A stretch of 64,000 bases of DNA, taken from NCBI RefSeq assembly GCF_003605405.2, contig NZ_QYTW02000001.1, positions 246,428-310,427 on the forward strand, given 5' to 3'. The translations under genes and the position numbers were made by a program. Each line of letters begins with the position of its first letter. Positions within the stretch are counted from its first letter, which is position 1. Below the pieces are notes generated by a model, which was given only the letters and a program-made list of their open reading frames with translations, had not been told where the DNA came from and made no database searches. This document shows positions 1-64,000 of the stretch, piece by piece. This stretch comes from Siminovitchia terrae (GTDB lineage: Bacteria; Bacillota; Bacilli; Bacillales; Bacillaceae_C).

Positions 1-142
1 AAAGGGCCACCAAAATTTTTTCAGCCTGGTTGTATTGTTGTTACATTCATTATTATCAGAATAATAAAGGGATAAACTCTCATAAGGTTAGAATCAGTTT
101 TCATTCTAGACGGTGGCGACGAGAAACGTCGCCCGATTGTTT

Positions 143-280
143 CCTCTGAAAATCTGTGGCATCCGCCGGAGGCTTTGACTATATTCAGCAGGGGTTTGAA
201 CCCCCACTGAATGGAATTACCAATATGCATTCATCTCACCACTTATAGAAGTGAAAGATTCCTGCTGAATGAAATTAAAT
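143..280 (+). repeat. Dispersed structured repeat, copy A (partial)
   Basis: This is one of six related copies in the window. It carries the module starting CCTCTGAAAATC, a hairpin around GGGGTTTGAACCCCC, and the right terminus CTGCTGAATGAAATTAAA. The left module of other copies (CAAATGCGCC...GGCGTATTTG) is absent. A different hairpin, GGCGACG-AGAAA-CGTCGCC at 115-133, sits in its place. Small ORFs read through this repeat on the minus strand recur in other copies (SIQWGFKP...ASGGCHRFSEE) and are not credible genes. Positions 281-397 hold nothing I recognise. Confidence 0.8.
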
Positions 281-397
281 GGAACAGATTCCAATTGCTT
301 CATTAGAGGTTTTGTTTGTAAATTGTCCTTAATAGAATCATAGGAATATAAGTAATTCCCTAGCAGTCCCTTTCAATAACAACACATCAAATTATAG

Positions 398-1978
398 TTA
401 TCTAAGTTCTCCCTGTAAGCTTTCAGCTAACTGTTCTTGCAATGAAATTTTCCTGATCTTTCCGCTGGCTGTCATCGGAAACTCATCCATTAAAATAATT
501 TTATCCGGCACTTTGTAATCTGAGATTTCATTTTTAATAAACTGAAGTAATCTCAGCTCACTCGTTTTTGAATCCGCTTTCAATTTAATGCACGCACAAG
601 TTATTTCACCGAGCACAGTGTCTGGTAGCCCAACAACAGCTACTTCTAGGACATCAGGATGTTTGTAAAATACTTCCTCCACTTCCCTTGGATAAATATT
701 ATAGCCGCCCCGGATAATCATTTCTTTTTTTCTGCCGACTATACGAAGATTCCCTTCCGGGTCGATTGTTCCTAAATCTCCTGTGTAAAACCAGCCGTTT
801 TCATCTAACGCTTCTTTCGTTTGTTCACGCATATGACAGTATCCTTTCATTACTCCAAAGCTGCGACAGGCAATTTCACCCACTTCTCCATTCATCACTT
901 CATTTCGATTATCGTCGACTATCTTTATTTCTGCTCCCGGAAGTGCTTTTCCAACTGTTTCAGCCCGTACAAGATCACTATCGTCAAAGCTCGTCATCGT
1001 AAGCGTTGGTGAAGTTTCGCTTAATCCATAAGCAACCATTATTTCACACCCCATTGTATGCCGGATTCGTTTTACTATTTCAACGGGACATGGGGCAGCA
1101 GCTATAATTCCAGTTCTAAGTGAAGATAGATCATACTTTGAAAAATCTTCATGATTTAATTCAAGAATAAACATCGTTGGTACGCCATGTTTTACTGTTA
1201 TTTTTTCAGACTCAATCAATTCCAACGATTTTTTAGCTTTATAATGATCCAGCAGAACCATGCGGGCACCAACAGATATTGTACTGAGAATACTTGGAAC
1301 CATCCCAAATACATGGAAAACAGGAACTGCTACAAAAAACACATCTTCAGCGGTACATTCCATTTGTTCAGCAGTAATTACGGCGGTGTCGACTACATTT
1401 GCATGGGTCAGCATGGCCCCCTTTGGCGGACCTGTTGAACCCGAAGTATATAGGATCGAAAATACATCTTCTTTTGGAAGGATGATGGGAGGGGTAAAGT
1501 GACTTTCTTTTTTTTGCACGAGTTGTTCATAGCTTACAAACGCGTCTGTCGAATGTCTTACGGTAATTAATTCTTTAAGTGTATCCACTCCTTGGTAAGC
1601 TTTTGTAAACTGTTCAAGGTGGTTAACTCCATCAAACTCATTTGTCAAGAAAGCAGCTTTTGCTTCGGAGTTTCTTAAGATATATTCCACCTCATTTATA
1701 CGATATCTTATATTAAAAGGAACAATCACTGCCCCCATATGAGCAACAGCAAAATAGATCACAATAAACTCATTCCAGTTCGGTAAGCAGACAGCTATTT
1801 TATCACCTTGTCTAATTCCCATTTCTTGGAGGGAAGCTGCCAAAGAATAAGATTGTTCTCTGAGATCTTTGTAAGACATTCTGCTATAGCCATCAAATAA
1901 TACTTCGTGTCCCGGAGCTGTTTGACAGACGCTTTCAAGTAATTCGGAAACGGATAAATGACCCATTTTTTCCTTCAT
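398..1978 (-). CDS. Acyl-CoA ligase (AMP-forming, long/medium-chain type)
   Basis: This adenylate-forming enzyme should activate a carboxylic acid to its acyl-CoA through an acyl-AMP. The P-loop YTSGSTGPPKG lies near residue 176, the YGLSETSP motif in the middle, the GYNIYPREVEEV hinge near residue 426, and the C-terminal TASGKIRK with the catalytic lysine near residue 508. The length of 526 residues is normal. The open frame extends 31 codons further upstream, but the ATG at 1978 follows GGAAAGGAG at good spacing and gives the family-like start MKEKMGHLSV. It lies 28 bp after the broken thiolase gene, so the two were probably an operon for fatty or aryl acid degradation. The substrate cannot be told from sequence. 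Confidence 0.9.
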   Translation of the reverse strand: MKEKMGHLSVSELLESVCQTAPGHEVLFDGYSRMSYKDLREQSYSLAASLQEMGIRQGDKIAVCLPNWNEFIVIYFAVAHMGAVIVPFNIRYRINEVEYILRNSEAKAAFLTNEFDGVNHLEQFTKAYQGVDTLKELITVRHSTDAFVSYEQLVQKKESHFTPPIILPKEDVFSILYTSGSTGPPKGAMLTHANVVDTAVITAEQMECTAEDVFFVAVPVFHVFGMVPSILSTISVGARMVLLDHYKAKKSLELIESEKITVKHGVPTMFILELNHEDFSKYDLSSLRTGIIAAAPCPVEIVKRIRHTMGCEIMVAYGLSETSPTLTMTSFDDSDLVRAETVGKALPGAEIKIVDDNRNEVMNGEVGEIACRSFGVMKGYCHMREQTKEALDENGWFYTGDLGTIDPEGNLRIVGRKKEMIIRGGYNIYPREVEEVFYKHPDVLEVAVVGLPDTVLGEITCACIKLKADSKTSELRLLQFIKNEISDYKVPDKIILMDEFPMTASGKIRKISLQEQLAESLQGELR

Positions 1979-2006
1979 GTTTAAGAATCTCCTTTCCAAT
2001 AGATGA

Positions 2007-2471
2007 TTAAAGCGATTCCCAAATAGCCGCAATCCCTTGTCCTCCTCCAATACATAATGCGGAAGCACCAAACCTTTTATTTCTTTTTTTCAGTTCATAT
2101 AATAAAGAGAGACTAATTCTGGCTCCGCTTGCCCCAAGGGGATGACCAAGAGCGATTGCACCGCCATTTACGTTTCCGTTTGTTGGATCAAAGTCCAATT
2201 CTTTTTGACAGGCTAAATATTGCGCACCAAATGCTTCATTAATTTCTATTAAGTCAAGATTCCCTATTTTTATATTTGCCTTTTCGAGTGCTTGAAGGAT
2301 TGCCGGAACTGGACTGATCCCCATATATTTTGGCTCTACTCCCGATCGCTTCATTGCTTCTCGCGCTGTTTCTGCCGCTAAATCAATCGCTGTAATCTCA
2401 CGGAAGGATCCGCAAAACGCTGTAAATGCAGTTCGTACTCCATCAAGTACAACAACTTCCTTGCTTCTCAT
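2007..2471 (-). pseudogene. Thiolase (acetyl-CoA acyltransferase) with large internal deletion
   Basis: The first 50 or so residues match a thiolase N-terminus (VVVLDGVRTAF...GSF). The rest matches the last third of a thiolase: MGISPVPAI, INEAFGAQ, the GGAIALGHPLGASGAR block with the active-site histidine, and CIGGGQG with the C-terminal cysteine. Thiolases are about 390 residues; this frame has 154. Roughly 240 residues, including the nucleophilic cysteine near residue 90, are missing at the junction VEPK/YMGIS. The reading frame is kept and there is a good AGGAGG site before the ATG, so a protein may be made, but it cannot carry out the Claisen reaction. It probably once shared an operon with the acyl-CoA ligase. 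Confidence 0.88.
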
Positions 2472-2717
2472 TAGCTCCTCCTATTCTCTGATTGATTTTG
2501 AAATAAATTATTCATCACTAAAAGGCAATAACCCCTTTAATTTTCTTAAATTCCGACTATTCAAAAATATATTATCACTATTTTTTGGGAATTTGTACCT
2601 TGAATTTAAGTAATTAAGCAGTTACATTTCCGCAAAATTGCGGATAGGTAAGGTTCGATAGCTAAAATAACCTCTTTAAGATGGAGGTACTGTTTTAAAG
2701 GATGTTCAATTGACACA

Positions 2718-2761
2718 CAAAAATATCCGGAGGATTTTTGCTGAAATCCCCCGGATATTTT
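2718..2761 (-). terminator. Rho-independent terminator after the thioesterase gene
   Basis: An inverted repeat AAAATATCCGG...CCGGATATTTT with further pairing GGATTT/AAATCC lies just past the stop of the thioesterase gene. On the minus strand it ends in a T-rich tail. The rest of 2472-2717 is A+T-rich and holds nothing I recognise. Confidence 0.75.
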
Positions 2762-2776
2762 ATACGATATGACTTT

Positions 2777-3205
2777 TCATTCATTAAACCCTAACGCAGC
2801 CCTCGCATCTTGCGGAATGGAGACAGCTTTTGGAGCACCCTCTGCTTGAGAAGCCCAAGCTCTTATTTCATAGCCTGAAGCCACAATATTGTCTCCTTTT
2901 TTAAACACATGCTCCACTTTTATTACCTTGTTTTTCATTTCTACAATTTGTGAGTGAACCTCAACTTGATCTTCAAAAAACAAAGGACTCTTAAACTGGC
3001 AAAATGTTTCCACCAATGGAAGAATGATATCCTTTTCTTTTTGTAACTGCGAAACCGACATATACGCTTTATTAACTAGTTCATGTGTAGCTTGGTCCAT
3101 CCACCGATAATAATTTGGGTAAAAAACGATCCCCGCTGCATCTGTGTCACCGAAAACTACTTTTATTGAATATACATTCTTCAACTTACACGCCATCCTT
3201 CCCAA
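2777..3205 (-). CDS. Acyl-CoA thioesterase, 4-hydroxybenzoyl-CoA thioesterase (hotdog) family
   Basis: This hotdog-fold hydrolase would release free acid and CoA from an acyl- or aroyl-CoA. The family signature VVFGDTDAAGIVFYPNYYRW is present near residues 16-35, with the usual catalytic aspartate. The length of about 140 residues is typical. The start is uncertain: the TTG at 3205 has a GAGGAAG some way upstream, while the ATG at 3196 has GGGAAGG too close. It stands alone between two terminator-like or empty intergenic stretches and follows the acyl-CoA ligase locus, so a role in acyl-CoA metabolism is an inference from context. Confidence 0.85.
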   Translation of the reverse strand: MGRMACKLKNVYSIKVVFGDTDAAGIVFYPNYYRWMDQATHELVNKAYMSVSQLQKEKDIILPLVETFCQFKSPLFFEDQVEVHSQIVEMKNKVIKVEHVFKKGDNIVASGYEIRAWASQAEGAPKAVSIPQDARAALGFNE

Positions 3206-3518
3206 TACGATATCTCTTCCTCATTTCAGCAATATACATATACTACTAAAAAGTTATATTTTTCACAATTATTTAATACTACGTTTAACTGACGACTGAC
3301 AAATAAATATGCAACGTCTGTACACTGAGAGAAGGAACCGAAAAATCAGATATTTAGCAAAAAAAATGGCCGATGACCTGTTCAGGAATACAGGGAAGCA
3401 TAAAATGAACTTTGATAAGGCTGGCATCTCATCAATTGAGTTTCACCTTTTGCTGATAGTGCCAAACCACTTAAGGTGTTACATCCTTTAAAACAACAGT
3501 TCTTCTTGCTAGCGTAAT
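3206..3518. other. Intergenic stretch without a recognised gene
   Basis: The region lies between two minus-strand genes. A 60-codon open frame on the plus strand (3309-3491) has no plausible ribosome site and no resemblance I recognise, so I do not call it. The A+T-rich part next to 3205 probably holds the thioesterase promoter. Confidence 0.5.
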
Positions 3519-4757
3519 TTATACATGTTGAAACCTTGCCCCCGCATACGCCATACAATACAATTTTTCATTTTTATAATGATAATCGATATATTCCCCG
3601 GGATTTTCAGTGTATCCCAAAAGCTCACTTTCTTTTAACTTAAAGCTTCCGCTTGTAAGGTTGCTTCCTAGAAAGGATGACTGTATGTTTTGGATGTGTC
3701 CGTTTGGATAAAGCTCCCACAACCTTTTATTCGATTGAGCATTCTTCTCATAAAAGATGCTATAACCGAAAATCGCCGTTTCTCTTTTAAAATAGGGAGA
3801 TAATTTTTCCAATGGAAGATAGTCATTAAACAAGGAAAAATCATTGAATGATAAAACATCAATGACAACGTCGATTGATTGATGCTTAAAAGGCAGATCC
3901 AACTGGCTGTTGACGATATAAAGAACGTTTAATTTTGGATTGAAATGCTCGATTTTCCTTTTTAATTTCCTCAGCATCTCTACCTTATTTCCGCAAAACA
4001 CATAAAGCGCACTCGGAGATAGAGAATATAGAAGCTTGGGCGGGAATACATATGTTTCTACATTTGTCTCCAATATCACTTTATTAGAATAATCATTTCT
4101 TAGCATCTTCTTGTAAATCCATTGATTTCCCTTTTCCAGCAAGCTGATAAAGCTTGGTGTGACTTCTTCAATCATTTGCTGATCATAAATATAATGTTCG
4201 TTCTGAGGCAACGTACTAAGGTTTGGAGTAACAATGATTCCATCTTTGATTGCCGCTTCATATCCGCAGGTGCAACGAAGGGAGCCCTTCAGTACATACT
4301 GATCTTTGATAAAAGCATCAGTGGCATGGAGAGCTTCCTGGCAATGCGGACAGTAAAACATCGATAAAAATAACAATGGCACACCAGTTTCTGCTGTTCT
4401 AACATTGATTTTGTGGACGGATTCAATTTTTTCATCCAACAACTGAAGAGACCGATTTATTTTTTCCTTTTCTTTAAGGAGATCCTGTTTCTTTTCTATC
4501 AATACTTTCAAATAGTAATCTATTTCCTGAATATCGACGAAATGGGTGACCCGTTTCAAAGACAGGACCTTATGAATTTCCTGCAAAGTAAATTGCAACC
4601 GCTTTAATTTGACGATTAATTCCATATCCGCTATACAGGTTGAGTCGAAAAAGTAATGGGCTCCTTCCTTTGTTGGGATCAACAAGCCCATCTCAATATA
4701 GTGGCGAACTGTATCAATTGTCACATTGAATTTTCTGGAGAACTCCCCAATTTTCAT
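3519..4757 (-). CDS. MerR-family regulator with zinc-ribbon and methyltransferase-like C-terminal domain
   Basis: Residues 1-70 form a MerR winged helix (MKIGEFSRKFNVTIDTVRHYIEMGL), followed by a dimerisation coiled coil to about residue 115. Unlike ordinary MerR proteins (about 140 residues), this one runs to 412. It has a putative zinc ribbon (CPHC...CTCGY, residues 136-165), then a Rossmann-like region resembling SAM methyltransferases (segments such as LNVLYIVNSQLDLPFKHQSIDVVID). The classical glycine-rich SAM loop is not evident, so the domain may sense a ligand and not methylate. It is divergent from the amidohydrolase gene and probably controls it through the 19-bp-spacer promoter between them. 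Confidence 0.82.
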   Translation of the reverse strand: MKIGEFSRKFNVTIDTVRHYIEMGLLIPTKEGAHYFFDSTCIADMELIVKLKRLQFTLQEIHKVLSLKRVTHFVDIQEIDYYLKVLIEKKQDLLKEKEKINRSLQLLDEKIESVHKINVRTAETGVPLLFLSMFYCPHCQEALHATDAFIKDQYVLKGSLRCTCGYEAAIKDGIIVTPNLSTLPQNEHYIYDQQMIEEVTPSFISLLEKGNQWIYKKMLRNDYSNKVILETNVETYVFPPKLLYSLSPSALYVFCGNKVEMLRKLKRKIEHFNPKLNVLYIVNSQLDLPFKHQSIDVVIDVLSFNDFSLFNDYLPLEKLSPYFKRETAIFGYSIFYEKNAQSNKRLWELYPNGHIQNIQSSFLGSNLTSGSFKLKESELLGYTENPGEYIDYHYKNEKLYCMAYAGARFQHV

Positions 4758-4856
4758 CTCAAAAACCTCTCTTTTCGAACAGGACCGGTAAGTTTAGTTA
4801 TACAACAAACATGGGGTGGGCTCAATGTTTTATTCAAAACACACGAAATAGAAAGA

Positions 4857-4887
4857 TTGACACGGTGTTTACCCAACAAATTAATAT
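4857..4887 (+). promoter_or_regulatory. MerR-type promoter of the amidohydrolase gene
   Basis: TTGACA (4857-4862) and TAATAT (4882-4887) are separated by 19 bp, the over-long spacing that MerR regulators correct by DNA distortion. An inverted repeat TGTT-TACCC-AACA (4866-4878) is centred in the spacer. The adjacent divergent gene encodes a MerR protein, which is the expected binder. Assignment is by inspection only. Confidence 0.6.
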
Positions 4888-4891
4888 TTTT

Positions 4892-4905
4892 TGTAAGCGT
4901 TTCAC
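4892..4905 (+). promoter_or_regulatory. Possible cre-like (CcpA) box
   Basis: TGTAAGCGTTTCAC resembles the cre consensus in its left half and centre but is off at the right end. It sits just downstream of the predicted -10 of the amidohydrolase promoter, where CcpA would act as a roadblock. An overlapping inverted repeat TTTCAC-AACTA-GTGAAA (4900-4916) is an alternative operator. Confidence 0.35.
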
Positions 4906-4931
4906 AACTAGTGAAATTGGAGGAGATTTTA

Positions 4932-6590
4932 ATGGCCGCATCTGCAGATCTTATTCTTTACAATGGCAGTATAAATACCATCGACAATGATAAAAGCCGC
5001 GCCGAGGCTCTTGCAATTACCGGCAGTGAAATACTGATCGTCGGCACGAATGAAGATGTAAAGGCATTTGAAGGTGATAATACTCAGCTCATCGACCTTA
5101 AAGGAAAAATGGTTCTGCCTGGATTTTTTGACAGCCATGCTCATGTGAGTATGGGGGGAGCGGAAGCACTCTTTACTGTCGATTTGAATGACTGCGAAAG
5201 TCAGCAGGAGGCGGCTGATGCTGTAAAAAAATATCTGGACGATAAGCCCGATATCGAAGTCATTATTGGCGTAGGCTGGGGGAACGCGATCGGTACAGGA
5301 AACGGTCCAAGAAAAGAAATTCTGGATAATATTGTTCCAACCGTTCCTGTTTGCCTGTATTCGGAAGATCACCATTCACTTTGGGTCAATTCAAAAGCAT
5401 TGGAAATCGCAGGGATCGGGAAGGAAACCATCAATCCCAAAGGTGGAGTGATCGAACGGGATCCTGTAACAGGGGAAGCTTCAGGAACACTGCGCGAAAG
5501 TGCGATGAATCTCGTCACAAACAACATTCCTGAATATACAGTTGAGCAATATAAAGCAGGAATTTTATTCTACCAAAAAATAGCTGCTGCTTGTGGAATT
5601 ACTTCTGTACATGAGCCGTTCATGAGAAACGGAAACGCCCTTGACGCATATAGTCAATTGGAGAAGGAAGGAAAATTGACAATAAGATATAGGAACTCTC
5701 TCTTTGTCGATCCGGAAAAAGGGAACGATCAAGTAGAAGAACTGATAGCTGAAAGAGAGAAACATAGTTCAGGAACCTACTTCCAAACGAATTCGGCAAA
5801 ATTTTTTATAGACGGTGTCGTCGAAGGGGCAACCGCCTATCTCGAAGAACCCTATGAACATATCGATTCACACGGTGAGCTCGTGTGGGATACGCAAATC
5901 TACAAAGAAACAGTAGCCAGGCTGCATCAGGAAAGGTTTACAATCCATATTCATTCCATCGGGGATGCGTCCACAAGAATCGCATTAGACGGGCTTGAGT
6001 ATGCGCAAATCAAGGAAGAACCATTCGATTCCCGCCATGCCATTACCCACCTGCAATTGGTCAACCCCGAAGACATCAGCAGAATGAAAAAGTTAAACGT
6101 AGTAGCAGTCCCTAATCCATACTGGTTTATGAAGGAGCCAAGCTACTATTTTGATATCGAAGAACCTTACCTTGGGAAGGAAAGGGCCGAAAGGCAATAT
6201 CCGATGCAAAGCCTAATCGATGAAGAGATTGTAGCTGCTTCCGCCAGCGATTATCCAGTCACAATGAACTTTCATCCTTTAAACGCTATTCAGTTGGGCG
6301 TGACCCGAACCGAAATTGGAAAATCCGGTGATCATCTGATCAATAATCCGACAGAAAGAACTACCCTTGAAAACATGATCGAAAGTTTTACAATCAACGG
6401 TGCCTATTCTCTGAAGCTGGATCATCTGACGGGATCCATTGAAAAAGGCAAAAAAGCAGATATCATCGTCCTTGACCAAGACTTATTTAAAATGCCTGAA
6501 GCCAATATCCATCAGGCGAAAGTGTTACTGACTTTATTTGAAGGAAAAGAAGTGTACCGGGATAAAGAGTTCACAGTTGTACCTTCATGA
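4932..6590 (+). CDS. Amidohydrolase, YtcJ-type (amidohydrolase 3 family)
   Basis: This metal-dependent hydrolase should cleave an amide or formamide bond; its substrate is unknown. Family motifs occur in order: GFFDSHAHVSMGG near residue 67 (HxH metal ligands), KFFIDGVVEGATA, HIHSIGDAS, ITHLQLVNP and ASASDYPV with the late metal-binding aspartate. The open frame begins far upstream at 4656, but the ATG at 4932 follows GGAGGAG at ideal distance and starts a typical MAASADLILYNGSI strand, giving 552 residues. The gene overlaps no other; the binding lipoprotein follows 26 bp downstream, suggesting that the transporter component and enzyme handle the same compound. Confidence 0.9.
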   Translation: MAASADLILYNGSINTIDNDKSRAEALAITGSEILIVGTNEDVKAFEGDNTQLIDLKGKMVLPGFFDSHAHVSMGGAEALFTVDLNDCESQQEAADAVKKYLDDKPDIEVIIGVGWGNAIGTGNGPRKEILDNIVPTVPVCLYSEDHHSLWVNSKALEIAGIGKETINPKGGVIERDPVTGEASGTLRESAMNLVTNNIPEYTVEQYKAGILFYQKIAAACGITSVHEPFMRNGNALDAYSQLEKEGKLTIRYRNSLFVDPEKGNDQVEELIAEREKHSSGTYFQTNSAKFFIDGVVEGATAYLEEPYEHIDSHGELVWDTQIYKETVARLHQERFTIHIHSIGDASTRIALDGLEYAQIKEEPFDSRHAITHLQLVNPEDISRMKKLNVVAVPNPYWFMKEPSYYFDIEEPYLGKERAERQYPMQSLIDEEIVAASASDYPVTMNFHPLNAIQLGVTRTEIGKSGDHLINNPTERTTLENMIESFTINGAYSLKLDHLTGSIEKGKKADIIVLDQDLFKMPEANIHQAKVLLTLFEGKEVYRDKEFTVVPS

Positions 6591-6616
6591 GACGGCGAAA
6601 GGAGATGCTTTTAACA

Positions 6617-7675
6617 ATGCGCAAACTAGGCATACTAACTATAACTCTCGTACTGATGGCTTCATTATTTTTGTCCGCCTGCGGCACAAATTCATCATCG
6701 GGAGCAGACAGTAAATCGAATGAAAAGATGCTGAATATTTTTAACTGGTCCGAATACCTGCCCGAATCCGTCATACAGAAATTTGAAAAAGAAACAGGAA
6801 TCAAAGTGAATTACACCACATTTTCTTCCAACGAAGAAATGTATGCCAAGCTAAGCAGCGGAAACCTCGGATATGATATCGCTGTTCCCACATTGTTTTT
6901 TATTGAAATGTTAGCAAAAGAGGATATGCTTGAAAAAATCAATAAAGACAATATCCCTAACTTGAAGAATTTGGATCCTGATTTTACAGGAACATTTGCC
7001 GATCCGAATGATGAATTCACTGTTCCATATTTATGGGGGGCTGTTGTCATCGCCGTCAACAAGGAGATCGTCAAAAAAGGGGTAAAAGGATATGATGATT
7101 TATTCGATCCTGAGTTCAAAAACAGCCTTGTTATGCCGGAAGATAATCGCGCATCAATCGGCGCCATGCTGGCCATCAAAGGATATCCAATTAACAATAC
7201 GGATGAAAAACAAATAGAAGAAGCTGGCGAGATGCTGAAAAAGCTAAAACCGAACATCAAAGCATTTGATGGCGACAATCCGAAAGGCCTGCTCATTACA
7301 GGAGAAGCAAAAGCAGGCATCATGTACAGTGCCGAAGCTGCGTTAGCGAAACGTGAAAATCCAAATATCGAAATCATTTTTCCAAAGGAAGCATCCTTCC
7401 TATGGCAGGATAATTTCGTAATTCCAAAAGGAGCACCACATAAAGAGAACGCAGAAAAGTTCATTGATTTTGTCCTAAGGCCGGAAATAAGCAAGGAAAT
7501 TTCCGAAGCGTACCCATATGGCAACCCTAATAAAGAAGCAGTCAAGCTGCTTTCCAAGGAAATCCAAGAAGAAATGAGCATTCCGAAGGACTTCTTCGAA
7601 CGCTCCGAATATGCGAGAGATGTTGGAGAAACTACGGTTTTATACGACAGGATTTGGACGGAAGTGAAACAATAA
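6617..7675 (+). CDS. Spermidine/putrescine-type ABC transporter substrate-binding lipoprotein (PotD-like)
   Basis: A signal peptide with lipobox LSAC anchors this periplasmic-type binding protein outside the membrane. The mature part begins LNIFNWSEYLPESVIQKF, the classic start of PotD/PotF proteins, and continues through YDIAVPTLFFIEML and the LKPNIKAFDGDNPKGLL region. The ATG at 6617 is chosen because it gives a standard lipoprotein signal; an in-frame ATG at 6605 is too near the AAAGGAG. No PotABC membrane or ATPase genes are next to it, so it either works with a transporter encoded elsewhere or acts as a sensor. It follows the amidohydrolase and is likely co-transcribed. Confidence 0.88.
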   Translation: MRKLGILTITLVLMASLFLSACGTNSSSGADSKSNEKMLNIFNWSEYLPESVIQKFEKETGIKVNYTTFSSNEEMYAKLSSGNLGYDIAVPTLFFIEMLAKEDMLEKINKDNIPNLKNLDPDFTGTFADPNDEFTVPYLWGAVVIAVNKEIVKKGVKGYDDLFDPEFKNSLVMPEDNRASIGAMLAIKGYPINNTDEKQIEEAGEMLKKLKPNIKAFDGDNPKGLLITGEAKAGIMYSAEAALAKRENPNIEIIFPKEASFLWQDNFVIPKGAPHKENAEKFIDFVLRPEISKEISEAYPYGNPNKEAVKLLSKEIQEEMSIPKDFFERSEYARDVGETTVLYDRIWTEVKQ

Positions 7676-7687
7676 AAAGTAAGGAAG

Positions 7688-7710
7688 GCTCCGGACTTTG
7701 AGCTCGGAGC
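7688..7710 (+). terminator. Stem-loop after the PotD-like gene
   Basis: GCTCCG-GACTTTGAGCT-CGGAGC lies 13 bp past the stop and is followed by TTGTTCATTTAGTTTT, a weak U-rich tail. Positions 7711-7926 contain no gene I recognise. Confidence 0.5.
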
Positions 7711-7926
7711 TTGTTCATTTAGTTTTAAGGGGCATCTTTTCTAAAGGAGTGCTCTCTATTAGTTTACCTGATAATGAGCGGTCCTCCGCTTGTGGGTTAT
7801 ACTTCTCACTTTCACGATTTGCTGCTCTCACTTTTAAGACCTACTGTCCGTTACTCCAGTTTTACTTTCCACCTTCAGGCCACTTTTTCAAATGACTAAC
7901 CGTCTTGCAAGACCGATTCCCAAAAC

Positions 7927-7959
7927 AAAATCCGCCGCCAAATCTCGGCTGCGGATTTT
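7927..7959 (-). terminator. Terminator of the transaminase gene
   Basis: AAAATCCGC and GCGGATTTT form a 9-bp stem directly after the transaminase stop. The A and T runs at both ends make it able to stop transcription from either side, so it also insulates the plus-strand operon. Confidence 0.75.
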
Positions 7960-7962
7960 ATC

Positions 7963-9300
7963 TTATAAATCTTTCTTTACTTCAACAATAGAGTCATCAA
8001 TTATGGAAATCATTGTCCCAACTTCTTGTTTAGTGATGCAGAACGGAGGGGCGAATGCCAATGTATCCTGGCCGCCATAGACAATGCTTCTGCCCAGGAG
8101 CCCGCGGTCAAGCGCCTTGGCGACCACTTTTGTAGAAACTGGCTCTGAATACCTTTCTCCCGCCTCTAAATCTTTAAAGAATTCAATGGCGCCCAGCAGG
8201 CCGATTCCCCTGCGGTTACCCATGATTACATGCGTCTCTTCAAGATATTTAAGCCCTTTTTGCAGTTCTTCTCCCATGTTTCGGACATTTTCAACCATGT
8301 TCTCATTTTCAATGATTTCCAGGTTCTTTAATGCAACCGCACAGCACATCGGATGTCCGCTGTATGTGTATCCATGCCAGAAGTTGCCTTCGTAGTTTTC
8401 CATCAACTCATTTTTGATTTTGTCGGAAATGACCATTCCGCCAATCGGAGCATAGCCGCTTGAAATCCCTTTAGCCATACAGATGATGTCCGGAACCACT
8501 CCAAACAAATCCATTCCGAATTTCTCGCCTGTTCTTCCGAATCCACAAATGACTTCATCCGCAATGAACAAAATATCGTTTTCATCACAGATTTGACGGA
8601 CTTCTTTAAAATAACCTTCCGGCGGCGGGTTGACGCCTCCTGATCCTTGGATCGGCTCAGAAATGAATGCAGCAATATTTTCTGCACCTTCTTTTTCAAT
8701 CAAGTCTTTCAACGATTCGATGGATGAGTCGACATATAAAAAGCCCTGTGCCAAAGAGGTTGTGAACTCTCTGAACGGCTCAATTCCTGTCGCACTCGTC
8801 GCTCCCATCGCAACTCCGTGATAAGAAAGGCTGCGGGAAATAATTTTTGTTTTATTCGGCTGTCCCTTCACTTTCCAGTAATGGCGGACTGTTTTAAATG
8901 CGGTATCGTTTGATTCTGACCCACCGGATGTAAAGAAAGTCGTGTTCAGATTTCCAGGCGTCCATTCCGACACTTTTTTTGCCAGTTCGATGACAGGTTC
9001 ATGGCTGTTCCCTGCGAATGTTGAGCTGAAAGCAAGCTTTGCCATTTGTTCTGCTGCTGCTTGGCCCAGCTCCGCCCTTCCATGACCGATGTTCACATTC
9101 CAGAGGGAAGATAAACTGTCAATCAACTTTCTGCCCCTGACATCTTTTAAATAGATTCCTTCTCCTTCTGTAAAAATAGCCCCTGGTCCGTTTTCCATAT
9201 GCTGTTTAATGGAAGTGGACGGATGTAAAAAGTGCTTTTTATCCAGTTCAGTAAGTTCCTCAAATTTTAATTGTGCGTCATTCTTAATTTGCATAGCCAC
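7963..9300 (-). CDS. doeD: Class III aminotransferase, probable L-2,4-diaminobutyrate transaminase (DoeD-like)
   Basis: This PLP-dependent fold-type I transaminase has 445 residues. The PLP lysine lies in the IICMAKGISSGYAPIGG segment near residue 275, preceded by the ADEVICGFGRTG motif. The family includes beta-alanine-pyruvate and omega-amino acid transaminases. In ectoine degradation, DoeD converts 2,4-diaminobutyrate to aspartate semialdehyde; I infer that role from the locus, not from the active site. The GTG at 9300 is preferred because AGGAGG lies 8 bp before it; an ATG two codons later is too far. It is the last gene of the block and is followed by a terminator. The BCCT transporter lies 21 bp upstream. 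Confidence 0.82.
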   Translation of the reverse strand: MAMQIKNDAQLKFEELTELDKKHFLHPSTSIKQHMENGPGAIFTEGEGIYLKDVRGRKLIDSLSSLWNVNIGHGRAELGQAAAEQMAKLAFSSTFAGNSHEPVIELAKKVSEWTPGNLNTTFFTSGGSESNDTAFKTVRHYWKVKGQPNKTKIISRSLSYHGVAMGATSATGIEPFREFTTSLAQGFLYVDSSIESLKDLIEKEGAENIAAFISEPIQGSGGVNPPPEGYFKEVRQICDENDILFIADEVICGFGRTGEKFGMDLFGVVPDIICMAKGISSGYAPIGGMVISDKIKNELMENYEGNFWHGYTYSGHPMCCAVALKNLEIIENENMVENVRNMGEELQKGLKYLEETHVIMGNRRGIGLLGAIEFFKDLEAGERYSEPVSTKVVAKALDRGLLGRSIVYGGQDTLAFAPPFCITKQEVGTMISIIDDSIVEVKKDL

Positions 9301-9321
9301 GTGGCATTCCTCCTATAAAAT

Positions 9322-10866
9322 TTATTGAGCCTTTCTTTTTCTTACAAATTCAGGCACTGATGTGATCTTCGGGTTGTGGTCCTCCCTGATTGTTTTGATC
9401 AGGGAATAGGTAATAAGTAGTAATATTACAGTAAATGGAAGTGCTGTAACGAGAGATGCCGTCTGCAATCCTTGAAGGCCGCTGCTGATGATTAAAACCG
9501 CTACAATCGCCGACATGAGCACACCCCAGATCACTTTTACCAAAGTCGATGGATTCAGGTCACCGTTTGAAGTCATCATTCCTAGAATAAAGGTGGCCGA
9601 GTCTGCCGAAGTGACTAAGAATGTGACGATCAGCAAAATAAATACAATTGAAAGAGCAGTACTCATCGGGAAGTTCCCGAATGTGGCGAACAAAGCACTT
9701 GTCACATCAGCTTGAACGGCATCCGCAATATTGCCGCCTTGGAAAAGATCCATATGAATTGCAGTGCCTCCAAAAACTCCGATCCACATCGTAGCTATCA
9801 ACGGAGGAACAATCAATACGCCGAAAATAAATTCCCGGATTGTTCTTCCCTGTGAAATCCTTGCGATGAATGCGCCGACAAATGGAGACCAGGCAATGAC
9901 CCATGCCCAATAGGCGATCGTCCATTCTTTCGTCCAAGAGCTTCCTTGGTAGGGTGACAATGCCAAACTCATGCCGAAAAAGTTCTGGATATAGTCGCCG
10001 ATTCCTAAAGTAAAACTTTCAAGTATAAATCTAGTCGGCCCCAATAGCAGGACGATAACGACCAATCCCAATGCCATACTTAAGTTTAATATGCTTAAAA
10101 TTTTGATTCCCCTATCCAGGCCAGTGACCGCTGAAGTAAGGTACATTACCAGTAAAATAGCGGTGGTGATCAAGAGATTCGGGGTATTTTGTGGGATTGA
10201 AAATAAATAGTCCAGCCCGCCGTTGATTTGCAAAATCCCCATGCCCAATGAAGTAGCAACTCCCATCACCGTTGCAATGACAGCCAGTATATTGATCGTT
10301 TTCCGAATTCCGTTTTTGCCTTTTTTCCCGATCAACGGGTTCAATGTCGTACTGATTTCCGCTTTCTCACCCTTCCTGAACTGGAAATAGGCCAACACTA
10401 AACCGACAATGGTGAACACAGACCATTGATGTACACCCCAGTTGAAGAATGAATACTGCATGGCGACTCTTGCCGCTTCAGGGGACTTTCCCTCCATTGC
10501 CAACGGACTGTTGGCAAAATGGCTCATCGGCTCGGCAACTCCCCAAAAAACAAGCCCTGCACCAAATCCGGTGCTGAACAGCATGCCAATCCATGTGTAG
10601 AAGGAGTACTTTGGTTTTTCATCATTTTTTCCAAGCTTCAAGCTGCCGTATTTACTAAGAGCCAATCCAATAAGAAATACGACAATAAACAGTACGGCTA
10701 ACAGGTAAAACCATCCAAAAGTATTCGTTGTGAATTCATATGCAGCATTTGCCGCCTTTGACAGGCCTGCCGGATCTACCGCTCCCCAAAGGACGGCTAA
10801 AAAAACGATGTTGGCTGAAATCCAAAAGGTACTATTCATAAAACTTGGCTTCGTTCTTTTCTTCAT
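9322..10866 (-). CDS. BCCT-family compatible-solute transporter (probable ectoine/betaine uptake)
   Basis: This is a 514-residue membrane protein with about 12 hydrophobic segments and the BCCT signature region FSTGFGAGLVFWGVAEP and GVHQWSVFTIVGLVLAYFQFRKG. A tryptophan-rich ligand segment (TKEWTIAYWAWVIAWSPFVGAFIARISQGRTIREF) is also present. BCCT carriers import glycine betaine, choline, carnitine or ectoine with Na+ or H+. Its place between ectoine-degradation genes suggests ectoine or hydroxyectoine feeding, giving the cell a second importer beside EhuABCD. The repeat copy B separates it from the dehydrogenase gene, so it may have its own promoter or depend on readthrough. Confidence 0.88.
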   Translation of the reverse strand: MKKRTKPSFMNSTFWISANIVFLAVLWGAVDPAGLSKAANAAYEFTTNTFGWFYLLAVLFIVVFLIGLALSKYGSLKLGKNDEKPKYSFYTWIGMLFSTGFGAGLVFWGVAEPMSHFANSPLAMEGKSPEAARVAMQYSFFNWGVHQWSVFTIVGLVLAYFQFRKGEKAEISTTLNPLIGKKGKNGIRKTINILAVIATVMGVATSLGMGILQINGGLDYLFSIPQNTPNLLITTAILLVMYLTSAVTGLDRGIKILSILNLSMALGLVVIVLLLGPTRFILESFTLGIGDYIQNFFGMSLALSPYQGSSWTKEWTIAYWAWVIAWSPFVGAFIARISQGRTIREFIFGVLIVPPLIATMWIGVFGGTAIHMDLFQGGNIADAVQADVTSALFATFGNFPMSTALSIVFILLIVTFLVTSADSATFILGMMTSNGDLNPSTLVKVIWGVLMSAIVAVLIISSGLQGLQTASLVTALPFTVILLLITYSLIKTIREDHNPKITSVPEFVRKRKAQ

Positions 10867-10890
10867 AGGATGCTCCCCACTTAGTTAGTA

Positions 10891-11084
10891 TCAAATGCAC
10901 CTTGGCGTATTTGCGCCCAGATTTTATCGAGCTCCGCTTGATAAATTTCCTCTGAAAATCTGTGGCATCCGCCGGAGGCTTTAACTTTATTCAGGCGGGG
11001 TTTGAACCCCACTGAAATGGAATACCAATATGCATTCATCTCACCAATTACAGAAGTGGGAGACTTCTGCTGAATGAAGTTAAA
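10891..11084 (+). repeat. Dispersed structured repeat, copy B (full length)
   Basis: The copy contains all modules: the inverted repeat CAAATGCACC/TTGGCGTATTTG, a TTATCGAGCT hairpin, the CCTCTGAAAATC module, the TTTAACTTTATTCAG...CTGAATGAAGTTAAA terminal inverted repeats (16 bp, one mismatch) and an inner GGGGTTTGAACCCC hairpin. It ends 3 bp before the stop codon of the aldehyde dehydrogenase gene and fills the whole gap to the BCCT gene. Confidence 0.88.
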
Positions 11085-11087
11085 TAT

Positions 11088-12548
11088 CTATAACTGGGTT
11101 CGGACATTCTGAAGTTTGAAGCTGACCACTTTCGGTTCGGTCATGTCCTGTATGGCGAATTTGATGCCTTCCCGGCCTAATCCGGAGCCCTTAACGCCGC
11201 CAAACGGCATACCGTCAATCCGGTAATCACCGCTGTCATTGATCATGATACCTCCGACATTGAGCTGATGAATAGCGGAAAATGCTTTTTCAATATCCTT
11301 CGTAAAAATACCCGCATGAAGTCCAAAGTTAACATCGTTTGATCTTTTAATAGCCGATTGTAAATCCGGGACTGAATATAACAATACAACAGGTCCAAAA
11401 ATCTCCTCACGGGCGATTGTACAGGCATCTGGAACATCTTCCAATACAGTCGGAGAATAGAACGCCCCCTCCCTTTTCCCCCCGACTAAAAGCTCTGCTC
11501 CCATGTCAATCGCTTCATTCACCCATGTTTCAATCCTGATAGCTTCCTTCTCATTGATCAGAGGCCCCATGTCCGTTGTCTCAAGGCTTTTGTCCCCATA
11601 TTTGTATAGCGCCGTCTTTTGAAGGAAGGAAGATTTGAAATCGTCATAAACTTCTTCTTCAATGAGAATTCTTTGGACGCCAATGCAGTTTTGCCCTGCT
11701 GCAGAATACGCTCCTGATACGCATGCATCAACCGCTTCTTTGATATCGGCATCTTTTAAAACAATTGCCGGAGAATTGGACCCAAGCTCCATACTCAGTT
11801 TTTTCAATCCGGCTTTTCGCGCAATGCTTTCACCTGTTTCCAAGCCACCTGTAAAAGATATCATCCGCACACCCGGATGAGTGACAAGCACATCACCGAC
11901 ATCCCTGCCGCTCCCTGTCACAACAGATAGAATTGTTTCAGGAAGTCCTGCATAATCGAAAGCTTTTGCCAGTAAAAGAGCACTTAGCGGAGTCATTGTT
12001 GCCGGCTTAACGATAATCGCATTTCCTGAAGCAATGGCCGGACCAATTTTATGGGCAACCAGATTCAACGGATCGTTGAACGGAGTGATGGCGCCGATGA
12101 CTCCGATCGGGAAACGGTAAAAATAGCCGACTCGGTTTTCTCCGTTTTCAGATTGATCGAATGGAATTGTTTCACCGTTGATCCGCCTCGCTTCTTCCGC
12201 GCTGAGCCTCAGCGTCTGGATACAGCGTTTCACCTCATTCCTTGCTTCATTTATCGTCTTGCTTCCTTCTTGAGAGATAGTCACTGCGTATGCTTCGCTT
12301 CTCTCTTTAATATAGTCCGCTGCTTTGTTGATAATGCTCATTCTGAGGTAAACGGGCATGTTTGCGGCTATTTTCGCTCCTTTTTTCGCTTCCTCTATCG
12401 CAAACAGCATATCTTCTGCAGTAGCCGCAGGGACTGTTGTAATAAGCGAATTATCTTGAGGGTTAAGAACCTCCGTCGTTCGGTCGCTCCCGACCCACTT
12501 ACCGGCGAGGTACATTTCCCTACCCTTTACTTTTGTAGACAAGGTCAT
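11088..12548 (-). CDS. doeC: NAD(P)-dependent aldehyde dehydrogenase, probable DoeC role
   Basis: This is a standard aldehyde dehydrogenase of about 486 residues. The general-base glutamate is in LSMELGSNSPA near residue 253, the nucleophilic cysteine in GQNCIGVQR near residue 287, and the C-terminal PFGGVKGSGLGREG motif is present. In ectoine catabolism DoeC oxidises aspartate semialdehyde to aspartate; the assignment rests on the neighbouring genes. The frame begins with a TTG at 12560, but the ATG at 12548 gives the more usual start MTLSTKVKGREMYLAGKW; neither has a strong ribosome site. The deacetylase gene lies only a few bases upstream, so the two are translated from one transcript. Confidence 0.85.
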   Translation of the reverse strand: MTLSTKVKGREMYLAGKWVGSDRTTEVLNPQDNSLITTVPAATAEDMLFAIEEAKKGAKIAANMPVYLRMSIINKAADYIKERSEAYAVTISQEGSKTINEARNEVKRCIQTLRLSAEEARRINGETIPFDQSENGENRVGYFYRFPIGVIGAITPFNDPLNLVAHKIGPAIASGNAIIVKPATMTPLSALLLAKAFDYAGLPETILSVVTGSGRDVGDVLVTHPGVRMISFTGGLETGESIARKAGLKKLSMELGSNSPAIVLKDADIKEAVDACVSGAYSAAGQNCIGVQRILIEEEVYDDFKSSFLQKTALYKYGDKSLETTDMGPLINEKEAIRIETWVNEAIDMGAELLVGGKREGAFYSPTVLEDVPDACTIAREEIFGPVVLLYSVPDLQSAIKRSNDVNFGLHAGIFTKDIEKAFSAIHQLNVGGIMINDSGDYRIDGMPFGGVKGSGLGREGIKFAIQDMTEPKVVSFKLQNVRTQL

Positions 12549-12567
12549 CACGCCTTTCAAGGTGTAT

Positions 12568-13776
12568 TTATGAACCGTCTTTTTCAGCCAGAAAACGCAT
12601 TGCTGTTTCAGCTAAAATAGAAACTCCCATTTCCAGGCAACGTTCATCAATATCAAAAATATTGGTGTGAAGGTCCCGTTTTTTTCGGTCTCCCAGCGAA
12701 CAGCCTAAGAAAAACATGGCCCCCGGAACTTTTTGCGTCATATACCCGAAGTCTTCCCCACCCATTCCAAAAGGTTCTCTTACCACCTTTAATTCCGGAT
12801 ACAAATCTTTCGCCGCCTGTACTAATACTGTATTAACAGCAGGGTCATTTTTTAATGCAGGTTCGCCTCTTTCAACAGTGAAGGAACTGCTTCCGCCAAA
12901 CGATTCGGTTATTTTAAAGACATTTTCAACTTCCTTGATCAGCTGCTCCCTCGCTTCGGGAGAGTACGTCCGGAGTGTGCCGGTGATGGATACTTCTTCC
13001 GGAATAATGTTGCTTGCTGTTCCGGTACTTATTTTCCCGATGCTGGCTGCCGCCGTATCAAGCGGAGAAATTCTCCTTGAAACCAATCCATAAAATGCCT
13101 GTAAAACAAAGCCAAGCATCCAAATCGGATCTTTTGTCATGTACGGATAACCGCCGTGCCCCCCTGACCCGATGATTTTCGCATGAAACACATCAACATT
13201 GGCCATGCTGTATCCGTCATTGACCTGAATCACACCGACAGGCTGCCAGGGGCAGACATGAAGAGCGATCACTTTTTCCACCCCATCCAGGATGCCTTCC
13301 TGGATCATCCTCGGAGCACCTGACAAACCTTCCTCATCCGTATCTTCTTCGGCAGGCTGGAATAAAAATTTCACCGTGCCTGATAATTTCCCTTCTCTGA
13401 ATCTATCAGAAAAAATCTTGGCAATGCCGAGCAAAATCGTCGTATGGGCGTCATGACCACAAGCATGCATCACGCCCTCTCTTTTCGATCGAAAATCATG
13501 TTCGTTCTGCTCAACAATAGGCAATGCGTCCATATCAGCACGGATGGCTATGGTCGGTCTGCTTCCCGAAGAAAGCGTGCCGACAACACCAGTTTTGGCA
13601 ACGTTTGTCTGAATAGCGACATTCCCAAGTTGTTCCAATTTACTTCTCACGAATTTCCCCGTCTCATATTCTTTAAAACTCAATTCAGGGTATTGATGAA
13701 GATGGCGACGCCATTCGCTTAATTCATTTGCTATCGCCCGAGCTTCTTCAATGATTGTCTGTTTATCCGTGATCAT
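12568..13776 (-). CDS. M20-family amidohydrolase, probable N-acetyl-2,4-diaminobutyrate deacetylase (DoeB2-like)
   Basis: This is a zinc-dependent M20D amidohydrolase of 402 residues. Metal-site motifs appear in order: ADMDALPI, HACGHDAHTT near residue 105, QPAEEDTDEEG, and GMGGEDFGYM. The dimerisation lid begins near GSGGHGGYPY. Relatives include hippurate and IAA-amino-acid hydrolases. In this locus the missing step is removal of the acetyl group from N-alpha-acetyl-2,4-diaminobutyrate. The better-known EutE/DoeB enzyme is of the AstE/aspartoacylase family, which is absent here, so an M20 enzyme probably replaces it. The substrate is inferred from context. Confidence 0.85.
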   Translation of the reverse strand: MITDKQTIIEEARAIANELSEWRRHLHQYPELSFKEYETGKFVRSKLEQLGNVAIQTNVAKTGVVGTLSSGSRPTIAIRADMDALPIVEQNEHDFRSKREGVMHACGHDAHTTILLGIAKIFSDRFREGKLSGTVKFLFQPAEEDTDEEGLSGAPRMIQEGILDGVEKVIALHVCPWQPVGVIQVNDGYSMANVDVFHAKIIGSGGHGGYPYMTKDPIWMLGFVLQAFYGLVSRRISPLDTAAASIGKISTGTASNIIPEEVSITGTLRTYSPEAREQLIKEVENVFKITESFGGSSSFTVERGEPALKNDPAVNTVLVQAAKDLYPELKVVREPFGMGGEDFGYMTQKVPGAMFFLGCSLGDRKKRDLHTNIFDIDERCLEMGVSILAETAMRFLAEKDGS

Positions 13777-13801
13777 GTTTTAACCCCCGTCCCGCTGCTG
13801 C

Positions 13802-14809
13802 TCAAGTAAAATGAAGAGACTTCTTGTTATCTATCTGTATACCGATTCCTTCTTTTTCTGTTAAAAGTTTAAATGCCAGCAGGGCGATCGCTGTATCTTG
13901 GACTCCAGTCCCCGTCAAATCGCACACGGTGATTTCCTGCTCACTTACTCTTCCTGCTTTTCTACCAGAAGTCACTTCTCCCAATTCAATGACAAGTGCA
14001 TCCTCTGAAATAAAACCTTGTTCAATAGAATGGTGCAGTTCACCAAGTCTTGCACATTGTGCTTTCGTGTCGCAGACAAAGCGGTCTGCCTTTTTTAGCA
14101 CATCCGCTTCAAGTTCCTGCTTTTCTTCCGCGTCGGAACCCATGGCCGTAATATGAAGGCCCGGATGGAGCCAATCCGCTTTGATCAGAGGCTCAGTGGC
14201 AGGTGTAGTTGTCACTACAATATCACTGTTGCGAACAACGGTTTCGGCGTCTTCGGCAATTTGGATATCCGTACTCAAAATGTCTTCCATATCCGCCTGC
14301 AGTTTTTGGGCATTATCAAGAGAACGCCCGTAAACCAATACTTTTTCGAAATCACGGACCAATTCCAGCGCTTTCAATTGATACCTTGCCTGTGCACCTG
14401 TTCCGATGACCCCCACCGTTTGAACTTTTTCCTTCGCCATATGTTTTGCTGCAATGGCACCGGCGGCTGCCGTCCGGATCTCCGTCAAATAGCCGTTATC
14501 CAACAGCAGCGCTTTCGGCTCGCCAGTAACAGTGCTAATCAGCATCATCAACCCGTTTGCACTGGGTAGGCCCAGCTTGTAATTATTAAAGAAACCAGAA
14601 GAAACCTTCAAGGCAAACATGTTTTTACCAGGAATATAAGCTGTCTTTACATCCACTTCTCCATTATTTTCCTTTACATCCACTCTCATGATCGGGGGCA
14701 TGATGACATCCTTTACAGCCAACTGAGTAAAAGCATCCTCGATGACAGGAATGATCTGCTTATCAAGCTCAATCATTTGCTTAATCTCTGATTCTGTAAA
14801 AATATACAC
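13802..14809 (-). CDS. eutC: Ornithine cyclodeaminase/mu-crystallin family protein, EutC-like
   Basis: This 335-residue Rossmann-fold protein has the family hallmark KVSSGFFNNYKLGLPSANG near residue 75 and the NAD(P)-binding GVIGTGAQARYQLKAL near residue 136. EutC of hydroxyectoine utilisation loci belongs to this family and is thought to act with EutB in converting hydroxyectoine-derived intermediates. The start is a GTG with AGGAGGTG just upstream. It begins about 10 bp after the first ectoine hydrolase gene, so it is part of the same operon. Ornithine cyclodeaminase or alanine dehydrogenase activity cannot be excluded by sequence alone. Confidence 0.85.
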   Translation of the reverse strand: MYIFTESEIKQMIELDKQIIPVIEDAFTQLAVKDVIMPPIMRVDVKENNGEVDVKTAYIPGKNMFALKVSSGFFNNYKLGLPSANGLMMLISTVTGEPKALLLDNGYLTEIRTAAAGAIAAKHMAKEKVQTVGVIGTGAQARYQLKALELVRDFEKVLVYGRSLDNAQKLQADMEDILSTDIQIAEDAETVVRNSDIVVTTTPATEPLIKADWLHPGLHITAMGSDAEEKQELEADVLKKADRFVCDTKAQCARLGELHHSIEQGFISEDALVIELGEVTSGRKAGRVSEQEITVCDLTGTGVQDTAIALLAFKLLTEKEGIGIQIDNKKSLHFT

Positions 14810-14820
14810 TTCCCCACCTC

Positions 14821-16014
14821 CTAACTAATAATAGTTAAATCCAAATCTTCCTTAATAATTAATTCTCTTCTATAGTCGGCTAATACTTCACAGCCAGTTT
14901 CCGTTACCCGGAACGATTCACTGATTTCTATTCCATAGTCATCAAACCAAAGGCCCGGAATCATATGAAAAGTCATGTTCGGCTCAAGTACGGTCAAGTC
15001 TCCGCGCCTGATACTTGCTGTATGCTCACCCCAATCCGGTGGATAGTTCAAGCCCATCGAATAGCCAAGGCGCGATTCTTTTTCGATTCCGTATTTTTTA
15101 ATGACATTATTCCAAGTACGCTCGACTTCTTCACAGGTAACTCCAGGTTTGACCGCTTCAAGCGCCGTATTCAACCCTTCAACAACAATTTGTGAAACAT
15201 TGTAGGCTTCTTCACTCGGCTGGCCGATGGAAACCGTCCTTGCCAATGGAGAATGATAACGCTGATGGCAGCCTGCCAATTCAATAATGACCATTTCACC
15301 GTATTTGTACTGTCTATCCGTCCAAGTTAAATGCGGCGTTGAAGTATTTTCCCCTGATGGAAGCATCGGAACGATCGATGGATAATCGCCGCCGAATTCC
15401 GGCGTTCCGGAAACAAGATTTCTATAGATTTCCGCAACCACATCACACTCACGAACGCCTGCCGCAATATTTTCCACTGCTGCATCTATGCCTTTCTCAA
15501 CTATTTTTGCAGCCCGCTTAATATACTCAATCTCCTGGTCCGACTTGATCAGCCGAACATGGTTAACGAGTAAACTGGCATCTTTGAACGTCGCATTTGG
15601 AAGACTTTGTTTCAGCTTTTCATAAGCGAGAGCCGAGAAATAGTAAGACTCCATTTCAAGCCCTATCCTGCGGCTCGATAGTCCAATTTCATGTAAAATA
15701 TCCGCCACGAACTCCATGGGATGCTTTTCCGAATGCACATAGGATTCAGGATAAGGGATGATGCGTTCATCAAACAGCCAAGTCGTTGCCCTTGCACCGT
15801 TGGCATCCATATGCCTGCCAATCCAGATCGGCTGTTCTTCGTCAATGATGATAACAAGCAGTTGATCAACATAAAATGACCAGCCGTTGTACCCGGATAA
15901 GTAGTTCATATTCGCTGGGTTCGTGATGAGCAATACTTCGATACCTTTCTCCAACATTTTTTTCTTCGTCTGTTCCAGCCTGTGTTGATATTCTTCATAG
16001 CTGAATGGCAACAT
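14821..16014 (-). CDS. doeA: Ectoine hydrolase DoeA/EutD (M24 peptidase fold), first copy
   Basis: The protein has an N-terminal creatinase-type domain (MLPFSYEEY..., SGYNGWSFYV near residue 50) and a C-terminal pita-bread domain. The usual M24 metal ligands are largely replaced: the aspartate pair positions read ELAGC and YHSPLART, and the usual histidine region reads LGYSMGLNYPPDWGEHT. This is the pattern of the ectoine hydrolases, which open the ectoine ring to N-acetyl-2,4-diaminobutyrate. The open frame extends to 16161, but the ATG at 16014 follows AAAGGGGG at proper spacing and matches the second copy. It heads a transcript with a cre-like box and the shared inverted-repeat operator upstream. 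Confidence 0.9.
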   Translation of the reverse strand: MLPFSYEEYQHRLEQTKKKMLEKGIEVLLITNPANMNYLSGYNGWSFYVDQLLVIIIDEEQPIWIGRHMDANGARATTWLFDERIIPYPESYVHSEKHPMEFVADILHEIGLSSRRIGLEMESYYFSALAYEKLKQSLPNATFKDASLLVNHVRLIKSDQEIEYIKRAAKIVEKGIDAAVENIAAGVRECDVVAEIYRNLVSGTPEFGGDYPSIVPMLPSGENTSTPHLTWTDRQYKYGEMVIIELAGCHQRYHSPLARTVSIGQPSEEAYNVSQIVVEGLNTALEAVKPGVTCEEVERTWNNVIKKYGIEKESRLGYSMGLNYPPDWGEHTASIRRGDLTVLEPNMTFHMIPGLWFDDYGIEISESFRVTETGCEVLADYRRELIIKEDLDLTIIS

Positions 16015-16031
16015 ATAAAAGCCCCCTTTTT

Positions 16032-16045
16032 TGCAAGTGCTTACA
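16032..16045 (-). promoter_or_regulatory. cre-like box upstream of doeA
   Basis: TGCAAGTGCTTACA (plus strand) is nearly palindromic and one or two bases from TGTAAGCGNTTACA-type cre sites. It lies about 18 bp upstream of the start codon. A matching box, TGTAAGTGCTTACA, occurs at the same relative place before ehuB. Confidence 0.55.
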
Positions 16046-16093
16046 ATTTTAAATACATTATATTGAATAAATATTGTTAAAACATCGTCAAAT

Positions 16094-16130
16094 TTGTATG
16101 AAATTAAATGGATAACTTTTATACAAATTG
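16094..16130 (-). promoter_or_regulatory. Shared inverted-repeat operator of the ectoine locus, site 1
   Basis: The half-site TTGTATG and the half-site ATACAAATTG are separated by exactly 20 bp. The same arrangement is found before ehuB (20 bp) and before eutB (19 bp). The likely binder is the PucR-family regulator encoded in this locus. It lies about 80 bp upstream of the doeA start. Confidence 0.65.
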
Positions 16131-16174
16131 AAAAAGAAAGGTGGTTGCATAGGAGCGACAAGCGCTGGCAACCA

Positions 16175-16372
16175 TCAAATGCGCCTTGGCGTATTTGCGC
16201 CCAGATTTTATCGAGCTTAAGCTCGATAAATTTCCTCTGAAAATCTGTGGCATCCGCCGGAGACTTTGACTTTATTCAGCCGGGGTTTGAACCCCCACTG
16301 AATGGAATAACAATATGAAAATTCACCTCATCACTTACAGAAGTGGAAGATTTCTGCTGAATGATATTAAAA
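16175..16372 (+). repeat. Dispersed structured repeat, copy C (full length)
   Basis: All modules are present, including the perfect inverted repeats CAAATGCGCC/GGCGTATTTG and TTTATCGAGCTTAAGCTCGATAAA. The terminal repeat reads TTTGACTTTATTCAGC on the left and GCTGAATGATATTAAA on the right. It separates the two ectoine hydrolase genes. Confidence 0.88.
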
Positions 16373-16397
16373 CACCACATCCTGTGGCGCCGGCCGT

Positions 16398-16536
16398 ACT
16401 AGGACTTCCTGTCCGTCGGCAGGCTCAGACAGCGACGTCCTTTCGCTTCGCTTGCACTAGGACTTCCTGTCCGTCGGCAGGCTCAAGCAGCGACGTCCTT
16501 TCGCTTCGCTTGCACTAGCACATCCTTGTGCGTCGG
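16398..16536 (+). repeat. 58-bp tandem repeat, two full and one partial unit
   Basis: Units starting ACTAGGACTTCCTGTCCGTC begin at 16398 and 16456, and a partial, diverged unit begins at 16514. The unit is G+C-rich and contains the short inverted repeat AGGACTTCC.../GACGTCCT. Open frames through it are not credible genes. Positions 16537-16743 hold no gene I recognise. Confidence 0.75.
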
Positions 16537-16743
16537 AGGGCAAGATGGTGAAGCCATTTTTGACTTCATCACCTTGACCGAAGCGAACTCGAACTCGAGC
16601 CCCTGCCACCTGCAATCAGACAATAGAAAAGCGGAAGCGCTTTGATTTGCAACATGAAGACTTCCTGCGGAAAATACGAAAAAACAAGCGTCCCATGTTT
16701 CCATGTGAACACTTGCGGTTCATTTTTTTGTGCCTTACCGTGC

Positions 16744-17931
16744 CTATGCAAGTCTTATGTTTGGCTGAATTAACAGTTCCCTTGGAAAGTCAGCCAGCAC
16801 TTCGCATCCGTTTTCTGTCACCCTGAATGATTCGCTGATTTCTATGCCAACATGGTCCAGCCATATTCCGGGAATCAGATGAAACGTCATATTTGGTTTT
16901 AAAATGGTGTAATCGCTCGGCCTGAGGCTGGCCGTATGCTCTCCCCAATCCGGAGGATAGTTGAGTCCAATGGAGTAGCCAAGCCGGGATTCCTTTTTAA
17001 TTCCGCTTGTCTCTATGGATTTGCGCCAAAGCAGCTCCACTTCCTCACACGTTATTCCGGGCTTTATCGCATCTAATACAGAATTCAATCCCTCTACGAC
17101 AACAGCAGCAATATACTGCAGCTGGTCGGTCGGTTTGCCGACTACAACAGTCCTAGCAAGCGGAGAGTGATACCGTTTATAGCATCCGGCCAGTTCTACG
17201 ATGACCGGATCGCCCTCTTTAAAAGTTTCATCAGTCCACGTCAAATGGCAGGCAGATGTTTTCTCACCCGTCGGCAGAAGCGGGACAATCGACGGGTAAT
17301 CTCCCCCAAAATCTTCAGTACCACTGATCTGGGCATGTGATATGGAGGCAACAACATCGCATTGGCGTACCCCTTCATTAATAGAGTTAACAGCTGCGCC
17401 CATTGCTTTTTCAGCAATTTTAGCTGCTCGTTTAATGTATTCAATTTCCTGATCGGATTTGATGATGCGGACCCAGTTCACCAAATTCGTTGTATCTTTT
17501 AAAGTTGCGTCCGGTAGGCCGCTTGTCAATTGAACATAATTTCTTGCTGTAAAATAATAGGCATCCATTTCTACACCGATTGTACGTTTATCCTGCTTTT
17601 TTTCTTTTAAAAAGTTACAGACGAAATCCATCGGATGCTTGATTGTTGATTGTACATAATCATCGTCATAAGGAATAATGTGAGCTTCGTCAAGCCATGA
17701 AGTGTGCTTTGCTGCGCTGGCATCCTGTCCCCGCCCAATCCAAAAAGGCTGCTCTTCATCAATAATAACTGCAAGCAGTTGATGAACATAAAAGGACCAT
17801 GCGTTATAGCCGGTCAGGTAACTCATGTTTGCCGGATCCGTCACAAGCAGAACATCAATACCTTCCGCCACCATCCGCTGCTTTGTCTTTTCAAGCCTCT
17901 CCTTATACTCCATAATATTAAACGATAACAA
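16744..17931 (-). CDS. doeA: Ectoine hydrolase DoeA/EutD (M24 peptidase fold), second copy
   Basis: This paralogue matches the first copy along its whole length, with the same altered metal-ligand positions (VELAGCYKRYHSPLART, LGYSIGLNYPPDWGEHT). The frame opens at 17949 without a ribosome site. The TTG at 17931 has GAAGGG at the right distance and yields MLSFNIMEYKERL, which aligns with the first copy's start, so I use it. It lies about 30 bp after ehuA and is probably the last gene of the ehu transcript. One copy may prefer hydroxyectoine and the other ectoine; that is inference. Confidence 0.88.
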   Translation of the reverse strand: MLSFNIMEYKERLEKTKQRMVAEGIDVLLVTDPANMSYLTGYNAWSFYVHQLLAVIIDEEQPFWIGRGQDASAAKHTSWLDEAHIIPYDDDYVQSTIKHPMDFVCNFLKEKKQDKRTIGVEMDAYYFTARNYVQLTSGLPDATLKDTTNLVNWVRIIKSDQEIEYIKRAAKIAEKAMGAAVNSINEGVRQCDVVASISHAQISGTEDFGGDYPSIVPLLPTGEKTSACHLTWTDETFKEGDPVIVELAGCYKRYHSPLARTVVVGKPTDQLQYIAAVVVEGLNSVLDAIKPGITCEEVELLWRKSIETSGIKKESRLGYSIGLNYPPDWGEHTASLRPSDYTILKPNMTFHLIPGIWLDHVGIEISESFRVTENGCEVLADFPRELLIQPNIRLA

Positions 17932-17961
17932 ATCAATCCCTTCTTTCATAACTTATTTTAT

Positions 17962-18792
17962 TTAATACCCGTTCCGAAATCGTTTTAAAAATGTGTTTAG
18001 CCTTTCGGTCTTCGGGTTTTCCAATACCTGCTCAGGCGGGCCTTGCTCCACAACCTTTCCCTTATCGATAAAGACGACTCGGTCAGAAATCTCGCGGGCA
18101 AAGTCCATTTCATGCGTCACCAGGATCATCGTCATGTTCGTCGTATGCGCGATATCCTTGATGACATTCAGCACCTCGCCCACCAGCTCAGGATCAAGCG
18201 CTGATGTCACTTCGTCGAACAGCATCACCTTCGGCTCCATGACGAGTGCCCGGGCGATCGCCACCCGCTGCTGCTGTCCACCGGACAGCTGGATCGGGTA
18301 TTTGTGCACCTGGTCTTTGAGCCCGACTTTTTCGAGCATCGCCAGCGCTCGCTCCTTCGCCTCCTGCTTCGGCATGCCGAGCACATGGACCGGCGCCTCC
18401 GTCACGTTCTTTAATATAGTCATATGCGGAAATAGGTTGTACTGTTGAAAAACCATGCCGATCTTTCCGCGGACCTTTCGCAGGTGTTTCTCGCTAGCAA
18501 TGATGAGCTCCCCCTTGACCTCTTGATGCCAAAGCGGCTCCCCGTCCACTATGATCGTTCCGGACGTCGGCTCCTCCAGCGTCATGAGCATCCGGATGAT
18601 CGTTGTCTTTCCCGAGCCACTCGGCCCGATGATGGTGATCTTCTCCCCCTGCTTGATGTCCAGGTCCAGCCCCTTCAAGACTTCAAAATCGCTGAACGAT
18701 TTCCGGATACCCCGATAGCGGACAATCAGCCGGTCCGGTGCCGGCATCTCATTTACTTCTTCATAGATTGCATCCTGCATCGCTACCATCAT
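17962..18792 (-). CDS. ehuA: Ectoine/hydroxyectoine ABC transporter ATPase EhuA
   Basis: This polar amino acid-type ATPase has Walker A GPSGSGKTT near residue 57, signature LSGGQQQR near 171, Walker B MLFDEVTSALD near 190 and the H-loop VTHEMDF. It energises import by the EhuCD permeases at the inner face of the membrane. Its start codon overlaps the ehuD stop by ATGA, showing tight coupling. The gene is visibly richer in G+C than its neighbours, like ehuD and ehuC. Confidence 0.9.
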   Translation of the reverse strand: MMVAMQDAIYEEVNEMPAPDRLIVRYRGIRKSFSDFEVLKGLDLDIKQGEKITIIGPSGSGKTTIIRMLMTLEEPTSGTIIVDGEPLWHQEVKGELIIASEKHLRKVRGKIGMVFQQYNLFPHMTILKNVTEAPVHVLGMPKQEAKERALAMLEKVGLKDQVHKYPIQLSGGQQQRVAIARALVMEPKVMLFDEVTSALDPELVGEVLNVIKDIAHTTNMTMILVTHEMDFAREISDRVVFIDKGKVVEQGPPEQVLENPKTERLNTFLKRFRNGY

Positions 18793-19487
18793 GCGCTCAC
18801 TCCTTTATTTGTTTGTTGTCTTCCGCGGCTTCTGTTGACCTTCCTCTCTACATGCTGCACTAGCAGCGACGACGGGTAGCTCAGCAGCAGGAACAGCAAC
18901 CCCACGATGGTGATCGGCTCAAGATACCGCCACGTCTCCGAGCCGATGATCTTGGCGGTCTGCAACATCTCGACAACCAAAATCGCAGAGAGTAGCGGCG
19001 TTTCCTTGAACAGCACAATCAGATAGTTCCCGAGCATCGGTATGACCGGCGGAATCGCCTGCGGCAGGATGACCTTCATCCATGTGTGTGCCTTCGAGAA
19101 GTTCAACGCCGTGGCTGCCTCCCACTGACTTTTTGGAATCGAGTCGATCCCCGAGCGGTAGATCTCCGACACATAGGTGCTGTAATGGATGCCAAGGCCA
19201 AGTGCTCCTGTCATAAACGGGCTGAGCGAGAAGCCGATATACGGAATTTCCGGCAAAGCGTAAAATAGGAAGAACAATTGGACAAGTGGTGGCGTGCTCC
19301 GCACAAACTCGATGAAGCCGACCGTCAGCCACTTAAGCGGCTTAAAGCTGCTTCTCCGCAAAAGCGTAAGCACGAGGCCGAGCGTCAGAGCGATCAGATA
19401 GGCGGCAACGGTGGCACCCAGCGTAATCCACATCGCCTTGAAAATCCTTGGAAAAATCTCAATGGCAAAATTCCAGTCCCACGTCAT
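18789..19487 (-). CDS. ehuD: Ectoine/hydroxyectoine ABC transporter permease EhuD
   Basis: This 232-residue HisM/GlnP-type permease has about five membrane segments and the EAA loop SQWEAATALNFSKAHTWMKVILPQAIP that contacts the ATPase. It forms the channel with EhuC. ATGA overlaps join it to both ehuC and ehuA. The coding sequence is G+C-rich compared with the flanking catabolic genes. Confidence 0.9.
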   Translation of the reverse strand: MTWDWNFAIEIFPRIFKAMWITLGATVAAYLIALTLGLVLTLLRRSSFKPLKWLTVGFIEFVRSTPPLVQLFFLFYALPEIPYIGFSLSPFMTGALGLGIHYSTYVSEIYRSGIDSIPKSQWEAATALNFSKAHTWMKVILPQAIPPVIPMLGNYLIVLFKETPLLSAILVVEMLQTAKIIGSETWRYLEPITIVGLLFLLLSYPSSLLVQHVERKVNRSRGRQQTNKGVSA

Positions 19488-20149
19488 CTGGCAGCCACCC
19501 CCTTCCCTGCCCGCTTCTCCAACCAGCGCGCACCGAAGATAAGCGGCAGCGCCAAGACGAAGTAAAGGAGAAGGAGCAGCGCGAAGATTTCCACCTGGTC
19601 CCCTGTATAGTTATCCTTTAGAATCCGGCCTTGGAAGGTCAAGTCAGCTAAGGTGACCAACGAGACGAGCGATGTTCCCTTCAGCAATTCGATCGCGTTG
19701 TTCCCGAATCCCGGCAGCATCAGGCGGAAAGCCTGCGGAAGGATGACGAGCCTCATGCGCTGCCAGCGGGTCATGTTAAGCGCAATGCCCGCTTCTGTCT
19801 GCCCGCCGGGCACCGACAGGATCGCTCCCCGGACAACCTCTGAGGCGTACGCCCCGTAATTCAGGCTCAAAGCCAGGACCCCTGCGGCAAACGGGGTAAG
19901 CTCCATTCCGAACGCAGGCAGAGCAAAAAAGAAGAAAAACATCTGTACAAGCAGGGACGTCCCCCTGAACAACTCCACCAAAGCGCCCATCGAAAAGCGG
20001 ATAATCCAAAAGCGCGACACTCGGCCAAGGCCGGCGACAAACGCGAAAAGAAAGGCAAAAACGGCGGACAGTAGGAGCACTTGGATTGTCACACCCGCGC
20101 CGCGCAGCAATTCTGGCAAAAACATCATGTAAGTATCAATTGCTAACAA
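19484..20149 (-). CDS. ehuC: Ectoine/hydroxyectoine ABC transporter permease EhuC
   Basis: This is the second permease subunit, with the EAA-type loop GGQTEAGIALNMTRWQRMRLVILPQAF and several hydrophobic segments. The start is uncertain. A TTG at 20149 lies too close to AAGGGGG, and the next ATG is seven codons later. It follows ehuB after a stem-loop that probably sets the ratio of binding protein to permease. It is G+C-rich like ehuD and ehuA. Confidence 0.88.
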   Translation of the reverse strand: MLAIDTYMMFLPELLRGAGVTIQVLLLSAVFAFLFAFVAGLGRVSRFWIIRFSMGALVELFRGTSLLVQMFFFFFALPAFGMELTPFAAGVLALSLNYGAYASEVVRGAILSVPGGQTEAGIALNMTRWQRMRLVILPQAFRLMLPGFGNNAIELLKGTSLVSLVTLADLTFQGRILKDNYTGDQVEIFALLLLLYFVLALPLIFGARWLEKRAGKGVAAR

Positions 20150-20162
20150 CCCCCTTGCGTCT

Positions 20163-20211
20163 ATGGGGCATTTGCTAAATTTTATTAAAGAAAATTAGGC
20201 AAATGCCCCAT
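20163..20211 (-). ncRNA. Intercistronic stem-loop between ehuB and ehuC
   Basis: ATGGGGCATTTGC and GCAAATGCCCCAT pair perfectly and are extended by AATTTT/AAAATT-type pairing in the loop. On the minus strand no U-run follows, so it is not a classic terminator. Such stem-loops after binding-protein genes commonly stabilise the upstream message. Confidence 0.6.
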
Positions 20212-20215
20212 TTTA

Positions 20216-21115
20216 TTATTTTGAACAACGGTCTTCTGTCGTTACATCATCCGGAAGGTTGTCCTCGCCAAACCCGAACTCTTTAAAGATTTCAAGAATT
20301 TTTCCGGAATCGATCAGCTTTTTCAATTCTGCATTGTATGCTTCCCTCAGCTCGTTGTCCTCTTTTCTGAACACCGCAGCACCGTAGCTCATGACGCTTT
20401 CTCCACTAATTTCAGGCTGTGTGAACGGCTTGGCCTCTTCCACCTTGGACTGGTCCGCTGATTCAACCGCTTCGCGGAGCGTCGCTTCCGTCATCACCGT
20501 CGCATCTACACGACCCGAGCTTACTGCAGCGATGTTGGAGGAAATGCTGTCTGCCGTTTCAATCTGACTATCTTTGACGCCAAGCCCTTTCAGGAACTCA
20601 TGCTGGTTCGCTCCTGCCATGATGGACACCTTCACATCTGGGTTTTTGGCAATGTCTTCATAGCTGTGCAAGTTCTTCGGATTCCCTTTCTGGACAGCCA
20701 TGCCTTCCCCATAGCGGATTTCCACGTCGCCAAATGCCGCTTCTGAACAGCGTTCAGGCCGAATGTCCATGCCTGCAGTGATGACATCAAAGCGTCCCGC
20801 CTGCAATGCCGGGATTAAGGAACCGAATTCCGTGACTTCCCCTTCGACTGTATTGATGCCCATTTCCTTGAAGACTGCTTTGGTAATTTCAGGTGCAACA
20901 CCTGTCACATCTCCGTCAGATGTTTTATAGCCATACGGTTTTTCATTTGCTACACCAAGCTTCACCTTGCCTTCTTTCATAAGGCGATCAAGCGCAGACG
21001 TTTGCGCTTTTGAATCCCCGTCGTTTTTTCCTCCACTCGAACTCTCGCTGCTATTTCCGCAAGCGGTCAGCAATACCAATAAACCAACAATGAATATCAT
21101 TGACCATTTTTTCAT
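20216..21115 (-). CDS. ehuB: Ectoine/hydroxyectoine-binding lipoprotein EhuB
   Basis: A signal peptide ends in the lipobox LLTAC, so this is a lipid-anchored extracellular receptor. The mature protein is of the SBP_bac_3 family and carries EhuB features: EFGSLIPALQAGRFDVITAGMDI, the RPERC segment, NPKNLHSYEDIA and the C-terminal FGFGEDNLPDDVTTEDRC. It delivers ectoine or hydroxyectoine to EhuCD. A good AAGGGGGAG precedes the ATG. It is first in the ehuBCDA-doeA transcript. The upstream gap carries the shared inverted-repeat operator and a cre-like box. Confidence 0.92.
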   Translation of the reverse strand: MKKWSMIFIVGLLVLLTACGNSSESSSGGKNDGDSKAQTSALDRLMKEGKVKLGVANEKPYGYKTSDGDVTGVAPEITKAVFKEMGINTVEGEVTEFGSLIPALQAGRFDVITAGMDIRPERCSEAAFGDVEIRYGEGMAVQKGNPKNLHSYEDIAKNPDVKVSIMAGANQHEFLKGLGVKDSQIETADSISSNIAAVSSGRVDATVMTEATLREAVESADQSKVEEAKPFTQPEISGESVMSYGAAVFRKEDNELREAYNAELKKLIDSGKILEIFKEFGFGEDNLPDDVTTEDRCSK

Positions 21116-21199
21116 TTCAAGAACTCCCCCTTACAATGTTTATCCATTATTTTCCGAACAGCCTGTCTTACAAATCCTCCTTTCAAATAGCTAAAATTA

Positions 21200-21213
21200 T
21201 GTAAGTGCTTACA
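21200..21213 (-). promoter_or_regulatory. cre-like box upstream of ehuB
   Basis: TGTAAGTGCTTACA is a perfect 14-bp palindrome and fits the cre pattern except that the central CG is TG/CA. It lies between the operator and the ehuB start, so carbon catabolite repression by CcpA is likely. Confidence 0.6.
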
Positions 21214-21260
21214 TTTTTTATTTATTATAATTATTCAATAAGTAAAAAACATTATTGAAA

Positions 21261-21297
21261 CTGTATGAATTTTGATTACCTGTTTTTATACAATTTG
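21261..21297 (-). promoter_or_regulatory. Shared inverted-repeat operator of the ectoine locus, site 2
   Basis: Half-sites CTGTATG and ATACAATTTG are separated by 20 bp, exactly as at the doeA site. The region lies between the regulator gene end and ehuB. Confidence 0.65.
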
Positions 21298-21357
21298 ATT
21301 ACTTCGGCATAATGAACGTTTCACTCTCGGATTTCCATCGACCCTTCCTCCCTAAAA

Positions 21358-21390
21358 GTAAAAAACAAACCAGCCCCGGTTTTGGGGCTA
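21358..21390 (-). terminator. Terminator of the PucR-family regulator gene
   Basis: On the minus strand AGCCCC-AAAAC-CGGGGCT is followed by GGTTTGTTTTTT. It lies 6 bp past the regulator stop and separates eutB-regulator from the ehu operon. Confidence 0.75.
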
Positions 21391-21395
21391 GTTCG

Positions 21396-23099
21396 CTATG
21401 TCAAACGATTGATTTGTTGATCCATTCCTCGGTTTCCGCTGCTCCTCCAAATTTTTATACTGAAATCCAGCAAGAATACATCATCCGGATTCGTCAAAGA
21501 GAGATTGGTCAATGATTCGATCTTCCTTAGCCTGTATAAAAGCGATTGCCTGTGGAGGTTAAGGACGCGGGCCGCCTGGCTCACATTGCCGGCATTTTCA
21601 TTATAGACAATGAAAGTGTTGATCAGGTCCATTTCCCTTTTTTCATCGTATTCTACCAAAGGTGAAATGGTAGCCGTTGTAATTTCCTGCACCTCTTCGT
21701 TCCTGCATAAGGTTAATATCAGCCTGCTGATCTTCGAGTTGTCGAAGTGATACCGCTTGCCAATCCCTTTTTGTTTTCTGCCCACTTCCAAAGCCGAAGC
21801 CGCTTTATGATAGCTTCTATAAAAAGACATGATCCCGTCCCGATGTTTTCCTATCCCCCATGAAACAAGGACGCCCGGAAGAAGCTTGTTCAATCTCCGG
21901 TCGACCAAATCAAGAAACTGGTTAACCGTTCCGTTTGAAGAGGATTGGGTAATAGATTCGTTTGTTTGTAAAAAAACAATCATCTTGTCACCTTCCTGGG
22001 CATACATTGTCTGGCGGCGAATGGATTGAGCCGCATCAGCCAACTCCATTTCAATATACGCCATCATATTTTCCAGCCAGGATTTCTTCGTCTGTATATT
22101 ATTGTTCTGCTCTTGGTAAAACAGGGACTCCAAATTTTCGGGGTACCCAATCAGGCATTCATACGGCAAATCTACATCCAAGCCAAGGTCTTTGGCTTTT
22201 TCTCTAAGCAACTGTTCGGGAAGTTCCTCTTCTTTTATAAGAGTCTTGACAAATTCCTTTTGCAGCATATTTTTATTTTCAGCTATGGCATTTTCACTTG
22301 TAAACCATAATGCACATACCATGACCGCCTGTTCTATAAGATTGGCATCCCTCAGCTTCATCTTGTAGGAAGGCGGCGCCACGATAAAAAAGTCCCCCTG
22401 ATTTTGCTCACTTGACTGGATTTTCATATGAAACAACTGGGCATCCATCGTCTCGGCTCGCTTCATTTTGGAGAAAATTGGATGATGTGATTCTTCCACA
22501 TCCTCGCTCTTTTTCATATCATTCCACATCCGTCGGACATCCCTTATTTGAGCGGAACCTCCTGCCACATTCCCCCTGTTATTCATAACAAGTAGCGGCA
22601 GTCCCAGTTCCTTTTCAATGACAGAAACAATGGACAGAAAAGGCTTCTTAGTTAAAAACATCTCTATTAATTCCTGCTGCACTTCCTTCAGCCGGATCAA
22701 CTCGTCCTGCTGCAGCCTGTTGATGGCGCTTGTCACTTCGTGAATGATATCGGCAAACCTGATTTCCCATGGCAAATCGATCATCACAAACTTGTTTTCT
22801 TCCGCAAAATCAATGATTTCTTCCGGAATCCTATAAATATAATGGCCGGTGGCGATAGCCAGCGCAGAAGCACCTGATTCGTAGACGTCTTTTACAAAAT
22901 CAAAAAATAAATGGGGATCTGTATAGCAACCTATCCCCGTACTAAGAACCAGCTCGTTTTCACGAACAAAATTTTCAACAGGGCGCTCAATGACCGAAAC
23001 CCATTCAACTGTTTTCTTTTGGAGCTCTTTTTTACCCGAAATGATTTTGGCTGTTTCAAAAATAGGAAACTTGAATACATCCTCCAAAGACAAGTTCAA
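21396..23099 (-). CDS. PucR-family transcriptional regulator of the ectoine locus
   Basis: This 567-residue protein has an N-terminal PucR domain (FPIFETAKIISG onward), a central GGDEF-like/CdaR linker region and a C-terminal helix-turn-helix: NVSQAARVLNLHRQSLLYRLRKIE near residue 525. Members control purine, sugar-acid and amino acid use in response to a pathway metabolite. Ectoine loci elsewhere are usually controlled by the GntR/MocR-type EnuR; none is present here, so this protein is the best candidate. It begins with a TTG overlapping the eutB stop (TTGA), so the two are co-translated. It probably binds the three TTGTATG...ATACAA motifs. Confidence 0.85.
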   Translation of the reverse strand: MNLSLEDVFKFPIFETAKIISGKKELQKKTVEWVSVIERPVENFVRENELVLSTGIGCYTDPHLFFDFVKDVYESGASALAIATGHYIYRIPEEIIDFAEENKFVMIDLPWEIRFADIIHEVTSAINRLQQDELIRLKEVQQELIEMFLTKKPFLSIVSVIEKELGLPLLVMNNRGNVAGGSAQIRDVRRMWNDMKKSEDVEESHHPIFSKMKRAETMDAQLFHMKIQSSEQNQGDFFIVAPPSYKMKLRDANLIEQAVMVCALWFTSENAIAENKNMLQKEFVKTLIKEEELPEQLLREKAKDLGLDVDLPYECLIGYPENLESLFYQEQNNNIQTKKSWLENMMAYIEMELADAAQSIRRQTMYAQEGDKMIVFLQTNESITQSSSNGTVNQFLDLVDRRLNKLLPGVLVSWGIGKHRDGIMSFYRSYHKAASALEVGRKQKGIGKRYHFDNSKISRLILTLCRNEEVQEITTATISPLVEYDEKREMDLINTFIVYNENAGNVSQAARVLNLHRQSLLYRLRKIESLTNLSLTNPDDVFLLDFSIKIWRSSGNRGMDQQINRLT

Positions 23100-24127
23100 T
23101 ATCCACCCACCCCTGTCTGATGAATCTCGTAGTCTTGCATAACTTTTGAAATAACAGAGAGATCAACGTTATTCCCCGTAATGATTGTCCCTACTTTGGA
23201 CAATCCTGGCGGAAGCTTTTTCTGTAAAATCGCAGCAACTCCCGTAGCTGCTGCCCCTTCTACAATCATCCGGTGCTCGCCAGCCATGAACCCCATAGCT
23301 TCTGCTATTTCATCTTCGGAAACCAGAATTAGATCGTCAGCGTATTGCTTGACGCTTTCAAAAGTATATTCATTGTTCAATCCGATACCGCCAAGCAGGC
23401 TGTCTGCAAGAGTAGACTGCTCCTGTAAAACGACCGGCTTTCCTGCTTTGATGCTTTCATACATAACAGGTGACCGCTCCATTGAAACGCCGATCACTTG
23501 AATGGACGGATTGTAAGACTTCAACGCAAGTGCAACCCCTGCAAACAATCCTCCGCCAGACAATGGAATCACAACCGCTTCCAGGTCGGGAACCTCTTCC
23601 GCCATCTCGAGGCCAATAGTACCCTGGCCGGCTATAATATCAGGATCATCGAACGGCTTGATCACCGTCAGCCCTTGCCTTTCTTCAAGCTTACAGCAAT
23701 ATTTTTCAGCGTCGTCCTGGCTGTTGCCAACAATTTCAATATTTGCCCCCGCTCGCCGGATAGCATTCACCTTCGCTTTTGGAACCCTTGGTGAAATACA
23801 GACAGTGGCCCCGATTCCCAGCTTTTTGGCGACAAAGGCAACGGCTAGCCCATGGTTACCCGTTGAAAAAGTGGCGACCCCTCTCTTTTTTTCCTCGTTG
23901 GAAAGTTTTAATATTTTATTGGCAGCCCCTCTTACTTTAAAGGCACCGATTTCGTGATAGTTTTCGAGTTTGATAAAGACTTGTGAAGAATGGCTTTCTG
24001 ATAAAGGAATAGAATGGATAAATGGAGTAGGCTTTACAATTTGATATACTCTTTTTCGTGCTTCAAAAATGTTTTTAAGAGACAGGCTGTTGATTGACTG
24101 ACGTTCTTTTTTCTCTGCGTTGCGCAA
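23096..24127 (-). CDS. eutB: Threonine dehydratase-like protein, hydroxyectoine utilisation dehydratase EutB
   Basis: This is a PLP enzyme of fold type II with 343 residues. The PLP lysine lies in GAFKVRGAANKI near residue 63, followed by FSTGNHGLAVAF and the phosphate-binding PLSGGGLFAG. It lacks the C-terminal ACT domains of biosynthetic threonine deaminases, and its length fits EutB. EutB is thought to dehydrate the hydroxylated intermediate of hydroxyectoine breakdown before EutC acts. The TTG start has AAGGGGGG upstream. It heads the eutB-regulator transcript, with an operator and cre-like box upstream. A catabolic threonine/serine dehydratase is the alternative. Confidence 0.82.
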   Translation of the reverse strand: MRNAEKKERQSINSLSLKNIFEARKRVYQIVKPTPFIHSIPLSESHSSQVFIKLENYHEIGAFKVRGAANKILKLSNEEKKRGVATFSTGNHGLAVAFVAKKLGIGATVCISPRVPKAKVNAIRRAGANIEIVGNSQDDAEKYCCKLEERQGLTVIKPFDDPDIIAGQGTIGLEMAEEVPDLEAVVIPLSGGGLFAGVALALKSYNPSIQVIGVSMERSPVMYESIKAGKPVVLQEQSTLADSLLGGIGLNNEYTFESVKQYADDLILVSEDEIAEAMGFMAGEHRMIVEGAAATGVAAILQKKLPPGLSKVGTIITGNNVDLSVISKVMQDYEIHQTGVGGY

Positions 24128-24156
24128 AGAAATCCCCCCTTTTATTCCATAAAAAT

Positions 24157-24170
24157 GAAAGCGCTATCTA
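24157..24170 (-). promoter_or_regulatory. cre-like box upstream of eutB
   Basis: TGAAAGCGCTATCT matches the cre core (central CG, flanking A/T pattern) about 30 bp before the start codon. It parallels the boxes before doeA and ehuB. Confidence 0.55.
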
Positions 24171-24356
24171 AATAGTATCATATTTTTCCCTCAACTTTTC
24201 TGAAAACAAAAGATGTTTATTCTATAACCGCAGAAAGGATAAACAAAAAAAAATCGTAAAAGATTTTATCGTCCGATTAATAAACACTTCCATTCACTTC
24301 AATTAAATATCATAAACCATTATATTTTTTTGAAAAAACACCATACAATTATCACC

Positions 24357-24392
24357 TTGTATGAACTTTAATTTGCTAATTTATACAATTTG
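24357..24392 (-). promoter_or_regulatory. Shared inverted-repeat operator of the ectoine locus, site 3
   Basis: Half-sites TTGTATG and ATACAATTTG are separated by 19 bp, one less than at the other two sites. Partial extra half-sites (CCATACAATT before, TTTGTATGAG after) flank it. It is about 230 bp upstream of eutB, and the rest of 24171-24517 is A+T-rich without a gene. Confidence 0.6.
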
Positions 24393-24517
24393 TATGAGAA
24401 TTGCATTTTCGTTTCCGCAATGTATCTGAAGTCAATTCCGTAATTTTTCAGCCCACCAAAGTAGATTTTAACCAAGAGTAATATATGTTTATTCTAAATG
24501 AACCAATCAAACAGCAA

Positions 24518-24557
24518 AAAAAAGCCACTCACCTCGAAAATTAAGGTAAGTAGCTTT
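24518..24557 (-). terminator. Terminator of the nhaC-family gene
   Basis: An imperfect stem AAAGCCACTCACCT/AGGTAAGTAGCTTT with a loop CGAAAATTA lies just past the stop. On the minus strand it ends in a T-run. Confidence 0.7.
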
Positions 24558-24567
24558 TAAGACGTTG

Positions 24568-26007
24568 TTACATAATACTTTTAAGTGTTGAATTTTTTTT
24601 AAGCCCCTGTTTGGAAAATCCCTCATGAGAATAATCTTTTCTCGCAATAGAGATATCCATATATCCGTATACGATATTAATGGCAGGCACAAGAAAAGCG
24701 AAGAAGATGAATGGGATAAAGTCCATTGGACTAACGCCCAACACCTGGGAAGCGAAAACTGATGTTACACTCCAAGGAATCAGGTTAATACCGACCGTTC
24801 CAGCTGCTTCCACACATCTGGAAAGATTTTTTGTGTCCAGACCCCGTTCTTTATATTTATCCCTGAAAGTTCTAGCTGGAAGGATGATCGACAAATATTG
24901 TTCTCCGCTTGCCAATCCAACTAAGAAAGTTGAGGCAATGGTCGATAAAATCAGCGAACCAGTACTCTTAATTTTACTTGCCACCGTCTCAATAATTCGT
25001 TTGAATGCTCCAGTTCCGTCCAGTATTCCGCCCAAGCCTGTCGCCAAAACAACAAGGCCGATCGTAGGCAGCATTGAGGTGATTCCTCCTCGGTTGAGCA
25101 ATGAATCGATTGTTTCAACTCCGGAATCAACTTTGTAGCCATCCGTCATTACATTTACGATTTGGGTGATATTGCTTCCTTGCACGAACAAGGCTGCCAA
25201 GGCTCCCAACGCGATGATGAAAATGAGCGAAGGAACAGCAGGAAGCCGTTTAAAAACAATATACAAAGTAAGCAATGGCAAAATTAAAAGCAGCGGGTTG
25301 ATGAGAAACAACTTGTCCAGCCCCTGCATGATCTCTTGAACTTTCCCATCTGATGCAGCTCCGGTGGAGTAATTCAGACCAACCACCCAATAGAGGATGA
25401 GAGAAATGGCAAATGCCGGAATCGTATCCCACAGCATATGGCGGATATGACTGAATAAATCTGTATCTGCCATGACCGGTGCAATATTGGTTGTATCTGA
25501 TAACGGTGAAAGCTTGTCTCCCAAAAAGGCACCGGATATGACCGCTCCGGCAACAATAGGTGCTGGAAATCCTAGGCCTGAACCGATGGCCATTAGGGCA
25601 AGTCCAACTGTTGCGAGAGAAGTGAATGAGCTTCCAAGCGTCATGGAAACAATTCCTGTGATAAGAGCGACTGCCGGAAGAAAAATTTTCGGGCTAAGTA
25701 TTCCGAGGCCATAGTAAATGATGGTTGGAATCACGCCGCTTAAAATCCATGTACCTACGATGACACCGATAAGGAAAAGGATGAAAATGGCAGGCAAGGC
25801 CCTGGCGACCCCCTGAGCAATGAATTTCTCCAATTCTGCCCATTTAAATCCTGCCATCAACCCGACAATCGCGCTTGCCACGATACCGCCCAATAAAGGA
25901 ATGAACATGCCTGCATCCCATTTGAAGATGGTCAGCGCTGCCAAAATGGTGAGAATCACAATCGGAGCCACAGCATAATATATGTTTAATTGTTTTTGAG
26001 AACTCAT
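24568..26007 (-). CDS. NhaC-family Na+/H+ antiporter
   Basis: This 479-residue protein has about 12 membrane segments and the NhaC hallmark SGAFLGDKLSPLSDTTNIAP near residue 170. Other conserved segments are LASGEQYLSIILPARTF and LIPWSVTSVFASQVLG. Family members exchange Na+ for H+; some, such as MleN, couple this to a carboxylate. A Na+-linked exchanger next to compatible-solute genes would fit salt stress, but a metabolite antiporter is equally possible. A TATAAT-like box lies in the upstream region near 26060. Confidence 0.85.
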   Translation of the reverse strand: MSSQKQLNIYYAVAPIVILTILAALTIFKWDAGMFIPLLGGIVASAIVGLMAGFKWAELEKFIAQGVARALPAIFILFLIGVIVGTWILSGVIPTIIYYGLGILSPKIFLPAVALITGIVSMTLGSSFTSLATVGLALMAIGSGLGFPAPIVAGAVISGAFLGDKLSPLSDTTNIAPVMADTDLFSHIRHMLWDTIPAFAISLILYWVVGLNYSTGAASDGKVQEIMQGLDKLFLINPLLLILPLLTLYIVFKRLPAVPSLIFIIALGALAALFVQGSNITQIVNVMTDGYKVDSGVETIDSLLNRGGITSMLPTIGLVVLATGLGGILDGTGAFKRIIETVASKIKSTGSLILSTIASTFLVGLASGEQYLSIILPARTFRDKYKERGLDTKNLSRCVEAAGTVGINLIPWSVTSVFASQVLGVSPMDFIPFIFFAFLVPAINIVYGYMDISIARKDYSHEGFSKQGLKKNSTLKSIM

Positions 26008-26112
26008 GAAGAATGAAGACCTCCGTATTTTAATGAAACGAATGAGCTGATCTATCTATTATACACTTCATTCGTCTCTTTAAGTTCAATTGATATCTTT
26101 CCAAAATCTTCA

Positions 26113-26532
26113 CTATTTTTCAATGATCATGACAGAAGAAACAGCGTTCCCAACCTTTTTATCATTCTGAACCAATTCCGCCGTCAGATAGGCCACTTTT
26201 CTGCCCAATCTTTCAACAGATGCATAAACTTCTACTGTTCCTGGAAAAACCGGGCGGTGAAAAGTTGTGTGCAGATCAATAGACGCAAATGTTTGGTTTT
26301 CTTTCAACTGCGATGAAATGGCATATGCCATCATGATGTCAGCCGCTGAAGCAAGGTATCCGCCCATTGTGACACCAAGCCCATTAAGGAATTTCTCATC
26401 TACCTCCCAAATTCCTTTTGATTTTCCATCCTTTGCATGAACAGGCTGGATTTGCAAGGTAAGATCACAATTTGGAGGAGTGGCCCCATTATTGGCCACC
26501 TCCATAAGATCAATCGTTTCATATTTGTTCAT
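26113..26532 (-). CDS. PaaI-family acyl-CoA thioesterase (hotdog fold)
   Basis: This 139-residue hotdog protein has the PaaI-type helix NGLGVTMGGYLASAADIMMAYA, in which the usual histidine-glycine-glycine reads MGG. The C-terminal strand YLTAELVQNDKKVG is typical. It should hydrolyse an acyl- or arylacetyl-CoA. AGGAGCTG precedes the ATG. It is the last gene after the amino acid dehydrogenase and 2-oxoacid dehydrogenase genes, so it may release CoA from the complex's product. Confidence 0.8.
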   Translation of the reverse strand: MNKYETIDLMEVANNGATPPNCDLTLQIQPVHAKDGKSKGIWEVDEKFLNGLGVTMGGYLASAADIMMAYAISSQLKENQTFASIDLHTTFHRPVFPGTVEVYASVERLGRKVAYLTAELVQNDKKVGNAVSSVMIIEK

Positions 26533-26671
26533 ATGTTCAGCTCCTCTTCCCTGTTAAAAAAAGCATCAAATTAGCTTGTCGCCCCTAAACGCCCGTCTTC
26601 CACATTTCAGCTCAGTCTGTACATCGATGAACAGGCGTTTTCGCTTTTCTTTTATGTTTACGCTTTCAATA

Positions 26672-27817
26672 TTACTCTTTTATGTTCCACTTCGGCCTGC
26701 GTCCCCTAGAAAAGAAACTATTACGGGTTTGCTGGCCCTCAATCGTCTTTTGACACTTCCTATTTGCGGCCTCCACTGTTGTGATGCAGTCAAGGGCTGC
26801 CTGATTAAAAATTTCAAGCAGAGAACGGTAAATTTCTTTCGTTTTGAGCAAGACCCGCTCTTTATTCGGCCCATAAAGTTCGTCAGCAACCTGGATCAAG
26901 CCGCCGGCATTGACGATATAATCGGGTGCATATAGAATTCCTTTTCCGTTTAGTACATTTGCATGGCGGAGGTCTTTGAGCTGGTTATTGGCTGATCCGA
27001 CAACAGCCTTCACCTTTAACTTAGGAATGGTTTTATCATTGATAATACCACCCATCGCACACGGAACAAATATATCCGCTTGTACGCTGTAAATGTCATC
27101 ACTTTTTACAATGGTCACTGAACCGCCAAGCTCTTCTGATTTTTGCTTAATGGAATTGAGGACATTTTCATGTATATCCGTTACAAATAAATCGGCGCCG
27201 GCTTTTAAGAGCTGTTCCGCTACTTTATACCCTACTTTTCCCAGCCCTTGAATAGCATATGTTTTACCTGAAAGGCTATCGCTTCCAAATAAATACTGGT
27301 TTGTAGCCTTCAGTGCATAAATGACTCCCTGGGCGGTCGGAATCGACGAGTCGCCGCTTCCACCATACTGCTCAGGAATTCCGTTAATGAAATTCGTCTC
27401 TTTCTGTGCATGGACAAAATCATCCATCGTGGTCCCCATGTCAGTACCTGTGTAAAATCGTCCATTCAGTGATTCCACAAATTGACCAAATGCACGGAAC
27501 AATGCCGGAGATTTATCCTTTTCTGGATCTCCAATAATGACCGCCTTCCCGCCGCCGAAATCGATATCGGCGGCTGCGCATTTATACGTCATTCCTTCTG
27601 ACAGGCGAAGCACATCTTCCAGAGCTTCATCCACATTTTTATAGGGATACATGCGAGTTCCACCTAAAGCGGGGCCTAGGGTTGTATCGTGGATAGCAAT
27701 GATAGCTTGCAGGCCGGATACCGGATCATTACAGAACACAATCTGCTCGTGATTCGCTATTTTTTGAAAAACGTCCTCATTACCAATTTTTGATGACTTT
27801 TCAAGCTGTTTTGCCAT
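26672..27817 (-). CDS. Leu/Phe/Val dehydrogenase, closest in look to phenylalanine dehydrogenase
   Basis: This NAD-dependent enzyme interconverts an amino acid and its 2-oxoacid with ammonia. The substrate lysine lies in [17 protein letters not shown], the catalytic lysine at GGGK, and the nucleotide motif is [13 protein letters not shown]. The [15 protein letters not shown] and [19 protein letters not shown] segments resemble phenylalanine dehydrogenases more than leucine dehydrogenases (GLNLGGGK). The C-terminus ([17 protein letters not shown]) also differs from leucine dehydrogenase. The ATG at 27817 follows GGAGG well; the frame opens five codons earlier. It lies downstream of the E2 gene and feeds the 2-oxoacid dehydrogenase. 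Confidence 0.85.
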
Positions 27818-27841
27818 TTCTTTTTCCTCCATTCAATCTTA

Positions 27842-29101
27842 TCAGACAAGCTCCAGCATTAATTTTTTGGGATCTTCAATCAAGGATTTAAATCGGTTTG
27901 TAAAAGCAATTGCTGTTCCACCGTCGGCGACACGATGGTCAAACGTCATTGTCACGTTCATCATGGAACGAATCACGATTTCATCGTGCTCATTGACGAC
28001 AGGCATCTTTTTCGTTTTATGGAATGCCATAAGCCCTGTTTCAGGATAATTGATGATCGGTGTTGCGCCAATGCTTCCCATTGGACCAACGTTGCTGATT
28101 GTAAAAGTGCTGCCTGTGATTTCACGCACTGCCAGCTTGTTCTCTTTTGCCTTTTGTGTCAATTCCTTCATTTCTTGATGGATGGCACGTAAGGATTTCT
28201 TATCCGCATCACGAATAACCGGAACGATCAGGCCTTCTTCCGCATCCGCTGCGATTCCCATATGAACCGACTTTTCAAGACGGATTACTTCGTTCTCTTC
28301 GTCTAATTTGGCATTAAAAATAGGATAATCTTTTAACGCGATAGCCAGCGTTTTGATAAAGAATGCTGCAACAGAAATGTTTTCATCCATTGCTTTCAGC
28401 TCTTTGCGGAAATTAAGAAGCTCAGTCATGTCAATCTCTTCATAATGGCAGACATGCGGGATAGTAAAGAGTGACTGGCTCATTTTCATCGCAATTTGCT
28501 TGCGGCGGCCTTTAAATGGAATCGTATCAAATGACCCTTCAGGTCGACTTACTGTTGACCGTCTTTCAACAATCGGCATTTCCGTATGTGCGGCGGCTGC
28601 TTTTGTTGTCTGGCCATTATCTCTTGCTTCCACATAGCGAAGAACGTCTTCAACTGTGATTCGGCCGGCACGTCCCGTTCCTTCAACAACTGTGATATCA
28701 ACGTCATTTTCCCTGGCAACCTTCCTTGTGTATGGAGCTGCTTTTACCCTATTGGATAGCGGATCACCCTTTTTCCTTTCCATGATCATCGATTTTTGTA
28801 GCGGCGCATCCGGCGCAACGGTTGTTGCAGCTTCCTCCTTTGCAGGAGCCGGATCTGTACTTTGCTGTTCTGAGGCGATGGTCAAAATGGTTGTGCCGAC
28901 AGAAATCGTTTTTCCTGTATCAACCAGAATCTCTTTGACAGTGCCATTTGCCGGCGATGTCAGTTCAGCCACCATCTTCTCCGTCTGGACCTCTACAAGT
29001 GGCTGGTCAACACTGACATTGTCCCCTGCTTTCACTAGGTACGATATGATATCCCCTTCCGTCATCCCTTCACCGATATCATGCAATTTTACTTCGATCA
29101 T
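27842..29101 (-). CDS. 2-oxoacid dehydrogenase E2 (dihydrolipoamide acyltransferase)
   Basis: Residues 1-75 form a lipoyl domain with the lipoylated lysine in QTEKMVAEL. A peripheral subunit-binding domain lies near residues 115-155 (APYTRKVARENDVDI...GRITVEDV), and a catalytic domain carries HRVADGGTA near the end. The enzyme transfers the acyl group from E1 to CoA and forms the core of the complex. AAGGAGGG precedes the ATG. No E3 (lipoamide dehydrogenase) gene is present here, so one from elsewhere must be shared. Confidence 0.92.
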   Translation of the reverse strand: MIEVKLHDIGEGMTEGDIISYLVKAGDNVSVDQPLVEVQTEKMVAELTSPANGTVKEILVDTGKTISVGTTILTIASEQQSTDPAPAKEEAATTVAPDAPLQKSMIMERKKGDPLSNRVKAAPYTRKVARENDVDITVVEGTGRAGRITVEDVLRYVEARDNGQTTKAAAAHTEMPIVERRSTVSRPEGSFDTIPFKGRRKQIAMKMSQSLFTIPHVCHYEEIDMTELLNFRKELKAMDENISVAAFFIKTLAIALKDYPIFNAKLDEENEVIRLEKSVHMGIAADAEEGLIVPVIRDADKKSLRAIHQEMKELTQKAKENKLAVREITGSTFTISNVGPMGSIGATPIINYPETGLMAFHKTKKMPVVNEHDEIVIRSMMNVTMTFDHRVADGGTAIAFTNRFKSLIEDPKKLMLELV

Positions 29102-29113
29102 TCAAATCCCTCC

Positions 29114-30106
29114 TTAAAAATTGATGACTTTGTCAATCGCTTCCTTGACACGTGCAGGGGTAGGTAAATAATGTTCTTCCAAAGCCCAGAACGGAACATG
29201 GACATCCGCTCCAGTGACTCGTTCAATCGGAGCTTTCATATATAAAAAAGATGTATCATTGATGATTGAAACAATATCATTTCCGAGTCCGCCCGTTCCG
29301 TGCGCTTCATGAACAATGACGCAGCGCCCTGTCTTTTGGACCGATTCGGCGATGATCTCTTTATCAATCGGATATAAAGTCCTCAAATCGATTACATCGC
29401 AGGTAACGCCTGTTTTCTCCGCATCTTCCGCAGCTTTCATGGCGACCGGAATCATCGCTCCCCAAGAGATAATCGTGACATCCTGCCCTTCTTTTAACCG
29501 ATCTCCTTTTCCGATTTCCACGGTATATTTTCCTTGCGGTACCTCTCCCCTTACCGAGCGGTAAAGGCGAAGAGATTCCAGAAACAGAACCGGGTCCGGA
29601 TCTTCAATCGCCGATATGAGCAACCCCTTGGCGTCATATGGATTGGACGGGCAAACCACTTTGATTCCGGGCATATGGGTAAATAAAGCTTCCACACTGT
29701 CCGAATGGATTTCCGGGGCGCGGACACCTGCTCCATATGGTGCACGGATTACCATTGGTACTGTAAATTCTCCCATCGAGCGATAGCGCATACGCGTTGC
29801 GTGAGTCATGATCTGTTCATAGGCTGGGTAAACGAAGCCTAAAAACTGGATTTCAGCTACCGGCTTCATCCCATACATCGCCATTCCGATAGATGTACCG
29901 ATGATTCCTGCCTCACTCAATGGAGTATCAATGACCCTTTCTTCGCCAAATTCCACTTGAAGTCCATCCGTCGCTCTGAACACCCCTCCGTTTTTTCCAA
30001 CATCTTCCCCCAAAACAAGTACTTTCTCATTTTCTTTCAGCATCGTTCGCAGCCCGTCCGTAACTGCTTGGATCAATGTCATTTGTTTCGTCGAAGTTGC
30101 AAGCAT
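29114..30106 (-). CDS. 2-oxoacid dehydrogenase E1 component, beta subunit
   Basis: This transketolase-like subunit has the conserved segments LGEDVGKNGGVFRATDGL, DTPLSEAGIIGTSIGMA and VHEAHGTGGLGNDI. It pairs with the alpha subunit to decarboxylate a 2-oxoacid with thiamine diphosphate. The ATG at 30106 begins 1 bp after the alpha stop and has GAGGTG inside the alpha gene; the frame opens four codons earlier with GTG. Substrate (pyruvate, branched-chain or aryl-pyruvate) is not decided by sequence. Confidence 0.92.
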   Translation of the reverse strand: MLATSTKQMTLIQAVTDGLRTMLKENEKVLVLGEDVGKNGGVFRATDGLQVEFGEERVIDTPLSEAGIIGTSIGMAMYGMKPVAEIQFLGFVYPAYEQIMTHATRMRYRSMGEFTVPMVIRAPYGAGVRAPEIHSDSVEALFTHMPGIKVVCPSNPYDAKGLLISAIEDPDPVLFLESLRLYRSVRGEVPQGKYTVEIGKGDRLKEGQDVTIISWGAMIPVAMKAAEDAEKTGVTCDVIDLRTLYPIDKEIIAESVQKTGRCVIVHEAHGTGGLGNDIVSIINDTSFLYMKAPIERVTGADVHVPFWALEEHYLPTPARVKEAIDKVINF

Positions 30107-30107
30107 T

Positions 30108-31199
30108 CTAATTCTCACCTCTCAAATGTTTCAGATATTTTTGTTTATGTTCTGCAATGGGCCATGGCGCCTGTTCAAATATGTGGTCATAAAGATCGTT
30201 AACATCCGGAGCAGCCATCGTTTCCATCACTTTTACGGCCGCTTCAATTTCTTCCGTAGCCTCTTCTTCAATTTTTTGGGCCCAAGCGTCGTCCCAATAG
30301 TCATTTTTCTTCATGAAAAGCTCAAGCCGCGTGACCGGGTCGTACTCTCTCCTATCTTCACTCTCCTGTTGATTGCGGTATTTCTTTGGATCGTCCGCTG
30401 TGGTGTGGGCACCGTATCTCCATGTAACCGCTTCAATTAGAGTTGGACCTTCGCCGCTTCGCGCTCGCTCCAATGCTTTTTTCGTCTCAAAGTAAACAAT
30501 GAAAATATCATTCCCATCAATGCGGACACCCGGCATATCATAAGCTACTGATTTTTGGGCAATCGTTTTTGAATTCATCTGCTTTTCAATAGGAACAGAA
30601 ATCGCATAACCATTGTTCTGATTAAAAAATACAACCGGCGCTTTGAATACGCTTGCAAAATTCATCCCCTCATGAAAATCTCCCTCTGATGTAGCTCCGT
30701 CACCGAAATAGGCAATCGATGCTGTAGTATGGCCTTGAAACTTCGCTGCCATGGCTGCACCAGCTGCAAGAGGAAGCTGTGTAGCAATTGGAACAGACGG
30801 CGGAAGAATTTTCTTTCCTTTCGGTGGTACGTTCCCCTCAATGCGACCATTCCAGTTGGATAAAATATTGTAAGACTGGCCAAAAGTGATAATTGCTGCA
30901 TGATCTCTGTAAGTGGGAAACATCCAATCCTTGTCACCAAGAGCTAAAGCGCTTCCAACTTGTGCCGCTTCTTGCCCTTCAAAAGGCGGATAAGTGCCTA
31001 AACGTCCCTGGCGCTGAAGATTGACCGCTTTTCTGTCAAACAATCGCATCGTCTTAAGCTGACGGTAAAACCGTTGAACCATTTCCTCCGTCATCTCACT
31101 TTTATACGTGTCATCTACAAGATTTCCTTTATAATCCACAATCTGAAGCATGGGAAACTGTAATTCTGCGTCAAATTGCCTTGTCTCCGTTATTGTCAT
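30108..31199 (-). CDS. 2-oxoacid dehydrogenase E1 component, alpha subunit
   Basis: The thiamine diphosphate motif runs from GDGATSEGDFHEGMNF near residue 165 to NQNN. The overall layout (QGRLGTYPPFEGQEAAQVG, PTYRDH) is that of PdhA-type E1 alpha proteins of 360 residues, longer than many branched-chain versions. It is first in the operon E1alpha-E1beta-E2-amino acid dehydrogenase-thioesterase. The repeat copy D lies immediately upstream, so its promoter must be short or lie within or beyond the repeat. Confidence 0.92.
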   Translation of the reverse strand: MTITETRQFDAELQFPMLQIVDYKGNLVDDTYKSEMTEEMVQRFYRQLKTMRLFDRKAVNLQRQGRLGTYPPFEGQEAAQVGSALALGDKDWMFPTYRDHAAIITFGQSYNILSNWNGRIEGNVPPKGKKILPPSVPIATQLPLAAGAAMAAKFQGHTTASIAYFGDGATSEGDFHEGMNFASVFKAPVVFFNQNNGYAISVPIEKQMNSKTIAQKSVAYDMPGVRIDGNDIFIVYFETKKALERARSGEGPTLIEAVTWRYGAHTTADDPKKYRNQQESEDRREYDPVTRLELFMKKNDYWDDAWAQKIEEEATEEIEAAVKVMETMAAPDVNDLYDHIFEQAPWPIAEHKQKYLKHLRGEN

Positions 31200-31236
31200 T
31201 GTCCACCGCTCCTTTACTCATTTTTAGAGCATTTTA

Positions 31237-31430
31237 TCAAATGCGCCTTGGCGTATTTGCGCCCAGATTTTATCGAGCTTGGCTCGACAAATTCCCTCTG
31301 AAAATCTGTGGCATCCGCCGGAGGCTTTAACTTTATTCAACCGTGCTTTGAAGCCCCATGAATGGAATACCAATATGCATTCAACTTACCACTTACAGAA
31401 GTAGGAGACTCCAGCTGAATGAAGTTAAAA
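31237..31430 (+). repeat. Dispersed structured repeat, copy D (full length)
   Basis: All modules are recognisable, but the inner hairpin is decayed (CGTGCTTTGAAGCCCCATG) and the right terminus reads CAGCTGAATGAAGTTAAA. It lies 38 bp upstream of the E1alpha start. Confidence 0.85.
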
Positions 31431-32027
31431 ATCTCTTTATTAATTGTCAGCTTAATATAAATGAAAAGTCCGTGCAAACACACGCTTCAACGCGTTTTTT
31501 CTTTATAGCATCAACCTTTTAATCTGCTAAAGTGAGTGTTTTGATCTGGATTTTTCGGACAGAAGGTTAATCAGACGAATGAGGATGGATATAAGAGGGC
31601 CGCCGGAGGGAGAGCAAATTGAAGATTTATGAGCGAAATGGATTGGATTAAAAAAGCTGAACGAACGGTACCAAAAAAAGGTTACCTCCTTCACGCTTTG
31701 CGAGTTGGTAACCTTTTTTATCTGATTATCCTAAACTAATTTCACTTATCAACTTCGATTAATGAATTGAAAAGTTGTATGTCGTTTTTAGCCTATTGCA
31801 GCTTCTTCGTTGTTTACTTCTATGGGATTACTTCCTGTATTTAGTTAATTTAGTAATATCCCCATACTTGAGATAGCAGCCCGGTCCAAATCATACACAA
31901 TCCGGAAACTGATTTCACTGCCACCCTAACTGTGATATTTCCCTAATATTCTTGCCTTTTTTGTAGTACCTTCTTTTTATTACAGTTTGTATGGGTTTCA
32001 GCTATGGCTTTGACAGCCTCCCTAAGA
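31431..32027. other. Intergenic stretch with one strong terminator
   Basis: No gene is recognised. A strong stem AAAAAAGGTTACC/GGTAACCTTTTTT lies at 31673-31720 and could end transcription on either strand; it most likely terminates the anti-sigma factor transcript. Its flanks resemble neither a riboswitch nor a T-box that I can identify. Confidence 0.6.
31673..31720 (-). terminator. Bidirectional terminator
   Basis: A 13-bp perfect stem with A-run before and T-run after closes a 20-nt loop. It lies about 300 bp beyond the anti-sigma stop, so the anti-sigma message may have a long tail. Confidence 0.7.
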
Positions 32028-33587
32028 TTAATATAATGGTACCTTCCATTTATCTTTGACTTCATAATAACGGGTCGCGGAAATAAGGTGTAACGTTAAT
32101 TCTTTAGGTATTTCATTAACACCATAAGAAAAAAGAGTGGTTGTTCCCAAGTCATTTATATCATTAGAAATACCTCCGCTTTGAAAAGTAGGGTATGCCT
32201 TTCCTTTATCGTCCACTAAGACCCAATCTGCTAAATCAGAACCTGTCACTTCTCTGTAACCTTCGATCTCAATTTGAAACTCAGCTTTCTTTAATTTTAC
32301 TTTTTTAATCGTCATAAAGTTCCCTTCGTATTCAAATGAGACAGGTTTCTTCTTCAACTCTTTCGGCTTCATTGTAATAGAAAAATCTGACGGCTCTGTT
32401 TTATATATTCCATCTAATACAAAAGTGAGCTCATGATCATTTTCTATTGGGATAAATGAATCGTTCCAAGCGACATGACCGATGTCTCCCAGGAATTGTC
32501 CGGAAGCTTGTAAAAGGCCCAATTCATTATCAGGACCATTGGGAAATGTAACTTTATTATAAACGGTTTTCATCTCCTCATTTTCGATATGATATTTAAT
32601 ATCGTTTCCATAACTATTTTGCATATCATTTGCTATTTCTTTTCCATATTGCTTTTCAAGCTTTCCAATGTTTTTCTCTAATTTTATTTTTTCTTCCTTT
32701 GTAAAATCCGTTTCGTACAATAACTCAAAAGAAGAAGGTGTAAATCGAACTTTCTGCATGTCGATCATGACGCCATGCTGATTCGTTTTAACATTTTGAA
32801 ATGGTACAGTTTTTGTCGCTTTAAGACTTTCTTTTAAATCAACAGGGACGTCCAGCTTCCAGCTACCCTGTTTTCCATTTAATCTAGTTAAATTAAAATT
32901 GACAATAATGCTATCCAATTCTTGATGTTCGCTTAATGAAAATTCGATTAACCCATAATCGGTTGCATTTGTTAAAGCCATGTCCGTAAGTTCTAGGGGA
33001 TTACCAAGAGAATCTGTTGCTCCTACTTCGTTTCCTTTATCTAATAAACTTAAATCGATGTTTTGTGATTTTCCATTTTTATTGAGGATTTCATAGGAAA
33101 GAGCAACCCGAGAAGAATCTGCGACAACATCTTCAATTTTAAATGTAATCCCTTTATCGGTTACTTCACGATCGACACGTTCCGAAAATCCTGCTTCCGT
33201 CGCCATTCTTAACCCTTCATCAACACGCTCGGTTGCGAACAATCCACCAATCCATTGAGCAAGAGTCGGATTTACTGTAACAGTTAGACCAACTGCTAAT
33301 ACAAGACCTGCTGCTAAAAGTGCTATGGGTTTCCAATAAGCCCTTTTCCGTAGAAATGATTTCTTTTCATATGGTCTAATCTGCTCAAGAACAAGTGAAT
33401 CAAAATCATCCGGTAATGTTGGTGTTTGCAATGTTTCTTTTATAAATTGGTGTTCCTCCATGAGTGCTTTAACGACACGTTTGCATTCGATGCATCCTTC
33501 CAGATGGTCGTCTATATTAACAGATTCATGCCCAGTTACTAAATCATCTACATAAAGTGAAAGTTCATCTACAGTTGGACACTTCAT
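32028..33587 (-). CDS. Anti-sigma factor with DUF4179 extracellular domain
   Basis: Residues 1-75 form the cytoplasmic anti-sigma part with a zinc-finger motif HLEGCIECK (HxxxCxxC). One membrane helix lies near residues 87-107 (PIALLAAGLVLAVGLTV). The long extracellular part carries DUF4179 and further beta-rich sequence. It should hold its partner sigma factor at the membrane until an envelope signal. It overlaps the sigma gene by 23 bp, so expression is coupled, and the ATG has GGGGGC upstream. The stimulus is unknown. Confidence 0.88.
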   Translation of the reverse strand: MKCPTVDELSLYVDDLVTGHESVNIDDHLEGCIECKRVVKALMEEHQFIKETLQTPTLPDDFDSLVLEQIRPYEKKSFLRKRAYWKPIALLAAGLVLAVGLTVTVNPTLAQWIGGLFATERVDEGLRMATEAGFSERVDREVTDKGITFKIEDVVADSSRVALSYEILNKNGKSQNIDLSLLDKGNEVGATDSLGNPLELTDMALTNATDYGLIEFSLSEHQELDSIIVNFNLTRLNGKQGSWKLDVPVDLKESLKATKTVPFQNVKTNQHGVMIDMQKVRFTPSSFELLYETDFTKEEKIKLEKNIGKLEKQYGKEIANDMQNSYGNDIKYHIENEEMKTVYNKVTFPNGPDNELGLLQASGQFLGDIGHVAWNDSFIPIENDHELTFVLDGIYKTEPSDFSITMKPKELKKKPVSFEYEGNFMTIKKVKLKKAEFQIEIEGYREVTGSDLADWVLVDDKGKAYPTFQSGGISNDINDLGTTTLFSYGVNEIPKELTLHLISATRYYEVKDKWKVPLY

Positions 33588-34128
33588 TAAAATAGCCCCC
33601 TTCCCGTTTAATTGTATTTCTCATTTTTTTCTTAGCGCGATGAAGTTTATTGCGAACGGTTGAAACAGGCACATCAACAAGTTCGCTGATCTCTTCATAG
33701 CTCAACTCATTGACATATCGTAATAGGATAATCATCCGTTCATCCTCTGGCAAAGTATCCATTAGCAACTCTAACTGCTTGTTTTTCTCCTTTTTTAGAA
33801 AAATAACTTCTGGATGTTCGAGGTTCTTCTCCATTGATTCTTCAGTCATCCTAACCTCTATGTGACGTTTCTTTCGAAATTCATCCATACAATGATTGAT
33901 TGCCACGCGATAAATCCAACTGGCAAACGACCCTCTGTTATCATATTTACCAAGCTGGTAATACACTTTGATCAACGCTTCTTGTACTAAATCTTGTGCA
34001 TCATGCGGATTTCTCGTCATTCCCAGAATCGTGGCATATAACTGATTTTTATATTTATTAATAATGTGTGAGTAGGCCTGTTTGTTTCCAGATAGCACTT
34101 CTTGGACCCACTGAATTTCCTCTTGCAT
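33565..34128 (-). CDS. ECF-type RNA polymerase sigma factor
   Basis: This 187-residue sigma factor has region 2 with DAQDLVQEALIKVYYQLGKY and FASWIYRVAINHCMDEFRKKR, and region 4 with LPEDERMIILLRYVNELSYEEISELVDVPVSTVRNKLHRAKKKM. The ATG at 34128 follows AGGAGGT; an upstream start six codons earlier lacks one. It is followed by its membrane anti-sigma. A promoter of ECF type lies just upstream, so it is probably autoregulated. Confidence 0.92.
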   Translation of the reverse strand: MQEEIQWVQEVLSGNKQAYSHIINKYKNQLYATILGMTRNPHDAQDLVQEALIKVYYQLGKYDNRGSFASWIYRVAINHCMDEFRKKRHIEVRMTEESMEKNLEHPEVIFLKKEKNKQLELLMDTLPEDERMIILLRYVNELSYEEISELVDVPVSTVRNKLHRAKKKMRNTIKREGGYFNEVSNCR

Positions 34129-34151
34129 TGTGACCTCCTGCCTCAAACGAC

Positions 34152-34179
34152 CATGCGCATGCCGCGTTTTTATGTTTCA
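34152..34179 (-). promoter_or_regulatory. Candidate ECF-type autoregulatory promoter
   Basis: On the minus strand TGAAAC is followed after 16 bp by CGCATGG, close to the TGAAAC-N16-CGT pattern of Bacillus ECF promoters. It lies 24 bp upstream of the sigma start codon, leaving a short leader with the AGGAGGT site. Confidence 0.5.
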
Positions 34180-34804
34180 ACTAATATAACGAGTATAAGC
34201 TTCGAATAATTTCACTTATTGGAGAAGTTTTTTAAGAAAGTACTAAACAGGAGTTAATGGGTCTAATAGACGTCGTTTGTTATAGCTTCTATGCATAATT
34301 GTTTTTAACAAAGCTGGATGTTTAATATGCGCCCATCAATTCTTTGTCAAAACCTACAAAAAGAACAATTAATCTGTAAAATTAAAGACAAGTAAATGTT
34401 CCTTATCCAAAGGAAAAAAGGATCCATCCCAAGACGATGCGTACAAACCGAAGTTATGTTACAAAGCAATACACAATAAACAAAAAAACAGGCCCATAGT
34501 ATACAGCCAATCTTTCTGCAATAATTGATGATACAAACTTCAATAAAATTAAATCGTAACCTTGACAATATTCAAAGGGAATATATGAAATTATCTAAAT
34601 AGGAACTAACTTGCAGAAAATAATTCAAAATGGATAGCCAATCATTTTAAAAAGTTTAAGTAGGTGATACATTAGTTGTATCACTACTTCTTCAATTAAT
34701 GGGCAGTTATTATGAACAAAACGTATTCCAATAAAAAGGTACTTAATGAAATAACTTGAATAACCGTTAATATTCTATACAGTCATTAATTAAAGGTGGT
34801 AAAT
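34180..34804. other. A+T-rich intergenic region
   Basis: The region lies between the divergent sigma gene and the small lipoprotein gene. It contains no gene I can support. The last 60 bp, before AAAGGTGG, should hold the lipoprotein promoter, but no clear -35/-10 pair with good spacing is seen. Confidence 0.5.
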
Positions 34805-35404
34805 ATGAAAAAATTATTTGGGACCCTGATATTAATTTTGTTAGTCGGCTCACTAGGTGCCTGTAGTAATAACAATTCTAATACAATGATTTCAGCTGCT
34901 AATGTAAACGAAAGAGAAGAAACTATACTTTCCACTATTACTAGCGAATCGTTTTTATTTGATTTCAATAATACGGAATACAAGGAAGTAGCAGTATGGG
35001 TGGAAAAATATGAATCTGGTAAATTGGTTGACGATCAACTAGGCTATATGACGACACAGGTAGATAAAAAGGGGTCAATTATTTTAGCAACTGCAAAAGC
35101 AAGTGATAATGAAAAGCAGCAAACATTTCATATTGGGGTTGGCGATCAAGATGGGACATCCTCTGCCAGTGTCTTAGATAAAAAACCAAAAGACGCAGAT
35201 GCTATGTCAATTGTGTACAGTGGATTGCCAGAAGAAAAAACATTAGATGGCGGAGAAATCTTGTTGGCAAATATTGCTTATTCCAATAATGAATTTGGAA
35301 CAAGCTCAATTTCTAATCAGTTTTATGAAGATCCAGAGGCCCATATGGATGAACTAAACGAATACAACGTCGTTTATCTGTTTAAAGCTAAATTTATGAA
35401 ATAG
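34805..35404 (+). CDS. Small lipoprotein of unknown function
   Basis: A signal peptide with lipobox LGAC predicts a lipid-anchored extracellular protein of 199 residues. I do not recognise the family. The mature part is acidic and beta-rich in look (TEYKEVAVWVEKYESGKLV; FHIGVGDQDG; KKPKDADAMSIVYSGLP). AAAGGTGG precedes the ATG at 34805. It is divergent from the ECF sigma operon and ends at a strong terminator. A link to that sigma factor's envelope response is possible but not shown. Confidence 0.75.
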   Translation: MKKLFGTLILILLVGSLGACSNNNSNTMISAANVNEREETILSTITSESFLFDFNNTEYKEVAVWVEKYESGKLVDDQLGYMTTQVDKKGSIILATAKASDNEKQQTFHIGVGDQDGTSSASVLDKKPKDADAMSIVYSGLPEEKTLDGGEILLANIAYSNNEFGTSSISNQFYEDPEAHMDELNEYNVVYLFKAKFMK

Positions 35405-35525
35405 CGATTTTATATGATAATGATTCAATTGAACGAGCGATTTAGTTGAACAAGCATATGGGATTTTGTTGTGTGGGGTAAAATTTCGATGTTGTAGTAG
35501 TTGTGGTGGTCATTGTAGTACAAGT

Positions 35526-35574
35526 AAGGATAGGTTGAGCCCGTTTTATTAAGCTCACCTATCCTTCAGTTTTT
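35526..35574 (+). terminator. Terminator of the small lipoprotein gene
   Basis: AAGGATAGGTTGAGC and GCTCACCTATCCTT form a long stem with one mismatch and end in CAGTTTTT. Confidence 0.85.
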
Positions 35575-35599
35575 AGCCCATTTAATTTATGACAACTTA

Positions 35600-35895
35600 T
35601 TGAACCTCTCGCCACTTAACAACCTTACGGTCTGTTTGAAGTGGGAGATTCCTAAGAACACCTTCGTAACTGAAAGTTTTGACTAGGCTATCCCCGTAGT
35701 TCCTACGGTTAGAAGTCTTATAGCTTCGTTTCTAAGGTTTTGTCCTGCGTTAATATCCCTATCGTGATGTGTGCCACAAGATGGACAGACCATTCACGAA
35801 GATTTAGATTCTTAACGTCTTTATTTTGGTAACCACAACATGAACATAGTTGTGAACTTGCGAATGTCTTTGACACAGCCTGAATGAAGTTAAAA
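35600..35895 (-). mobile_element. IS200/IS605 (TnpB-type) element remnant
   Basis: The remnant keeps the C-terminal part of tnpB and, after its stop, the conserved right-end region on the minus strand: TAGCCTAGTCAAAACTTTCA, GGAATCTCCCACTTC and AAGTGGCGAGAGGTTCAA. That region encodes the 3' part of the TnpB guide RNA in such elements. The other edge is TTTTAACTTCATTCAG (35881-35895 region), identical to the terminus of the dispersed repeats. Everything upstream in tnpB is gone. Confidence 0.8.
35683..35880 (-). pseudogene. tnpB: tnpB C-terminal fragment with frameshift
   Basis: The fragment reads [20 protein letters not shown], then NLNLREW, the first half of the TnpB zinc finger. One base is missing at W (TGGTCTGTCC where TGGGTCTGTCC is expected). 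After that shift it continues [22 protein letters not shown] and ends GTTGIA-stop. Intact TnpB proteins are about 370-400 residues, so only the end is left. Confidence 0.85.
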
Positions 35896-37020
35896 TCTGT
35901 CCATTGAAAAATCAGAGATGTCCTGTTCGCTCTTTCCATCCACTGCCAGTTGGCTCAGTATTTCTCCGACGGCACTGGCAAATTTGAAACCATGCCCGGA
36001 AAAGCCGCAGGCAAAGATGACATGATTCAGTTCTGGATGCCTGTCAATGATAAAGTCGCTGTCAGACGAATTTGTGTAGACGCATGTTTTTCCGAGTTTC
36101 AGTGGCAGCTTTTGAGACATGAACTTGGCAGCAAAGCTCTTTACATCCTGTTCATCTTCCGGGAAAGTGCCATAGTCAGCCAATGTTTCACCTGGCTTTA
36201 CAGGCTGCCCCTCGTCGTGGCGACCGATTTTCACTCCGGCCCCATCGATGCTCGGGAAGCCATAATACAATTCGTCAGAGTCAGGATAATTGACCGCAAA
36301 AGCAGGAAAAACATCAGCACGATAAATAGCTTCGTCAGAGTCGAACCAAGAGAAGGTTTTTCTCATCGACTGAAGCGGCAACTCCAATCCCAAAGCGGAA
36401 AGAATCGGGTCTGACCCCCTTCCTGCTGTGACAATTAATTTCTCCCCTGTAAATGTTTCGTTATCCGTTTTTACTATAACCGAAGATTCACTTGCTTCGA
36501 TGGCTGTTACACTCGTGTTTGTCCTTAGGACTGCTCCGTTTTTCTCAGCCAGTTCGCGGTAAGCCCGTACACATTCTTCCACCATAAGCACACCGGAATT
36601 TTTTTCAAAACAGCCGATGTAATCATTTGAGAATTGGAAACCTGACCATCTTTCATTCATTTCTGCAGCTGTCAAAACTTCAACAGGGAGCGAGTAGTTT
36701 TCCGCACTCTTTTTGACATTTTGAATAAACTCGGAATCCGCGTCCCCAACATTTAAAACACCAGTTTGGAGAAACAGTTTTTTATTTGACTTTTTTTCGA
36801 GATCCTGCCAAAGCTCCTGCGCTCTGAGTGCCATTGGCACATAATTTTCCCCCTCGCCATAGGCATGGCGGATGATCCTTGTCTCCCCATGATGGGCACC
36901 TTCCGTATGCGGTGGATCGAAAGCATCAATTAGCAGTACCTTTCTACCTTGGCTTGCCAGAAAATAGCCCGCAGCCATCCCCATGGATCCTGCTCCTACA
37001 ATAATGATTTCAAAATTCAT
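35890..37020 (-). CDS. soxA: FAD-dependent amine oxidase, monomeric sarcosine oxidase/N-methyltryptophan oxidase family
   Basis: This flavoprotein has the dinucleotide motif [20 protein letters not shown] at the start and [15 protein letters not shown] near residue 43. The covalent-FAD cysteine is in GKTCVYTN near residue 320, and [15 protein letters not shown] is the C-terminal signature. Such enzymes oxidise sarcosine, N-methyl amino acids or related secondary amines, giving formaldehyde and hydrogen peroxide. The stop codon TAA is supplied by the terminus of the adjacent transposon remnant. The C-terminus (FSMDRF) is still within the normal range for the family. The exact substrate is uncertain. 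Confidence 0.85.
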
Positions 37021-37084
37021 GTTATGTTCAGCCCCTCTCCTCTACTATTATAGGACAAAGCTGTTATGAAAAGATTTTACCTAA

Positions 37085-37115
37085 AGAAAAAAGCCTGCGA
37101 AAAAAACGCAAGCTT
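37085..37115 (-). terminator. Terminator overlapping the stop of the PuuB-like oxidase gene
   Basis: On the minus strand AAGCTTGCG-TTTTTTT-CGCAGGCTT is followed by TTTTCTTT. The stem begins at the gene's stop codon. It separates the oxidase gene from soxA. Confidence 0.75.
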
Positions 37116-38397
37116 ATTTCCCGTACTTATCCTGAAATGCCATGTAAAATTTCATGAGCCCCACACCCTTGGCATGTTGGCTATGAAAAGGAATCGGACG
37201 CAGTTTTTCTTTTTTGAGTGGATTATTCACACGCTCGGGATGGCTAATGGTTTCGGCTAGAACTTTTCCTGCCATCACGGCCATCGCCGCCCCCTTTCCA
37301 CAATATCCGAAGGCGAAATGAGTTCCGTCTTCCAACTGGCCGATATATGGAAGAAAATCCTGAGTAAACCCGACCTTCCCTCCCCAGCGGTACTCAACAC
37401 GTACATCCTTCAATTGTGGAAAAACTGTAATCATGCCTTCCCGTAAACGATCAAACAGCAGCTTCTGAGCCCGCTTGCTGAAAGCTCTTCCGGAACCTCC
37501 AAAGGCCATTCGGTTATCGGCTGTCCTTCTGAAGTAGTATAATAAGTTCTTTGAATCAGAGACGGCTCGATTTTTCGGTATTAGATCCTGGATAAGTTCT
37601 TGTGTCAATGACTCGGTGGCAATCATGATGCTATCAACAGGAATGACCGATTTCTTTAACGTTTTACTCAAGTTTCCTGCATAGGCATTTGTTACAATAA
37701 CTACTTCATCAGCTATAACCCGTCCCTTGGACGCTGTGACAATGACCTTGTTCGTAGCGCCCTTTTGAATGCTCATAGCTTCTGAGTTCTCGTAAATCAC
37801 CCCACCCAGGTCTTCAACGGCATCCGCCAGCCCGAGTGCGAATTTGAGAGGATGAAAATGGGCTCCCCTCTCATTGATCCGAGCTCCGTGGTAAAAATCC
37901 GTGTTCAATTCAGTTTTCATTTCGGATTGATCAATGATCGATATTTCGTGAAAGTTCAGCTTTTCCGCTAGGTATTCCTGATCTCTTTTGAATCTATCCA
38001 AATGGGAAACTTTGTAAGCAGGACGAATATCACCTTGTCTTACTAGATCACAAGCTATCCCGTTTTCCTTTGATATACTTTCAACTAAATCAATGGAATC
38101 AAGGGACAACTCCCACATCAGCTTTGCCGTTTCGAAGCCTTTTTTCTGCGCAAAAGCTTCCATTGTTCCATGATATCCAGTAAGCAGCTCACCACCGTTT
38201 CTTCCACTGGCTCCATACCCTACCGTATTCTTTTCCAACACAATCGTTTTATGTCCCATTTTTTGCAAATGATAGGAAGTGGACAGCCCTGAAAAACCAC
38301 CACCGATGATCACCACATCACAATGCTTCTCATCAACTAGTGTTGGCCGTTTTTTTCGTTCACCGGCTGTTGCCTCCCACATGGAAAAATGATCCAC
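37114..38397 (-). CDS. FAD-dependent oxidoreductase, gamma-glutamylputrescine oxidase-like (PuuB/DadA family)
   Basis: The N-terminal SMWEATAGERKKRPTL segment and the FAD motif CDVVIIGGGFSGLSTSYHLQKMG followed by VGYGASGRNGGE are typical of PuuB-like oxidases. The C-terminal HFAFGYCGKGAAMA closes the FAD site. The family oxidises gamma-glutamylputrescine, D-amino acids or similar amines. Together with soxA and the PotD-like protein it points to amine catabolism. The gene is monocistronic, ended by its own terminator, with repeat copy E directly upstream. Confidence 0.83.
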   Translation of the reverse strand: MDHFSMWEATAGERKKRPTLVDEKHCDVVIIGGGFSGLSTSYHLQKMGHKTIVLEKNTVGYGASGRNGGELLTGYHGTMEAFAQKKGFETAKLMWELSLDSIDLVESISKENGIACDLVRQGDIRPAYKVSHLDRFKRDQEYLAEKLNFHEISIIDQSEMKTELNTDFYHGARINERGAHFHPLKFALGLADAVEDLGGVIYENSEAMSIQKGATNKVIVTASKGRVIADEVVIVTNAYAGNLSKTLKKSVIPVDSIMIATESLTQELIQDLIPKNRAVSDSKNLLYYFRRTADNRMAFGGSGRAFSKRAQKLLFDRLREGMITVFPQLKDVRVEYRWGGKVGFTQDFLPYIGQLEDGTHFAFGYCGKGAAMAVMAGKVLAETISHPERVNNPLKKEKLRPIPFHSQHAKGVGLMKFYMAFQDKYGK

Positions 38398-38421
38398 AAT
38401 TTATTCCTCCATCCTATCGTA

Positions 38422-38616
38422 TCAAATTCGCCTTGGCGTATTTGCACCCAGATTTTATCGAGTTCCGCTCGATAAATTTCCTCTGAAAATCTGTGGTATC
38501 CGCCGGAGGCTTTGACTTTATTCAGCCCGGGTTTGAACCCCCACTGAATGGAATACCAATAGGCATTCATCTCACCACTTACAGAAGTGGAAGATTTCTG
38601 CTGAATAAAGCCAAAA
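38422..38616 (+). repeat. Dispersed structured repeat, copy E (full length)
   Basis: All modules are present with a few changes (CAAATTCGCC, TGGTATCC). The right end is CTGCTGAATAAAGCCAAAA, more decayed than other copies. It lies between the PuuB-like gene start and the LysR gene. Minus-strand frames through it are not genes. Confidence 0.87.
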
Positions 38617-38741
38617 AAGATAACGCTTTCATTTTAGTTATATATAAGAGTTTGTAATATAAATACTATCTTGATTTTTTATAAATGTAAAATATATAAT
38701 AAAATTAATATATATATATAATACATATATAGGTGGTTATT

Positions 38742-39680
38742 ATGGGCATCCAAAAACTGAAATATTTTATTGCTGTCGTTGAGAATGGAACCGTTTCAAA
38801 AGCTGCCAAAGTCCTTAATATGACTCAACCCCCTTTAAGTATGCTGTTGAAAAAGTTCGAGGACGAGATAGGAATTCAACTATTCAGAAGGGAAGGAAAA
38901 CGCCTATATTTAACTGACTCTGGCCAATTGGTCTACCAACGGGGAATCGAGCTTCTCGCAAGCTCGGAAGCTATTCTCCAAGAAGCCCGGGAATATCAAC
39001 AGGATCACCGCGGTACCGTTTCTATCGGATGCGCCGCAGTGGCTAATTTTTCATTGATCCCTGAGGTAATCAAGCGCATGAATGATCGCTCCATTAATAT
39101 TGTGACTCACGTAAAGGAAGGGTCACCCCCTTACATTCTTGATCATCTGCGTTTTCATAAGCTTGATATCGGAATGGTGCGGAATGTTTATAATAGGAAC
39201 GATTTAATTACAACAAAGCTGTTTACAGAACCCGTAATGGTTGCATTACCTCCAGGCCATCCATTTTCAGAAAAAAAATCTGTAGCTTTAGAAGAATTAA
39301 AGGATGAAAACTTTCTACTTCATCATTCTTCCTATGAATATAATATTTCGGACACTATCATTATGGAATGTAAAAAAAGAGGGATTACCCCAAATATCGT
39401 CTATTGGGGGACTGAAACACTTCCGATGCTGGGAATGGTCAAAGCTGGGATGGGAATTGCGTTTCCTCCTAAATCTGTCATAAAAAGTGTTGGGGTGGCA
39501 CTTCCTCCATTGGTGGAGCTTTCCTCTCCTTCTATCACCACGACCCTCAATCTAGTGACAATGAAGAATAGCGTCCCAAAAGATGCCGTTGTCATGTTTT
39601 TGAATATATTGCAGGAAGTAATTGCAGAAATGACTAAGGAGTTTGGAATCCTTTCCATTAACAAAACGAACAGCCCATAA
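38742..39680 (+). CDS. LysR-family transcriptional regulator
   Basis: Residues 1-60 form the winged helix (MGIQKLKYFIAVVENGTVSKAAKVLNMTQPPLS), followed by a type-2 periplasmic-binding-like effector domain to residue 312. AGGTGG precedes the ATG at 38742; the frame opens three codons earlier. It stands between two minus-strand groups and may control either the divergent PuuB-like oxidase or act elsewhere. The A+T stretch 38640-38730 is the likely promoter region. Confidence 0.88.
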   Translation: MGIQKLKYFIAVVENGTVSKAAKVLNMTQPPLSMLLKKFEDEIGIQLFRREGKRLYLTDSGQLVYQRGIELLASSEAILQEAREYQQDHRGTVSIGCAAVANFSLIPEVIKRMNDRSINIVTHVKEGSPPYILDHLRFHKLDIGMVRNVYNRNDLITTKLFTEPVMVALPPGHPFSEKKSVALEELKDENFLLHHSSYEYNISDTIIMECKKRGITPNIVYWGTETLPMLGMVKAGMGIAFPPKSVIKSVGVALPPLVELSSPSITTTLNLVTMKNSVPKDAVVMFLNILQEVIAEMTKEFGILSINKTNSP

Positions 39681-39700
39681 CACCAGGGCTGTCCGTTTTT
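39667..39700. terminator. Bidirectional terminator between lysR and the small-protein gene
   Basis: ACAGCCC-ATAACACCA-GGGCTGT is flanked by AAAACGA and CCGTTTTTT. The lysR stop codon lies in the loop. It serves both converging transcripts. Confidence 0.8.
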
Positions 39701-39702
39701 TA

Positions 39703-39927
39703 TTATATATACTGTTCCAGCTTCGAATCCCTTTCTTTTCTCTCTTCCTCAGAAGCTAAGTCATATTTTTTCAATAAGTGGAATACTTCATTCAACGTTT
39801 CCTGCGGCTGCTCGCTTTTTAAAAATTGTTCCAACCCCTCGGTCAGGCGCTTCGGTAGAAACTCTGCCTGGCTTTCAAGCTTTGCCACTACACTCTCACG
39901 AGAGTGATCAATATTGCATTTCCCCAT
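39703..39927 (-). CDS. Small conserved-looking protein of unknown function
   Basis: This 74-residue, charged, helical protein (MGKCNIDHSRESVVAKLESQ at the start, NEVFHLLKKYDLASEEER later) has no domain I can name. The ATG at 39927 follows AAAGGGTG; an earlier in-frame start is too close. It lies about 30 bp after the pxpC gene of the sigma54-regulator group and is probably co-transcribed with it, which suggests a minor accessory role. Confidence 0.6.
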   Translation of the reverse strand: MGKCNIDHSRESVVAKLESQAEFLPKRLTEGLEQFLKSEQPQETLNEVFHLLKKYDLASEEERKERDSKLEQYI

Positions 39928-39956
39928 AATCATCACCCTTTCCATGCATTATTTAC

Positions 39957-40934
39957 TTACTGCTTTAATATTTCTTCCAACCTTCCCAGCTTTTCGTTTC
40001 TATCTTTTCTCGCTTCAATGGCTTGATCCAGTGTGATCGCAACAAACCGGCAGGTGGAAAGTGGTCGAGATTGAGCAATCAGATCAAGGTCCTGGCTAAT
40101 GACCGTTCCGATCGTTGCAAAGCCCCCGCCGGTCGTGGCATCATTTTGCAGGACGATCAATTCTTCTTCATTGGGAAACATGATTCCGCCAATTGGATAG
40201 GCAAAATCTACTACATTCGTAAAACTGCTTCCGGCTCCAAATGGAGGTTCTTCCTCGATAAAAGATACTTTTGCCCCTGTATATCGATAAGCGACCCGAT
40301 TTGATTCAGGTGAAACAGTCCATTCAGAATTCAAGAATGCCTTTAAGCCCTGGTCGCTAATCATATGCCCCTTAATTCCCATTGTTACCCTGATTTCCTG
40401 TGAACGCTCGAAGTTTGGGATAAATTCTAACGGTACAGATTTTCCTGCCTGCTTGAGAACTCCAGGCAAAGGTTCATTAATGTTCACCCTATCGCCCTTG
40501 ATTAGCTTTCTGCCTTGGTATCCGCCAATCTTACTTAATTCATAGGTTGAGCGGCTGCCCAGCACTTCCGGGACATTGATTCCTCCTGACACACATAAAT
40601 AGGACTTCACACCCTCCCGGCATGCCTTCAAGATAAGGTCATCGCCCTCCTGAACTGCAATTGCTTTCCACAACTCCACTGGACTACCATTAAGAAAGGA
40701 TTCCATCGGAGCTCCGGTCAAAGCAATGACCGTATTTTTGTAAAATGTCATTTTTCCACCGAATACAGTCATTTCGAATCCTGCAAAATCAACAGGGTTG
40801 CCGACAAGAAGATTCCCGACCATGAATGAAAATTTATCCGCCGCCCCAGACGGAGGCACCCCTAGATGATAGTTTCCCAGCCTTCCTAGATCCTGTACGG
40901 TGGTCCATAGCCCTGGTTCGTTGATTTCTATCAT
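39957..40934 (-). CDS. pxpC: 5-oxoprolinase subunit C-like protein (PxpC/KipA, carboxyltransferase family), pair 1
   Basis: This 325-residue protein has the family start EINEPGLWTTVQDLGRLG and PPSGAADKFSFMVGN. Near the end it has SNRVAYRYTG, PFGAGSSFTNVVDFAYPIGGIMFPN and LQNDATTGGGFATIG. In the PxpABC complex it acts with PxpB on 5-oxoproline; the fold is that of the carboxyltransferase part of urea amidolyase. It follows pxpB after 1 bp. No pxpA is beside this pair. Confidence 0.88.
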   Translation of the reverse strand: MIEINEPGLWTTVQDLGRLGNYHLGVPPSGAADKFSFMVGNLLVGNPVDFAGFEMTVFGGKMTFYKNTVIALTGAPMESFLNGSPVELWKAIAVQEGDDLILKACREGVKSYLCVSGGINVPEVLGSRSTYELSKIGGYQGRKLIKGDRVNINEPLPGVLKQAGKSVPLEFIPNFERSQEIRVTMGIKGHMISDQGLKAFLNSEWTVSPESNRVAYRYTGAKVSFIEEEPPFGAGSSFTNVVDFAYPIGGIMFPNEEELIVLQNDATTGGGFATIGTVISQDLDLIAQSRPLSTCRFVAITLDQAIEARKDRNEKLGRLEEILKQ

Positions 40935-40935
40935 G

Positions 40936-41826
40936 TTAAAAGTCTCCTGTCAATTCACGGATGTATTCGTTTCCTTTTTCAGCATATTCCAAAGGGGACA
41001 GGTCTATATTTTTCATCCGATATTTATAGGTTCCTGCCTCTACTTCCTCGCGTATTCGCATGTATTCAGATTCATTGATGGATCTATATTTCCAAATGTC
41101 ACCTGCACGTGCCAAAAAGTAGGATTCCAGCTCAGGCAAATATTTTTCATGATCAACAACAGGGACAGCAGACATGCCGATGAGCTGATAGCTTCCCGGA
41201 CCGTTTACAGGGTAGATGACATTGAATGCTCCTCCGATTCCGATGCTACGTGCAGGTGTATCCGTCCGAGGACTTGCATACTTCGGGGCTTGAATCATCT
41301 CCTCTGGTTGGATGCCAAGTGGGAAATGCCACGCAGTTCCAGGTAAAAATCCAACCATCGTTATCAAATAAGGAGTACTTGAATGCTTTTCTATAAAAGC
41401 TTCTTTACTTTTGAAGCCGTTCAATCGTATTACATATTCAAAGTTTGTTTCTTCTGGGGAATCATGCCTGTTTTTGAACCGTTCGGAATACTCCCCTGTA
41501 ATCGGATCATCGTACCAGGTCGGAATCTCGACAATTCGCACGGACAGATTTAATTCCTTTGGATTGCTTTTCGTCAGGTCAATTTCCCTTAAGTAGTCCA
41601 GCAGATCCCGGGCTGAAATGATATCGGGATTATAGCGAACCAAATAAGAGGCGTTGGAAGAAGCAATGTCCGTAATACCCGGAATATTTCTTTTTCTCAA
41701 TTCAGCGGTAATGGCCAATGCCTTAAAGTTGCTTTCCACCCTCATGTCACGGGAAATCTCCGCATATATATACTCGTCACCGCCAAAATTAAAATTCGTT
41801 TCAGGCAATGTAAACAACGTCTCCAC
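40936..41826 (-). CDS. pxpB: 5-oxoprolinase subunit B-like protein (PxpB/KipI family), pair 1
   Basis: This is an allophanate hydrolase subunit 1-like protein of 296 residues: FNFGGDEYIYAEISRDM at the start, the YLITMVGFLPGTAWHFPL segment, APKYASPRTDTPARSIGIGGAF and YPVNGPGSYQLIG. It is longer than the short KipI of B. subtilis, as is its partner-locus homologue. It begins 3 bp after the sigma54 regulator stop, so it is co-transcribed with the regulator. Confidence 0.88.
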   Translation of the reverse strand: METLFTLPETNFNFGGDEYIYAEISRDMRVESNFKALAITAELRKRNIPGITDIASSNASYLVRYNPDIISARDLLDYLREIDLTKSNPKELNLSVRIVEIPTWYDDPITGEYSERFKNRHDSPEETNFEYVIRLNGFKSKEAFIEKHSSTPYLITMVGFLPGTAWHFPLGIQPEEMIQAPKYASPRTDTPARSIGIGGAFNVIYPVNGPGSYQLIGMSAVPVVDHEKYLPELESYFLARAGDIWKYRSINESEYMRIREEVEAGTYKYRMKNIDLSPLEYAEKGNEYIRELTGDF

Positions 41827-41828
41827 CT

Positions 41829-43856
41829 CTATTTTTTGATCTTTCTCATTCGCCTGCTAATGGTGGCTGGGCTTACCCCCAAAATTTCCGATACTTTTGC
41901 CGCCGTTCCGTACTTCTTCATCCCCAGTTCAATCAACTGTGTTTCAAGCTCAGCCACTGCCTCTTTAAGCGGCATCATCTCCAATACGAGCGGCTGTTTT
42001 TTCTTAGATTCTTCCTCACCATATAGGACCTTCAAAACAATCTCGCGATCAATCCATTCTTCTTGGCTAAAAACGATTAACCTTTCGACTATGTTTTCAA
42101 GCTCCCGGATGTTCCCTGGCCACCCGTACATTTCCAGCACGGAGATGGCTTCAGGCGTGTAGCTCTTTTCTATGTTGTACATCCGCTTGAACTGCTCTAG
42201 GAAATAAACCGCAAGCGGAAAAATATCTTCCTTTCTTTCGCGCAACGGAGGGATCCGGAGAGGAATGACATTCAAGCGATAAAAGAGGTCCTCGCGAAAT
42301 TCACCGTCAGCCACCATTTCTTTCAAATCTCTGTTCGTGGCAGCGATAATGCGAACATCAATCGGGATTGTTTCCGTACCGCCAATCCGTGCGACCTCCC
42401 GTTCCTGTATAACACGAAGCAGTTTTACCTGCATATTCAGCGGAAGATCCCCGATTTCATCAAGAAAAATCGTTCCTTTATGAGCAAGCTCGAACAACCC
42501 AGCCTTCCCTCTGCGATCAGCTCCGGTAAATGCTCCTTTTTCATACCCGAACAGCTCGCTTTCAATTAACTGCTCTGGAATGGCTCCGCAATTGACCCGG
42601 ATAAAAGGAGAGTCCTTCCGAAGACTGGCAAAGTGGATTTCATGCGCGAATACTTCCTTACCAGCACCTGATTCCCCTTCAAGGAGAATCGTTGAATTCA
42701 TCTTGGCGGCTCTCCGCAGATTGCTTAGTAGCGCAGAAATTTTACCGGAACGATAAACTATCTGTTTTTTCTCCGTCTTAAATGATTGCGTACTTTGCTC
42801 TGTTTCGGTGTGAGTTGGAGCAGTAGAAGTGATATCCCGAGAAAGAATGACTACCTTTTCCAGCTTTCCTTCATGGTATACAGGCGTCGCAACTGACCAA
42901 ACTCTAGTTTGGTCAGCAGACTCCTGAATGGAAGTCACTTTCTTCTTCTGTTTTACACATAACTCAAAAATATTCGGCTGGAAAATATTTCTCCTTGTAA
43001 AATCTCCAATTTGTTTTCCAATAATCTGATCTGCTTCCTTCGTTTTCCAAAAGCTATTTAAAAACTTTCCGGCCACCCGTAGGATTGTCCCTTTTTCATC
43101 AATGACCAAAATCTGCTCATTAGAGGAGTCATATACTGCCTGCAGATCGGCATACAGATGCCGGACAAAGTCCACTTCCTGGACGGCTTCCTCGAATTCT
43201 TCCCGAAGGTAAAACATGTGTACAAGGCCTGTGATTTTTCCCTCTATTTTCAGCGGATAAAAATTACCGCTCATTTGCTTAAAATTGATTGTGCTGTTCA
43301 CACTTACAAGTGTTTCTCCATCCAGTACATTCTGCAAATCTTTCTCCATCGTCAACAGAGATTGATAATTGCGGGATAAAAGAAAAGATCCCGGCATCCC
43401 CAAAAATCTTTCCGCGGTTTCGTTCATGAATTCAATTTCATACTGACTATTCGTCCTGATAATTCCAACTCCCGCTCCATGGATAATCTCATTTAAATGC
43501 ACCAATTGCCTTTCATTCAATTGATGGCGGGAATTATTGACTGTACTGTATCCGGAGACACCACCGCTTGAATTTACCCCGATGACCACGGTCACATTAT
43601 GAAAAAATTCGACCGGAAGCGAGTCAGGAACTTTCAAAATATCATCCTTATATTGAATCTGTTCATCAAGGTTTTTTCCTGTCTCAATTTGCTCAAGTAA
43701 ATAGCCGTTTGTAATGTAGCCAATCAATGCTCCTTGCTTCTCAACAAAAGCGATATCAGTTTGCGCACTTGTAATCTTTTGAATGACCGATTTAATCGAA
43801 TAATTGTGTCCGACCACTGCTGCAATCGGTTTCAGAATGTCTTTCCAAAGAATCAA
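41829..43856 (-). CDS. Sigma54-dependent transcriptional activator (CBS-PAS-PAS-AAA-Fis)
   Basis: The N-terminus (residues 1-105) looks like a CBS pair. Two PAS-like segments follow (about 115-220 and 235-340, including GVGIIRTNSQYEIEFMNETAERFLG and LVIDEKGTILRVAGKFLNSFW). The AAA+ domain has Walker A GESGAGKE near residue 396, the sigma54 contact GAFTGA near 437 and FLDEIGDLP. The C-terminal Fis-type helix-turn-helix is AAKVSEILGVSPATISRRMRK. A TTG start follows AGGAGGG. The clear sigma54 target in this window is the promoter at 57796, before the second pxp operon, with a palindrome upstream of it. CBS or PAS domains probably sense a nucleotide or metabolite. Confidence 0.92.
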   Translation of the reverse strand: MILWKDILKPIAAVVGHNYSIKSVIQKITSAQTDIAFVEKQGALIGYITNGYLLEQIETGKNLDEQIQYKDDILKVPDSLPVEFFHNVTVVIGVNSSGGVSGYSTVNNSRHQLNERQLVHLNEIIHGAGVGIIRTNSQYEIEFMNETAERFLGMPGSFLLSRNYQSLLTMEKDLQNVLDGETLVSVNSTINFKQMSGNFYPLKIEGKITGLVHMFYLREEFEEAVQEVDFVRHLYADLQAVYDSSNEQILVIDEKGTILRVAGKFLNSFWKTKEADQIIGKQIGDFTRRNIFQPNIFELCVKQKKKVTSIQESADQTRVWSVATPVYHEGKLEKVVILSRDITSTAPTHTETEQSTQSFKTEKKQIVYRSGKISALLSNLRRAAKMNSTILLEGESGAGKEVFAHEIHFASLRKDSPFIRVNCGAIPEQLIESELFGYEKGAFTGADRRGKAGLFELAHKGTIFLDEIGDLPLNMQVKLLRVIQEREVARIGGTETIPIDVRIIAATNRDLKEMVADGEFREDLFYRLNVIPLRIPPLRERKEDIFPLAVYFLEQFKRMYNIEKSYTPEAISVLEMYGWPGNIRELENIVERLIVFSQEEWIDREIVLKVLYGEEESKKKQPLVLEMMPLKEAVAELETQLIELGMKKYGTAAKVSEILGVSPATISRRMRKIKK

Positions 43857-43907
43857 GGGATCCCTCCTGTTCGAGAAGAGGTTTTCTTCTATTATACTGT
43901 TTTTCTA

Positions 43908-44525
43908 TCAAGTTTGCCGATAAAACCTCCCGGCCTTCTCGTAACCTTCAGGAGTATCAATATCGTATAAAATTCCCTGATCTTCAACAGAGAGTCTTTT
44001 CCTAATTGAAAATTGGTTCATTATTACTTTTGCGCCCTGATCACCATCAATCTGTTGGAACCATTCCGCCTCTACATGACCGAAAAACACTGGATGGCCA
44101 GCAGTCCCTTGAAAGCTTGGCTGTAGCACAAATGGCACATCTGTTTCTTGAAGCATGACATTTCCCAGTATATATATATCGTGAACCGTTTCTTGAGAAA
44201 GAAAAGGAAGATCAGCAAGAAACACCATTACACTTGAATGGTGTTCATTCATTTGGCTTATACCACATTTTAAGGAGGTTCCCTGCCCCTGTCTATAATC
44301 TTTATTCACTACCCAGCGAAACCGATCATCCTTAACAGAAATTGCTCGTTGAATCGTATCTGCCTCGTGTCCAATGACAGCAATGATTTCGGTAAAACTT
44401 TCCGCAAGCACACGGTCAATGACATGCGCCAAAATGGGACGATCTCCCAAAGGCAATAATTGCTTGGCTATTCCCATTCTGGAAGAAGTGCCTGCAGCAA
44501 GTATGATTGCACTCGTCTGTTCCAT
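43908..44525 (-). CDS. MobA-like nucleotidyltransferase (MocA/PucB type)
   Basis: The signature AIILAAGTSSRMGIAKQLLPLGDRPILAHVI near the start and the VFLADLPFLS metal motif identify an NTP transferase of about 205 residues. Such proteins make the dinucleotide form of molybdenum cofactor, usually cytosine dinucleotide for hydroxylases of this type. The ATG at 44525 follows AAGGG; the frame opens six codons earlier. It follows xdhC after 14 bp, so it belongs to the maturation operon. Confidence 0.88.
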   Translation of the reverse strand: MEQTSAIILAAGTSSRMGIAKQLLPLGDRPILAHVIDRVLAESFTEIIAVIGHEADTIQRAISVKDDRFRWVVNKDYRQGQGTSLKCGISQMNEHHSSVMVFLADLPFLSQETVHDIYILGNVMLQETDVPFVLQPSFQGTAGHPVFFGHVEAEWFQQIDGDQGAKVIMNQFSIRKRLSVEDQGILYDIDTPEGYEKAGRFYRQT

Positions 44526-44539
44526 ACGCATCCCTTCCA

Positions 44540-45658
44540 TCATGAGCTAATAGTTTCACCTTGGTGGATCATTTTTGAATCCTGCAAAAATCCGCCAGCA
44601 TGCCCTTTCTGAACCGCGATGATTTCCGCCATGATGCTAATAGCAATCTCCTCCGGCGTTTCCGAACCGATATCAAGACCAATTGGGCTGTGCATCCGTT
44701 GAAGCTGTTTCTCTGTAAATTGGACTCCTTCCTCTCGGATTGCTTCAAGCATTCGGACCCGCCGCTTGCGTGGACCGAGAATCCCAATATAAGGCGCTGG
44801 AGAAGGCATGACAAACTTCAGCGTTTCCCGATCTCTATCAATATGATGATTCATAACAATAACATATGTATGAGAGCTAACTTTTACTTCTTCCTTAAAT
44901 TTTGAAGTATCAGACAGGAGCCTTTCCGCTCCCGGAAATCTTTCCTCGCTATTATAGAAAGGCCTTGGATCAACTACGGTTGTTTTCCATCCAAGCGATA
45001 CTGCATATTTAGCTACTGGAATGGCGTCATGACCAGCGCCAAAAATAACAAGATTAGAAGGCGGTGTATATACTTCAATGAAAATATCAAGCTCATTCCC
45101 GTTCTCTTCAGCAAAAGGCTGGGAAAAGGATTTCGGATTCTTTTCGTTCATCTTTTGGTGTGCAATCGTAATGGCCTTTGCTTGAACGATTGAATCTGAA
45201 AATGCTCCCACCGGTGCCCCTTTTTTTGGAATGAACACACGCGCTCCGCTCCCACCTTCCTGTAAAATGGTCGCCAAAACGCAGGGCTGTTCATCTTTTA
45301 TCGTAGATAGCCAAAGGTCAAAAGCTGGATCTTCATGTTGGGGAATTGGTTCAATATAAATGTCGACCGTTCCTGGGCACCCAAGCCCCAGTCCCCAGAC
45401 AAGATCTTCATCCATATCATATGTTTTTAAAGTAGGGACTCCAGAACTGATCACCTGCTTCGCCACTTCTGCAACATCTGTTTCCAAACAGCCGCCCGAA
45501 ACCATGCCGACCCGATTTTCATTTTCATCAATCAGCATTTTAGCTCCCTCCCGCCGGTACGCCGAGCCGTAAACTCGAACAACCGTTGCAAGGGCTGCAC
45601 CAATGCTTTTTTCCCGTGTTTCGACGATAGCTTGTATGATTTTCTCATTTTCAGTCAT
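44540..45658 (-). CDS. XdhC/CoxI-family molybdenum enzyme maturation factor
   Basis: The N-terminal part has AGGC-type GMVSGGCLETDVAEVA and the C-terminal NAD-like fold has VIFGAGHDAIPVAKYAVSLGWKTTVVDPRP. XdhC proteins bind molybdenum cofactor, promote sulfuration and insert it into the apo-hydroxylase. The length of 372 residues is normal for the fused type. It lies between the VWA gene and the MobA-like gene, all on one strand with short gaps. Confidence 0.9.
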   Translation of the reverse strand: MTENEKIIQAIVETREKSIGAALATVVRVYGSAYRREGAKMLIDENENRVGMVSGGCLETDVAEVAKQVISSGVPTLKTYDMDEDLVWGLGLGCPGTVDIYIEPIPQHEDPAFDLWLSTIKDEQPCVLATILQEGGSGARVFIPKKGAPVGAFSDSIVQAKAITIAHQKMNEKNPKSFSQPFAEENGNELDIFIEVYTPPSNLVIFGAGHDAIPVAKYAVSLGWKTTVVDPRPFYNSEERFPGAERLLSDTSKFKEEVKVSSHTYVIVMNHHIDRDRETLKFVMPSPAPYIGILGPRKRRVRMLEAIREEGVQFTEKQLQRMHSPIGLDIGSETPEEIAISIMAEIIAVQKGHAGGFLQDSKMIHQGETISS

Positions 45659-45664
45659 GGCTCT

Positions 45665-46858
45665 TTACCTCCTAATCTTGATCTTTTTAGCCAGTTCTAG
45701 AAAAGAATGTGCGTCGGAGGCTTCATCAAAAAGATCGATATACTTTAGCGCCGCCTTCATTGCACGGGCCGTCGGTTCGTATCCATCAATTTTCAGCAAT
45801 GGATTTAACCAAATAACAGCGGAAGTCTTTCTTTGAATTTCCCCCATTGCCCACGCCATATGAGTAATATCCCCAGCATCTAGACCATCGCTGGCAATCA
45901 GAACCACCGTATCTTGATGAAGCAATTGCAGTCCAAAATCCTGTACAAAGGAATAGATCGATTCACCAATGCACGTCCCTCCTCCCCAGGAATCTCCCAG
46001 TTGACTCAATACTGGAAGGTCGGCACGGCGTTCCAACAACTGATCCGTAACCCTTTTGATTTTTGTGGAAAAAAGAAAAACCTCCACATGCTTTGTGTAA
46101 TTTGACAAAGCATATGCAAACTGCAGAAAACAGTGGGCATACAAAGACATGGAACGGCTGGCATCGCATAAAAGCACAAACTTAGCCCCCTGCCTTTTTT
46201 GTTTTTTCCAATATAAACGCACAGGATAGCCACCTGTTTGCAGACTTCCGCGAATGGTTTTTCGAAAGTTGAGTCTGCTACCTTTTTTCGCCGATTGATA
46301 GGATTGCGCTCTTTTCAGTGCTATTTTTCTTACAAGAATTTTAGCCGCTGCTTCCATATCTCCCAGTTCATCGGGCGGAATGTAAGCTTGAAATTCATCT
46401 GACTGCTTAAAGGCGGTTTTTGAAGCGAACCATGACAAATTCCGCTCTTCACCAACGAATTCATTATCTTTCGATTGTGTTCCCAGCCTCCCTAAAGGAG
46501 TCGTCCCCTGCTTACTTCCCACTTCCTTTTCATGGTACTGCGCCTCTTTCTGGCCGGAAGTTTCTTTTAGCCCACTTTGTTCTTCAACACTCAGATAATG
46601 AAGCATTTCTTTACTTACTCTATTTTCTTTACTGTTCAAAAAGAACTCTTTGAACGCATGATCAAAAATTGACTGTTCCTCAATGCTTGAGCAGAGAACA
46701 AGCCGTAAACACGCCTGAAATTGGTTCCGGTTGAAAATATCGATTGTCTGGACCGCGCGGATGCTGTCCATTGTTTCCTGGGGACCGATCAAAAAGCCCC
46801 GGTTTCGCAAATGAAGGCAGAATTTGAGTATATGGTTGGAAAGTGTTCGTGTCAGCAT
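45665..46858 (-). CDS. VWA domain protein, CoxE-like
   Basis: The C-terminal half is a von Willebrand A domain with the metal-ion-dependent adhesion motif LLCDASRSMSLY and the later TVVLIASDGLDAGD. The N-terminal half contains the CoxE pattern (RNRGFLIGPQETMDSIRAVQ). It works with the MoxR-like ATPase on maturation of molybdenum hydroxylases, as CoxE does with CoxD. The ATG at 46858 has AAGGGAG at ideal spacing; the frame opens 45 codons earlier inside the MoxR gene. Confidence 0.87.
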   Translation of the reverse strand: MLTRTLSNHILKFCLHLRNRGFLIGPQETMDSIRAVQTIDIFNRNQFQACLRLVLCSSIEEQSIFDHAFKEFFLNSKENRVSKEMLHYLSVEEQSGLKETSGQKEAQYHEKEVGSKQGTTPLGRLGTQSKDNEFVGEERNLSWFASKTAFKQSDEFQAYIPPDELGDMEAAAKILVRKIALKRAQSYQSAKKGSRLNFRKTIRGSLQTGGYPVRLYWKKQKRQGAKFVLLCDASRSMSLYAHCFLQFAYALSNYTKHVEVFLFSTKIKRVTDQLLERRADLPVLSQLGDSWGGGTCIGESIYSFVQDFGLQLLHQDTVVLIASDGLDAGDITHMAWAMGEIQRKTSAVIWLNPLLKIDGYEPTARAMKAALKYIDLFDEASDAHSFLELAKKIKIRR

Positions 46859-46871
46859 GTCCAGACTCCCT

Positions 46872-47813
46872 TCAGACCTTGACCATGGAAAGAAGGTTTC
46901 CTTCTTTGATCTCTTTTTCAATCGTTTTCCAATCTTCTTGATCCTTGATAAAGCAGCCCAGCGTTTGAAGCACTGCATCCTTGTCCAACTCACTTTGATT
47001 TAGAGCCATCAAGGCAAATGCCCAGTCGAGACTTTCAGCTATGCCGGGAATTTTCGAAAGCGGCATCCTGCGGACAAGCTGCATCATATTTACGATCTGT
47101 TGCGTTAACTGATCATTGATATTTGGAATTCGTGCGTGCAGAATAGCGGATTCCTTTTCCACATTCGGATAGGTGACCCAATGGTACAAACAGCGTCTGC
47201 GAAGGGCATCACTCAGTTCCCTTGTCCGGTTGGATGTCAAAATGACGTATGGTGGATGCTTCGCACGAATGGTACCTAATTCCGGAATTGTTATTTGAAA
47301 TTCAGCAAGGGCTTCCAGTAAAAAAGCTTCAAACTCCTCATCCGCACGATCCACCTCATCAATCAAAAGAACGGGCGATGAATGCTCATCTGTCAAAGCA
47401 TCGAGAATGGGGCGGGTAAGGAGGAATGGCTTACTGAAAATAGCTGCCTCTCTCTCGTCCAAAGAAACATCGCTGTTTTCAGTTAAACGAATATGAAGCA
47501 TTTGTTTAGCGTAATTCCATTCATATAAAGCTGAATTCACATCAAGCCCCTCATAGCATTGCAGCCGAATCAGCCGAGTATTCAAAGATTTTGCCAGCAC
47601 CTTTGCAAGCTCTGTCTTGCCTACGCCTGCAGGACCTTCGATTAACAGGGGCTTATTCAGCGCTGTAACAAGATGTAATGCCGTCAATATAGCCGGATCA
47701 GTAATATAGCCTTGTTTTTTAAACGCTGCTTCGATTGATTGATCATGAAAGCTGATAAGAACCACCCCTTCTGGAAAAACTGTAAAAAGTAAAAGAAAAC
47801 AATTCGATCCCAT
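46872..47813 (-). CDS. MoxR-family AAA+ ATPase, CoxD-like
   Basis: Walker A IEGPAGVGKTELAKVLA and Walker B VLLIDEVDRADEEFEAFLLE identify a MoxR ATPase. It is the chaperone partner of the VWA protein and in Cox systems helps install sulfur and copper at the active site. The start is doubtful. The ATG at 47813 has no ribosome site, and the conserved region begins near ISFHDQSIEAAFKKQGY, about 20 codons later, with GTG or other weak starts near AAGGGGTGG. It is the first gene after the minisatellite, so its promoter lies close to or in the repeat. Confidence 0.85.
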   Translation of the reverse strand: MGSNCFLLLFTVFPEGVVLISFHDQSIEAAFKKQGYITDPAILTALHLVTALNKPLLIEGPAGVGKTELAKVLAKSLNTRLIRLQCYEGLDVNSALYEWNYAKQMLHIRLTENSDVSLDEREAAIFSKPFLLTRPILDALTDEHSSPVLLIDEVDRADEEFEAFLLEALAEFQITIPELGTIRAKHPPYVILTSNRTRELSDALRRRCLYHWVTYPNVEKESAILHARIPNINDQLTQQIVNMMQLVRRMPLSKIPGIAESLDWAFALMALNQSELDKDAVLQTLGCFIKDQEDWKTIEKEIKEGNLLSMVKV

Positions 47814-47880
47814 TTCAATTCGAACAGAGCGTGCTAGAAATATTAGTCTTTCGAGCGATTATTTGTGTGTTCGAACGATT

Positions 47881-49001
47881 TTTGGCTTTTTCGCTCGATA
47901 ATCCCGAGGTTCGCTCGATTTTTGGCTTTTTCGCTCGATAATCCTGAAATTCGCTCGATTCTTCACTTTTTCGCTCAATAATCCTGAAATTCGCTCGATT
48001 TTTGGCCTTTTCGCTCGATAATCCTGAAATTCGCTCGATTCTTCACTTTTTCGCTCAATAATCCTGAAATTCGCTCGATTCTTCACTTTTTCGCTCAATA
48101 ATCCTGAAATTCGCTCGATTCTTCACTTTTTCGCTCAATAATCCTGAAATTCGCTCGATTCTTCACTTTTTCGCTCAATAATCCTGAAATTCGCTCGATT
48201 CTTCACTTTTTCGCTCAATAATCCTGAAATTCGCTCGATTCTTCACTTTTTCGCTCAATAATCCTGAAATTCGCTCGATTCTTCACTTTTTCGCTCAATA
48301 ATCCTGAAATTCGCTCGATTCTTCACTTTTTCGCTCAATAATCCTGAAATTCGCTCGATTCTTCACTTTTTCGCTCAATAATCCTGAAATTCGCTCGATT
48401 CTTCACTTTTTCGCTCAATAATCCTGAAATTCGCTCGATTCTTCACTTTTTCGCTCAATAATCCTGAAATTCGCTCGATTCTTCACTTTTTCGCTCAATA
48501 ATCCTGAAATTCGCTCGATTCTTCACTTTTTCGCTCAATAATCCTGAAATTCGCTCGATTCTTCACTTTTTCGCTCAATAATCCTGAAATTCGCTCGATT
48601 CTTCACTTTTTCGCTCAATAATCTCGAGGTTCGCAAGATTTTTCACTTTTTCGCACAATAATCTCGACGTTCGAACGATTTTTTACTTTTTCGCACAATA
48701 ATCTCGGCGTTCGAACGATTCTTCACTTTTTCGCTCGATAATCCCGAGGTTCGCACGATTCTTCACTTTTTCGCTCAATAATCCTGAAATTCGCTCGATT
48801 CTTCACTTTTTCGCTCGATAATCCCGAGGTTCGCACGATTCTTCACTTTTTCGCACAATAATCCTGAAGTTCGAACGATTTTTCACTTTTTCGCACAATA
48901 ATCTTGACGCTCGCATGTTTTTTCACTTTTTCGCACAATAATCTCGACGTTCGAACGATTTTTTGCTTTTTCGCTCGATAATCTCAGGGGATCGCGCGAT
49001 T
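47881..49001. repeat. 40-bp tandem repeat (minisatellite), about 28 units
   Basis: The unit contains CTTCACTTTTTCGCTCAATA followed by ATCCTGAAATTCGCTCGATT. Units from 48041 to 48600 (14 in a row) are identical. Units at both ends differ (TTTGGC, CGAGGT, GAACGATT variants), and degenerate pieces extend to about 47840. A 40-bp period cannot hold a frame, and stop codons recur every three units, so it is not coding. There are no differing spacers, so it is not a CRISPR array. It fills the whole gap between the hydroxylase FAD-subunit gene and the moxR gene. Confidence 0.95.
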
Positions 49002-49025
49002 AAGCGCAGCCCCCACATGATATTT

Positions 49026-49883
49026 TTAAAGTAAAATAGATTTTAAGGCGCGTGCTGTATAAATTTTACATAGCTGCTCTCTATATTCTTCAGATGCGAA
49101 TAGGTCGCTTCCCATATCTGCGTTTTCTGCAGCAAGGCCGGCAGCCGAATCGATGACAGATTCTGAAGGAACCTGCCCGATCAACGCCTGTTCAACTGTT
49201 TCCGCCCGGAACACCATATCACCCGCTCCGGTGATGCCCACCTTGATATAATCGATTTTCTTGTCATTGTCTGTTCCAACTACCACAGCAACACCGACGA
49301 CAGGGTACCCTGATGCAGGGTGAAAATATTTCAAATAGGTCGATTTCGTATGTGAAGGGGGAATCGCAAATGTCACGTTCGTTACGACGCTATTCTCCGG
49401 CATCATTGTAATCAACGGCCCGATGATGAAGCTATCAAGGCTCATTGTTTCTTCTCCGTCTTCCCCTTGAAGCGTCAGTTCTGCGTCAAGAACAATTGCG
49501 GCTGCGGGCAAATCCGCCGCTGGATCGGCATGTGCGATATTGCCTCCGACTGTTCCACGATTTCTAATCTGAATATCGCCAACTTGGCGCGCAGCTTCTG
49601 CCAAAACCGGAATATACTCTTTAATCATCGGGTTGGTGGCCGCCTCTCGATGTGTGGTCATCGCCCCGACAACGATACGGTCTCCAGCTTTGCGTACGCC
49701 TTTCAACGTAGAAATCTGGCTGATATCAATCAAAGTCCCAGGCTCCGTCAGTCTGAACTTCATCAAAGGGAGCAAGCTGTGCCCGCCAGCAATCAGCTTT
49801 CCTTCCCCGTCACTTTCTTGGAGCAGTTGAATTGCCTGTTCAACAGAATTGGCACGAACATAATCAAATTTAGCAGGAATCAT
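49026..49883 (-). CDS. Molybdenum hydroxylase FAD-binding (medium) subunit, CoxM-like
   Basis: FAD-site motifs AGGHSLLPLMKFR near residue 32 and TVGGNIAHADPAADLP near 112 are intact. The subunit passes electrons from the iron-sulfur centres to an acceptor. The ATG at 49883 overlaps the large-subunit stop by ATGA and follows GGAGGG; the frame opens 11 codons earlier. The order small-large-medium is like cox-type operons with altered order. It is last before the minisatellite. Confidence 0.92.
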   Translation of the reverse strand: MIPAKFDYVRANSVEQAIQLLQESDGEGKLIAGGHSLLPLMKFRLTEPGTLIDISQISTLKGVRKAGDRIVVGAMTTHREAATNPMIKEYIPVLAEAARQVGDIQIRNRGTVGGNIAHADPAADLPAAAIVLDAELTLQGEDGEETMSLDSFIIGPLITMMPENSVVTNVTFAIPPSHTKSTYLKYFHPASGYPVVGVAVVVGTDNDKKIDYIKVGITGAGDMVFRAETVEQALIGQVPSESVIDSAAGLAAENADMGSDLFASEEYREQLCKIYTARALKSILL

Positions 49884-52228
49884 GCTTGTTCCCTCCCCTT
49901 TTGGATTGCCCGCCATACTTTTTCCGGAGTAAGCGGCATATCGATATCCGTGATGCCAAATGGCGCGAGTGCATCCACCACTGCATTCATGACGGCTGGA
50001 ATAGAGGCGGTCGTTCCAGTTTCTCCCACCCCTTTGGAGCCCAATGGGTTCACAGGGGACATAGTTTCTGTAAACGAATTTTCAATCTCAGGGAAAAAAC
50101 GTGCTTTCGGCATTGTATAATCCATAAAGGTACCGGACATTAACTGACCTTCGTCGTTGTATACGACGCCTTCCCACATGGCCTGCCCCACTCCCTGGGC
50201 TATTCCCCCATGCACCTGTCCAGATGCGGTAAGGGGGTTGATGACACGCCCAACATCATCAACAGCGATATACCGTTTAAGGTCGATTTCCCCTGTATCC
50301 TGATCAATTTCAACAATAACAATATGCGTACCGAACGGATAAACAAAGTTTTCCGGATCGAAGAAGGCTTGTCCTTCCAAAGAAGGCTCCATACCCTCCG
50401 GCAGATTCCATGCGTAGTTGGCTGCCTTTGCAATCTCTTGGAAAGTGCGCTCGCGACCAGGGACGCCTTTTACTTTAAATACGCCTTTTTCAAATTCTAA
50501 GTCTTCAGTAGATACCTCAAGCTCGTGGGCTGCAATCTTTTTCGCCTTGTCAACCACTCGGTCGGCAGCCATCGAAACCGCGCCTCCCCCTACAGCGGTG
50601 GAACGAGATCCATAAGTTCCCCATCCCATAGAAACAGCTTTCGTATCATTGAAAACGAATTCAATATCGTCCATCGGTATACCGAGCTTGTCCGAAACTA
50701 CCTGACCAAACGTTGTCGCATGTCCCTGCCCATGCGGAGAAGTTCCGGCAAAAACAGTGACCTTTCCTGACGGATGAACTCGGACGGTAGAATTTTCCCA
50801 GACTCCTCCTTGGAATCCGATTGCTCCCGCAACTGCTGATGGGCCAAATCCGCACAACTCCACATATGTAGATAGCCCGATGCCGATAAGCTTACCTTCC
50901 TTTCGAAGTTCTTCCTGCTCTTTGCGAAGTTTTTCGTAATCAACTATTTCCAAAGCTTTTTTCAATGGCTTTTCATAATCACCGCTGTCATATACAAGTC
51001 CCTGAGCATTCGTATATGGAAAAGCTTCTTTTGGGGCGAAATTCTTTTTCCTGAGTTCCAGTGGATCCATGCCAATTTCCCTTGCAAAAAGATCGATAAT
51101 TCGTTCAATCTGGTAGGTTGCTTCAGGTTTACCAGCTCCACGGTATGCATCCGTCGGGGTTGTGTTAGTATATACACCGAATGTTTCGCACGATGCATGT
51201 GGAATATCGTAGGAACCTGTAATCATCAAACCGAAATCAATAGTTGGAACACCCGGGCCCATTGTGGAAAGATATGCTCCCATGTTGGCAATATTTTTAA
51301 CACGAATTCCAGTCAACTTCCCATCATGGTTCCCTGCCAGCTCCACCTCAATGATTTCATCCCTGCCATGGTTCGAAGCCATAAAATGTTCGTTGCGTTG
51401 CTCAATCCATTTGACAGGCTGATGCAAATCACGCGCAGCATAGCCAATGAGCGCCTCATCCGGGTATACACCGATTTTTCCTCCGAATCCTCCGCCCATA
51501 TCAGGTACGATCACCTGAAGCTTCGCTTCCGAAATTCCAAGAACTCCCGAAAGAACCATTCTGTGGATATGCGGGTTCTGCGACGTGCAATATAACGTCA
51601 ACTCTCCCGTAGCAGGATGATATTGGCCTACCGCCGCCCGCGTCTCCATCGGGCTTGGTGCTACCCGCTGTACATGAAAGCTCTCCTTGACGACCACTTC
51701 CGCCGAATGAAAAATCTCTTCTGGAATTTCACCGGCTTTCCAGTGAAATGCGATATTGTTGTCAACATCATCATGGACAAGTGAAGCACCTTCTTCCATC
51801 GCCTTTTTCTGATGAACAGAAGGAGGCAACACTTCATATTCGACATCAATTAAATCAAGTGCGTCACGAGCCGTATACCTGTCTTCCGCAATGAGCATGG
51901 CAACACCATCACCTACATAACGGACACGGTCAATCGCAAGCGGGTACTGAGGAGCTTCTTTTAAATTACAGTCCGGTACAAGCCATGATGAAGGAATTCT
52001 TCCAATCTTCCCTTCCAAATCCTTACCTGTGTAGATTTTGACTACCCCTGGGGATTGCAATGCCTCATCCACATTAATGTTCTTTATCTTCGCATGTGCA
52101 TGGGGACTTCTTAAAATGACAGCATGAAGCATTCCCGGCAATTTGATATCGTCAGAGAAATATCCGCTCCCTGTCAGCAGCTTCGGATCCTCTTTCCTTT
52201 TCAAACTAGTTCCAACGACTGTTGTCAT
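49880..52228 (-). CDS. Molybdenum hydroxylase large (molybdopterin) subunit, form II CoxL-like
   Basis: This 782-residue subunit has molybdopterin motifs VPDMGGGFGGKIG, GQGHATTFGQ and TYGSRSTAVGGGA, and the catalytic glutamate in GSKGVGETGTT near residue 732. The active-site loop reads AYRGAGK near residue 362. True CO dehydrogenases have AYXCSFR with a cysteine; AYRGAG-type enzymes are the form II or BMS group of uncertain substrates, many acting on N-heterocycles. So CO oxidation is unlikely. The stop overlaps the medium subunit start, and its own start overlaps the small subunit stop. Confidence 0.92.
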   Translation of the reverse strand: MTTVVGTSLKRKEDPKLLTGSGYFSDDIKLPGMLHAVILRSPHAHAKIKNINVDEALQSPGVVKIYTGKDLEGKIGRIPSSWLVPDCNLKEAPQYPLAIDRVRYVGDGVAMLIAEDRYTARDALDLIDVEYEVLPPSVHQKKAMEEGASLVHDDVDNNIAFHWKAGEIPEEIFHSAEVVVKESFHVQRVAPSPMETRAAVGQYHPATGELTLYCTSQNPHIHRMVLSGVLGISEAKLQVIVPDMGGGFGGKIGVYPDEALIGYAARDLHQPVKWIEQRNEHFMASNHGRDEIIEVELAGNHDGKLTGIRVKNIANMGAYLSTMGPGVPTIDFGLMITGSYDIPHASCETFGVYTNTTPTDAYRGAGKPEATYQIERIIDLFAREIGMDPLELRKKNFAPKEAFPYTNAQGLVYDSGDYEKPLKKALEIVDYEKLRKEQEELRKEGKLIGIGLSTYVELCGFGPSAVAGAIGFQGGVWENSTVRVHPSGKVTVFAGTSPHGQGHATTFGQVVSDKLGIPMDDIEFVFNDTKAVSMGWGTYGSRSTAVGGGAVSMAADRVVDKAKKIAAHELEVSTEDLEFEKGVFKVKGVPGRERTFQEIAKAANYAWNLPEGMEPSLEGQAFFDPENFVYPFGTHIVIVEIDQDTGEIDLKRYIAVDDVGRVINPLTASGQVHGGIAQGVGQAMWEGVVYNDEGQLMSGTFMDYTMPKARFFPEIENSFTETMSPVNPLGSKGVGETGTTASIPAVMNAVVDALAPFGITDIDMPLTPEKVWRAIQKGREQA

Positions 52229-52755
52229 AATGAACGCACCTCCCCAACAGTTACTTTGGCTGGAATTGGCTGACCGGATTCCGCCATAATCTGTATCGCT
52301 TTTTGAACTGCCTTAACGATAAATTGATATCCTGTACACCTGCAAATGACCCCTTCCAGCCCTTCCCGAATTTCCTCCTCTGTCGGATTTGGATTTTCGT
52401 TTAACAGCCCAATCATCGCCATCATGACCCCAGAAGTACAGTAACCGCATTGAAGTCCATGCTCCTCCCAAAATCCCTGCTGAATAGGGTGCAGGTTATC
52501 CATTGTCCCGATTCCTTCGACAGTCGTCACTTCAGCCCCATCCGCCTGTACTGCAAGCATCGTACAGGATTTTACGGCATCACCGTCCACCATCACTGTA
52601 CAGGCCCCGCATTGACTTGTATCGCAGCCGATATGCGTACCGGCCAGCCCAAGCTCATCGCGTAAAAAATGAGCAAGCAGCATTCTTGGTTCAGCGTTTG
52701 CTTTTCTCTCCCTGCCATTGACGGTCATATGCACTTCCATTTTATTGTTTGTCAT
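52225..52755 (-). CDS. Molybdenum hydroxylase 2Fe-2S (small) subunit, CoxS-like
   Basis: Two iron-sulfur sites are present: the ferredoxin type GCDTSQCGACTVMVDG with a later cysteine, and the helical type QCGYCTSGVMMA...CRCTGYQ. At 176 residues it is of usual length plus a short tail. It carries electrons from molybdenum to FAD. AGGAGGAG precedes the ATG. It overlaps the large subunit gene by ATGA-type coupling and follows coxG after about 32 bp. Confidence 0.93.
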   Translation of the reverse strand: MTNNKMEVHMTVNGRERKANAEPRMLLAHFLRDELGLAGTHIGCDTSQCGACTVMVDGDAVKSCTMLAVQADGAEVTTVEGIGTMDNLHPIQQGFWEEHGLQCGYCTSGVMMAMIGLLNENPNPTEEEIREGLEGVICRCTGYQFIVKAVQKAIQIMAESGQPIPAKVTVGEVRSL

Positions 52756-52787
52756 AAGCCGCTCCTCCTACATATAGATATGGTCTG

Positions 52788-53240
52788 TTACAGGTTTACA
52801 ATTTTCTTCGCTTCTTTTTCAATATCCTTGAAAAACTGTCCCAATAACAGCTTGGCTACTCCCCCCGTGACACGCTGGCCTACAGAAGCTAGCATTCCAG
52901 TCACACTCACATCTGCACTGCAAGTCAGAATAGCCCCCGCCTCTGAATCTTCCAATCTCATGTTAGCGCTTGCACTAATTTCACCAGGCTTCCCTTTTCC
53001 ATGAACAATCAGCTTATAAAACTCCGGCTCCCTTTTTTCCACCTGTCGGACTTCAGCCGTAAACAATCCCTTCACTGGGCCTACATTGATACCAAGTTCA
53101 GCATCATATACATCCTCTTCCACTTCCTCAAAAGATTTGCATCCAGGCAAAGCCCCCCGCAACACCTCCTTATTTTGTAATGTATTCCAAAGCATTTCGA
53201 CAGAAATGCCTTTAAAAGTATGAGAGTTTTCTATTTTCAT
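52788..53240 (-). CDS. CoxG-like SRPBCC protein (membrane recruitment/maturation)
   Basis: This SRPBCC-fold protein starts MKIENSHTFKGISVEMLWNTL, with the family segments LRGALPGCKSFEEV and VSVTGMLASVGQRVTGGVAKLLLGQFF. CoxG tethers CO dehydrogenase to the membrane in Oligotropha; here it probably serves this hydroxylase. The ATG at 53240 gives the family start; the frame opens seven codons earlier with unclear ribosome sites. It is first in coxG-small-large-medium. A stem-loop lies just upstream. Confidence 0.88.
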   Translation of the reverse strand: MKIENSHTFKGISVEMLWNTLQNKEVLRGALPGCKSFEEVEEDVYDAELGINVGPVKGLFTAEVRQVEKREPEFYKLIVHGKGKPGEISASANMRLEDSEAGAILTCSADVSVTGMLASVGQRVTGGVAKLLLGQFFKDIEKEAKKIVNL

Positions 53241-53269
53241 TGGTTTGACCATTCCTTTCACTTAGCTCT

Positions 53270-53297
53270 AGGCACAAAACACAAAAGTTTTGTGCCT
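53270..53297. other. Stem-loop ahead of coxG
   Basis: AGGCACAAAAC-ACAAAA-GTTTTGTGCCT is a perfect 11-bp stem. A T-run (53302-53308) follows only on the plus strand, where no gene is read. On the minus strand it would be a hairpin in the coxG leader. The rest of 53309-53498 holds nothing I recognise. Confidence 0.6.
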
Positions 53298-53498
53298 CCA
53301 ACTTTTTTTACTAATCTTAAGGTTCACATGAGCCACTTAGCTTCGGGATCACAAATCACAGTTAGCTGGACCTCAGGGGGTTCGCGTGAATTTGACTCCC
53401 GTTAACCAGACATTTCAGCAGAGCCGTCCAATTAAGACTTGTTCAACTTTTGTCCGTTATAGTCATTTCAGACTTGATCACTAATGGTTTTTATTAGA

Positions 53499-54266
53499 TT
53501 AGCTGATGACTCCCCTGACAGGAACAATTTCTACATCATTCGCCTTCAATGCCGAAACAATCGTTTTAGCAAGCTCGGGGGCACCGGGCGTATCCCCATG
53601 GATACAAACTGTCTGTGCCTTGACAAGAGCCTCTTTTCCGTCATGAGTAATAACTTTTCCTTCTTTAACCATGCGTACAACCCGCTGGGCCATTTCATCA
53701 TAATCCTGAATTGACGGCCCCCTTCTAGTCAGCACGATTGATCCGCTTTCAGTATGCTCACGGTCTGAATATGTTTCAAGCGCAACCGGGATTCCCATTT
53801 TTTGTGCTTCTTCCCATACCTCAGAATGATTTAGGGCAAAAACGATTGTTTCTGGATTCACCTCATAAATAGCCTCCAAAACCGCCCGTGCAAGCTGCCT
53901 GTCTTCCATTGCTTTCATAAACAATGCCCCATGAGGCTTGCAATGCTGGATATCCACCTGCGCCGCTCTGGCAAATTCTCTTAGGGCTCCTGTCTGATAC
54001 GTGATATAGTCCTTCACCTCTTGAGCGGTACATGTCATATAACGACGCCCAAATCCAAGAAGATCGGGAAAGCCCGGGTGGGCTCCGATACCCACTCCAT
54101 GCTCTTTTGCTAGCTCAACGGTCCTTCTCATCACTTGCGGATCTCCGGCATGGAAACCGCAGGCAATATTGGCAGAGGTAATATACTTCATCATTTCTTC
54201 GTCATTGCCCAGCTCATAAAGAGCGAAGCTCTCACCCATATCACAGTTTAAATCCACTTTATACAT
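53499..54266 (-). CDS. pxpA: 5-oxoprolinase subunit A-like protein (PxpA, LamB/YcsF family)
   Basis: This 255-residue LamB/YcsF protein has VDLNCDMGESFALYELG at the start, ACGFHAGDPQVM, GVGIGAHPGFPDLLGFGRR, CKPHGALF and CIHGDTPGA. In PxpABC it takes the activated lactam from PxpBC and opens the ring, so for 5-oxoproline the product is glutamate. It is last in the operon pxpB-pxpC-accB-accC-pxpA, 8 bp after accC. Confidence 0.92.
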   Translation of the reverse strand: MYKVDLNCDMGESFALYELGNDEEMMKYITSANIACGFHAGDPQVMRRTVELAKEHGVGIGAHPGFPDLLGFGRRYMTCTAQEVKDYITYQTGALREFARAAQVDIQHCKPHGALFMKAMEDRQLARAVLEAIYEVNPETIVFALNHSEVWEEAQKMGIPVALETYSDREHTESGSIVLTRRGPSIQDYDEMAQRVVRMVKEGKVITHDGKEALVKAQTVCIHGDTPGAPELAKTIVSALKANDVEIVPVRGVIS

Positions 54267-54274
54267 TTCTTCAC

Positions 54275-55618
54275 CTACTTTCGTTGCTTCTGGAATTCAT
54301 CAAGAAACTTCGTTGTATACTCTCCTTTTTTAAAGCTCACATTTTCCAAGATGTCGTATAGCAATAACAGGTTGGTTGTGATGCCTTCAACCTTCAACTG
54401 TTCCAAGGCTTCTTTCATTTTCTCAATGGCTTGATTACGGTCCTCGCCATGAACGATGATTTTTCCGATCATTGGGTCATAAAATGGCGAGACCTGACTT
54501 CCTTCTTCAATAGCAAAATCAAGTCGGGCATTTTCTGGTAAAACCAATCGTTTGATTGTTCCAGGAGAAGGAAAATAAGTGTTTGGATCTTCAGCATACA
54601 GGCGGCATTCGATAGAGTGACCGTTCTTTGTGATATTCTGCTGTTGGAAGGGAAGTCTCTCTCCTGCAGCCAGCTGAAGTTGAAGTTCTACGAGATCCAA
54701 ACCAGTAATCTCCTCTGTGACAGGGTGCTCAACCTGAAGCCGCGTATTCATCTCAAGAAAGTAAAAGTTTTTCTCCCCGTCAAAAATGAATTCCATCGTA
54801 CCGACATTCGTATACTCAATATGCTGTACACCTCGGATTGCAGTCTGCAGTAGTTCTTCCCTTCGTTTTTCATCCAAATACGGCGAAGGGCTCTCCTCCA
54901 CAACTTTCTGGTTCCTTCGCTGGACTGAACACTCCCGTTCAAAAAGATGAATCACGTTTCCTTGCTTGTCCGCAGCAATTTGCACTTCGATATGACGAGG
55001 ATTACTAATCCATTTTTCCAAGAACAGATCTCCATCGCCAAAAAACGATTCGGCCTTCTGTTTTGTAGAATCGAAGGCTCTTGATAGTTCATCAGCATTA
55101 TGGACAAGCTGCATTCCTATGCCGCCCCCACCTGCACTAGCTTTTAACATAAGTGGATAACCGATTTCCTCAGCAAGACTCACAGCTTCTTCAATCGAAT
55201 TTAGGCGGCCTTCTGATCCAGGTACAACCGGAACCCCAGCCTTCTGCATCTGAGAGCGGGCTTCCAGCTTGCTTCCCATCAACTCGATCGACTTGGCTGT
55301 TGGTCCGATGAATGTGATTCCTTCTTCCTCACAACGGCGCACAAATGTGGCGTTTTCTGATAAAAATCCATAGCCTGGATGAATAGCGTCTGCATTTGTC
55401 TCCTTAGCGGCTTGGATAATGTTGTCAATATCAAGGTAGCTTTTCTTCGCCTGAGCCGGACCTACACAAACGGCAATTGTCGCTTCTTTAACGAACGGCA
55501 TCTCTGCATCCGCTTCCGAATAAACTGCAACAGTTTCTATGCCTAAACGCTGGCATGTCCGTATAATCCTGCGGGCAATTTCTCCTCTATTTGCTATTAA
55601 TACTCTTTTAAAAAACAC
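54275..55618 (-). CDS. Biotin carboxylase (AccC-like)
   Basis: The protein has the start FKRVLIANRGEIARRIIRTC, the ATP-grasp glycine loop KASAGGGGIGMQ near residue 163, and ECSVQRRNQKVVEESPSP, MNTRLQVEHPVTE and SIECRLYAEDP. It carboxylates biotin on the carrier with ATP and bicarbonate. The GTG at 55618 has AAGGAG at 8 bp; the frame opens two codons earlier. It is not beside fatty acid genes but between accB-like and pxpA genes, so it probably serves a special carboxylase rather than acetyl-CoA carboxylase. Confidence 0.93.
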   Translation of the reverse strand: MFFKRVLIANRGEIARRIIRTCQRLGIETVAVYSEADAEMPFVKEATIAVCVGPAQAKKSYLDIDNIIQAAKETNADAIHPGYGFLSENATFVRRCEEEGITFIGPTAKSIELMGSKLEARSQMQKAGVPVVPGSEGRLNSIEEAVSLAEEIGYPLMLKASAGGGGIGMQLVHNADELSRAFDSTKQKAESFFGDGDLFLEKWISNPRHIEVQIAADKQGNVIHLFERECSVQRRNQKVVEESPSPYLDEKRREELLQTAIRGVQHIEYTNVGTMEFIFDGEKNFYFLEMNTRLQVEHPVTEEITGLDLVELQLQLAAGERLPFQQQNITKNGHSIECRLYAEDPNTYFPSPGTIKRLVLPENARLDFAIEEGSQVSPFYDPMIGKIIVHGEDRNQAIEKMKEALEQLKVEGITTNLLLLYDILENVSFKKGEYTTKFLDEFQKQRK

Positions 55619-55652
55619 AGGCACTTCTCCTTTACAAAATCTAATTGATTAC

Positions 55653-55895
55653 TTATTTCAATATAGCGATTTCCTGTCCAGCGTCCAAAAGCTGCTCTTC
55701 ATCAACCAAAAACGAATCGATTACGCCATCTACTTCAGCTTTGATCTCATAGTAATTTTTCATGACCTCGACTAGCCCGATCACATCTCCCGCCTTGACT
55801 GAGTCTCCCTCATTAACAAATACATCTTGATCCGGGGATGGTTTTCTGTAAAATACTCCTGGAATAGGTGAAATAATTGTTTTGTTCTCTTCCAT
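55653..55895 (-). CDS. Biotin carboxyl carrier protein (single-domain, AccB-like)
   Basis: The 80-residue protein is just one biotinyl domain. The biotin lysine (K46) is in VEVMKNYYEIKAEVDG, with MKN in place of the usual MKM. It also has GDSVKAGDVIGLVE. It lacks the N-terminal extension of normal AccB. It lies 2 bp after pxpC and just before accC, so a complex with PxpBC and AccC is likely. Confidence 0.9.
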   Translation of the reverse strand: MEENKTIISPIPGVFYRKPSPDQDVFVNEGDSVKAGDVIGLVEVMKNYYEIKAEVDGVIDSFLVDEEQLLDAGQEIAILK

Positions 55896-55897
55896 TG

Positions 55898-56887
55898 TTA
55901 TGCCTCCTGTTGTTGCGATATAATTTGTTCTCTTATTTGCTTCATTTTGTCCTTCTCAGCTTTTCTTGCTTCAAGAGCCTCATCAATACCGACGGGGATA
56001 AAGCGTACTTTTTCATTCGTCTTCGCCTGAGCCATCTTGTTCAGATCCGGACTGATAATTGTAGCAATCGTCGCATATCCGCCTCCGGTAACAGCATCAT
56101 TTAACAAAGCAATCGGCTCGACACCATCCGGCACCTGAATGGAACCGATTGGATAACCCAAATCCACCACATTGGAAGGATTGCTTCCGGCTCCAAATGG
56201 CTGCTCTCTCTCCACGAAATCCAAGCGCTCTCCTTTGAAACGATAACCAACTCGGTTTGCTTCAGTTGTAATAGTCCAATCCAATGAAAAGAAACGTTCC
56301 TTACTTTCTTCAGTTAAGCGGTAGCTGCACAGCCCCACAACGACCCGGATTTCATGTCTTTTAGAAAATGTGGGAATTAGCTCATCAGGGACACGTGTTC
56401 CAACTTTTACTTCTCTTCTGATATCATCCCCGATTTTTAGCCCGTCGCCTGCTTGCAAAGCGCGCCCATCCAATCCACCTATGCCGCATAAAGTATAGGT
56501 AGCTCTTGATTCCATAATCACCGGGACATCGATACCGCCTTGTACTGCCAAATAGACCCTTGCTCCGCCTTTTACAAAATCAAAAGAGAGTGTATCGCCA
56601 GCTTTGATTGACAATGTTTCCCACATAGGAACTGGTTTCCCGTTGATTTTTGGCGGGATCTCTCCTCCAGTTAGCGCAATAACAGCATCCCTCTCAAATT
56701 CAAGAACAGGCCCCATATATGTAATTTCCAATGATGCTGCTCTATCATCATTTCCAACAAGAACATTACCCACTTTGTATGAAAATTGGTCCATTGCTCC
56801 AGAAGGAGGCATTCCCACTTCATAATATCCAATCCGCCCAACATCCTGAATGGTTGTTTGTAAACCCGGATTTTTCACTTTGATCAT
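55898..56887 (-). CDS. pxpC: 5-oxoprolinase subunit C-like protein (PxpC/carboxyltransferase family), pair 2
   Basis: This 329-residue protein has VKNPGLQTTIQDVGRIGYYEVGMPPSG at the start, PFGAGSNPSNVVDLGYPIGSIQVPDG and LLNDAVTGGGYATIA near the end. It is a paralogue of the protein at 39957. The fold is that of the carboxyltransferase domain of urea amidolyase. With the adjacent biotin carrier and carboxylase it could form a complete biotin-dependent carboxylase. Its start overlaps the pxpB stop by ATGA. Confidence 0.9.
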   Translation of the reverse strand: MIKVKNPGLQTTIQDVGRIGYYEVGMPPSGAMDQFSYKVGNVLVGNDDRAASLEITYMGPVLEFERDAVIALTGGEIPPKINGKPVPMWETLSIKAGDTLSFDFVKGGARVYLAVQGGIDVPVIMESRATYTLCGIGGLDGRALQAGDGLKIGDDIRREVKVGTRVPDELIPTFSKRHEIRVVVGLCSYRLTEESKERFFSLDWTITTEANRVGYRFKGERLDFVEREQPFGAGSNPSNVVDLGYPIGSIQVPDGVEPIALLNDAVTGGGYATIATIISPDLNKMAQAKTNEKVRFIPVGIDEALEARKAEKDKMKQIREQIISQQQEA

Positions 56888-57753
56888 GAGTATAACCTCC
56901 TTAGCACTTCTTCAGAAAACGTTTTCGGATTTTCGAGTACTTGTTTCGGAGTAAAAGTGATCTCCTTCGTTAAATAGCGAAACGTTCCATTCTCTACTTC
57001 TTCCCTAATGGAATCGTATTCTTCCCGCGTTACACTTCGGTATCTGAAGATGTCACCTTGTTTAGGAAATGTCATCGTATCCTGGAAGTCGTATAGCTTG
57101 CTGTCTTTTTCAAAAATTGGCGCGGCAGCAATTCCAAACAATTGGTAACCTCCGGCTCCATCTACCGGATAAATCACAGAGAAAGCCCCTCCAAGACCGA
57201 AAGCCCTTTCAGGTGTGAAAGTTCTTGGCCGGACATATTTCGGCGCTTCAATCTGCTGTTCACGCGGCACCATCTGATAACACCACGGAAGACCAGGTAC
57301 AAAACCGATCATTGTGACAAGATAGGGAGCCCCTGTCATGGCATCAATCAAAGCATCTGTTGAATCAAACCCATTGATTCGTGCAGTATATTCCAAATCC
57401 GTTGAATTGGGGTCCTGATGCCGGTCCCTGAACCGCATCAATGCCTCATGTGTCCATGGGTCTTCAAACAAAACTGGGACATCAACCATCCTTGAAGATA
57501 ATTCAAAATCATCAATAGATGTCGTCTGCTCCAACTCTTTCAGTTTTGAAATCAGCTTGTCCGGATGAATTTTTTCAGGTTCAAATCGAACCATATAAGA
57601 AGCATTCGAAGGGCAAATATCTAATATGCCTGAAAGCTGCTCCTCCTTTAATTGTTTTGTGATAGCCATCGCCTGGAAGTTCACTTCTAGGCTCATCTCT
57701 TCTGCCAGTTCGACAAAAATAAACTCATCTCCGCCATATTCGTAACGTGTCAT
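56884..57753 (-). CDS. pxpB: 5-oxoprolinase subunit B-like protein (PxpB/KipI family), pair 2
   Basis: This 289-residue protein is a paralogue of the protein at 40936, with YLVTMIGFVPGLPWCYQM, APKYVRPRTFTPERAFGLGGAFSVIYPVDGAGGYQLFG. The ATG at 57753 follows AGAGGTGA; the frame opens six codons earlier. It is first in the pxpB-pxpC-accB-accC-pxpA operon and is preceded by a sigma54-type promoter. Confidence 0.9.
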   Translation of the reverse strand: MTRYEYGGDEFIFVELAEEMSLEVNFQAMAITKQLKEEQLSGILDICPSNASYMVRFEPEKIHPDKLISKLKELEQTTSIDDFELSSRMVDVPVLFEDPWTHEALMRFRDRHQDPNSTDLEYTARINGFDSTDALIDAMTGAPYLVTMIGFVPGLPWCYQMVPREQQIEAPKYVRPRTFTPERAFGLGGAFSVIYPVDGAGGYQLFGIAAAPIFEKDSKLYDFQDTMTFPKQGDIFRYRSVTREEYDSIREEVENGTFRYLTKEITFTPKQVLENPKTFSEEVLRRLYS

Positions 57754-57795
57754 TAGCCATTCACCTCTCATTTACTCTATATTGTTATCTACATC

Positions 57796-57812
57796 GCAAT
57801 ATTCATGCCAAC
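57796..57812 (-). promoter_or_regulatory. Sigma54 (-24/-12) promoter of the pxp-acc operon
   Basis: On the minus strand TTGGCATGAATATTGCGA has GG and GC separated by exactly 10 bp, close to the YTGGCACG-N4-TTGC consensus. Transcription would start near 57784, about 30 bp upstream of the pxpB start. The window encodes a sigma54 activator next to the paralogous pxpBC pair. Confidence 0.78.
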
Positions 57813-57860
57813 AACGAAAAGTGTTATTCTTTCATATTTCTCCTCTCTTCCACCCACAAA

Positions 57861-57900
57861 TATTTCAAAAATGAAATTTATCTTTTTCATTTTTGAAATA
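57861..57900. promoter_or_regulatory. 40-bp palindrome, probable upstream activating site
   Basis: Two perfect 16-bp arms, TATTTCAAAAATGAAA and its complement, flank an 8-bp centre. Each arm is itself a TTTCA-N4-TGAAA inverted repeat, giving two similar sites 24 bp apart. The site lies about 75-115 bp upstream of the predicted sigma54 start, the usual place for an activator to bind. Confidence 0.65.
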
Positions 57901-57916
57901 ACAGATTCGGTAAAAC

Positions 57917-57950
57917 AAAAAAAGCCCGAAAATCAAACTGACCTCCGGGC
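57917..57950 (-). terminator. Terminator upstream of the pxp operon (end of the methyltransferase pseudogene)
   Basis: On the minus strand GCCCGGAGGTCAGTTTGATT with TTCGGGC ends in TTTTTTTGTTTT. It lies 30 bp past the pseudogene stop. Confidence 0.75.
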
Positions 57951-57980
57951 ATAGTTTAGATATTACTAACCGTTTTGATA

Positions 57981-58575
57981 TCATTCATTTCGCATGACAT
58001 ATCCCCCCTGCAAAAAACCCGGCAGAAAAAAACGGGTTATTTTCGTAAAGCCAGCTTTTACCAGGAACTGCTCAATTTGATCTTCAGGAAAAAAAGGGAT
58101 TTTCATGACGTTTCTGTTTACCATCTCATCGACTCTGGATACTTCATACCCAGCATCCAGCCAAAAGTTTTCCAGACGTTTAATCTATTTTAAAGCTCAG
58201 CATTATCACGGTCACCATAAGCACTGACGAGTACAAACGGTGCTCCATGCTTCAAATGCCCCTTAATGCTCTTTAACAGCTTTAACTTCTCTTGTTCACC
58301 ATCAATGAAGTGAAGAACCAGGATACAACTGGCTGCATCGAATTTCGATTCGGACGGCAACAGGCCGTCAATCGTTCCCCGAATCAATCGGACACGGTTT
58401 TCCAATCCCAGCTTCACTAATTTATTTTCCGCAATCTGTAGTATCTCATCAGTAGGGTCGACTCTGGTGAACGTCTATTTTGGATTAGACGGCCCCCATG
58501 CAGCAAGCTCATTTCTACCACCCGCGCCAATCACAAGAAGTGCTGGTGCTTTTTCATCCATTTGATCTCGGAAAT
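57981..58575 (-). pseudogene. Class I SAM-dependent methyltransferase pseudogene
   Basis: Readable pieces are PALLVIGAGGRNELAAWGP, then VDPTDEILQIAENKLVKLGLENRVRLIRG, FDAASCILVLHFIDG, and after a shift DAGYEVSRVDEMVNRNVMKIPFFP to GGYVMRNE-stop. A TAG at 58475-58477 stands where a tryptophan (TGG) is expected. A TAA interrupts after DNAEL near 58193, and one base is missing in KTF(W)LDAG near 58168. No good start is left. Function was probably a small-molecule methyltransferase. Confidence 0.82.
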
Positions 58576-58929
58576 ATGATTGAATCATTGAGAATAATGC
58601 ATCATTTGCAGGGAGATTCAAGTGTTATTTTCATAGACAAGTTCCATTTGCGAATTATGCTTATGTTTTCAATCATTATGTGTCGCCTCTATTATTTGAT
58701 ATTTCTTAGTATGAAAACCCCTATTTGTTCGTTTTTTTGAAAGCTTTCACAAACAGCAACTTTAGCCAATATCCTCGGTCTTATTAAGCCATACAAGCGT
58801 TGGAGAGAATAGTAAGAGTAAACATGATTAGAGGGAAGCTCGCTTTTCATAATCCTACATAAAAAATTTTTTATAAAAAATGAACTTTTTTCATTTATCA
58901 TTTCTCTTATAGATAAGTGAGGTGAGGGC

Positions 58930-59457
58930 ATGAATGCAAGTCGGTTGGTAAAAATGGCAAAAAAGGGAGATAAGGAAGCACTGCTTCAATTAATCATGGC
59001 AGAAAAGGATGCTTATTACAGGCTTGCTTTAACTTACATGAAAAATGAGCATGATGCGATGGATGCCATGGAGGAAATGATCCTAATATTATACGAAAAA
59101 ATTGAACACCTAAAAAAAGCTGAGGCTTTTTACAGCTGGAGCAAAACGATATTAGTGAACCTTTGTAAATCCATGCTCATCAAGCAAAAGAAAGTGATCC
59201 TGCTTGAGAGTATGCCCGATGGACAACATTCGTACCAGTTTCCCTATATAAGCAGTGAACAACGTTTGGATATCCAGCAAATGCTTGGACATCTAAACGA
59301 AAATCAAAGAGAAACCATCCAGTTGAAATATTTACATGATCTTGATTACGAAACAATAGCTGAAATAACCGATGTTTCGATCGGTACTGCCAAATCGAGG
59401 ATTTTCGAAGGCTTGAAAAAACTGAGGGAACTTTTCGGGGGTGATTCAAATGAATGA
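58930..59457 (+). CDS. ECF-type RNA polymerase sigma factor (second)
   Basis: This 175-residue protein has region 2 around HDAMDAMEEMILILYEKIEHL and FYSWSKTILVNLCKSM, and region 4 around LNENQRETIQLKYLHDLDYETIAEITDVSIGTAKSRIFEGLKKL. AGGTGAGG precedes the ATG. Its overlap (ATGAATGA) with the anti-sigma gene gives translational coupling. It is a distant relative of the one at 33565. Upstream 58741-58929 contains a TGAACTTTT-like -35, too weak to call as a promoter. Confidence 0.92.
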   Translation: MNASRLVKMAKKGDKEALLQLIMAEKDAYYRLALTYMKNEHDAMDAMEEMILILYEKIEHLKKAEAFYSWSKTILVNLCKSMLIKQKKVILLESMPDGQHSYQFPYISSEQRLDIQQMLGHLNENQRETIQLKYLHDLDYETIAEITDVSIGTAKSRIFEGLKKLRELFGGDSNE

Positions 59458-60733
59458 TATTGAAAAACAGCTGAATGAAGAAAAAAGACGCCTGAGCACC
59501 ATTACTGCACCAGAAGAATTGGAAGCAAGGCTAAAAAAAGCTTTACATTCTGCCCCACCAAAAAGATTGAAGCGCTCTCCTCTTCTGAAACTGGCAATCA
59601 TATCTCTGATTTTTATCGTTGCTACCGGATACCAATTTAATGCATTAGCGTATTATGGAAAAAAGCTGCTTGGGTTCGATGAAGTGATGAGCGGGACTTT
59701 AAAGGAGCTGAACGACAAAGGGATGGGACAAGTCATTGAAAAAAAGACTGCTCTTGATGATGGAACAGATTTTACTATCAATGGAATCATAACAGATTCC
59801 AACCAGCTCGTGATGTATTATACATTAAGCAACCAAAAGGGATTGGATGATGACACAAGCGACCTTTTTCAACCCTCAGCGATTACCGGATTTTTGACAG
59901 ATTCCAATGTGGAGAGCAATACATTTATGCTCAGTTATGACGGGACTGAGATTAAGGGGACGATGTCATTTGAACCTGTCAGCCCTTTTTCAAAAAAATT
60001 GACGTTGCACTACTGGGATATGAACAAAGAGCAGATGAAGGAAAAGAGCATTTCCTTTCCCTATAAACCAAACAAAGCAATGCAGGTGGAGCTGAAACAA
60101 AAGATAAATAAAACGATAAAAGTTGATAAAGGGACGATTAGCTTCGATTCGATTACAGCCTCTCCTACCTTGACAGTAATAAAAGGGAAAATGAACGTTG
60201 AAAACTTTGACAGAGTCCATACCTCACTGGACGGCATAGAATTAATCGCCAATGGATCACCGGTGCAAATGGTGGGAGGCGGATATCAATCTGCTTTACT
60301 TGGAAGCAAATTTGATGTTCGATTTGAGGCATTGCCCAAAAAGCTTGATTCACTGGAGCTCGTTGTGAAACATTTCGCCGGATACAAGATACTTGGAGAG
60401 AAGATAAAACTTGATTCCTCAAAAAATGAGCCGGTCACAATCGGTGGAAAGGAAATGATTATTCAAGAGGTCAAGCTCACTTCGGAAGGCTTGGAAATTA
60501 CGATTGCGACAGATGACGATGTCATGCTTGATGGCGTGTCTATCGAAACGAAAAGTGGAAACGTTCCTTTATCAACTACCATGAATCAAACCGAGGCAGA
60601 ACAAGAGGATGGGAGCATCATGAAGGTACGGACTCTGCTATTCAAGTCGAAAACCGAACCGGAGTCACTATTAATAGAAGGAATGCATTATATGAAACGC
60701 TATGACCAAAAAATTGAAATTCCTGTAAAATAG
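59450..60733 (+). CDS. DUF4179-domain membrane protein, probable anti-sigma factor
   Basis: The cytoplasmic part is short (residues 1-40) and, unlike the first pair's protein, has no cysteine zinc finger. One membrane helix lies near residues 44-64 (LLKLAIISLIFIVATGYQFNALAYYG). The rest is an extracellular DUF4179-type beta-rich domain (ALDDGTDFTINGIITDSNQLVMYYTLSN). The ATG at 59450 lies inside the end of the sigma gene with GGGGGTG upstream. It should restrain the sigma factor and release it on an envelope signal. Confidence 0.85.
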   Translation: MNDIEKQLNEEKRRLSTITAPEELEARLKKALHSAPPKRLKRSPLLKLAIISLIFIVATGYQFNALAYYGKKLLGFDEVMSGTLKELNDKGMGQVIEKKTALDDGTDFTINGIITDSNQLVMYYTLSNQKGLDDDTSDLFQPSAITGFLTDSNVESNTFMLSYDGTEIKGTMSFEPVSPFSKKLTLHYWDMNKEQMKEKSISFPYKPNKAMQVELKQKINKTIKVDKGTISFDSITASPTLTVIKGKMNVENFDRVHTSLDGIELIANGSPVQMVGGGYQSALLGSKFDVRFEALPKKLDSLELVVKHFAGYKILGEKIKLDSSKNEPVTIGGKEMIIQEVKLTSEGLEITIATDDDVMLDGVSIETKSGNVPLSTTMNQTEAEQEDGSIMKVRTLLFKSKTEPESLLIEGMHYMKRYDQKIEIPVK

Positions 60734-60784
60734 ATACCCTTGGAGCAAAGGTTGTGCTAGTGAGCTTAAGATTTATCAATCTCG

Positions 60785-60864
60785 TGCGGGTTCGCGCAAT
60801 AAACCGTTGAACCCGCATAATTTACGTATAGAGTGCAATTTAATGATGACCGGTGTACACTCTA
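60785..60864. other. Two stem-loops after the anti-sigma gene
   Basis: TGCGGGTTC/GAACCCGCA (60785-60817) and TAGAGTG/CACTCTA (60828-60864) are perfect short stems without a U-run. They may end or stabilise the message. The rest of 60734-60932 holds no gene. Confidence 0.45.
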
Positions 60865-60932
60865 TCATTAAAGTTCTCCCCAAAAAAACTCAATGATTGG
60901 TTTTTACATTTATATGATGAAATTATCAATTT

Positions 60933-61067
60933 CCTCTGAAACCTGTGGCATCCGCCGGAGGCTTTAACTTTATTCAGCGGGGTTTAAACCCCCACTGAAT
61001 GGAATACCAATATGCATTCATCTCACCACTTACAGATGTGGGAGATTTCTGCTGAATGAAGTTAAAA
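60933..61067 (+). repeat. Dispersed structured repeat, copy F (partial)
   Basis: The CCTCTGAAACCTGTGG module, terminal repeats TTTAACTTTATTCAGC and GCTGAATGAAGTTAAA and the inner GGGGTTTAAACCCCC hairpin are present; the left CAAATGCGCC module is missing. Its right 38 bp overlap the end of the permease gene. Confidence 0.87.
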
Positions 61068-61896
61068 TAAGCCAAACGAAAACAACTGACACTACCAATG
61101 TGGCCACCATGACTATCGGCAGCGAAACCATTAATGAATTCACTAGGAACACAATAATCGTCTGGACAGCAATGGCCGCTATGATCAGGCACATCAAAAA
61201 ATTCAACGTTTTTTCGCTTATTAATGCAGTTAACTTTCCTCCGATCAGCGCACCAATAATACCACTGATTCCAAGCGGTACTATGACATCCACTCGGACA
61301 TATTCCCAGCTCAATTTTCCCAAAATAGTTCCTACACAAAGCATCCCGCCTACAACCATACCAGTGCCGACGGCCTGCCTGACAGTTAAACGGAATAACC
61401 GCAGGAAGATCGGCATGTATAGAAATCCGGCTGCAACACCAATCATGCCTCCAACTGCCCCAACGATTATGCTGAGAGAAATTGCAGTGAAATACGGAAA
61501 TCTGCCTTCTGCATCAAGTTTCTTTCCGCTGCTAGGTAAAATGATCGTTATTGCAGCTAACAGCGCAAAAAAGGCAAAAATTCCTTGCAGGACATTGTCG
61601 TTGAATGAGTTGGCCATCAAAGATGAAATTAAGCTGGACATCACGGCAGGTATACCAAAGTATACGACAATTTTATTGACAACAAGTTTTTGCAGCCAAA
61701 AATAGACCGCTCCTGATATTGTTGTAAAGAGGGTGTAAAAAGCAGTTGTTGTGACAATCTGTTTCATATCCAATTTCAATTGGAAAATGGCCGATATCAA
61801 GATCAGCATGCTCGTAACAATAATGCTCCCACCAACCGACACCATGCCTGAGATGATTCCCGAAAATAAACCGATCAAAAATGCTAAAATCCACAT
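61030..61896 (-). CDS. TauE/SafE-family anion permease
   Basis: This 288-residue protein has about eight membrane segments in two similar halves (FLIGLFSGIISGMVSVGGSI and GAVGGMIGVAAGFLYMPIFLRL), as in TauE/SafE sulfite or organosulfonate exporters. The last dozen residues (ILTSFSRNLPHL) and the stop codon are encoded by repeat copy F, so the original C-terminus was replaced. The molybdate-type regulator lies just upstream on the same strand, so the cargo may be an oxyanion; that is inference. Confidence 0.85.
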   Translation of the reverse strand: MWILAFLIGLFSGIISGMVSVGGSIIVTSMLILISAIFQLKLDMKQIVTTTAFYTLFTTISGAVYFWLQKLVVNKIVVYFGIPAVMSSLISSLMANSFNDNVLQGIFAFFALLAAITIILPSSGKKLDAEGRFPYFTAISLSIIVGAVGGMIGVAAGFLYMPIFLRLFRLTVRQAVGTGMVVGGMLCVGTILGKLSWEYVRVDVIVPLGISGIIGALIGGKLTALISEKTLNFLMCLIIAAIAVQTIIVFLVNSLMVSLPIVMVATLVVSVVFVWLILTSFSRNLPHL

Positions 61897-61910
61897 GAAA
61901 ATCCCCCAAT

Positions 61911-62831
61911 TTACTGCTCGTACAAGATTTCCCCAGTCTTTTCCACCCCGTATCCAAGCGATTGCAGCTCCTCTTTAAATTCGTTGTTGTTTAATATCTC
62001 CAAAACAATGTTAATAAGCTGAACATTGTTTTCTTTTTTCAAAATGACCAAATCGTAGCTTTCTGCAATCAGAGGGATAAAATTGATATTCGCAACCTTG
62101 GCTGATTGTTCAATGCCGACTCCGACATCCGCACGTCCATTCGCAATTACGCTAGCCACACCTAAATGACTCGTTTGGAAATTTTCATATCCACTTACTT
62201 GATTTCTTTTGATTCCATTGATCCGTAATTGTTCATCCAGAAGAACCCTCGCTCCTGCGCCTTTTTCCCGGTTGATCAGCTTTATGCCTGGCTTAGCCAG
62301 ATCCTCCCATGATTGAAAACCATGTGGATTTCCCTTTGCCACATAAAGCCCCGCTTCACGCTGCAGCATGTGAATAACCACGAATGATTGGCTGACTAAT
62401 ATTTTCCTTATGTATGAGATATTGTACTGGAGCGTATCACCGTCAAGGAGATGGGTACTCACCACATCCGCTTTTCCCAAATACATTGCAATCAGACTGT
62501 CAAGACTGCCTCCATGAGAACGAAGCGGTCGAAAGTCGCTTGATTTTGCTTCTATCTGCCTTGCCAAAATATCCAGACTGCTGTCCTGCCCGCTGATCAC
62601 GACTTGACGCGCCGTCCCTGAAGCCGCCGTACTAGACTCCGCTCCTTGGGCAATTCCCACTTCCAGTCCCCGGGACTTATAATTCTCCAGTTCTTTCGCG
62701 TCCACACGCATTTGCCGACCTACTCTGAAAGCCTTCAACTCTCCTTTTTTGATCAAATCATAGACTGTCAATTTGGAGACTTTTAAAGCTTTAGCAATTT
62801 CCTCTGTAGTAAAAGACTCGTTGTGCGCCAA
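61911..62831 (-). CDS. yvgK: HTH regulator with periplasmic-binding-like domain, YvgK-like molybdate regulator
   Basis: Residues 1-50 form an excisionase/MerR-type helix-turn-helix (FTTEEIAKALKVSKLTVYDLIKKGELKAFRVGRQMRV). Residues 80-306 resemble ModA-type binding proteins (SGQDSSLDILARQIEA, LVSQSFVVIHML, NREKGAGARVLLDEQL, GVASVIANGRADVGVGIEQ). B. subtilis YvgK has this fusion and sits by yvgLM (modAB). A TTG start at 62831 has GAGGTG at good spacing; the frame opens three codons earlier. It is divergent from modA with an operator-like repeat between them. Confidence 0.85.
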   Translation of the reverse strand: MAHNESFTTEEIAKALKVSKLTVYDLIKKGELKAFRVGRQMRVDAKELENYKSRGLEVGIAQGAESSTAASGTARQVVISGQDSSLDILARQIEAKSSDFRPLRSHGGSLDSLIAMYLGKADVVSTHLLDGDTLQYNISYIRKILVSQSFVVIHMLQREAGLYVAKGNPHGFQSWEDLAKPGIKLINREKGAGARVLLDEQLRINGIKRNQVSGYENFQTSHLGVASVIANGRADVGVGIEQSAKVANINFIPLIAESYDLVILKKENNVQLINIVLEILNNNEFKEELQSLGYGVEKTGEILYEQ

Positions 62832-62893
62832 GAAAAACACCTCAATATTCTTAATAATTCTATTTTATCATTTACTTACACAAGCAGGCTAAC

Positions 62894-62931
62894 TATAATT
62901 AGATATAACTAGTTATAATTAGATATAACTA
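62894..62931. promoter_or_regulatory. Operator-like tandem palindromes between yvgK and modA
   Basis: The 18-bp sequence TATAATTAGATATAACTA occurs twice (62894-62911 and 62914-62931), with a 20-bp period. The second lies in the inverted repeat AGTTATA-ATTAGA-TATAACT. Its form, TATA arms with a 6-bp centre, resembles the ModE box. The regulator probably binds here to control both genes by molybdate. Confidence 0.65.
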
Positions 62932-62955
62932 AAATTTCTTTTTAGGGGGATCTAG

Positions 62956-63765
62956 ATGAAAAAACTTGCAATTTTCATATTAGTTATCGCCTCATTGCTT
63001 TTTGCAGGATGCAACAGCAATGATACAAGCGATAAAAGCAGCCAAGATTCAACAGAAAAAGCTAATAAAACTGAAGAAAAAACACCATTGACTGTTTCCG
63101 CCGCAGTTAGTCTGACTGACGCGCTGGAAGAAATCAAAGAACTATATGAAAAAGACCATCCAGTAGAATTGACATTTAATCTAGGCGGATCAGGCACACT
63201 AGCCCAGCAAATTCAGCAAGGTGCTCCGGTTGATATTTTCATTTCGGCCAACCAAGAATGGATGGACACGCTCGAAAAAGATGACCTTGTCAATACCTCG
63301 ACAAGAGAAAATGTAACGGGTAATAAAATCGTTTTGATCACAGGGGCAGACTCCAAAATTGATTATAAATCAGTCGATGAAGTCTCCGCGGCAGATGTGG
63401 ATCAGATTGCCATTGGAAATCCTGAAAGCGTCCCTGCTGGAGAGTATACAGAAGAAATTTTACATAATCTAAAAAAATGGGATGAAATGAAAGATAAGCT
63501 TGTATTGGCTAAGGACGTACGCCAAGTGTTGACGTATGTTGAAACTGGAAACGCCGACATTGGATTTGTCTATGAAAGTGATGCCGTGACCTCCGATAAA
63601 ATCAAGGTTTTATCAACTGTCGATGAGTCATTGCACGATCCAATCATCTACCCAGGGGCCGTCTTAGCAGATACAAAACATGAAAAAGAAGCGGAAGAGT
63701 TCCTGAAATTCCTGGAAGCGGAAGATGCACAAAGCATTTTGGAAAAATACGGGTTCAAGAAATAA
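62956..63765 (+). CDS. modA: Molybdate ABC transporter substrate-binding lipoprotein ModA
   Basis: A signal peptide with lipobox FAGC is followed by the ModA pattern: LTVSAAVSLTDALEEIKELYE, FNLGGSGTLAQQIQQGAPVDIFISANQEWMD, and VYESDAV. It binds molybdate (or tungstate) outside the cell and passes it to ModB. GGGGGATC precedes the ATG. It is divergent from the yvgK-like regulator and followed by modB after 23 bp. Molybdate supply fits the molybdenum hydroxylase encoded at 49-53 kb. Confidence 0.93.
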   Translation: MKKLAIFILVIASLLFAGCNSNDTSDKSSQDSTEKANKTEEKTPLTVSAAVSLTDALEEIKELYEKDHPVELTFNLGGSGTLAQQIQQGAPVDIFISANQEWMDTLEKDDLVNTSTRENVTGNKIVLITGADSKIDYKSVDEVSAADVDQIAIGNPESVPAGEYTEEILHNLKKWDEMKDKLVLAKDVRQVLTYVETGNADIGFVYESDAVTSDKIKVLSTVDESLHDPIIYPGAVLADTKHEKEAEEFLKFLEAEDAQSILEKYGFKK

Positions 63766-63788
63766 ATATTGTAAGGTATGATTGATCT

Positions 63789-64000
63789 ATGAACTATTCT
63801 CCGCTTTTACTTTCATTTAAAACGGCCGCCATCGCAACGGTGATCGTCTTTATCACGGGAGTCGTCCTAGCAAGAATCATCGGTCGCAACTCTTTTTATG
63901 GGAAAAGTGCAGTGGAAGCCATCATTTTGCTTCCACTCGTGTTGCCCCCTACCGTTGTCGGTTTCGGTCTCTTATATATTTTTGGAAAAAACGGATTCAT
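63789..64000 (+). CDS. modB: Molybdate ABC transporter permease ModB (cut by window end)
   Basis: The first 70 codons read MNYSPLLLSFKTAAIATVIV, then ARIIGRNSFYGKSAVEAI and LPLVLPPTVVGFGLLYIFG, the usual ModB N-terminus with first membrane helices and the PPTVVGFGLL stretch. The rest lies outside the window. An ABC ATPase may follow. Confidence 0.9.
   Translation, partial: MNYSPLLLSFKTAAIATVIVFITGVVLARIIGRNSFYGKSAVEAIILLPLVLPPTVVGFGLLYIFGKNGF

Follow-up and report, generated by a model that had tools for sequence, protein, structure and literature searches.

In the window, that is, the whole 64-kb stretch of DNA analysed here, the genes pxpB-pxpC-accB-accC-pxpA-coxG-coxS-coxL-coxM form one contiguous minus-strand run, with a sigma-54 element ahead of it. 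Judging by sequence, I read this run as an inducible operon that would convert a lactam, derived from an N-heterocycle or a cyclic imine, to an omega-amino acid via biotin-dependent carboxylation, and I put the probability of this reading at slightly less than one half (about 0.47).

Gene content of the window

The gene set is confirmed in the window, and the following features were identified:

62956..63765 (+), ModA molybdate-binding protein (TIGR01256 234.5, cut-off 62.5)
57795..57810 (-), sigma-54 (-24/-12) promoter element upstream of pxpB, 9/11 core positions
56884..57771 (-), PxpB-like carboxyltransferase subdomain C/D (TIGR02712 versus TIGR00370 scores; 3va7 alignment)
55898..56887 (-), PxpC-like carboxyltransferase subdomain A/B (TIGR02712 versus PxpC_5OPro; accB-linked clade; loop residues)
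55653..55895 (-), AccB single-domain biotin carrier, 80 aa (NF005457 106.4 bits, cut-off 87; EVMK biotinylation motif)
54275..55624 (-), AccC biotin carboxylase (NF006367 639.5 bits, cut-off 597)
53499..54266 (-), PxpA / LamB-YcsF hydrolase (NF003814 337 bits, cut-off 226; PF03746 316.9 bits)
52788..53261 (-), CoxG (PF06240 74.8 bits)
52225..52755 (-), CoxS, molybdenum hydroxylase small (2Fe-2S) subunit, below all equivalog cut-offs shown
49880..52228 (-), CoxL form II, molybdenum hydroxylase large subunit, AYRGAGK (active-site loop alignment)
49026..49916 (-), CoxM, molybdenum hydroxylase FAD subunit, below all equivalog cut-offs shown
46872..47813 (-), MoxR/CoxD-type AAA ATPase, maturation (putative CoxD role, by synteny)
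45665..46993 (-), CoxE VWA maturation protein (PF05762)
44540..45658 (-), XdhC/CoxI maturation factor (PF02625, PF13478)
43908..44543 (-), MocA-like molybdopterin cytidylyltransferase (NTP transferase; PF12804; putative MocA role)
41829..43856 (-), sigma-54 activator with PAS domain (PF00158 240.6 bits)
40936..41826 (-), PxpB2 (PF02682; TIGR02712 109 versus TIGR00370 74.6)
39957..40934 (-), PxpC2 (PF02626; separate clade of 8, accompanied by activator)
37114..38397 (-), FAD amine oxidase, possible accessory gene (nearest family L-pipecolate oxidase, 200 bits, far under the cut-off of 600)
35890..37020 (-), N-methyl-tryptophan/sarcosine oxidase type FAD enzyme, possible accessory gene (NF008425 461.7, cut-off 257)

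All genes named in the first-pass annotation were found, with those from pxpB to pxpA lying, as it had said, on the same strand as and upstream of coxG and the three hydroxylase subunits, but the run that it had ended at 49880 actually extends to 49026, the end of coxM. The maturation genes and second pxpBC pair that it had placed past the hydroxylase occur from 47813 down to 39957, and the molybdate uptake that it had proposed is borne out by the ModA score and by molybdate and Moco genes within the unit or close to it. The set represents more than chance, because the same order recurs in Bacillales well outside the genus of the window. Within that genus, the FAD amine oxidase gene adjoins the cluster in three of the four operon genomes other than the window's, and a ModA gene is close to the operon in 3/4 operon genomes, the contig ending in the fourth. 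The true start of pxpB is likely the ATG at 57753, preceded by the RBS-like sequence GAGGTGA.

Taken alone, the sigma-54 element of the window is weak. Of the 12 locus groups (the window included) that have a full activator match, 11 keep a site matching at least 9/11 positions 39–81 bp ahead of pxpB, in agreement with the sigma-54 promoter previously suggested.

Carboxyltransferase and hydroxylase subunits

The window PxpB scores 131.3 bits against the urea carboxylase family TIGR02712 and 75.2 bits against the PxpB family TIGR00370 (below its cut-off of 145.55), and is alignable with residues 839–1113 of 3va7. The canonical PxpB of contig C3 (L046) shows the reverse pattern, with 221.5 bits for TIGR00370 and 43.6 for TIGR02712, the comparison being with this copy and leaving out the one on C13; the genome of the window holds two further pxpABC sets. 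PxpC also scores higher with TIGR02712 (265.5 bits) than with NF045499 PxpC_5OPro (230.8), whose cut-off of 500 is likewise missed by the canonical-clade sequence of L046, at 238.3. The single-chain cut-off of TIGR02712, 1303.85, is not reached by the four genes, each scored apart.

In an unrooted PxpC tree, 54 sequences including the window type form a clade with a support of 93, and 53 of these adjoin accB, while 12 canonical rows separate with a support of 99; the clade of 54 is not placed with urea carboxylase. Two window rows and three urea-carboxylase rows were labelled by hand; six further rows with an accB label are not in the clade, four of them lying next to urea carboxylase and two being canonical; and L118 (G733) is labelled 'accB' only, although G733 does carry coxL. 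The loop residues R227, A233, G234, P237, N239, D242 and Y245 are present in 52–54 of the 54 clade members, in 3/3 urea-carboxylase types (L134, L135 and L136, of which only L134 is above the TIGR02712 cut-off) and in 0–1 of the 12 canonical sequences. Five of the seven also occur widely in the PxpC2 clade, which lacks biotin genes (5–8/8, with R227 in 0/8 and P237 in 1/8), and the loop therefore marks kinship to urea carboxylase rather than biotin use. The clade of 54 is set off against canonical PxpC at 26 columns; at 8 of them it agrees with all three urea-carboxylase types, and at 15 with none of the three.

The window has a separate gene, adjacent to the others, for each of the four domain types that make up urea carboxylase, namely biotin carboxylase, biotin carrier, CT A/B and CT C/D, and no allophanate hydrolase is present among the operon genes identified. 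The full length of AccC aligns with biotin carboxylases of known structure, and AccB, with its 80 aa, its EVMK motif and an NF005457 score over the cut-off, is predicted to be the biotinylatable single-domain carrier that had been proposed. On sequence grounds, the best reading of AccC, AccB and PxpBC is a lactam carboxylase that resembles urea carboxylase, has its parts on separate genes and passes its product to PxpA. The suggested kinship of the carboxyltransferase to that of urea carboxylase holds for both PxpB and PxpC, and for the loop; canonical 5-oxoprolinase as the whole story is set aside in view of the PxpB score and of the PxpC clade and loop. The second pxpBC pair is present as described, but belongs to another clade, is without biotin genes and travels with the sigma-54 activator; its PxpC2 has lost some of the urea-carboxylase-like loop residues but keeps most of them.

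The active-site loop of the window CoxL reads AYRGAGK, aligned opposite AYACSFR of the CO dehydrogenase 8uem. Its best curated family is CO dehydrogenase, with a score under the cut-off, but this identity is ruled out by the AYRGAGK loop and by the missing AYxCSFR Cys loop. Form II CoxL proteins possess a loop motif of the AYRGAGR type, which the window CoxL fits, alongside S, L and M subunits, with K and not R as the last residue. CoxSLM presumably makes the lactam.

Conservation in relatives and alternative readings

CoxL orthologues (67–100% identity) were found in 6 of 397 genomes of the order, and all six carry the PxpC type, itself found in 14. Excluding the genome of the window, CoxL occurs in 5/396, all within the 13 PxpC-type genomes (hypergeometric p 1.6e-8), and the CoxL and PxpC searches seem to have sampled one and the same set of genomes. 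The search yielded 52 PxpC loci, 43 with the accB-linked type of PxpC and 9 with the canonical one; coxL is present at 15 of the 18 Bacillota operon loci, and a diverged CoxL (45–46%) accompanies the unit at two Janibacter loci. At L057, L122 and L123 accB is kept without accC in the stretch, which counts in favour of the operon proposed here; accBC also adjoins canonical pxpC, at L046 and L099, which counts against it. The position of the cox genes varies, being downstream, upstream (L061, L064, L066) or behind Moco genes (G791), but proximity is kept. In G791, pxpA and coxG are separated by moaA, moaC, one MoeA-like gene and one of the MoeB/ThiF family, while directly upstream of pxpB lie modA, modB and a modC-like gene. 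The molybdenum hydroxylase beside L087 was not counted as support, as its CoxL is distant (26%) and it is absent at the near-identical L085. A lack of conserved linkage between form II CoxL and pxpBC-accBC-pxpA had been set beforehand as a refutation of the first-pass annotation; the linkage is conserved in other genomes. Its view of hydroxylase and lactam genes as one unit stands as regards this linkage, but not throughout, since in 8 of the 14 order genomes the lactam unit is present and CoxL of this type absent. The two are separable modules, the lactam unit being independent of the hydroxylase, which is an add-on module to it.

Curated gabT genes in operon genomes lie within 18 kb of the operon in 5/14 cases, against about 0.13 expected (p about 1e-7, with kinship not corrected for). 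A GabT over the cut-off adjoins the unit at L060, L061 and in five order genomes, gabT at L060 and L061 is accompanied by a near-threshold SSADH, and three locus groups have a MocR-type regulator at the unit. The window's own genome gave no GabT match at E 1e-90, and in 5 of the 10 genomes with a GabT over the cut-off it occurs only away from the operon. The relatives suggest GABA-type products, and a gamma-lactam such as 2-pyrrolidinone, converted to GABA, is the leading guess.

These GabT, SSADH and MocR-type genes speak against a different substrate, which I consider rather unlikely, namely that the ring opened by the lactam unit is a cyclic ureide or resembles a nucleobase (hydantoin, imidazolone, dihydropyrimidine) and that the hydroxylase oxidises the parent heterocycle. 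Such rings come closer to urea than a simple lactam, which would suit a urea-carboxylase-like PxpBC. NCS1-type permease genes are found at L064, L066, L123 and L126 (PF02133 confirmed for L066 and L123), HyuA/HyuB near the unit at L123, L080, L084, L086, L088, L092 and L074, and a nucleoside hydrolase and, by eye, hut-like genes adjoin the unit at L122; these hint at ureide or imidazole rings, and count against the operon proposed here. AccBC and PxpA, however, are not known to be parts of hydantoinases.

It is improbable that the genes encode a biotin-coupled 5-oxoprolinase, one more PxpABC paralogue acting on 5-oxo-L-proline, in which AccBC would be a bystander or serve fatty-acid synthesis. 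PxpA does score over a PxpA subfamily cut-off, and accBC also adjoins the canonical pxpABC set on contig C3 of the window's own genome (L046). However, this genome holds two pxpABC sets besides the one in the operon, PxpB is under the PxpB cut-off, the 80-aa carrier is unlike the 191-aa BCCP of the C3 set, and accB is kept nearby in 53/54 clade members. There is also little likelihood that hydroxylase and lactam unit are adjacent solely via co-regulation in nitrogen scavenging and serve separate pathways: the modules do come apart, as the eight genomes without this CoxL attest, but the CoxL subtype was never found without the lactam unit (6/6 in the order draw), proximity holds despite differing gene order, and the diverged Janibacter CoxL is likewise beside the unit.

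Proposed chemistry and known systems

In the lactam pathway favoured here, CoxSLM would add water-derived oxygen next to the ring nitrogen to give a lactam. From domain make-up and sequence, AccC would then carboxylate the biotin on AccB, using ATP and bicarbonate, and PxpBC, as the two carboxyltransferase halves of urea-carboxylase type, would transfer the carboxyl to the lactam nitrogen. PxpA may hydrolyse the activated ring, with loss of CO2, to an omega-amino acid, which, from gene context in relatives, would enter central metabolism by way of GABA transaminase plus succinate-semialdehyde dehydrogenase, or of an aminotransferase and an aldehyde dehydrogenase related to these. Most likely, the lactam is 2-pyrrolidinone or a gamma/delta-lactam close to it; for the hydroxylase, 1-pyrroline or a related cyclic imine is the likely substrate. 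The conversion of 1-pyrroline to GABA via the lactam would cost ATP, where aldehyde dehydrogenases need none, which counts against the proposal. A full route from cyclic amine to imine (flavin amine oxidase), lactam (Mo hydroxylase), N-carboxylactam (AccBC-PxpBC), omega-amino acid (PxpA) and GABA catabolism can be proposed only tentatively, and I hold it doubtful.

If the operon functions as proposed, genes of 5-oxoprolinase subunit families in Bacillales, Actinobacteria, Rhizobiales and a Natronomonas MAG would be biotin-dependent lactam carboxylases, and this form II CoxL would be the entry enzyme of a lactam pathway, which cautions against scoring such coxL genes as CO oxidisers. It would also offer testable chemistry for the opening of 2-pyrrolidinone-type lactams, by N-carboxylation rather than phosphorylation. 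Were the full cyclic-amine route true, biotin enzymes would gain a biotin-dependent lactamase, and accBC-linked '5-oxoprolinase' genes would be re-assigned. In open-licence papers (titles and abstract starts), the biotin-dependent Pxp set or its Mo hydroxylase link was not found among the matches listed, which is no proof of absence from print.

By analogy, precedents for the operon chemistry may be seen in urea carboxylase, PxpABC and Aspergillus lamA/lamB. PxpABC was reportedly described as the prokaryotic 5-oxoprolinase by Niehaus in 2017. Like it, the operon has a PxpA hydrolase and the CT-domain proteins PxpB and PxpC, with a proposed ATP-dependent lactam opening, but its PxpB is below the curated PxpB cut-off, its PxpC has a urea-carboxylase-like loop, and AccB and AccC belong to the set. 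PxpBC is assumed to phosphorylate 5-oxoproline (PMC13274462). With urea carboxylase/urea amidolyase (3va7, 5i8i) the operon shares the domain set and the loop AG-x-x-P-x-N-x-x-D-x-x-Y, but it is split over four genes and has PxpA in place of allophanate hydrolase.

Aspergillus LamA is presumably urea-carboxylase-like, and lamA/lamB are not known to be linked to a molybdenum hydroxylase. A relation of ycsF to Aspergillus nidulans lamB, for 2-pyrrolidinone use, has been drawn (PMC3412718), and AmdR jointly controls lamA, lamB and gatA (PMC8016842). The pxp units that sit with gabT in relatives resemble this co-control, but the lamA/lamB system is fungal, and the likeness is drawn from published descriptions. 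The caprolactamase CapAB also opens a lactam with ATP, and bicarbonate features in its proposed mechanisms (PMC8453981), as would be the case here; it is, however, described there as of the hydantoinase/oxoprolinase family, not similar to PxpABC, and without biotin. Pelagibacterales rhodopsin clusters are reported to include three biotin-dependent carboxyltransferase/carboxylase genes, possibly urea-acting, and a PxpA-like gene (PMC10308929). Finally, the hydroxylase resembles form II enzymes (quinoline 2-oxidoreductase, 1t3q; 6-hydroxypseudooxynicotine dehydrogenase, 7dqx) and CODH in being a three-subunit Mo hydroxylase with CoxD/E/G, XdhC and MocA-like genes close by, but differs from CODH in that AYRGAGK replaces the cysteine loop, and from all of these in its linkage to a proposed lactam carboxylase set.

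Layout of the operon and its host genome

The nine genes from pxpB to coxM form a single run in which neighbours overlap or lie at most about 240 bases apart. Pfam and curated models agree on the family of every operon gene, with PxpB, the three hydroxylase subunits and the CoxD-like ATPase below the curated equivalog cut-offs shown. The span given in the first-pass annotation stopped at coxL, which is corrected here to include coxM. The features in the window are as follows.

57795-57810: sigma-54 element (-24/-12 promoter motif), starting 39 bp upstream of the annotated pxpB start
57771-49026, minus strand: the nine genes pxpB, pxpC, accB, accC, pxpA, coxG, coxS, coxL and coxM
49916-49026, minus strand: coxM, last gene of the run
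43856-39957: sigma-54 activator, PxpB2 and PxpC2 genes, a conserved trio without biotin genes (also at 9709-13632 of neighbourhood L036)
58930-60733, opposite strand, directly upstream of the operon: ECF-type sigma factor and DUF4179 protein pair

Past coxM are found coxD-like, coxE, xdhC and mocA-like genes, followed by the activator gene and pxpB2-pxpC2. The ECF-type sigma factor/DUF4179 pair is also present in three loci of the same genus (L051, L052, L053).

The host genome (5.3 Mb) possesses two more pxpABC sets, one on contig C3 and one on C13; contig C26 carries another activator-pxpB2C2 unit. This second trio copy precedes HyuA/HyuB (Pfam), and TRAP-type-like and spermidine-type ABC transporter-like genes are seen near it by eye. 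The best named matches of the window PxpC are in Bacillus sp. HF117 (97%), Bacillus norwichensis (95%), Siminovitchia fortis (89%) and S. fordii (87%).

Conservation of the linkage

Of the 397 genomes searched in the order, window genome included, 14 have window-type PxpC (E <= 1e-110, 66–100% identity) and six have a CoxL at 67% identity or more; the two counts are taken as one draw, having identical totals and common handles. The first-pass annotation had linked form II CoxL to the lactam unit (pxpB-pxpC-accB-accC-pxpA), and this is borne out across genomes, with all six CoxL genomes carrying the PxpC type. Leaving out the window genome, the five CoxL genomes of 396 all fall inside the 13 with PxpC (p 1.6e-8). 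The next best CoxL proteins (44–45% identity) are in G744 and G390, neither of which matches window-type PxpC. The module thus described is genuine and conserved, and its family names understate how specific it is. Within the genus the PxpC type is present in five of six genomes (absent from G028). Among 398 genomes drawn from the phylum, just two gave matches past 1e-92, the window genome and G313 (55%).

A scan of named genomes returned 52 loci, classified by neighbourhood as 43 accB-linked and nine canonical, i.e. of 5-oxoprolinase type. The accB-linked loci comprise 18 from Bacillota, at 70–97% identity, and 25 from Actinobacteria, Rhizobiales, other Proteobacteria and one Natronomonas MAG. 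The canonical loci are at 34–41%, and accB adjoins pxpC in one (L099) and lies about 9 kb off in another (L098). CoxL is encoded in 15 of the 18 Bacillota loci, the others being L050 (lost), L055 (none) and L062 (a short contig ending in coxG); among the 25 non-Bacillota loci, a CoxL related to that of the window is found in two Janibacter only (45–46%), and L087 has a distant molybdenum hydroxylase. The module order varies, with the cox genes downstream, upstream (L061, L064, L066) or behind Moco genes (G791), and in G733 Moco-like genes (by eye) follow pxpC2, with coxL 11.8 kb beyond pxpC. The proximity of cox genes and lactam unit is kept despite these differences.

Several individual loci are described here. 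L050 (Bacillus sp. HF117) and L038 (G027), probably one genome, are without coxG, coxS, coxL, coxM and coxD; a coxE remnant remains, and the lactam unit, xdhC, mocA and activator genes are retained. In the MAG of the halophilic archaeon Natronomonas (L074), the unit adjoins a class III aminotransferase and HyuAB, with dihydropyrimidinase-like and carbamoylase-like genes close by (by eye). In L122 (G455, 2731-16254), it lies between hutG/hutI/hutU-like genes and a hutH-like gene (by eye), with a nucleoside hydrolase directly upstream of pxpB.

The lactam unit and urea carboxylase

The E[AVI]MK motif is present in 88 of 90 loci with an AccB-like match, a set that includes overlapping fetches and canonical BCCPs; the exceptions are L074 (GVMK) and L003, truncated by the stretch edge. 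In L057, L122 and L123, accB is present and accC is absent within the stretch. Because accBC also adjoins canonical pxpC in L046 and L099, this adjacency alone is weak proof. L046 (contig C3 of the window genome, 6360-12673) represents a second kind of accBC-pxp linkage, in which canonical pxpBCA is followed by a symporter-like gene, a full-length BCCP of 191 aa and a biotin carboxylase.

The window PxpB scores 131.3 bits against urea carboxylase versus 75.2 against PxpB (cut-off 145.55), and PxpC 265.5 bits versus 230.8 against the PxpC model. In the canonical C3 set, the one compared, this is reversed, with 221.5 bits for PxpB versus 43.6 for urea carboxylase, and 238.3 for PxpC versus 215.8. 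Among solved structures, urea carboxylase and urea amidolyase come closest to PxpB; the first match of PxpC is, by a narrow margin, YbgK (5dud, 7.9e-50), followed by urea carboxylase (7.4e-49).

In an unrooted tree of 83 carboxyltransferase A/B subdomain proteins, built with a quick method and SH-aLRT support only, the window PxpC belongs to a 54-member clade (support 93), and every member except L128 adjoins accB. The 12 canonical PxpC separate with support 99, and the window clade is not joined to urea carboxylase in this tree. The window PxpC has seven loop residues (R227, A233, G234, P237, N239, D242, Y245) that are present in 52–54 of the 54 clade members and in all three urea-carboxylase types, versus 0–1 of the 12 canonical proteins. 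A strict reading of this loop is weakened because five of the seven are common (5–8 of 8) in the biotin-free PxpC2 clade, which lacks only R227 (0/8) and, mostly, P237 (1/8). Of the 26 columns dividing the window clade from the canonical one, eight agree with all three urea-carboxylase types and 15 with none of them. As judged from sequence, the lactam part appears to be something other than a plain 5-oxoprolinase; AccC-AccB-PxpBC looks as a gene-split urea-carboxylase-like enzyme would, with PxpA as a putative hydrolase.

Regulation, possible substrates and precedents

A sigma-54 site matching at least 9 of 11 core positions within 250 bp was found in 17 of 28 locus groups, against a simple shuffle background of 0.45 sites per 64 kb strand at the stricter level of at least 10/11. 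It is present in 11 of the 12 groups with a full activator match (missing in G533) and in six of the 16 without, two of which (L065, L124) have the activator gene cut off at the stretch end; none of the three MocR-regulator groups has such a site. The G540 site at -173, one of the 17, is probably due to chance. PxpB2-PxpC2 may possibly act as a ligand sensor for the activator instead of an enzyme. The stretch between pxpA and coxG in G791 holds moaC and moaA, both above their cut-offs, a MoeA-like gene below its equivalog cut-offs, and a gene of the MoeB/ThiF family. Directly upstream of pxpB in G791 are modA and modB, which exceed the cut-off, and a modC-like gene that falls short of it.

GABA transaminase lies beside the unit in L060 (652.9 bits) and L061 (619.9; cut-off 506.65), together with succinate-semialdehyde dehydrogenase slightly below its cut-off of 646.35 (643.8 and 643.9 bits). 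L056, L065 and L067, mutually close in the tree, have a class III aminotransferase and an aldehyde dehydrogenase in place of this pair, that of L056 being below all curated cut-offs shown. The 14 operon genomes contain 14 GabT genes over cut-off, in ten genomes; five lie within 18 kb of pxpC (G439, G540, G570, G572, G794) and nine elsewhere, versus 0.13 expected within that distance from 36 kb out of ~3.9 Mb per genome (p 1.3e-7, kinship among genomes ignored). Window-type CoxL is missing in G439, G540 and G794, and the GABA link therefore belongs to the lactam unit itself. A GabT search of the window genome at 1e-90 gave no match; two flavin amine oxidase genes are present downstream in the window cluster, and may carry out the amine step. 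Elsewhere, the surroundings of the lactam unit include NCS1-type permeases, HyuAB, a nucleoside hydrolase and hut-like genes, which hint at a different ring substrate, a ureide or imidazole.

I infer that the module is a split biotin-dependent lactam opener, joined in this lineage to its own molybdenum hydroxylase, with both mechanism and substrate predicted. Among known lactam systems, LamA is probably itself urea-carboxylase-like. In Aspergillus nidulans, lamA, lamB and gatA are described as being under joint AmdR control (PMC8016842); ycsF has been related to lamB for the use of a lactam (2-pyrrolidinone), and kipA to a urea amidolyase from yeast (PMC3412718). Canonical PxpBC is assumed to act by phosphorylating 5-oxoproline (PMC13274462). 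The caprolactamase CapAB, which is dissimilar to PxpABC, opens its lactam in an ATP-dependent manner, and bicarbonate is part of the mechanisms proposed for it (PMC8453981).
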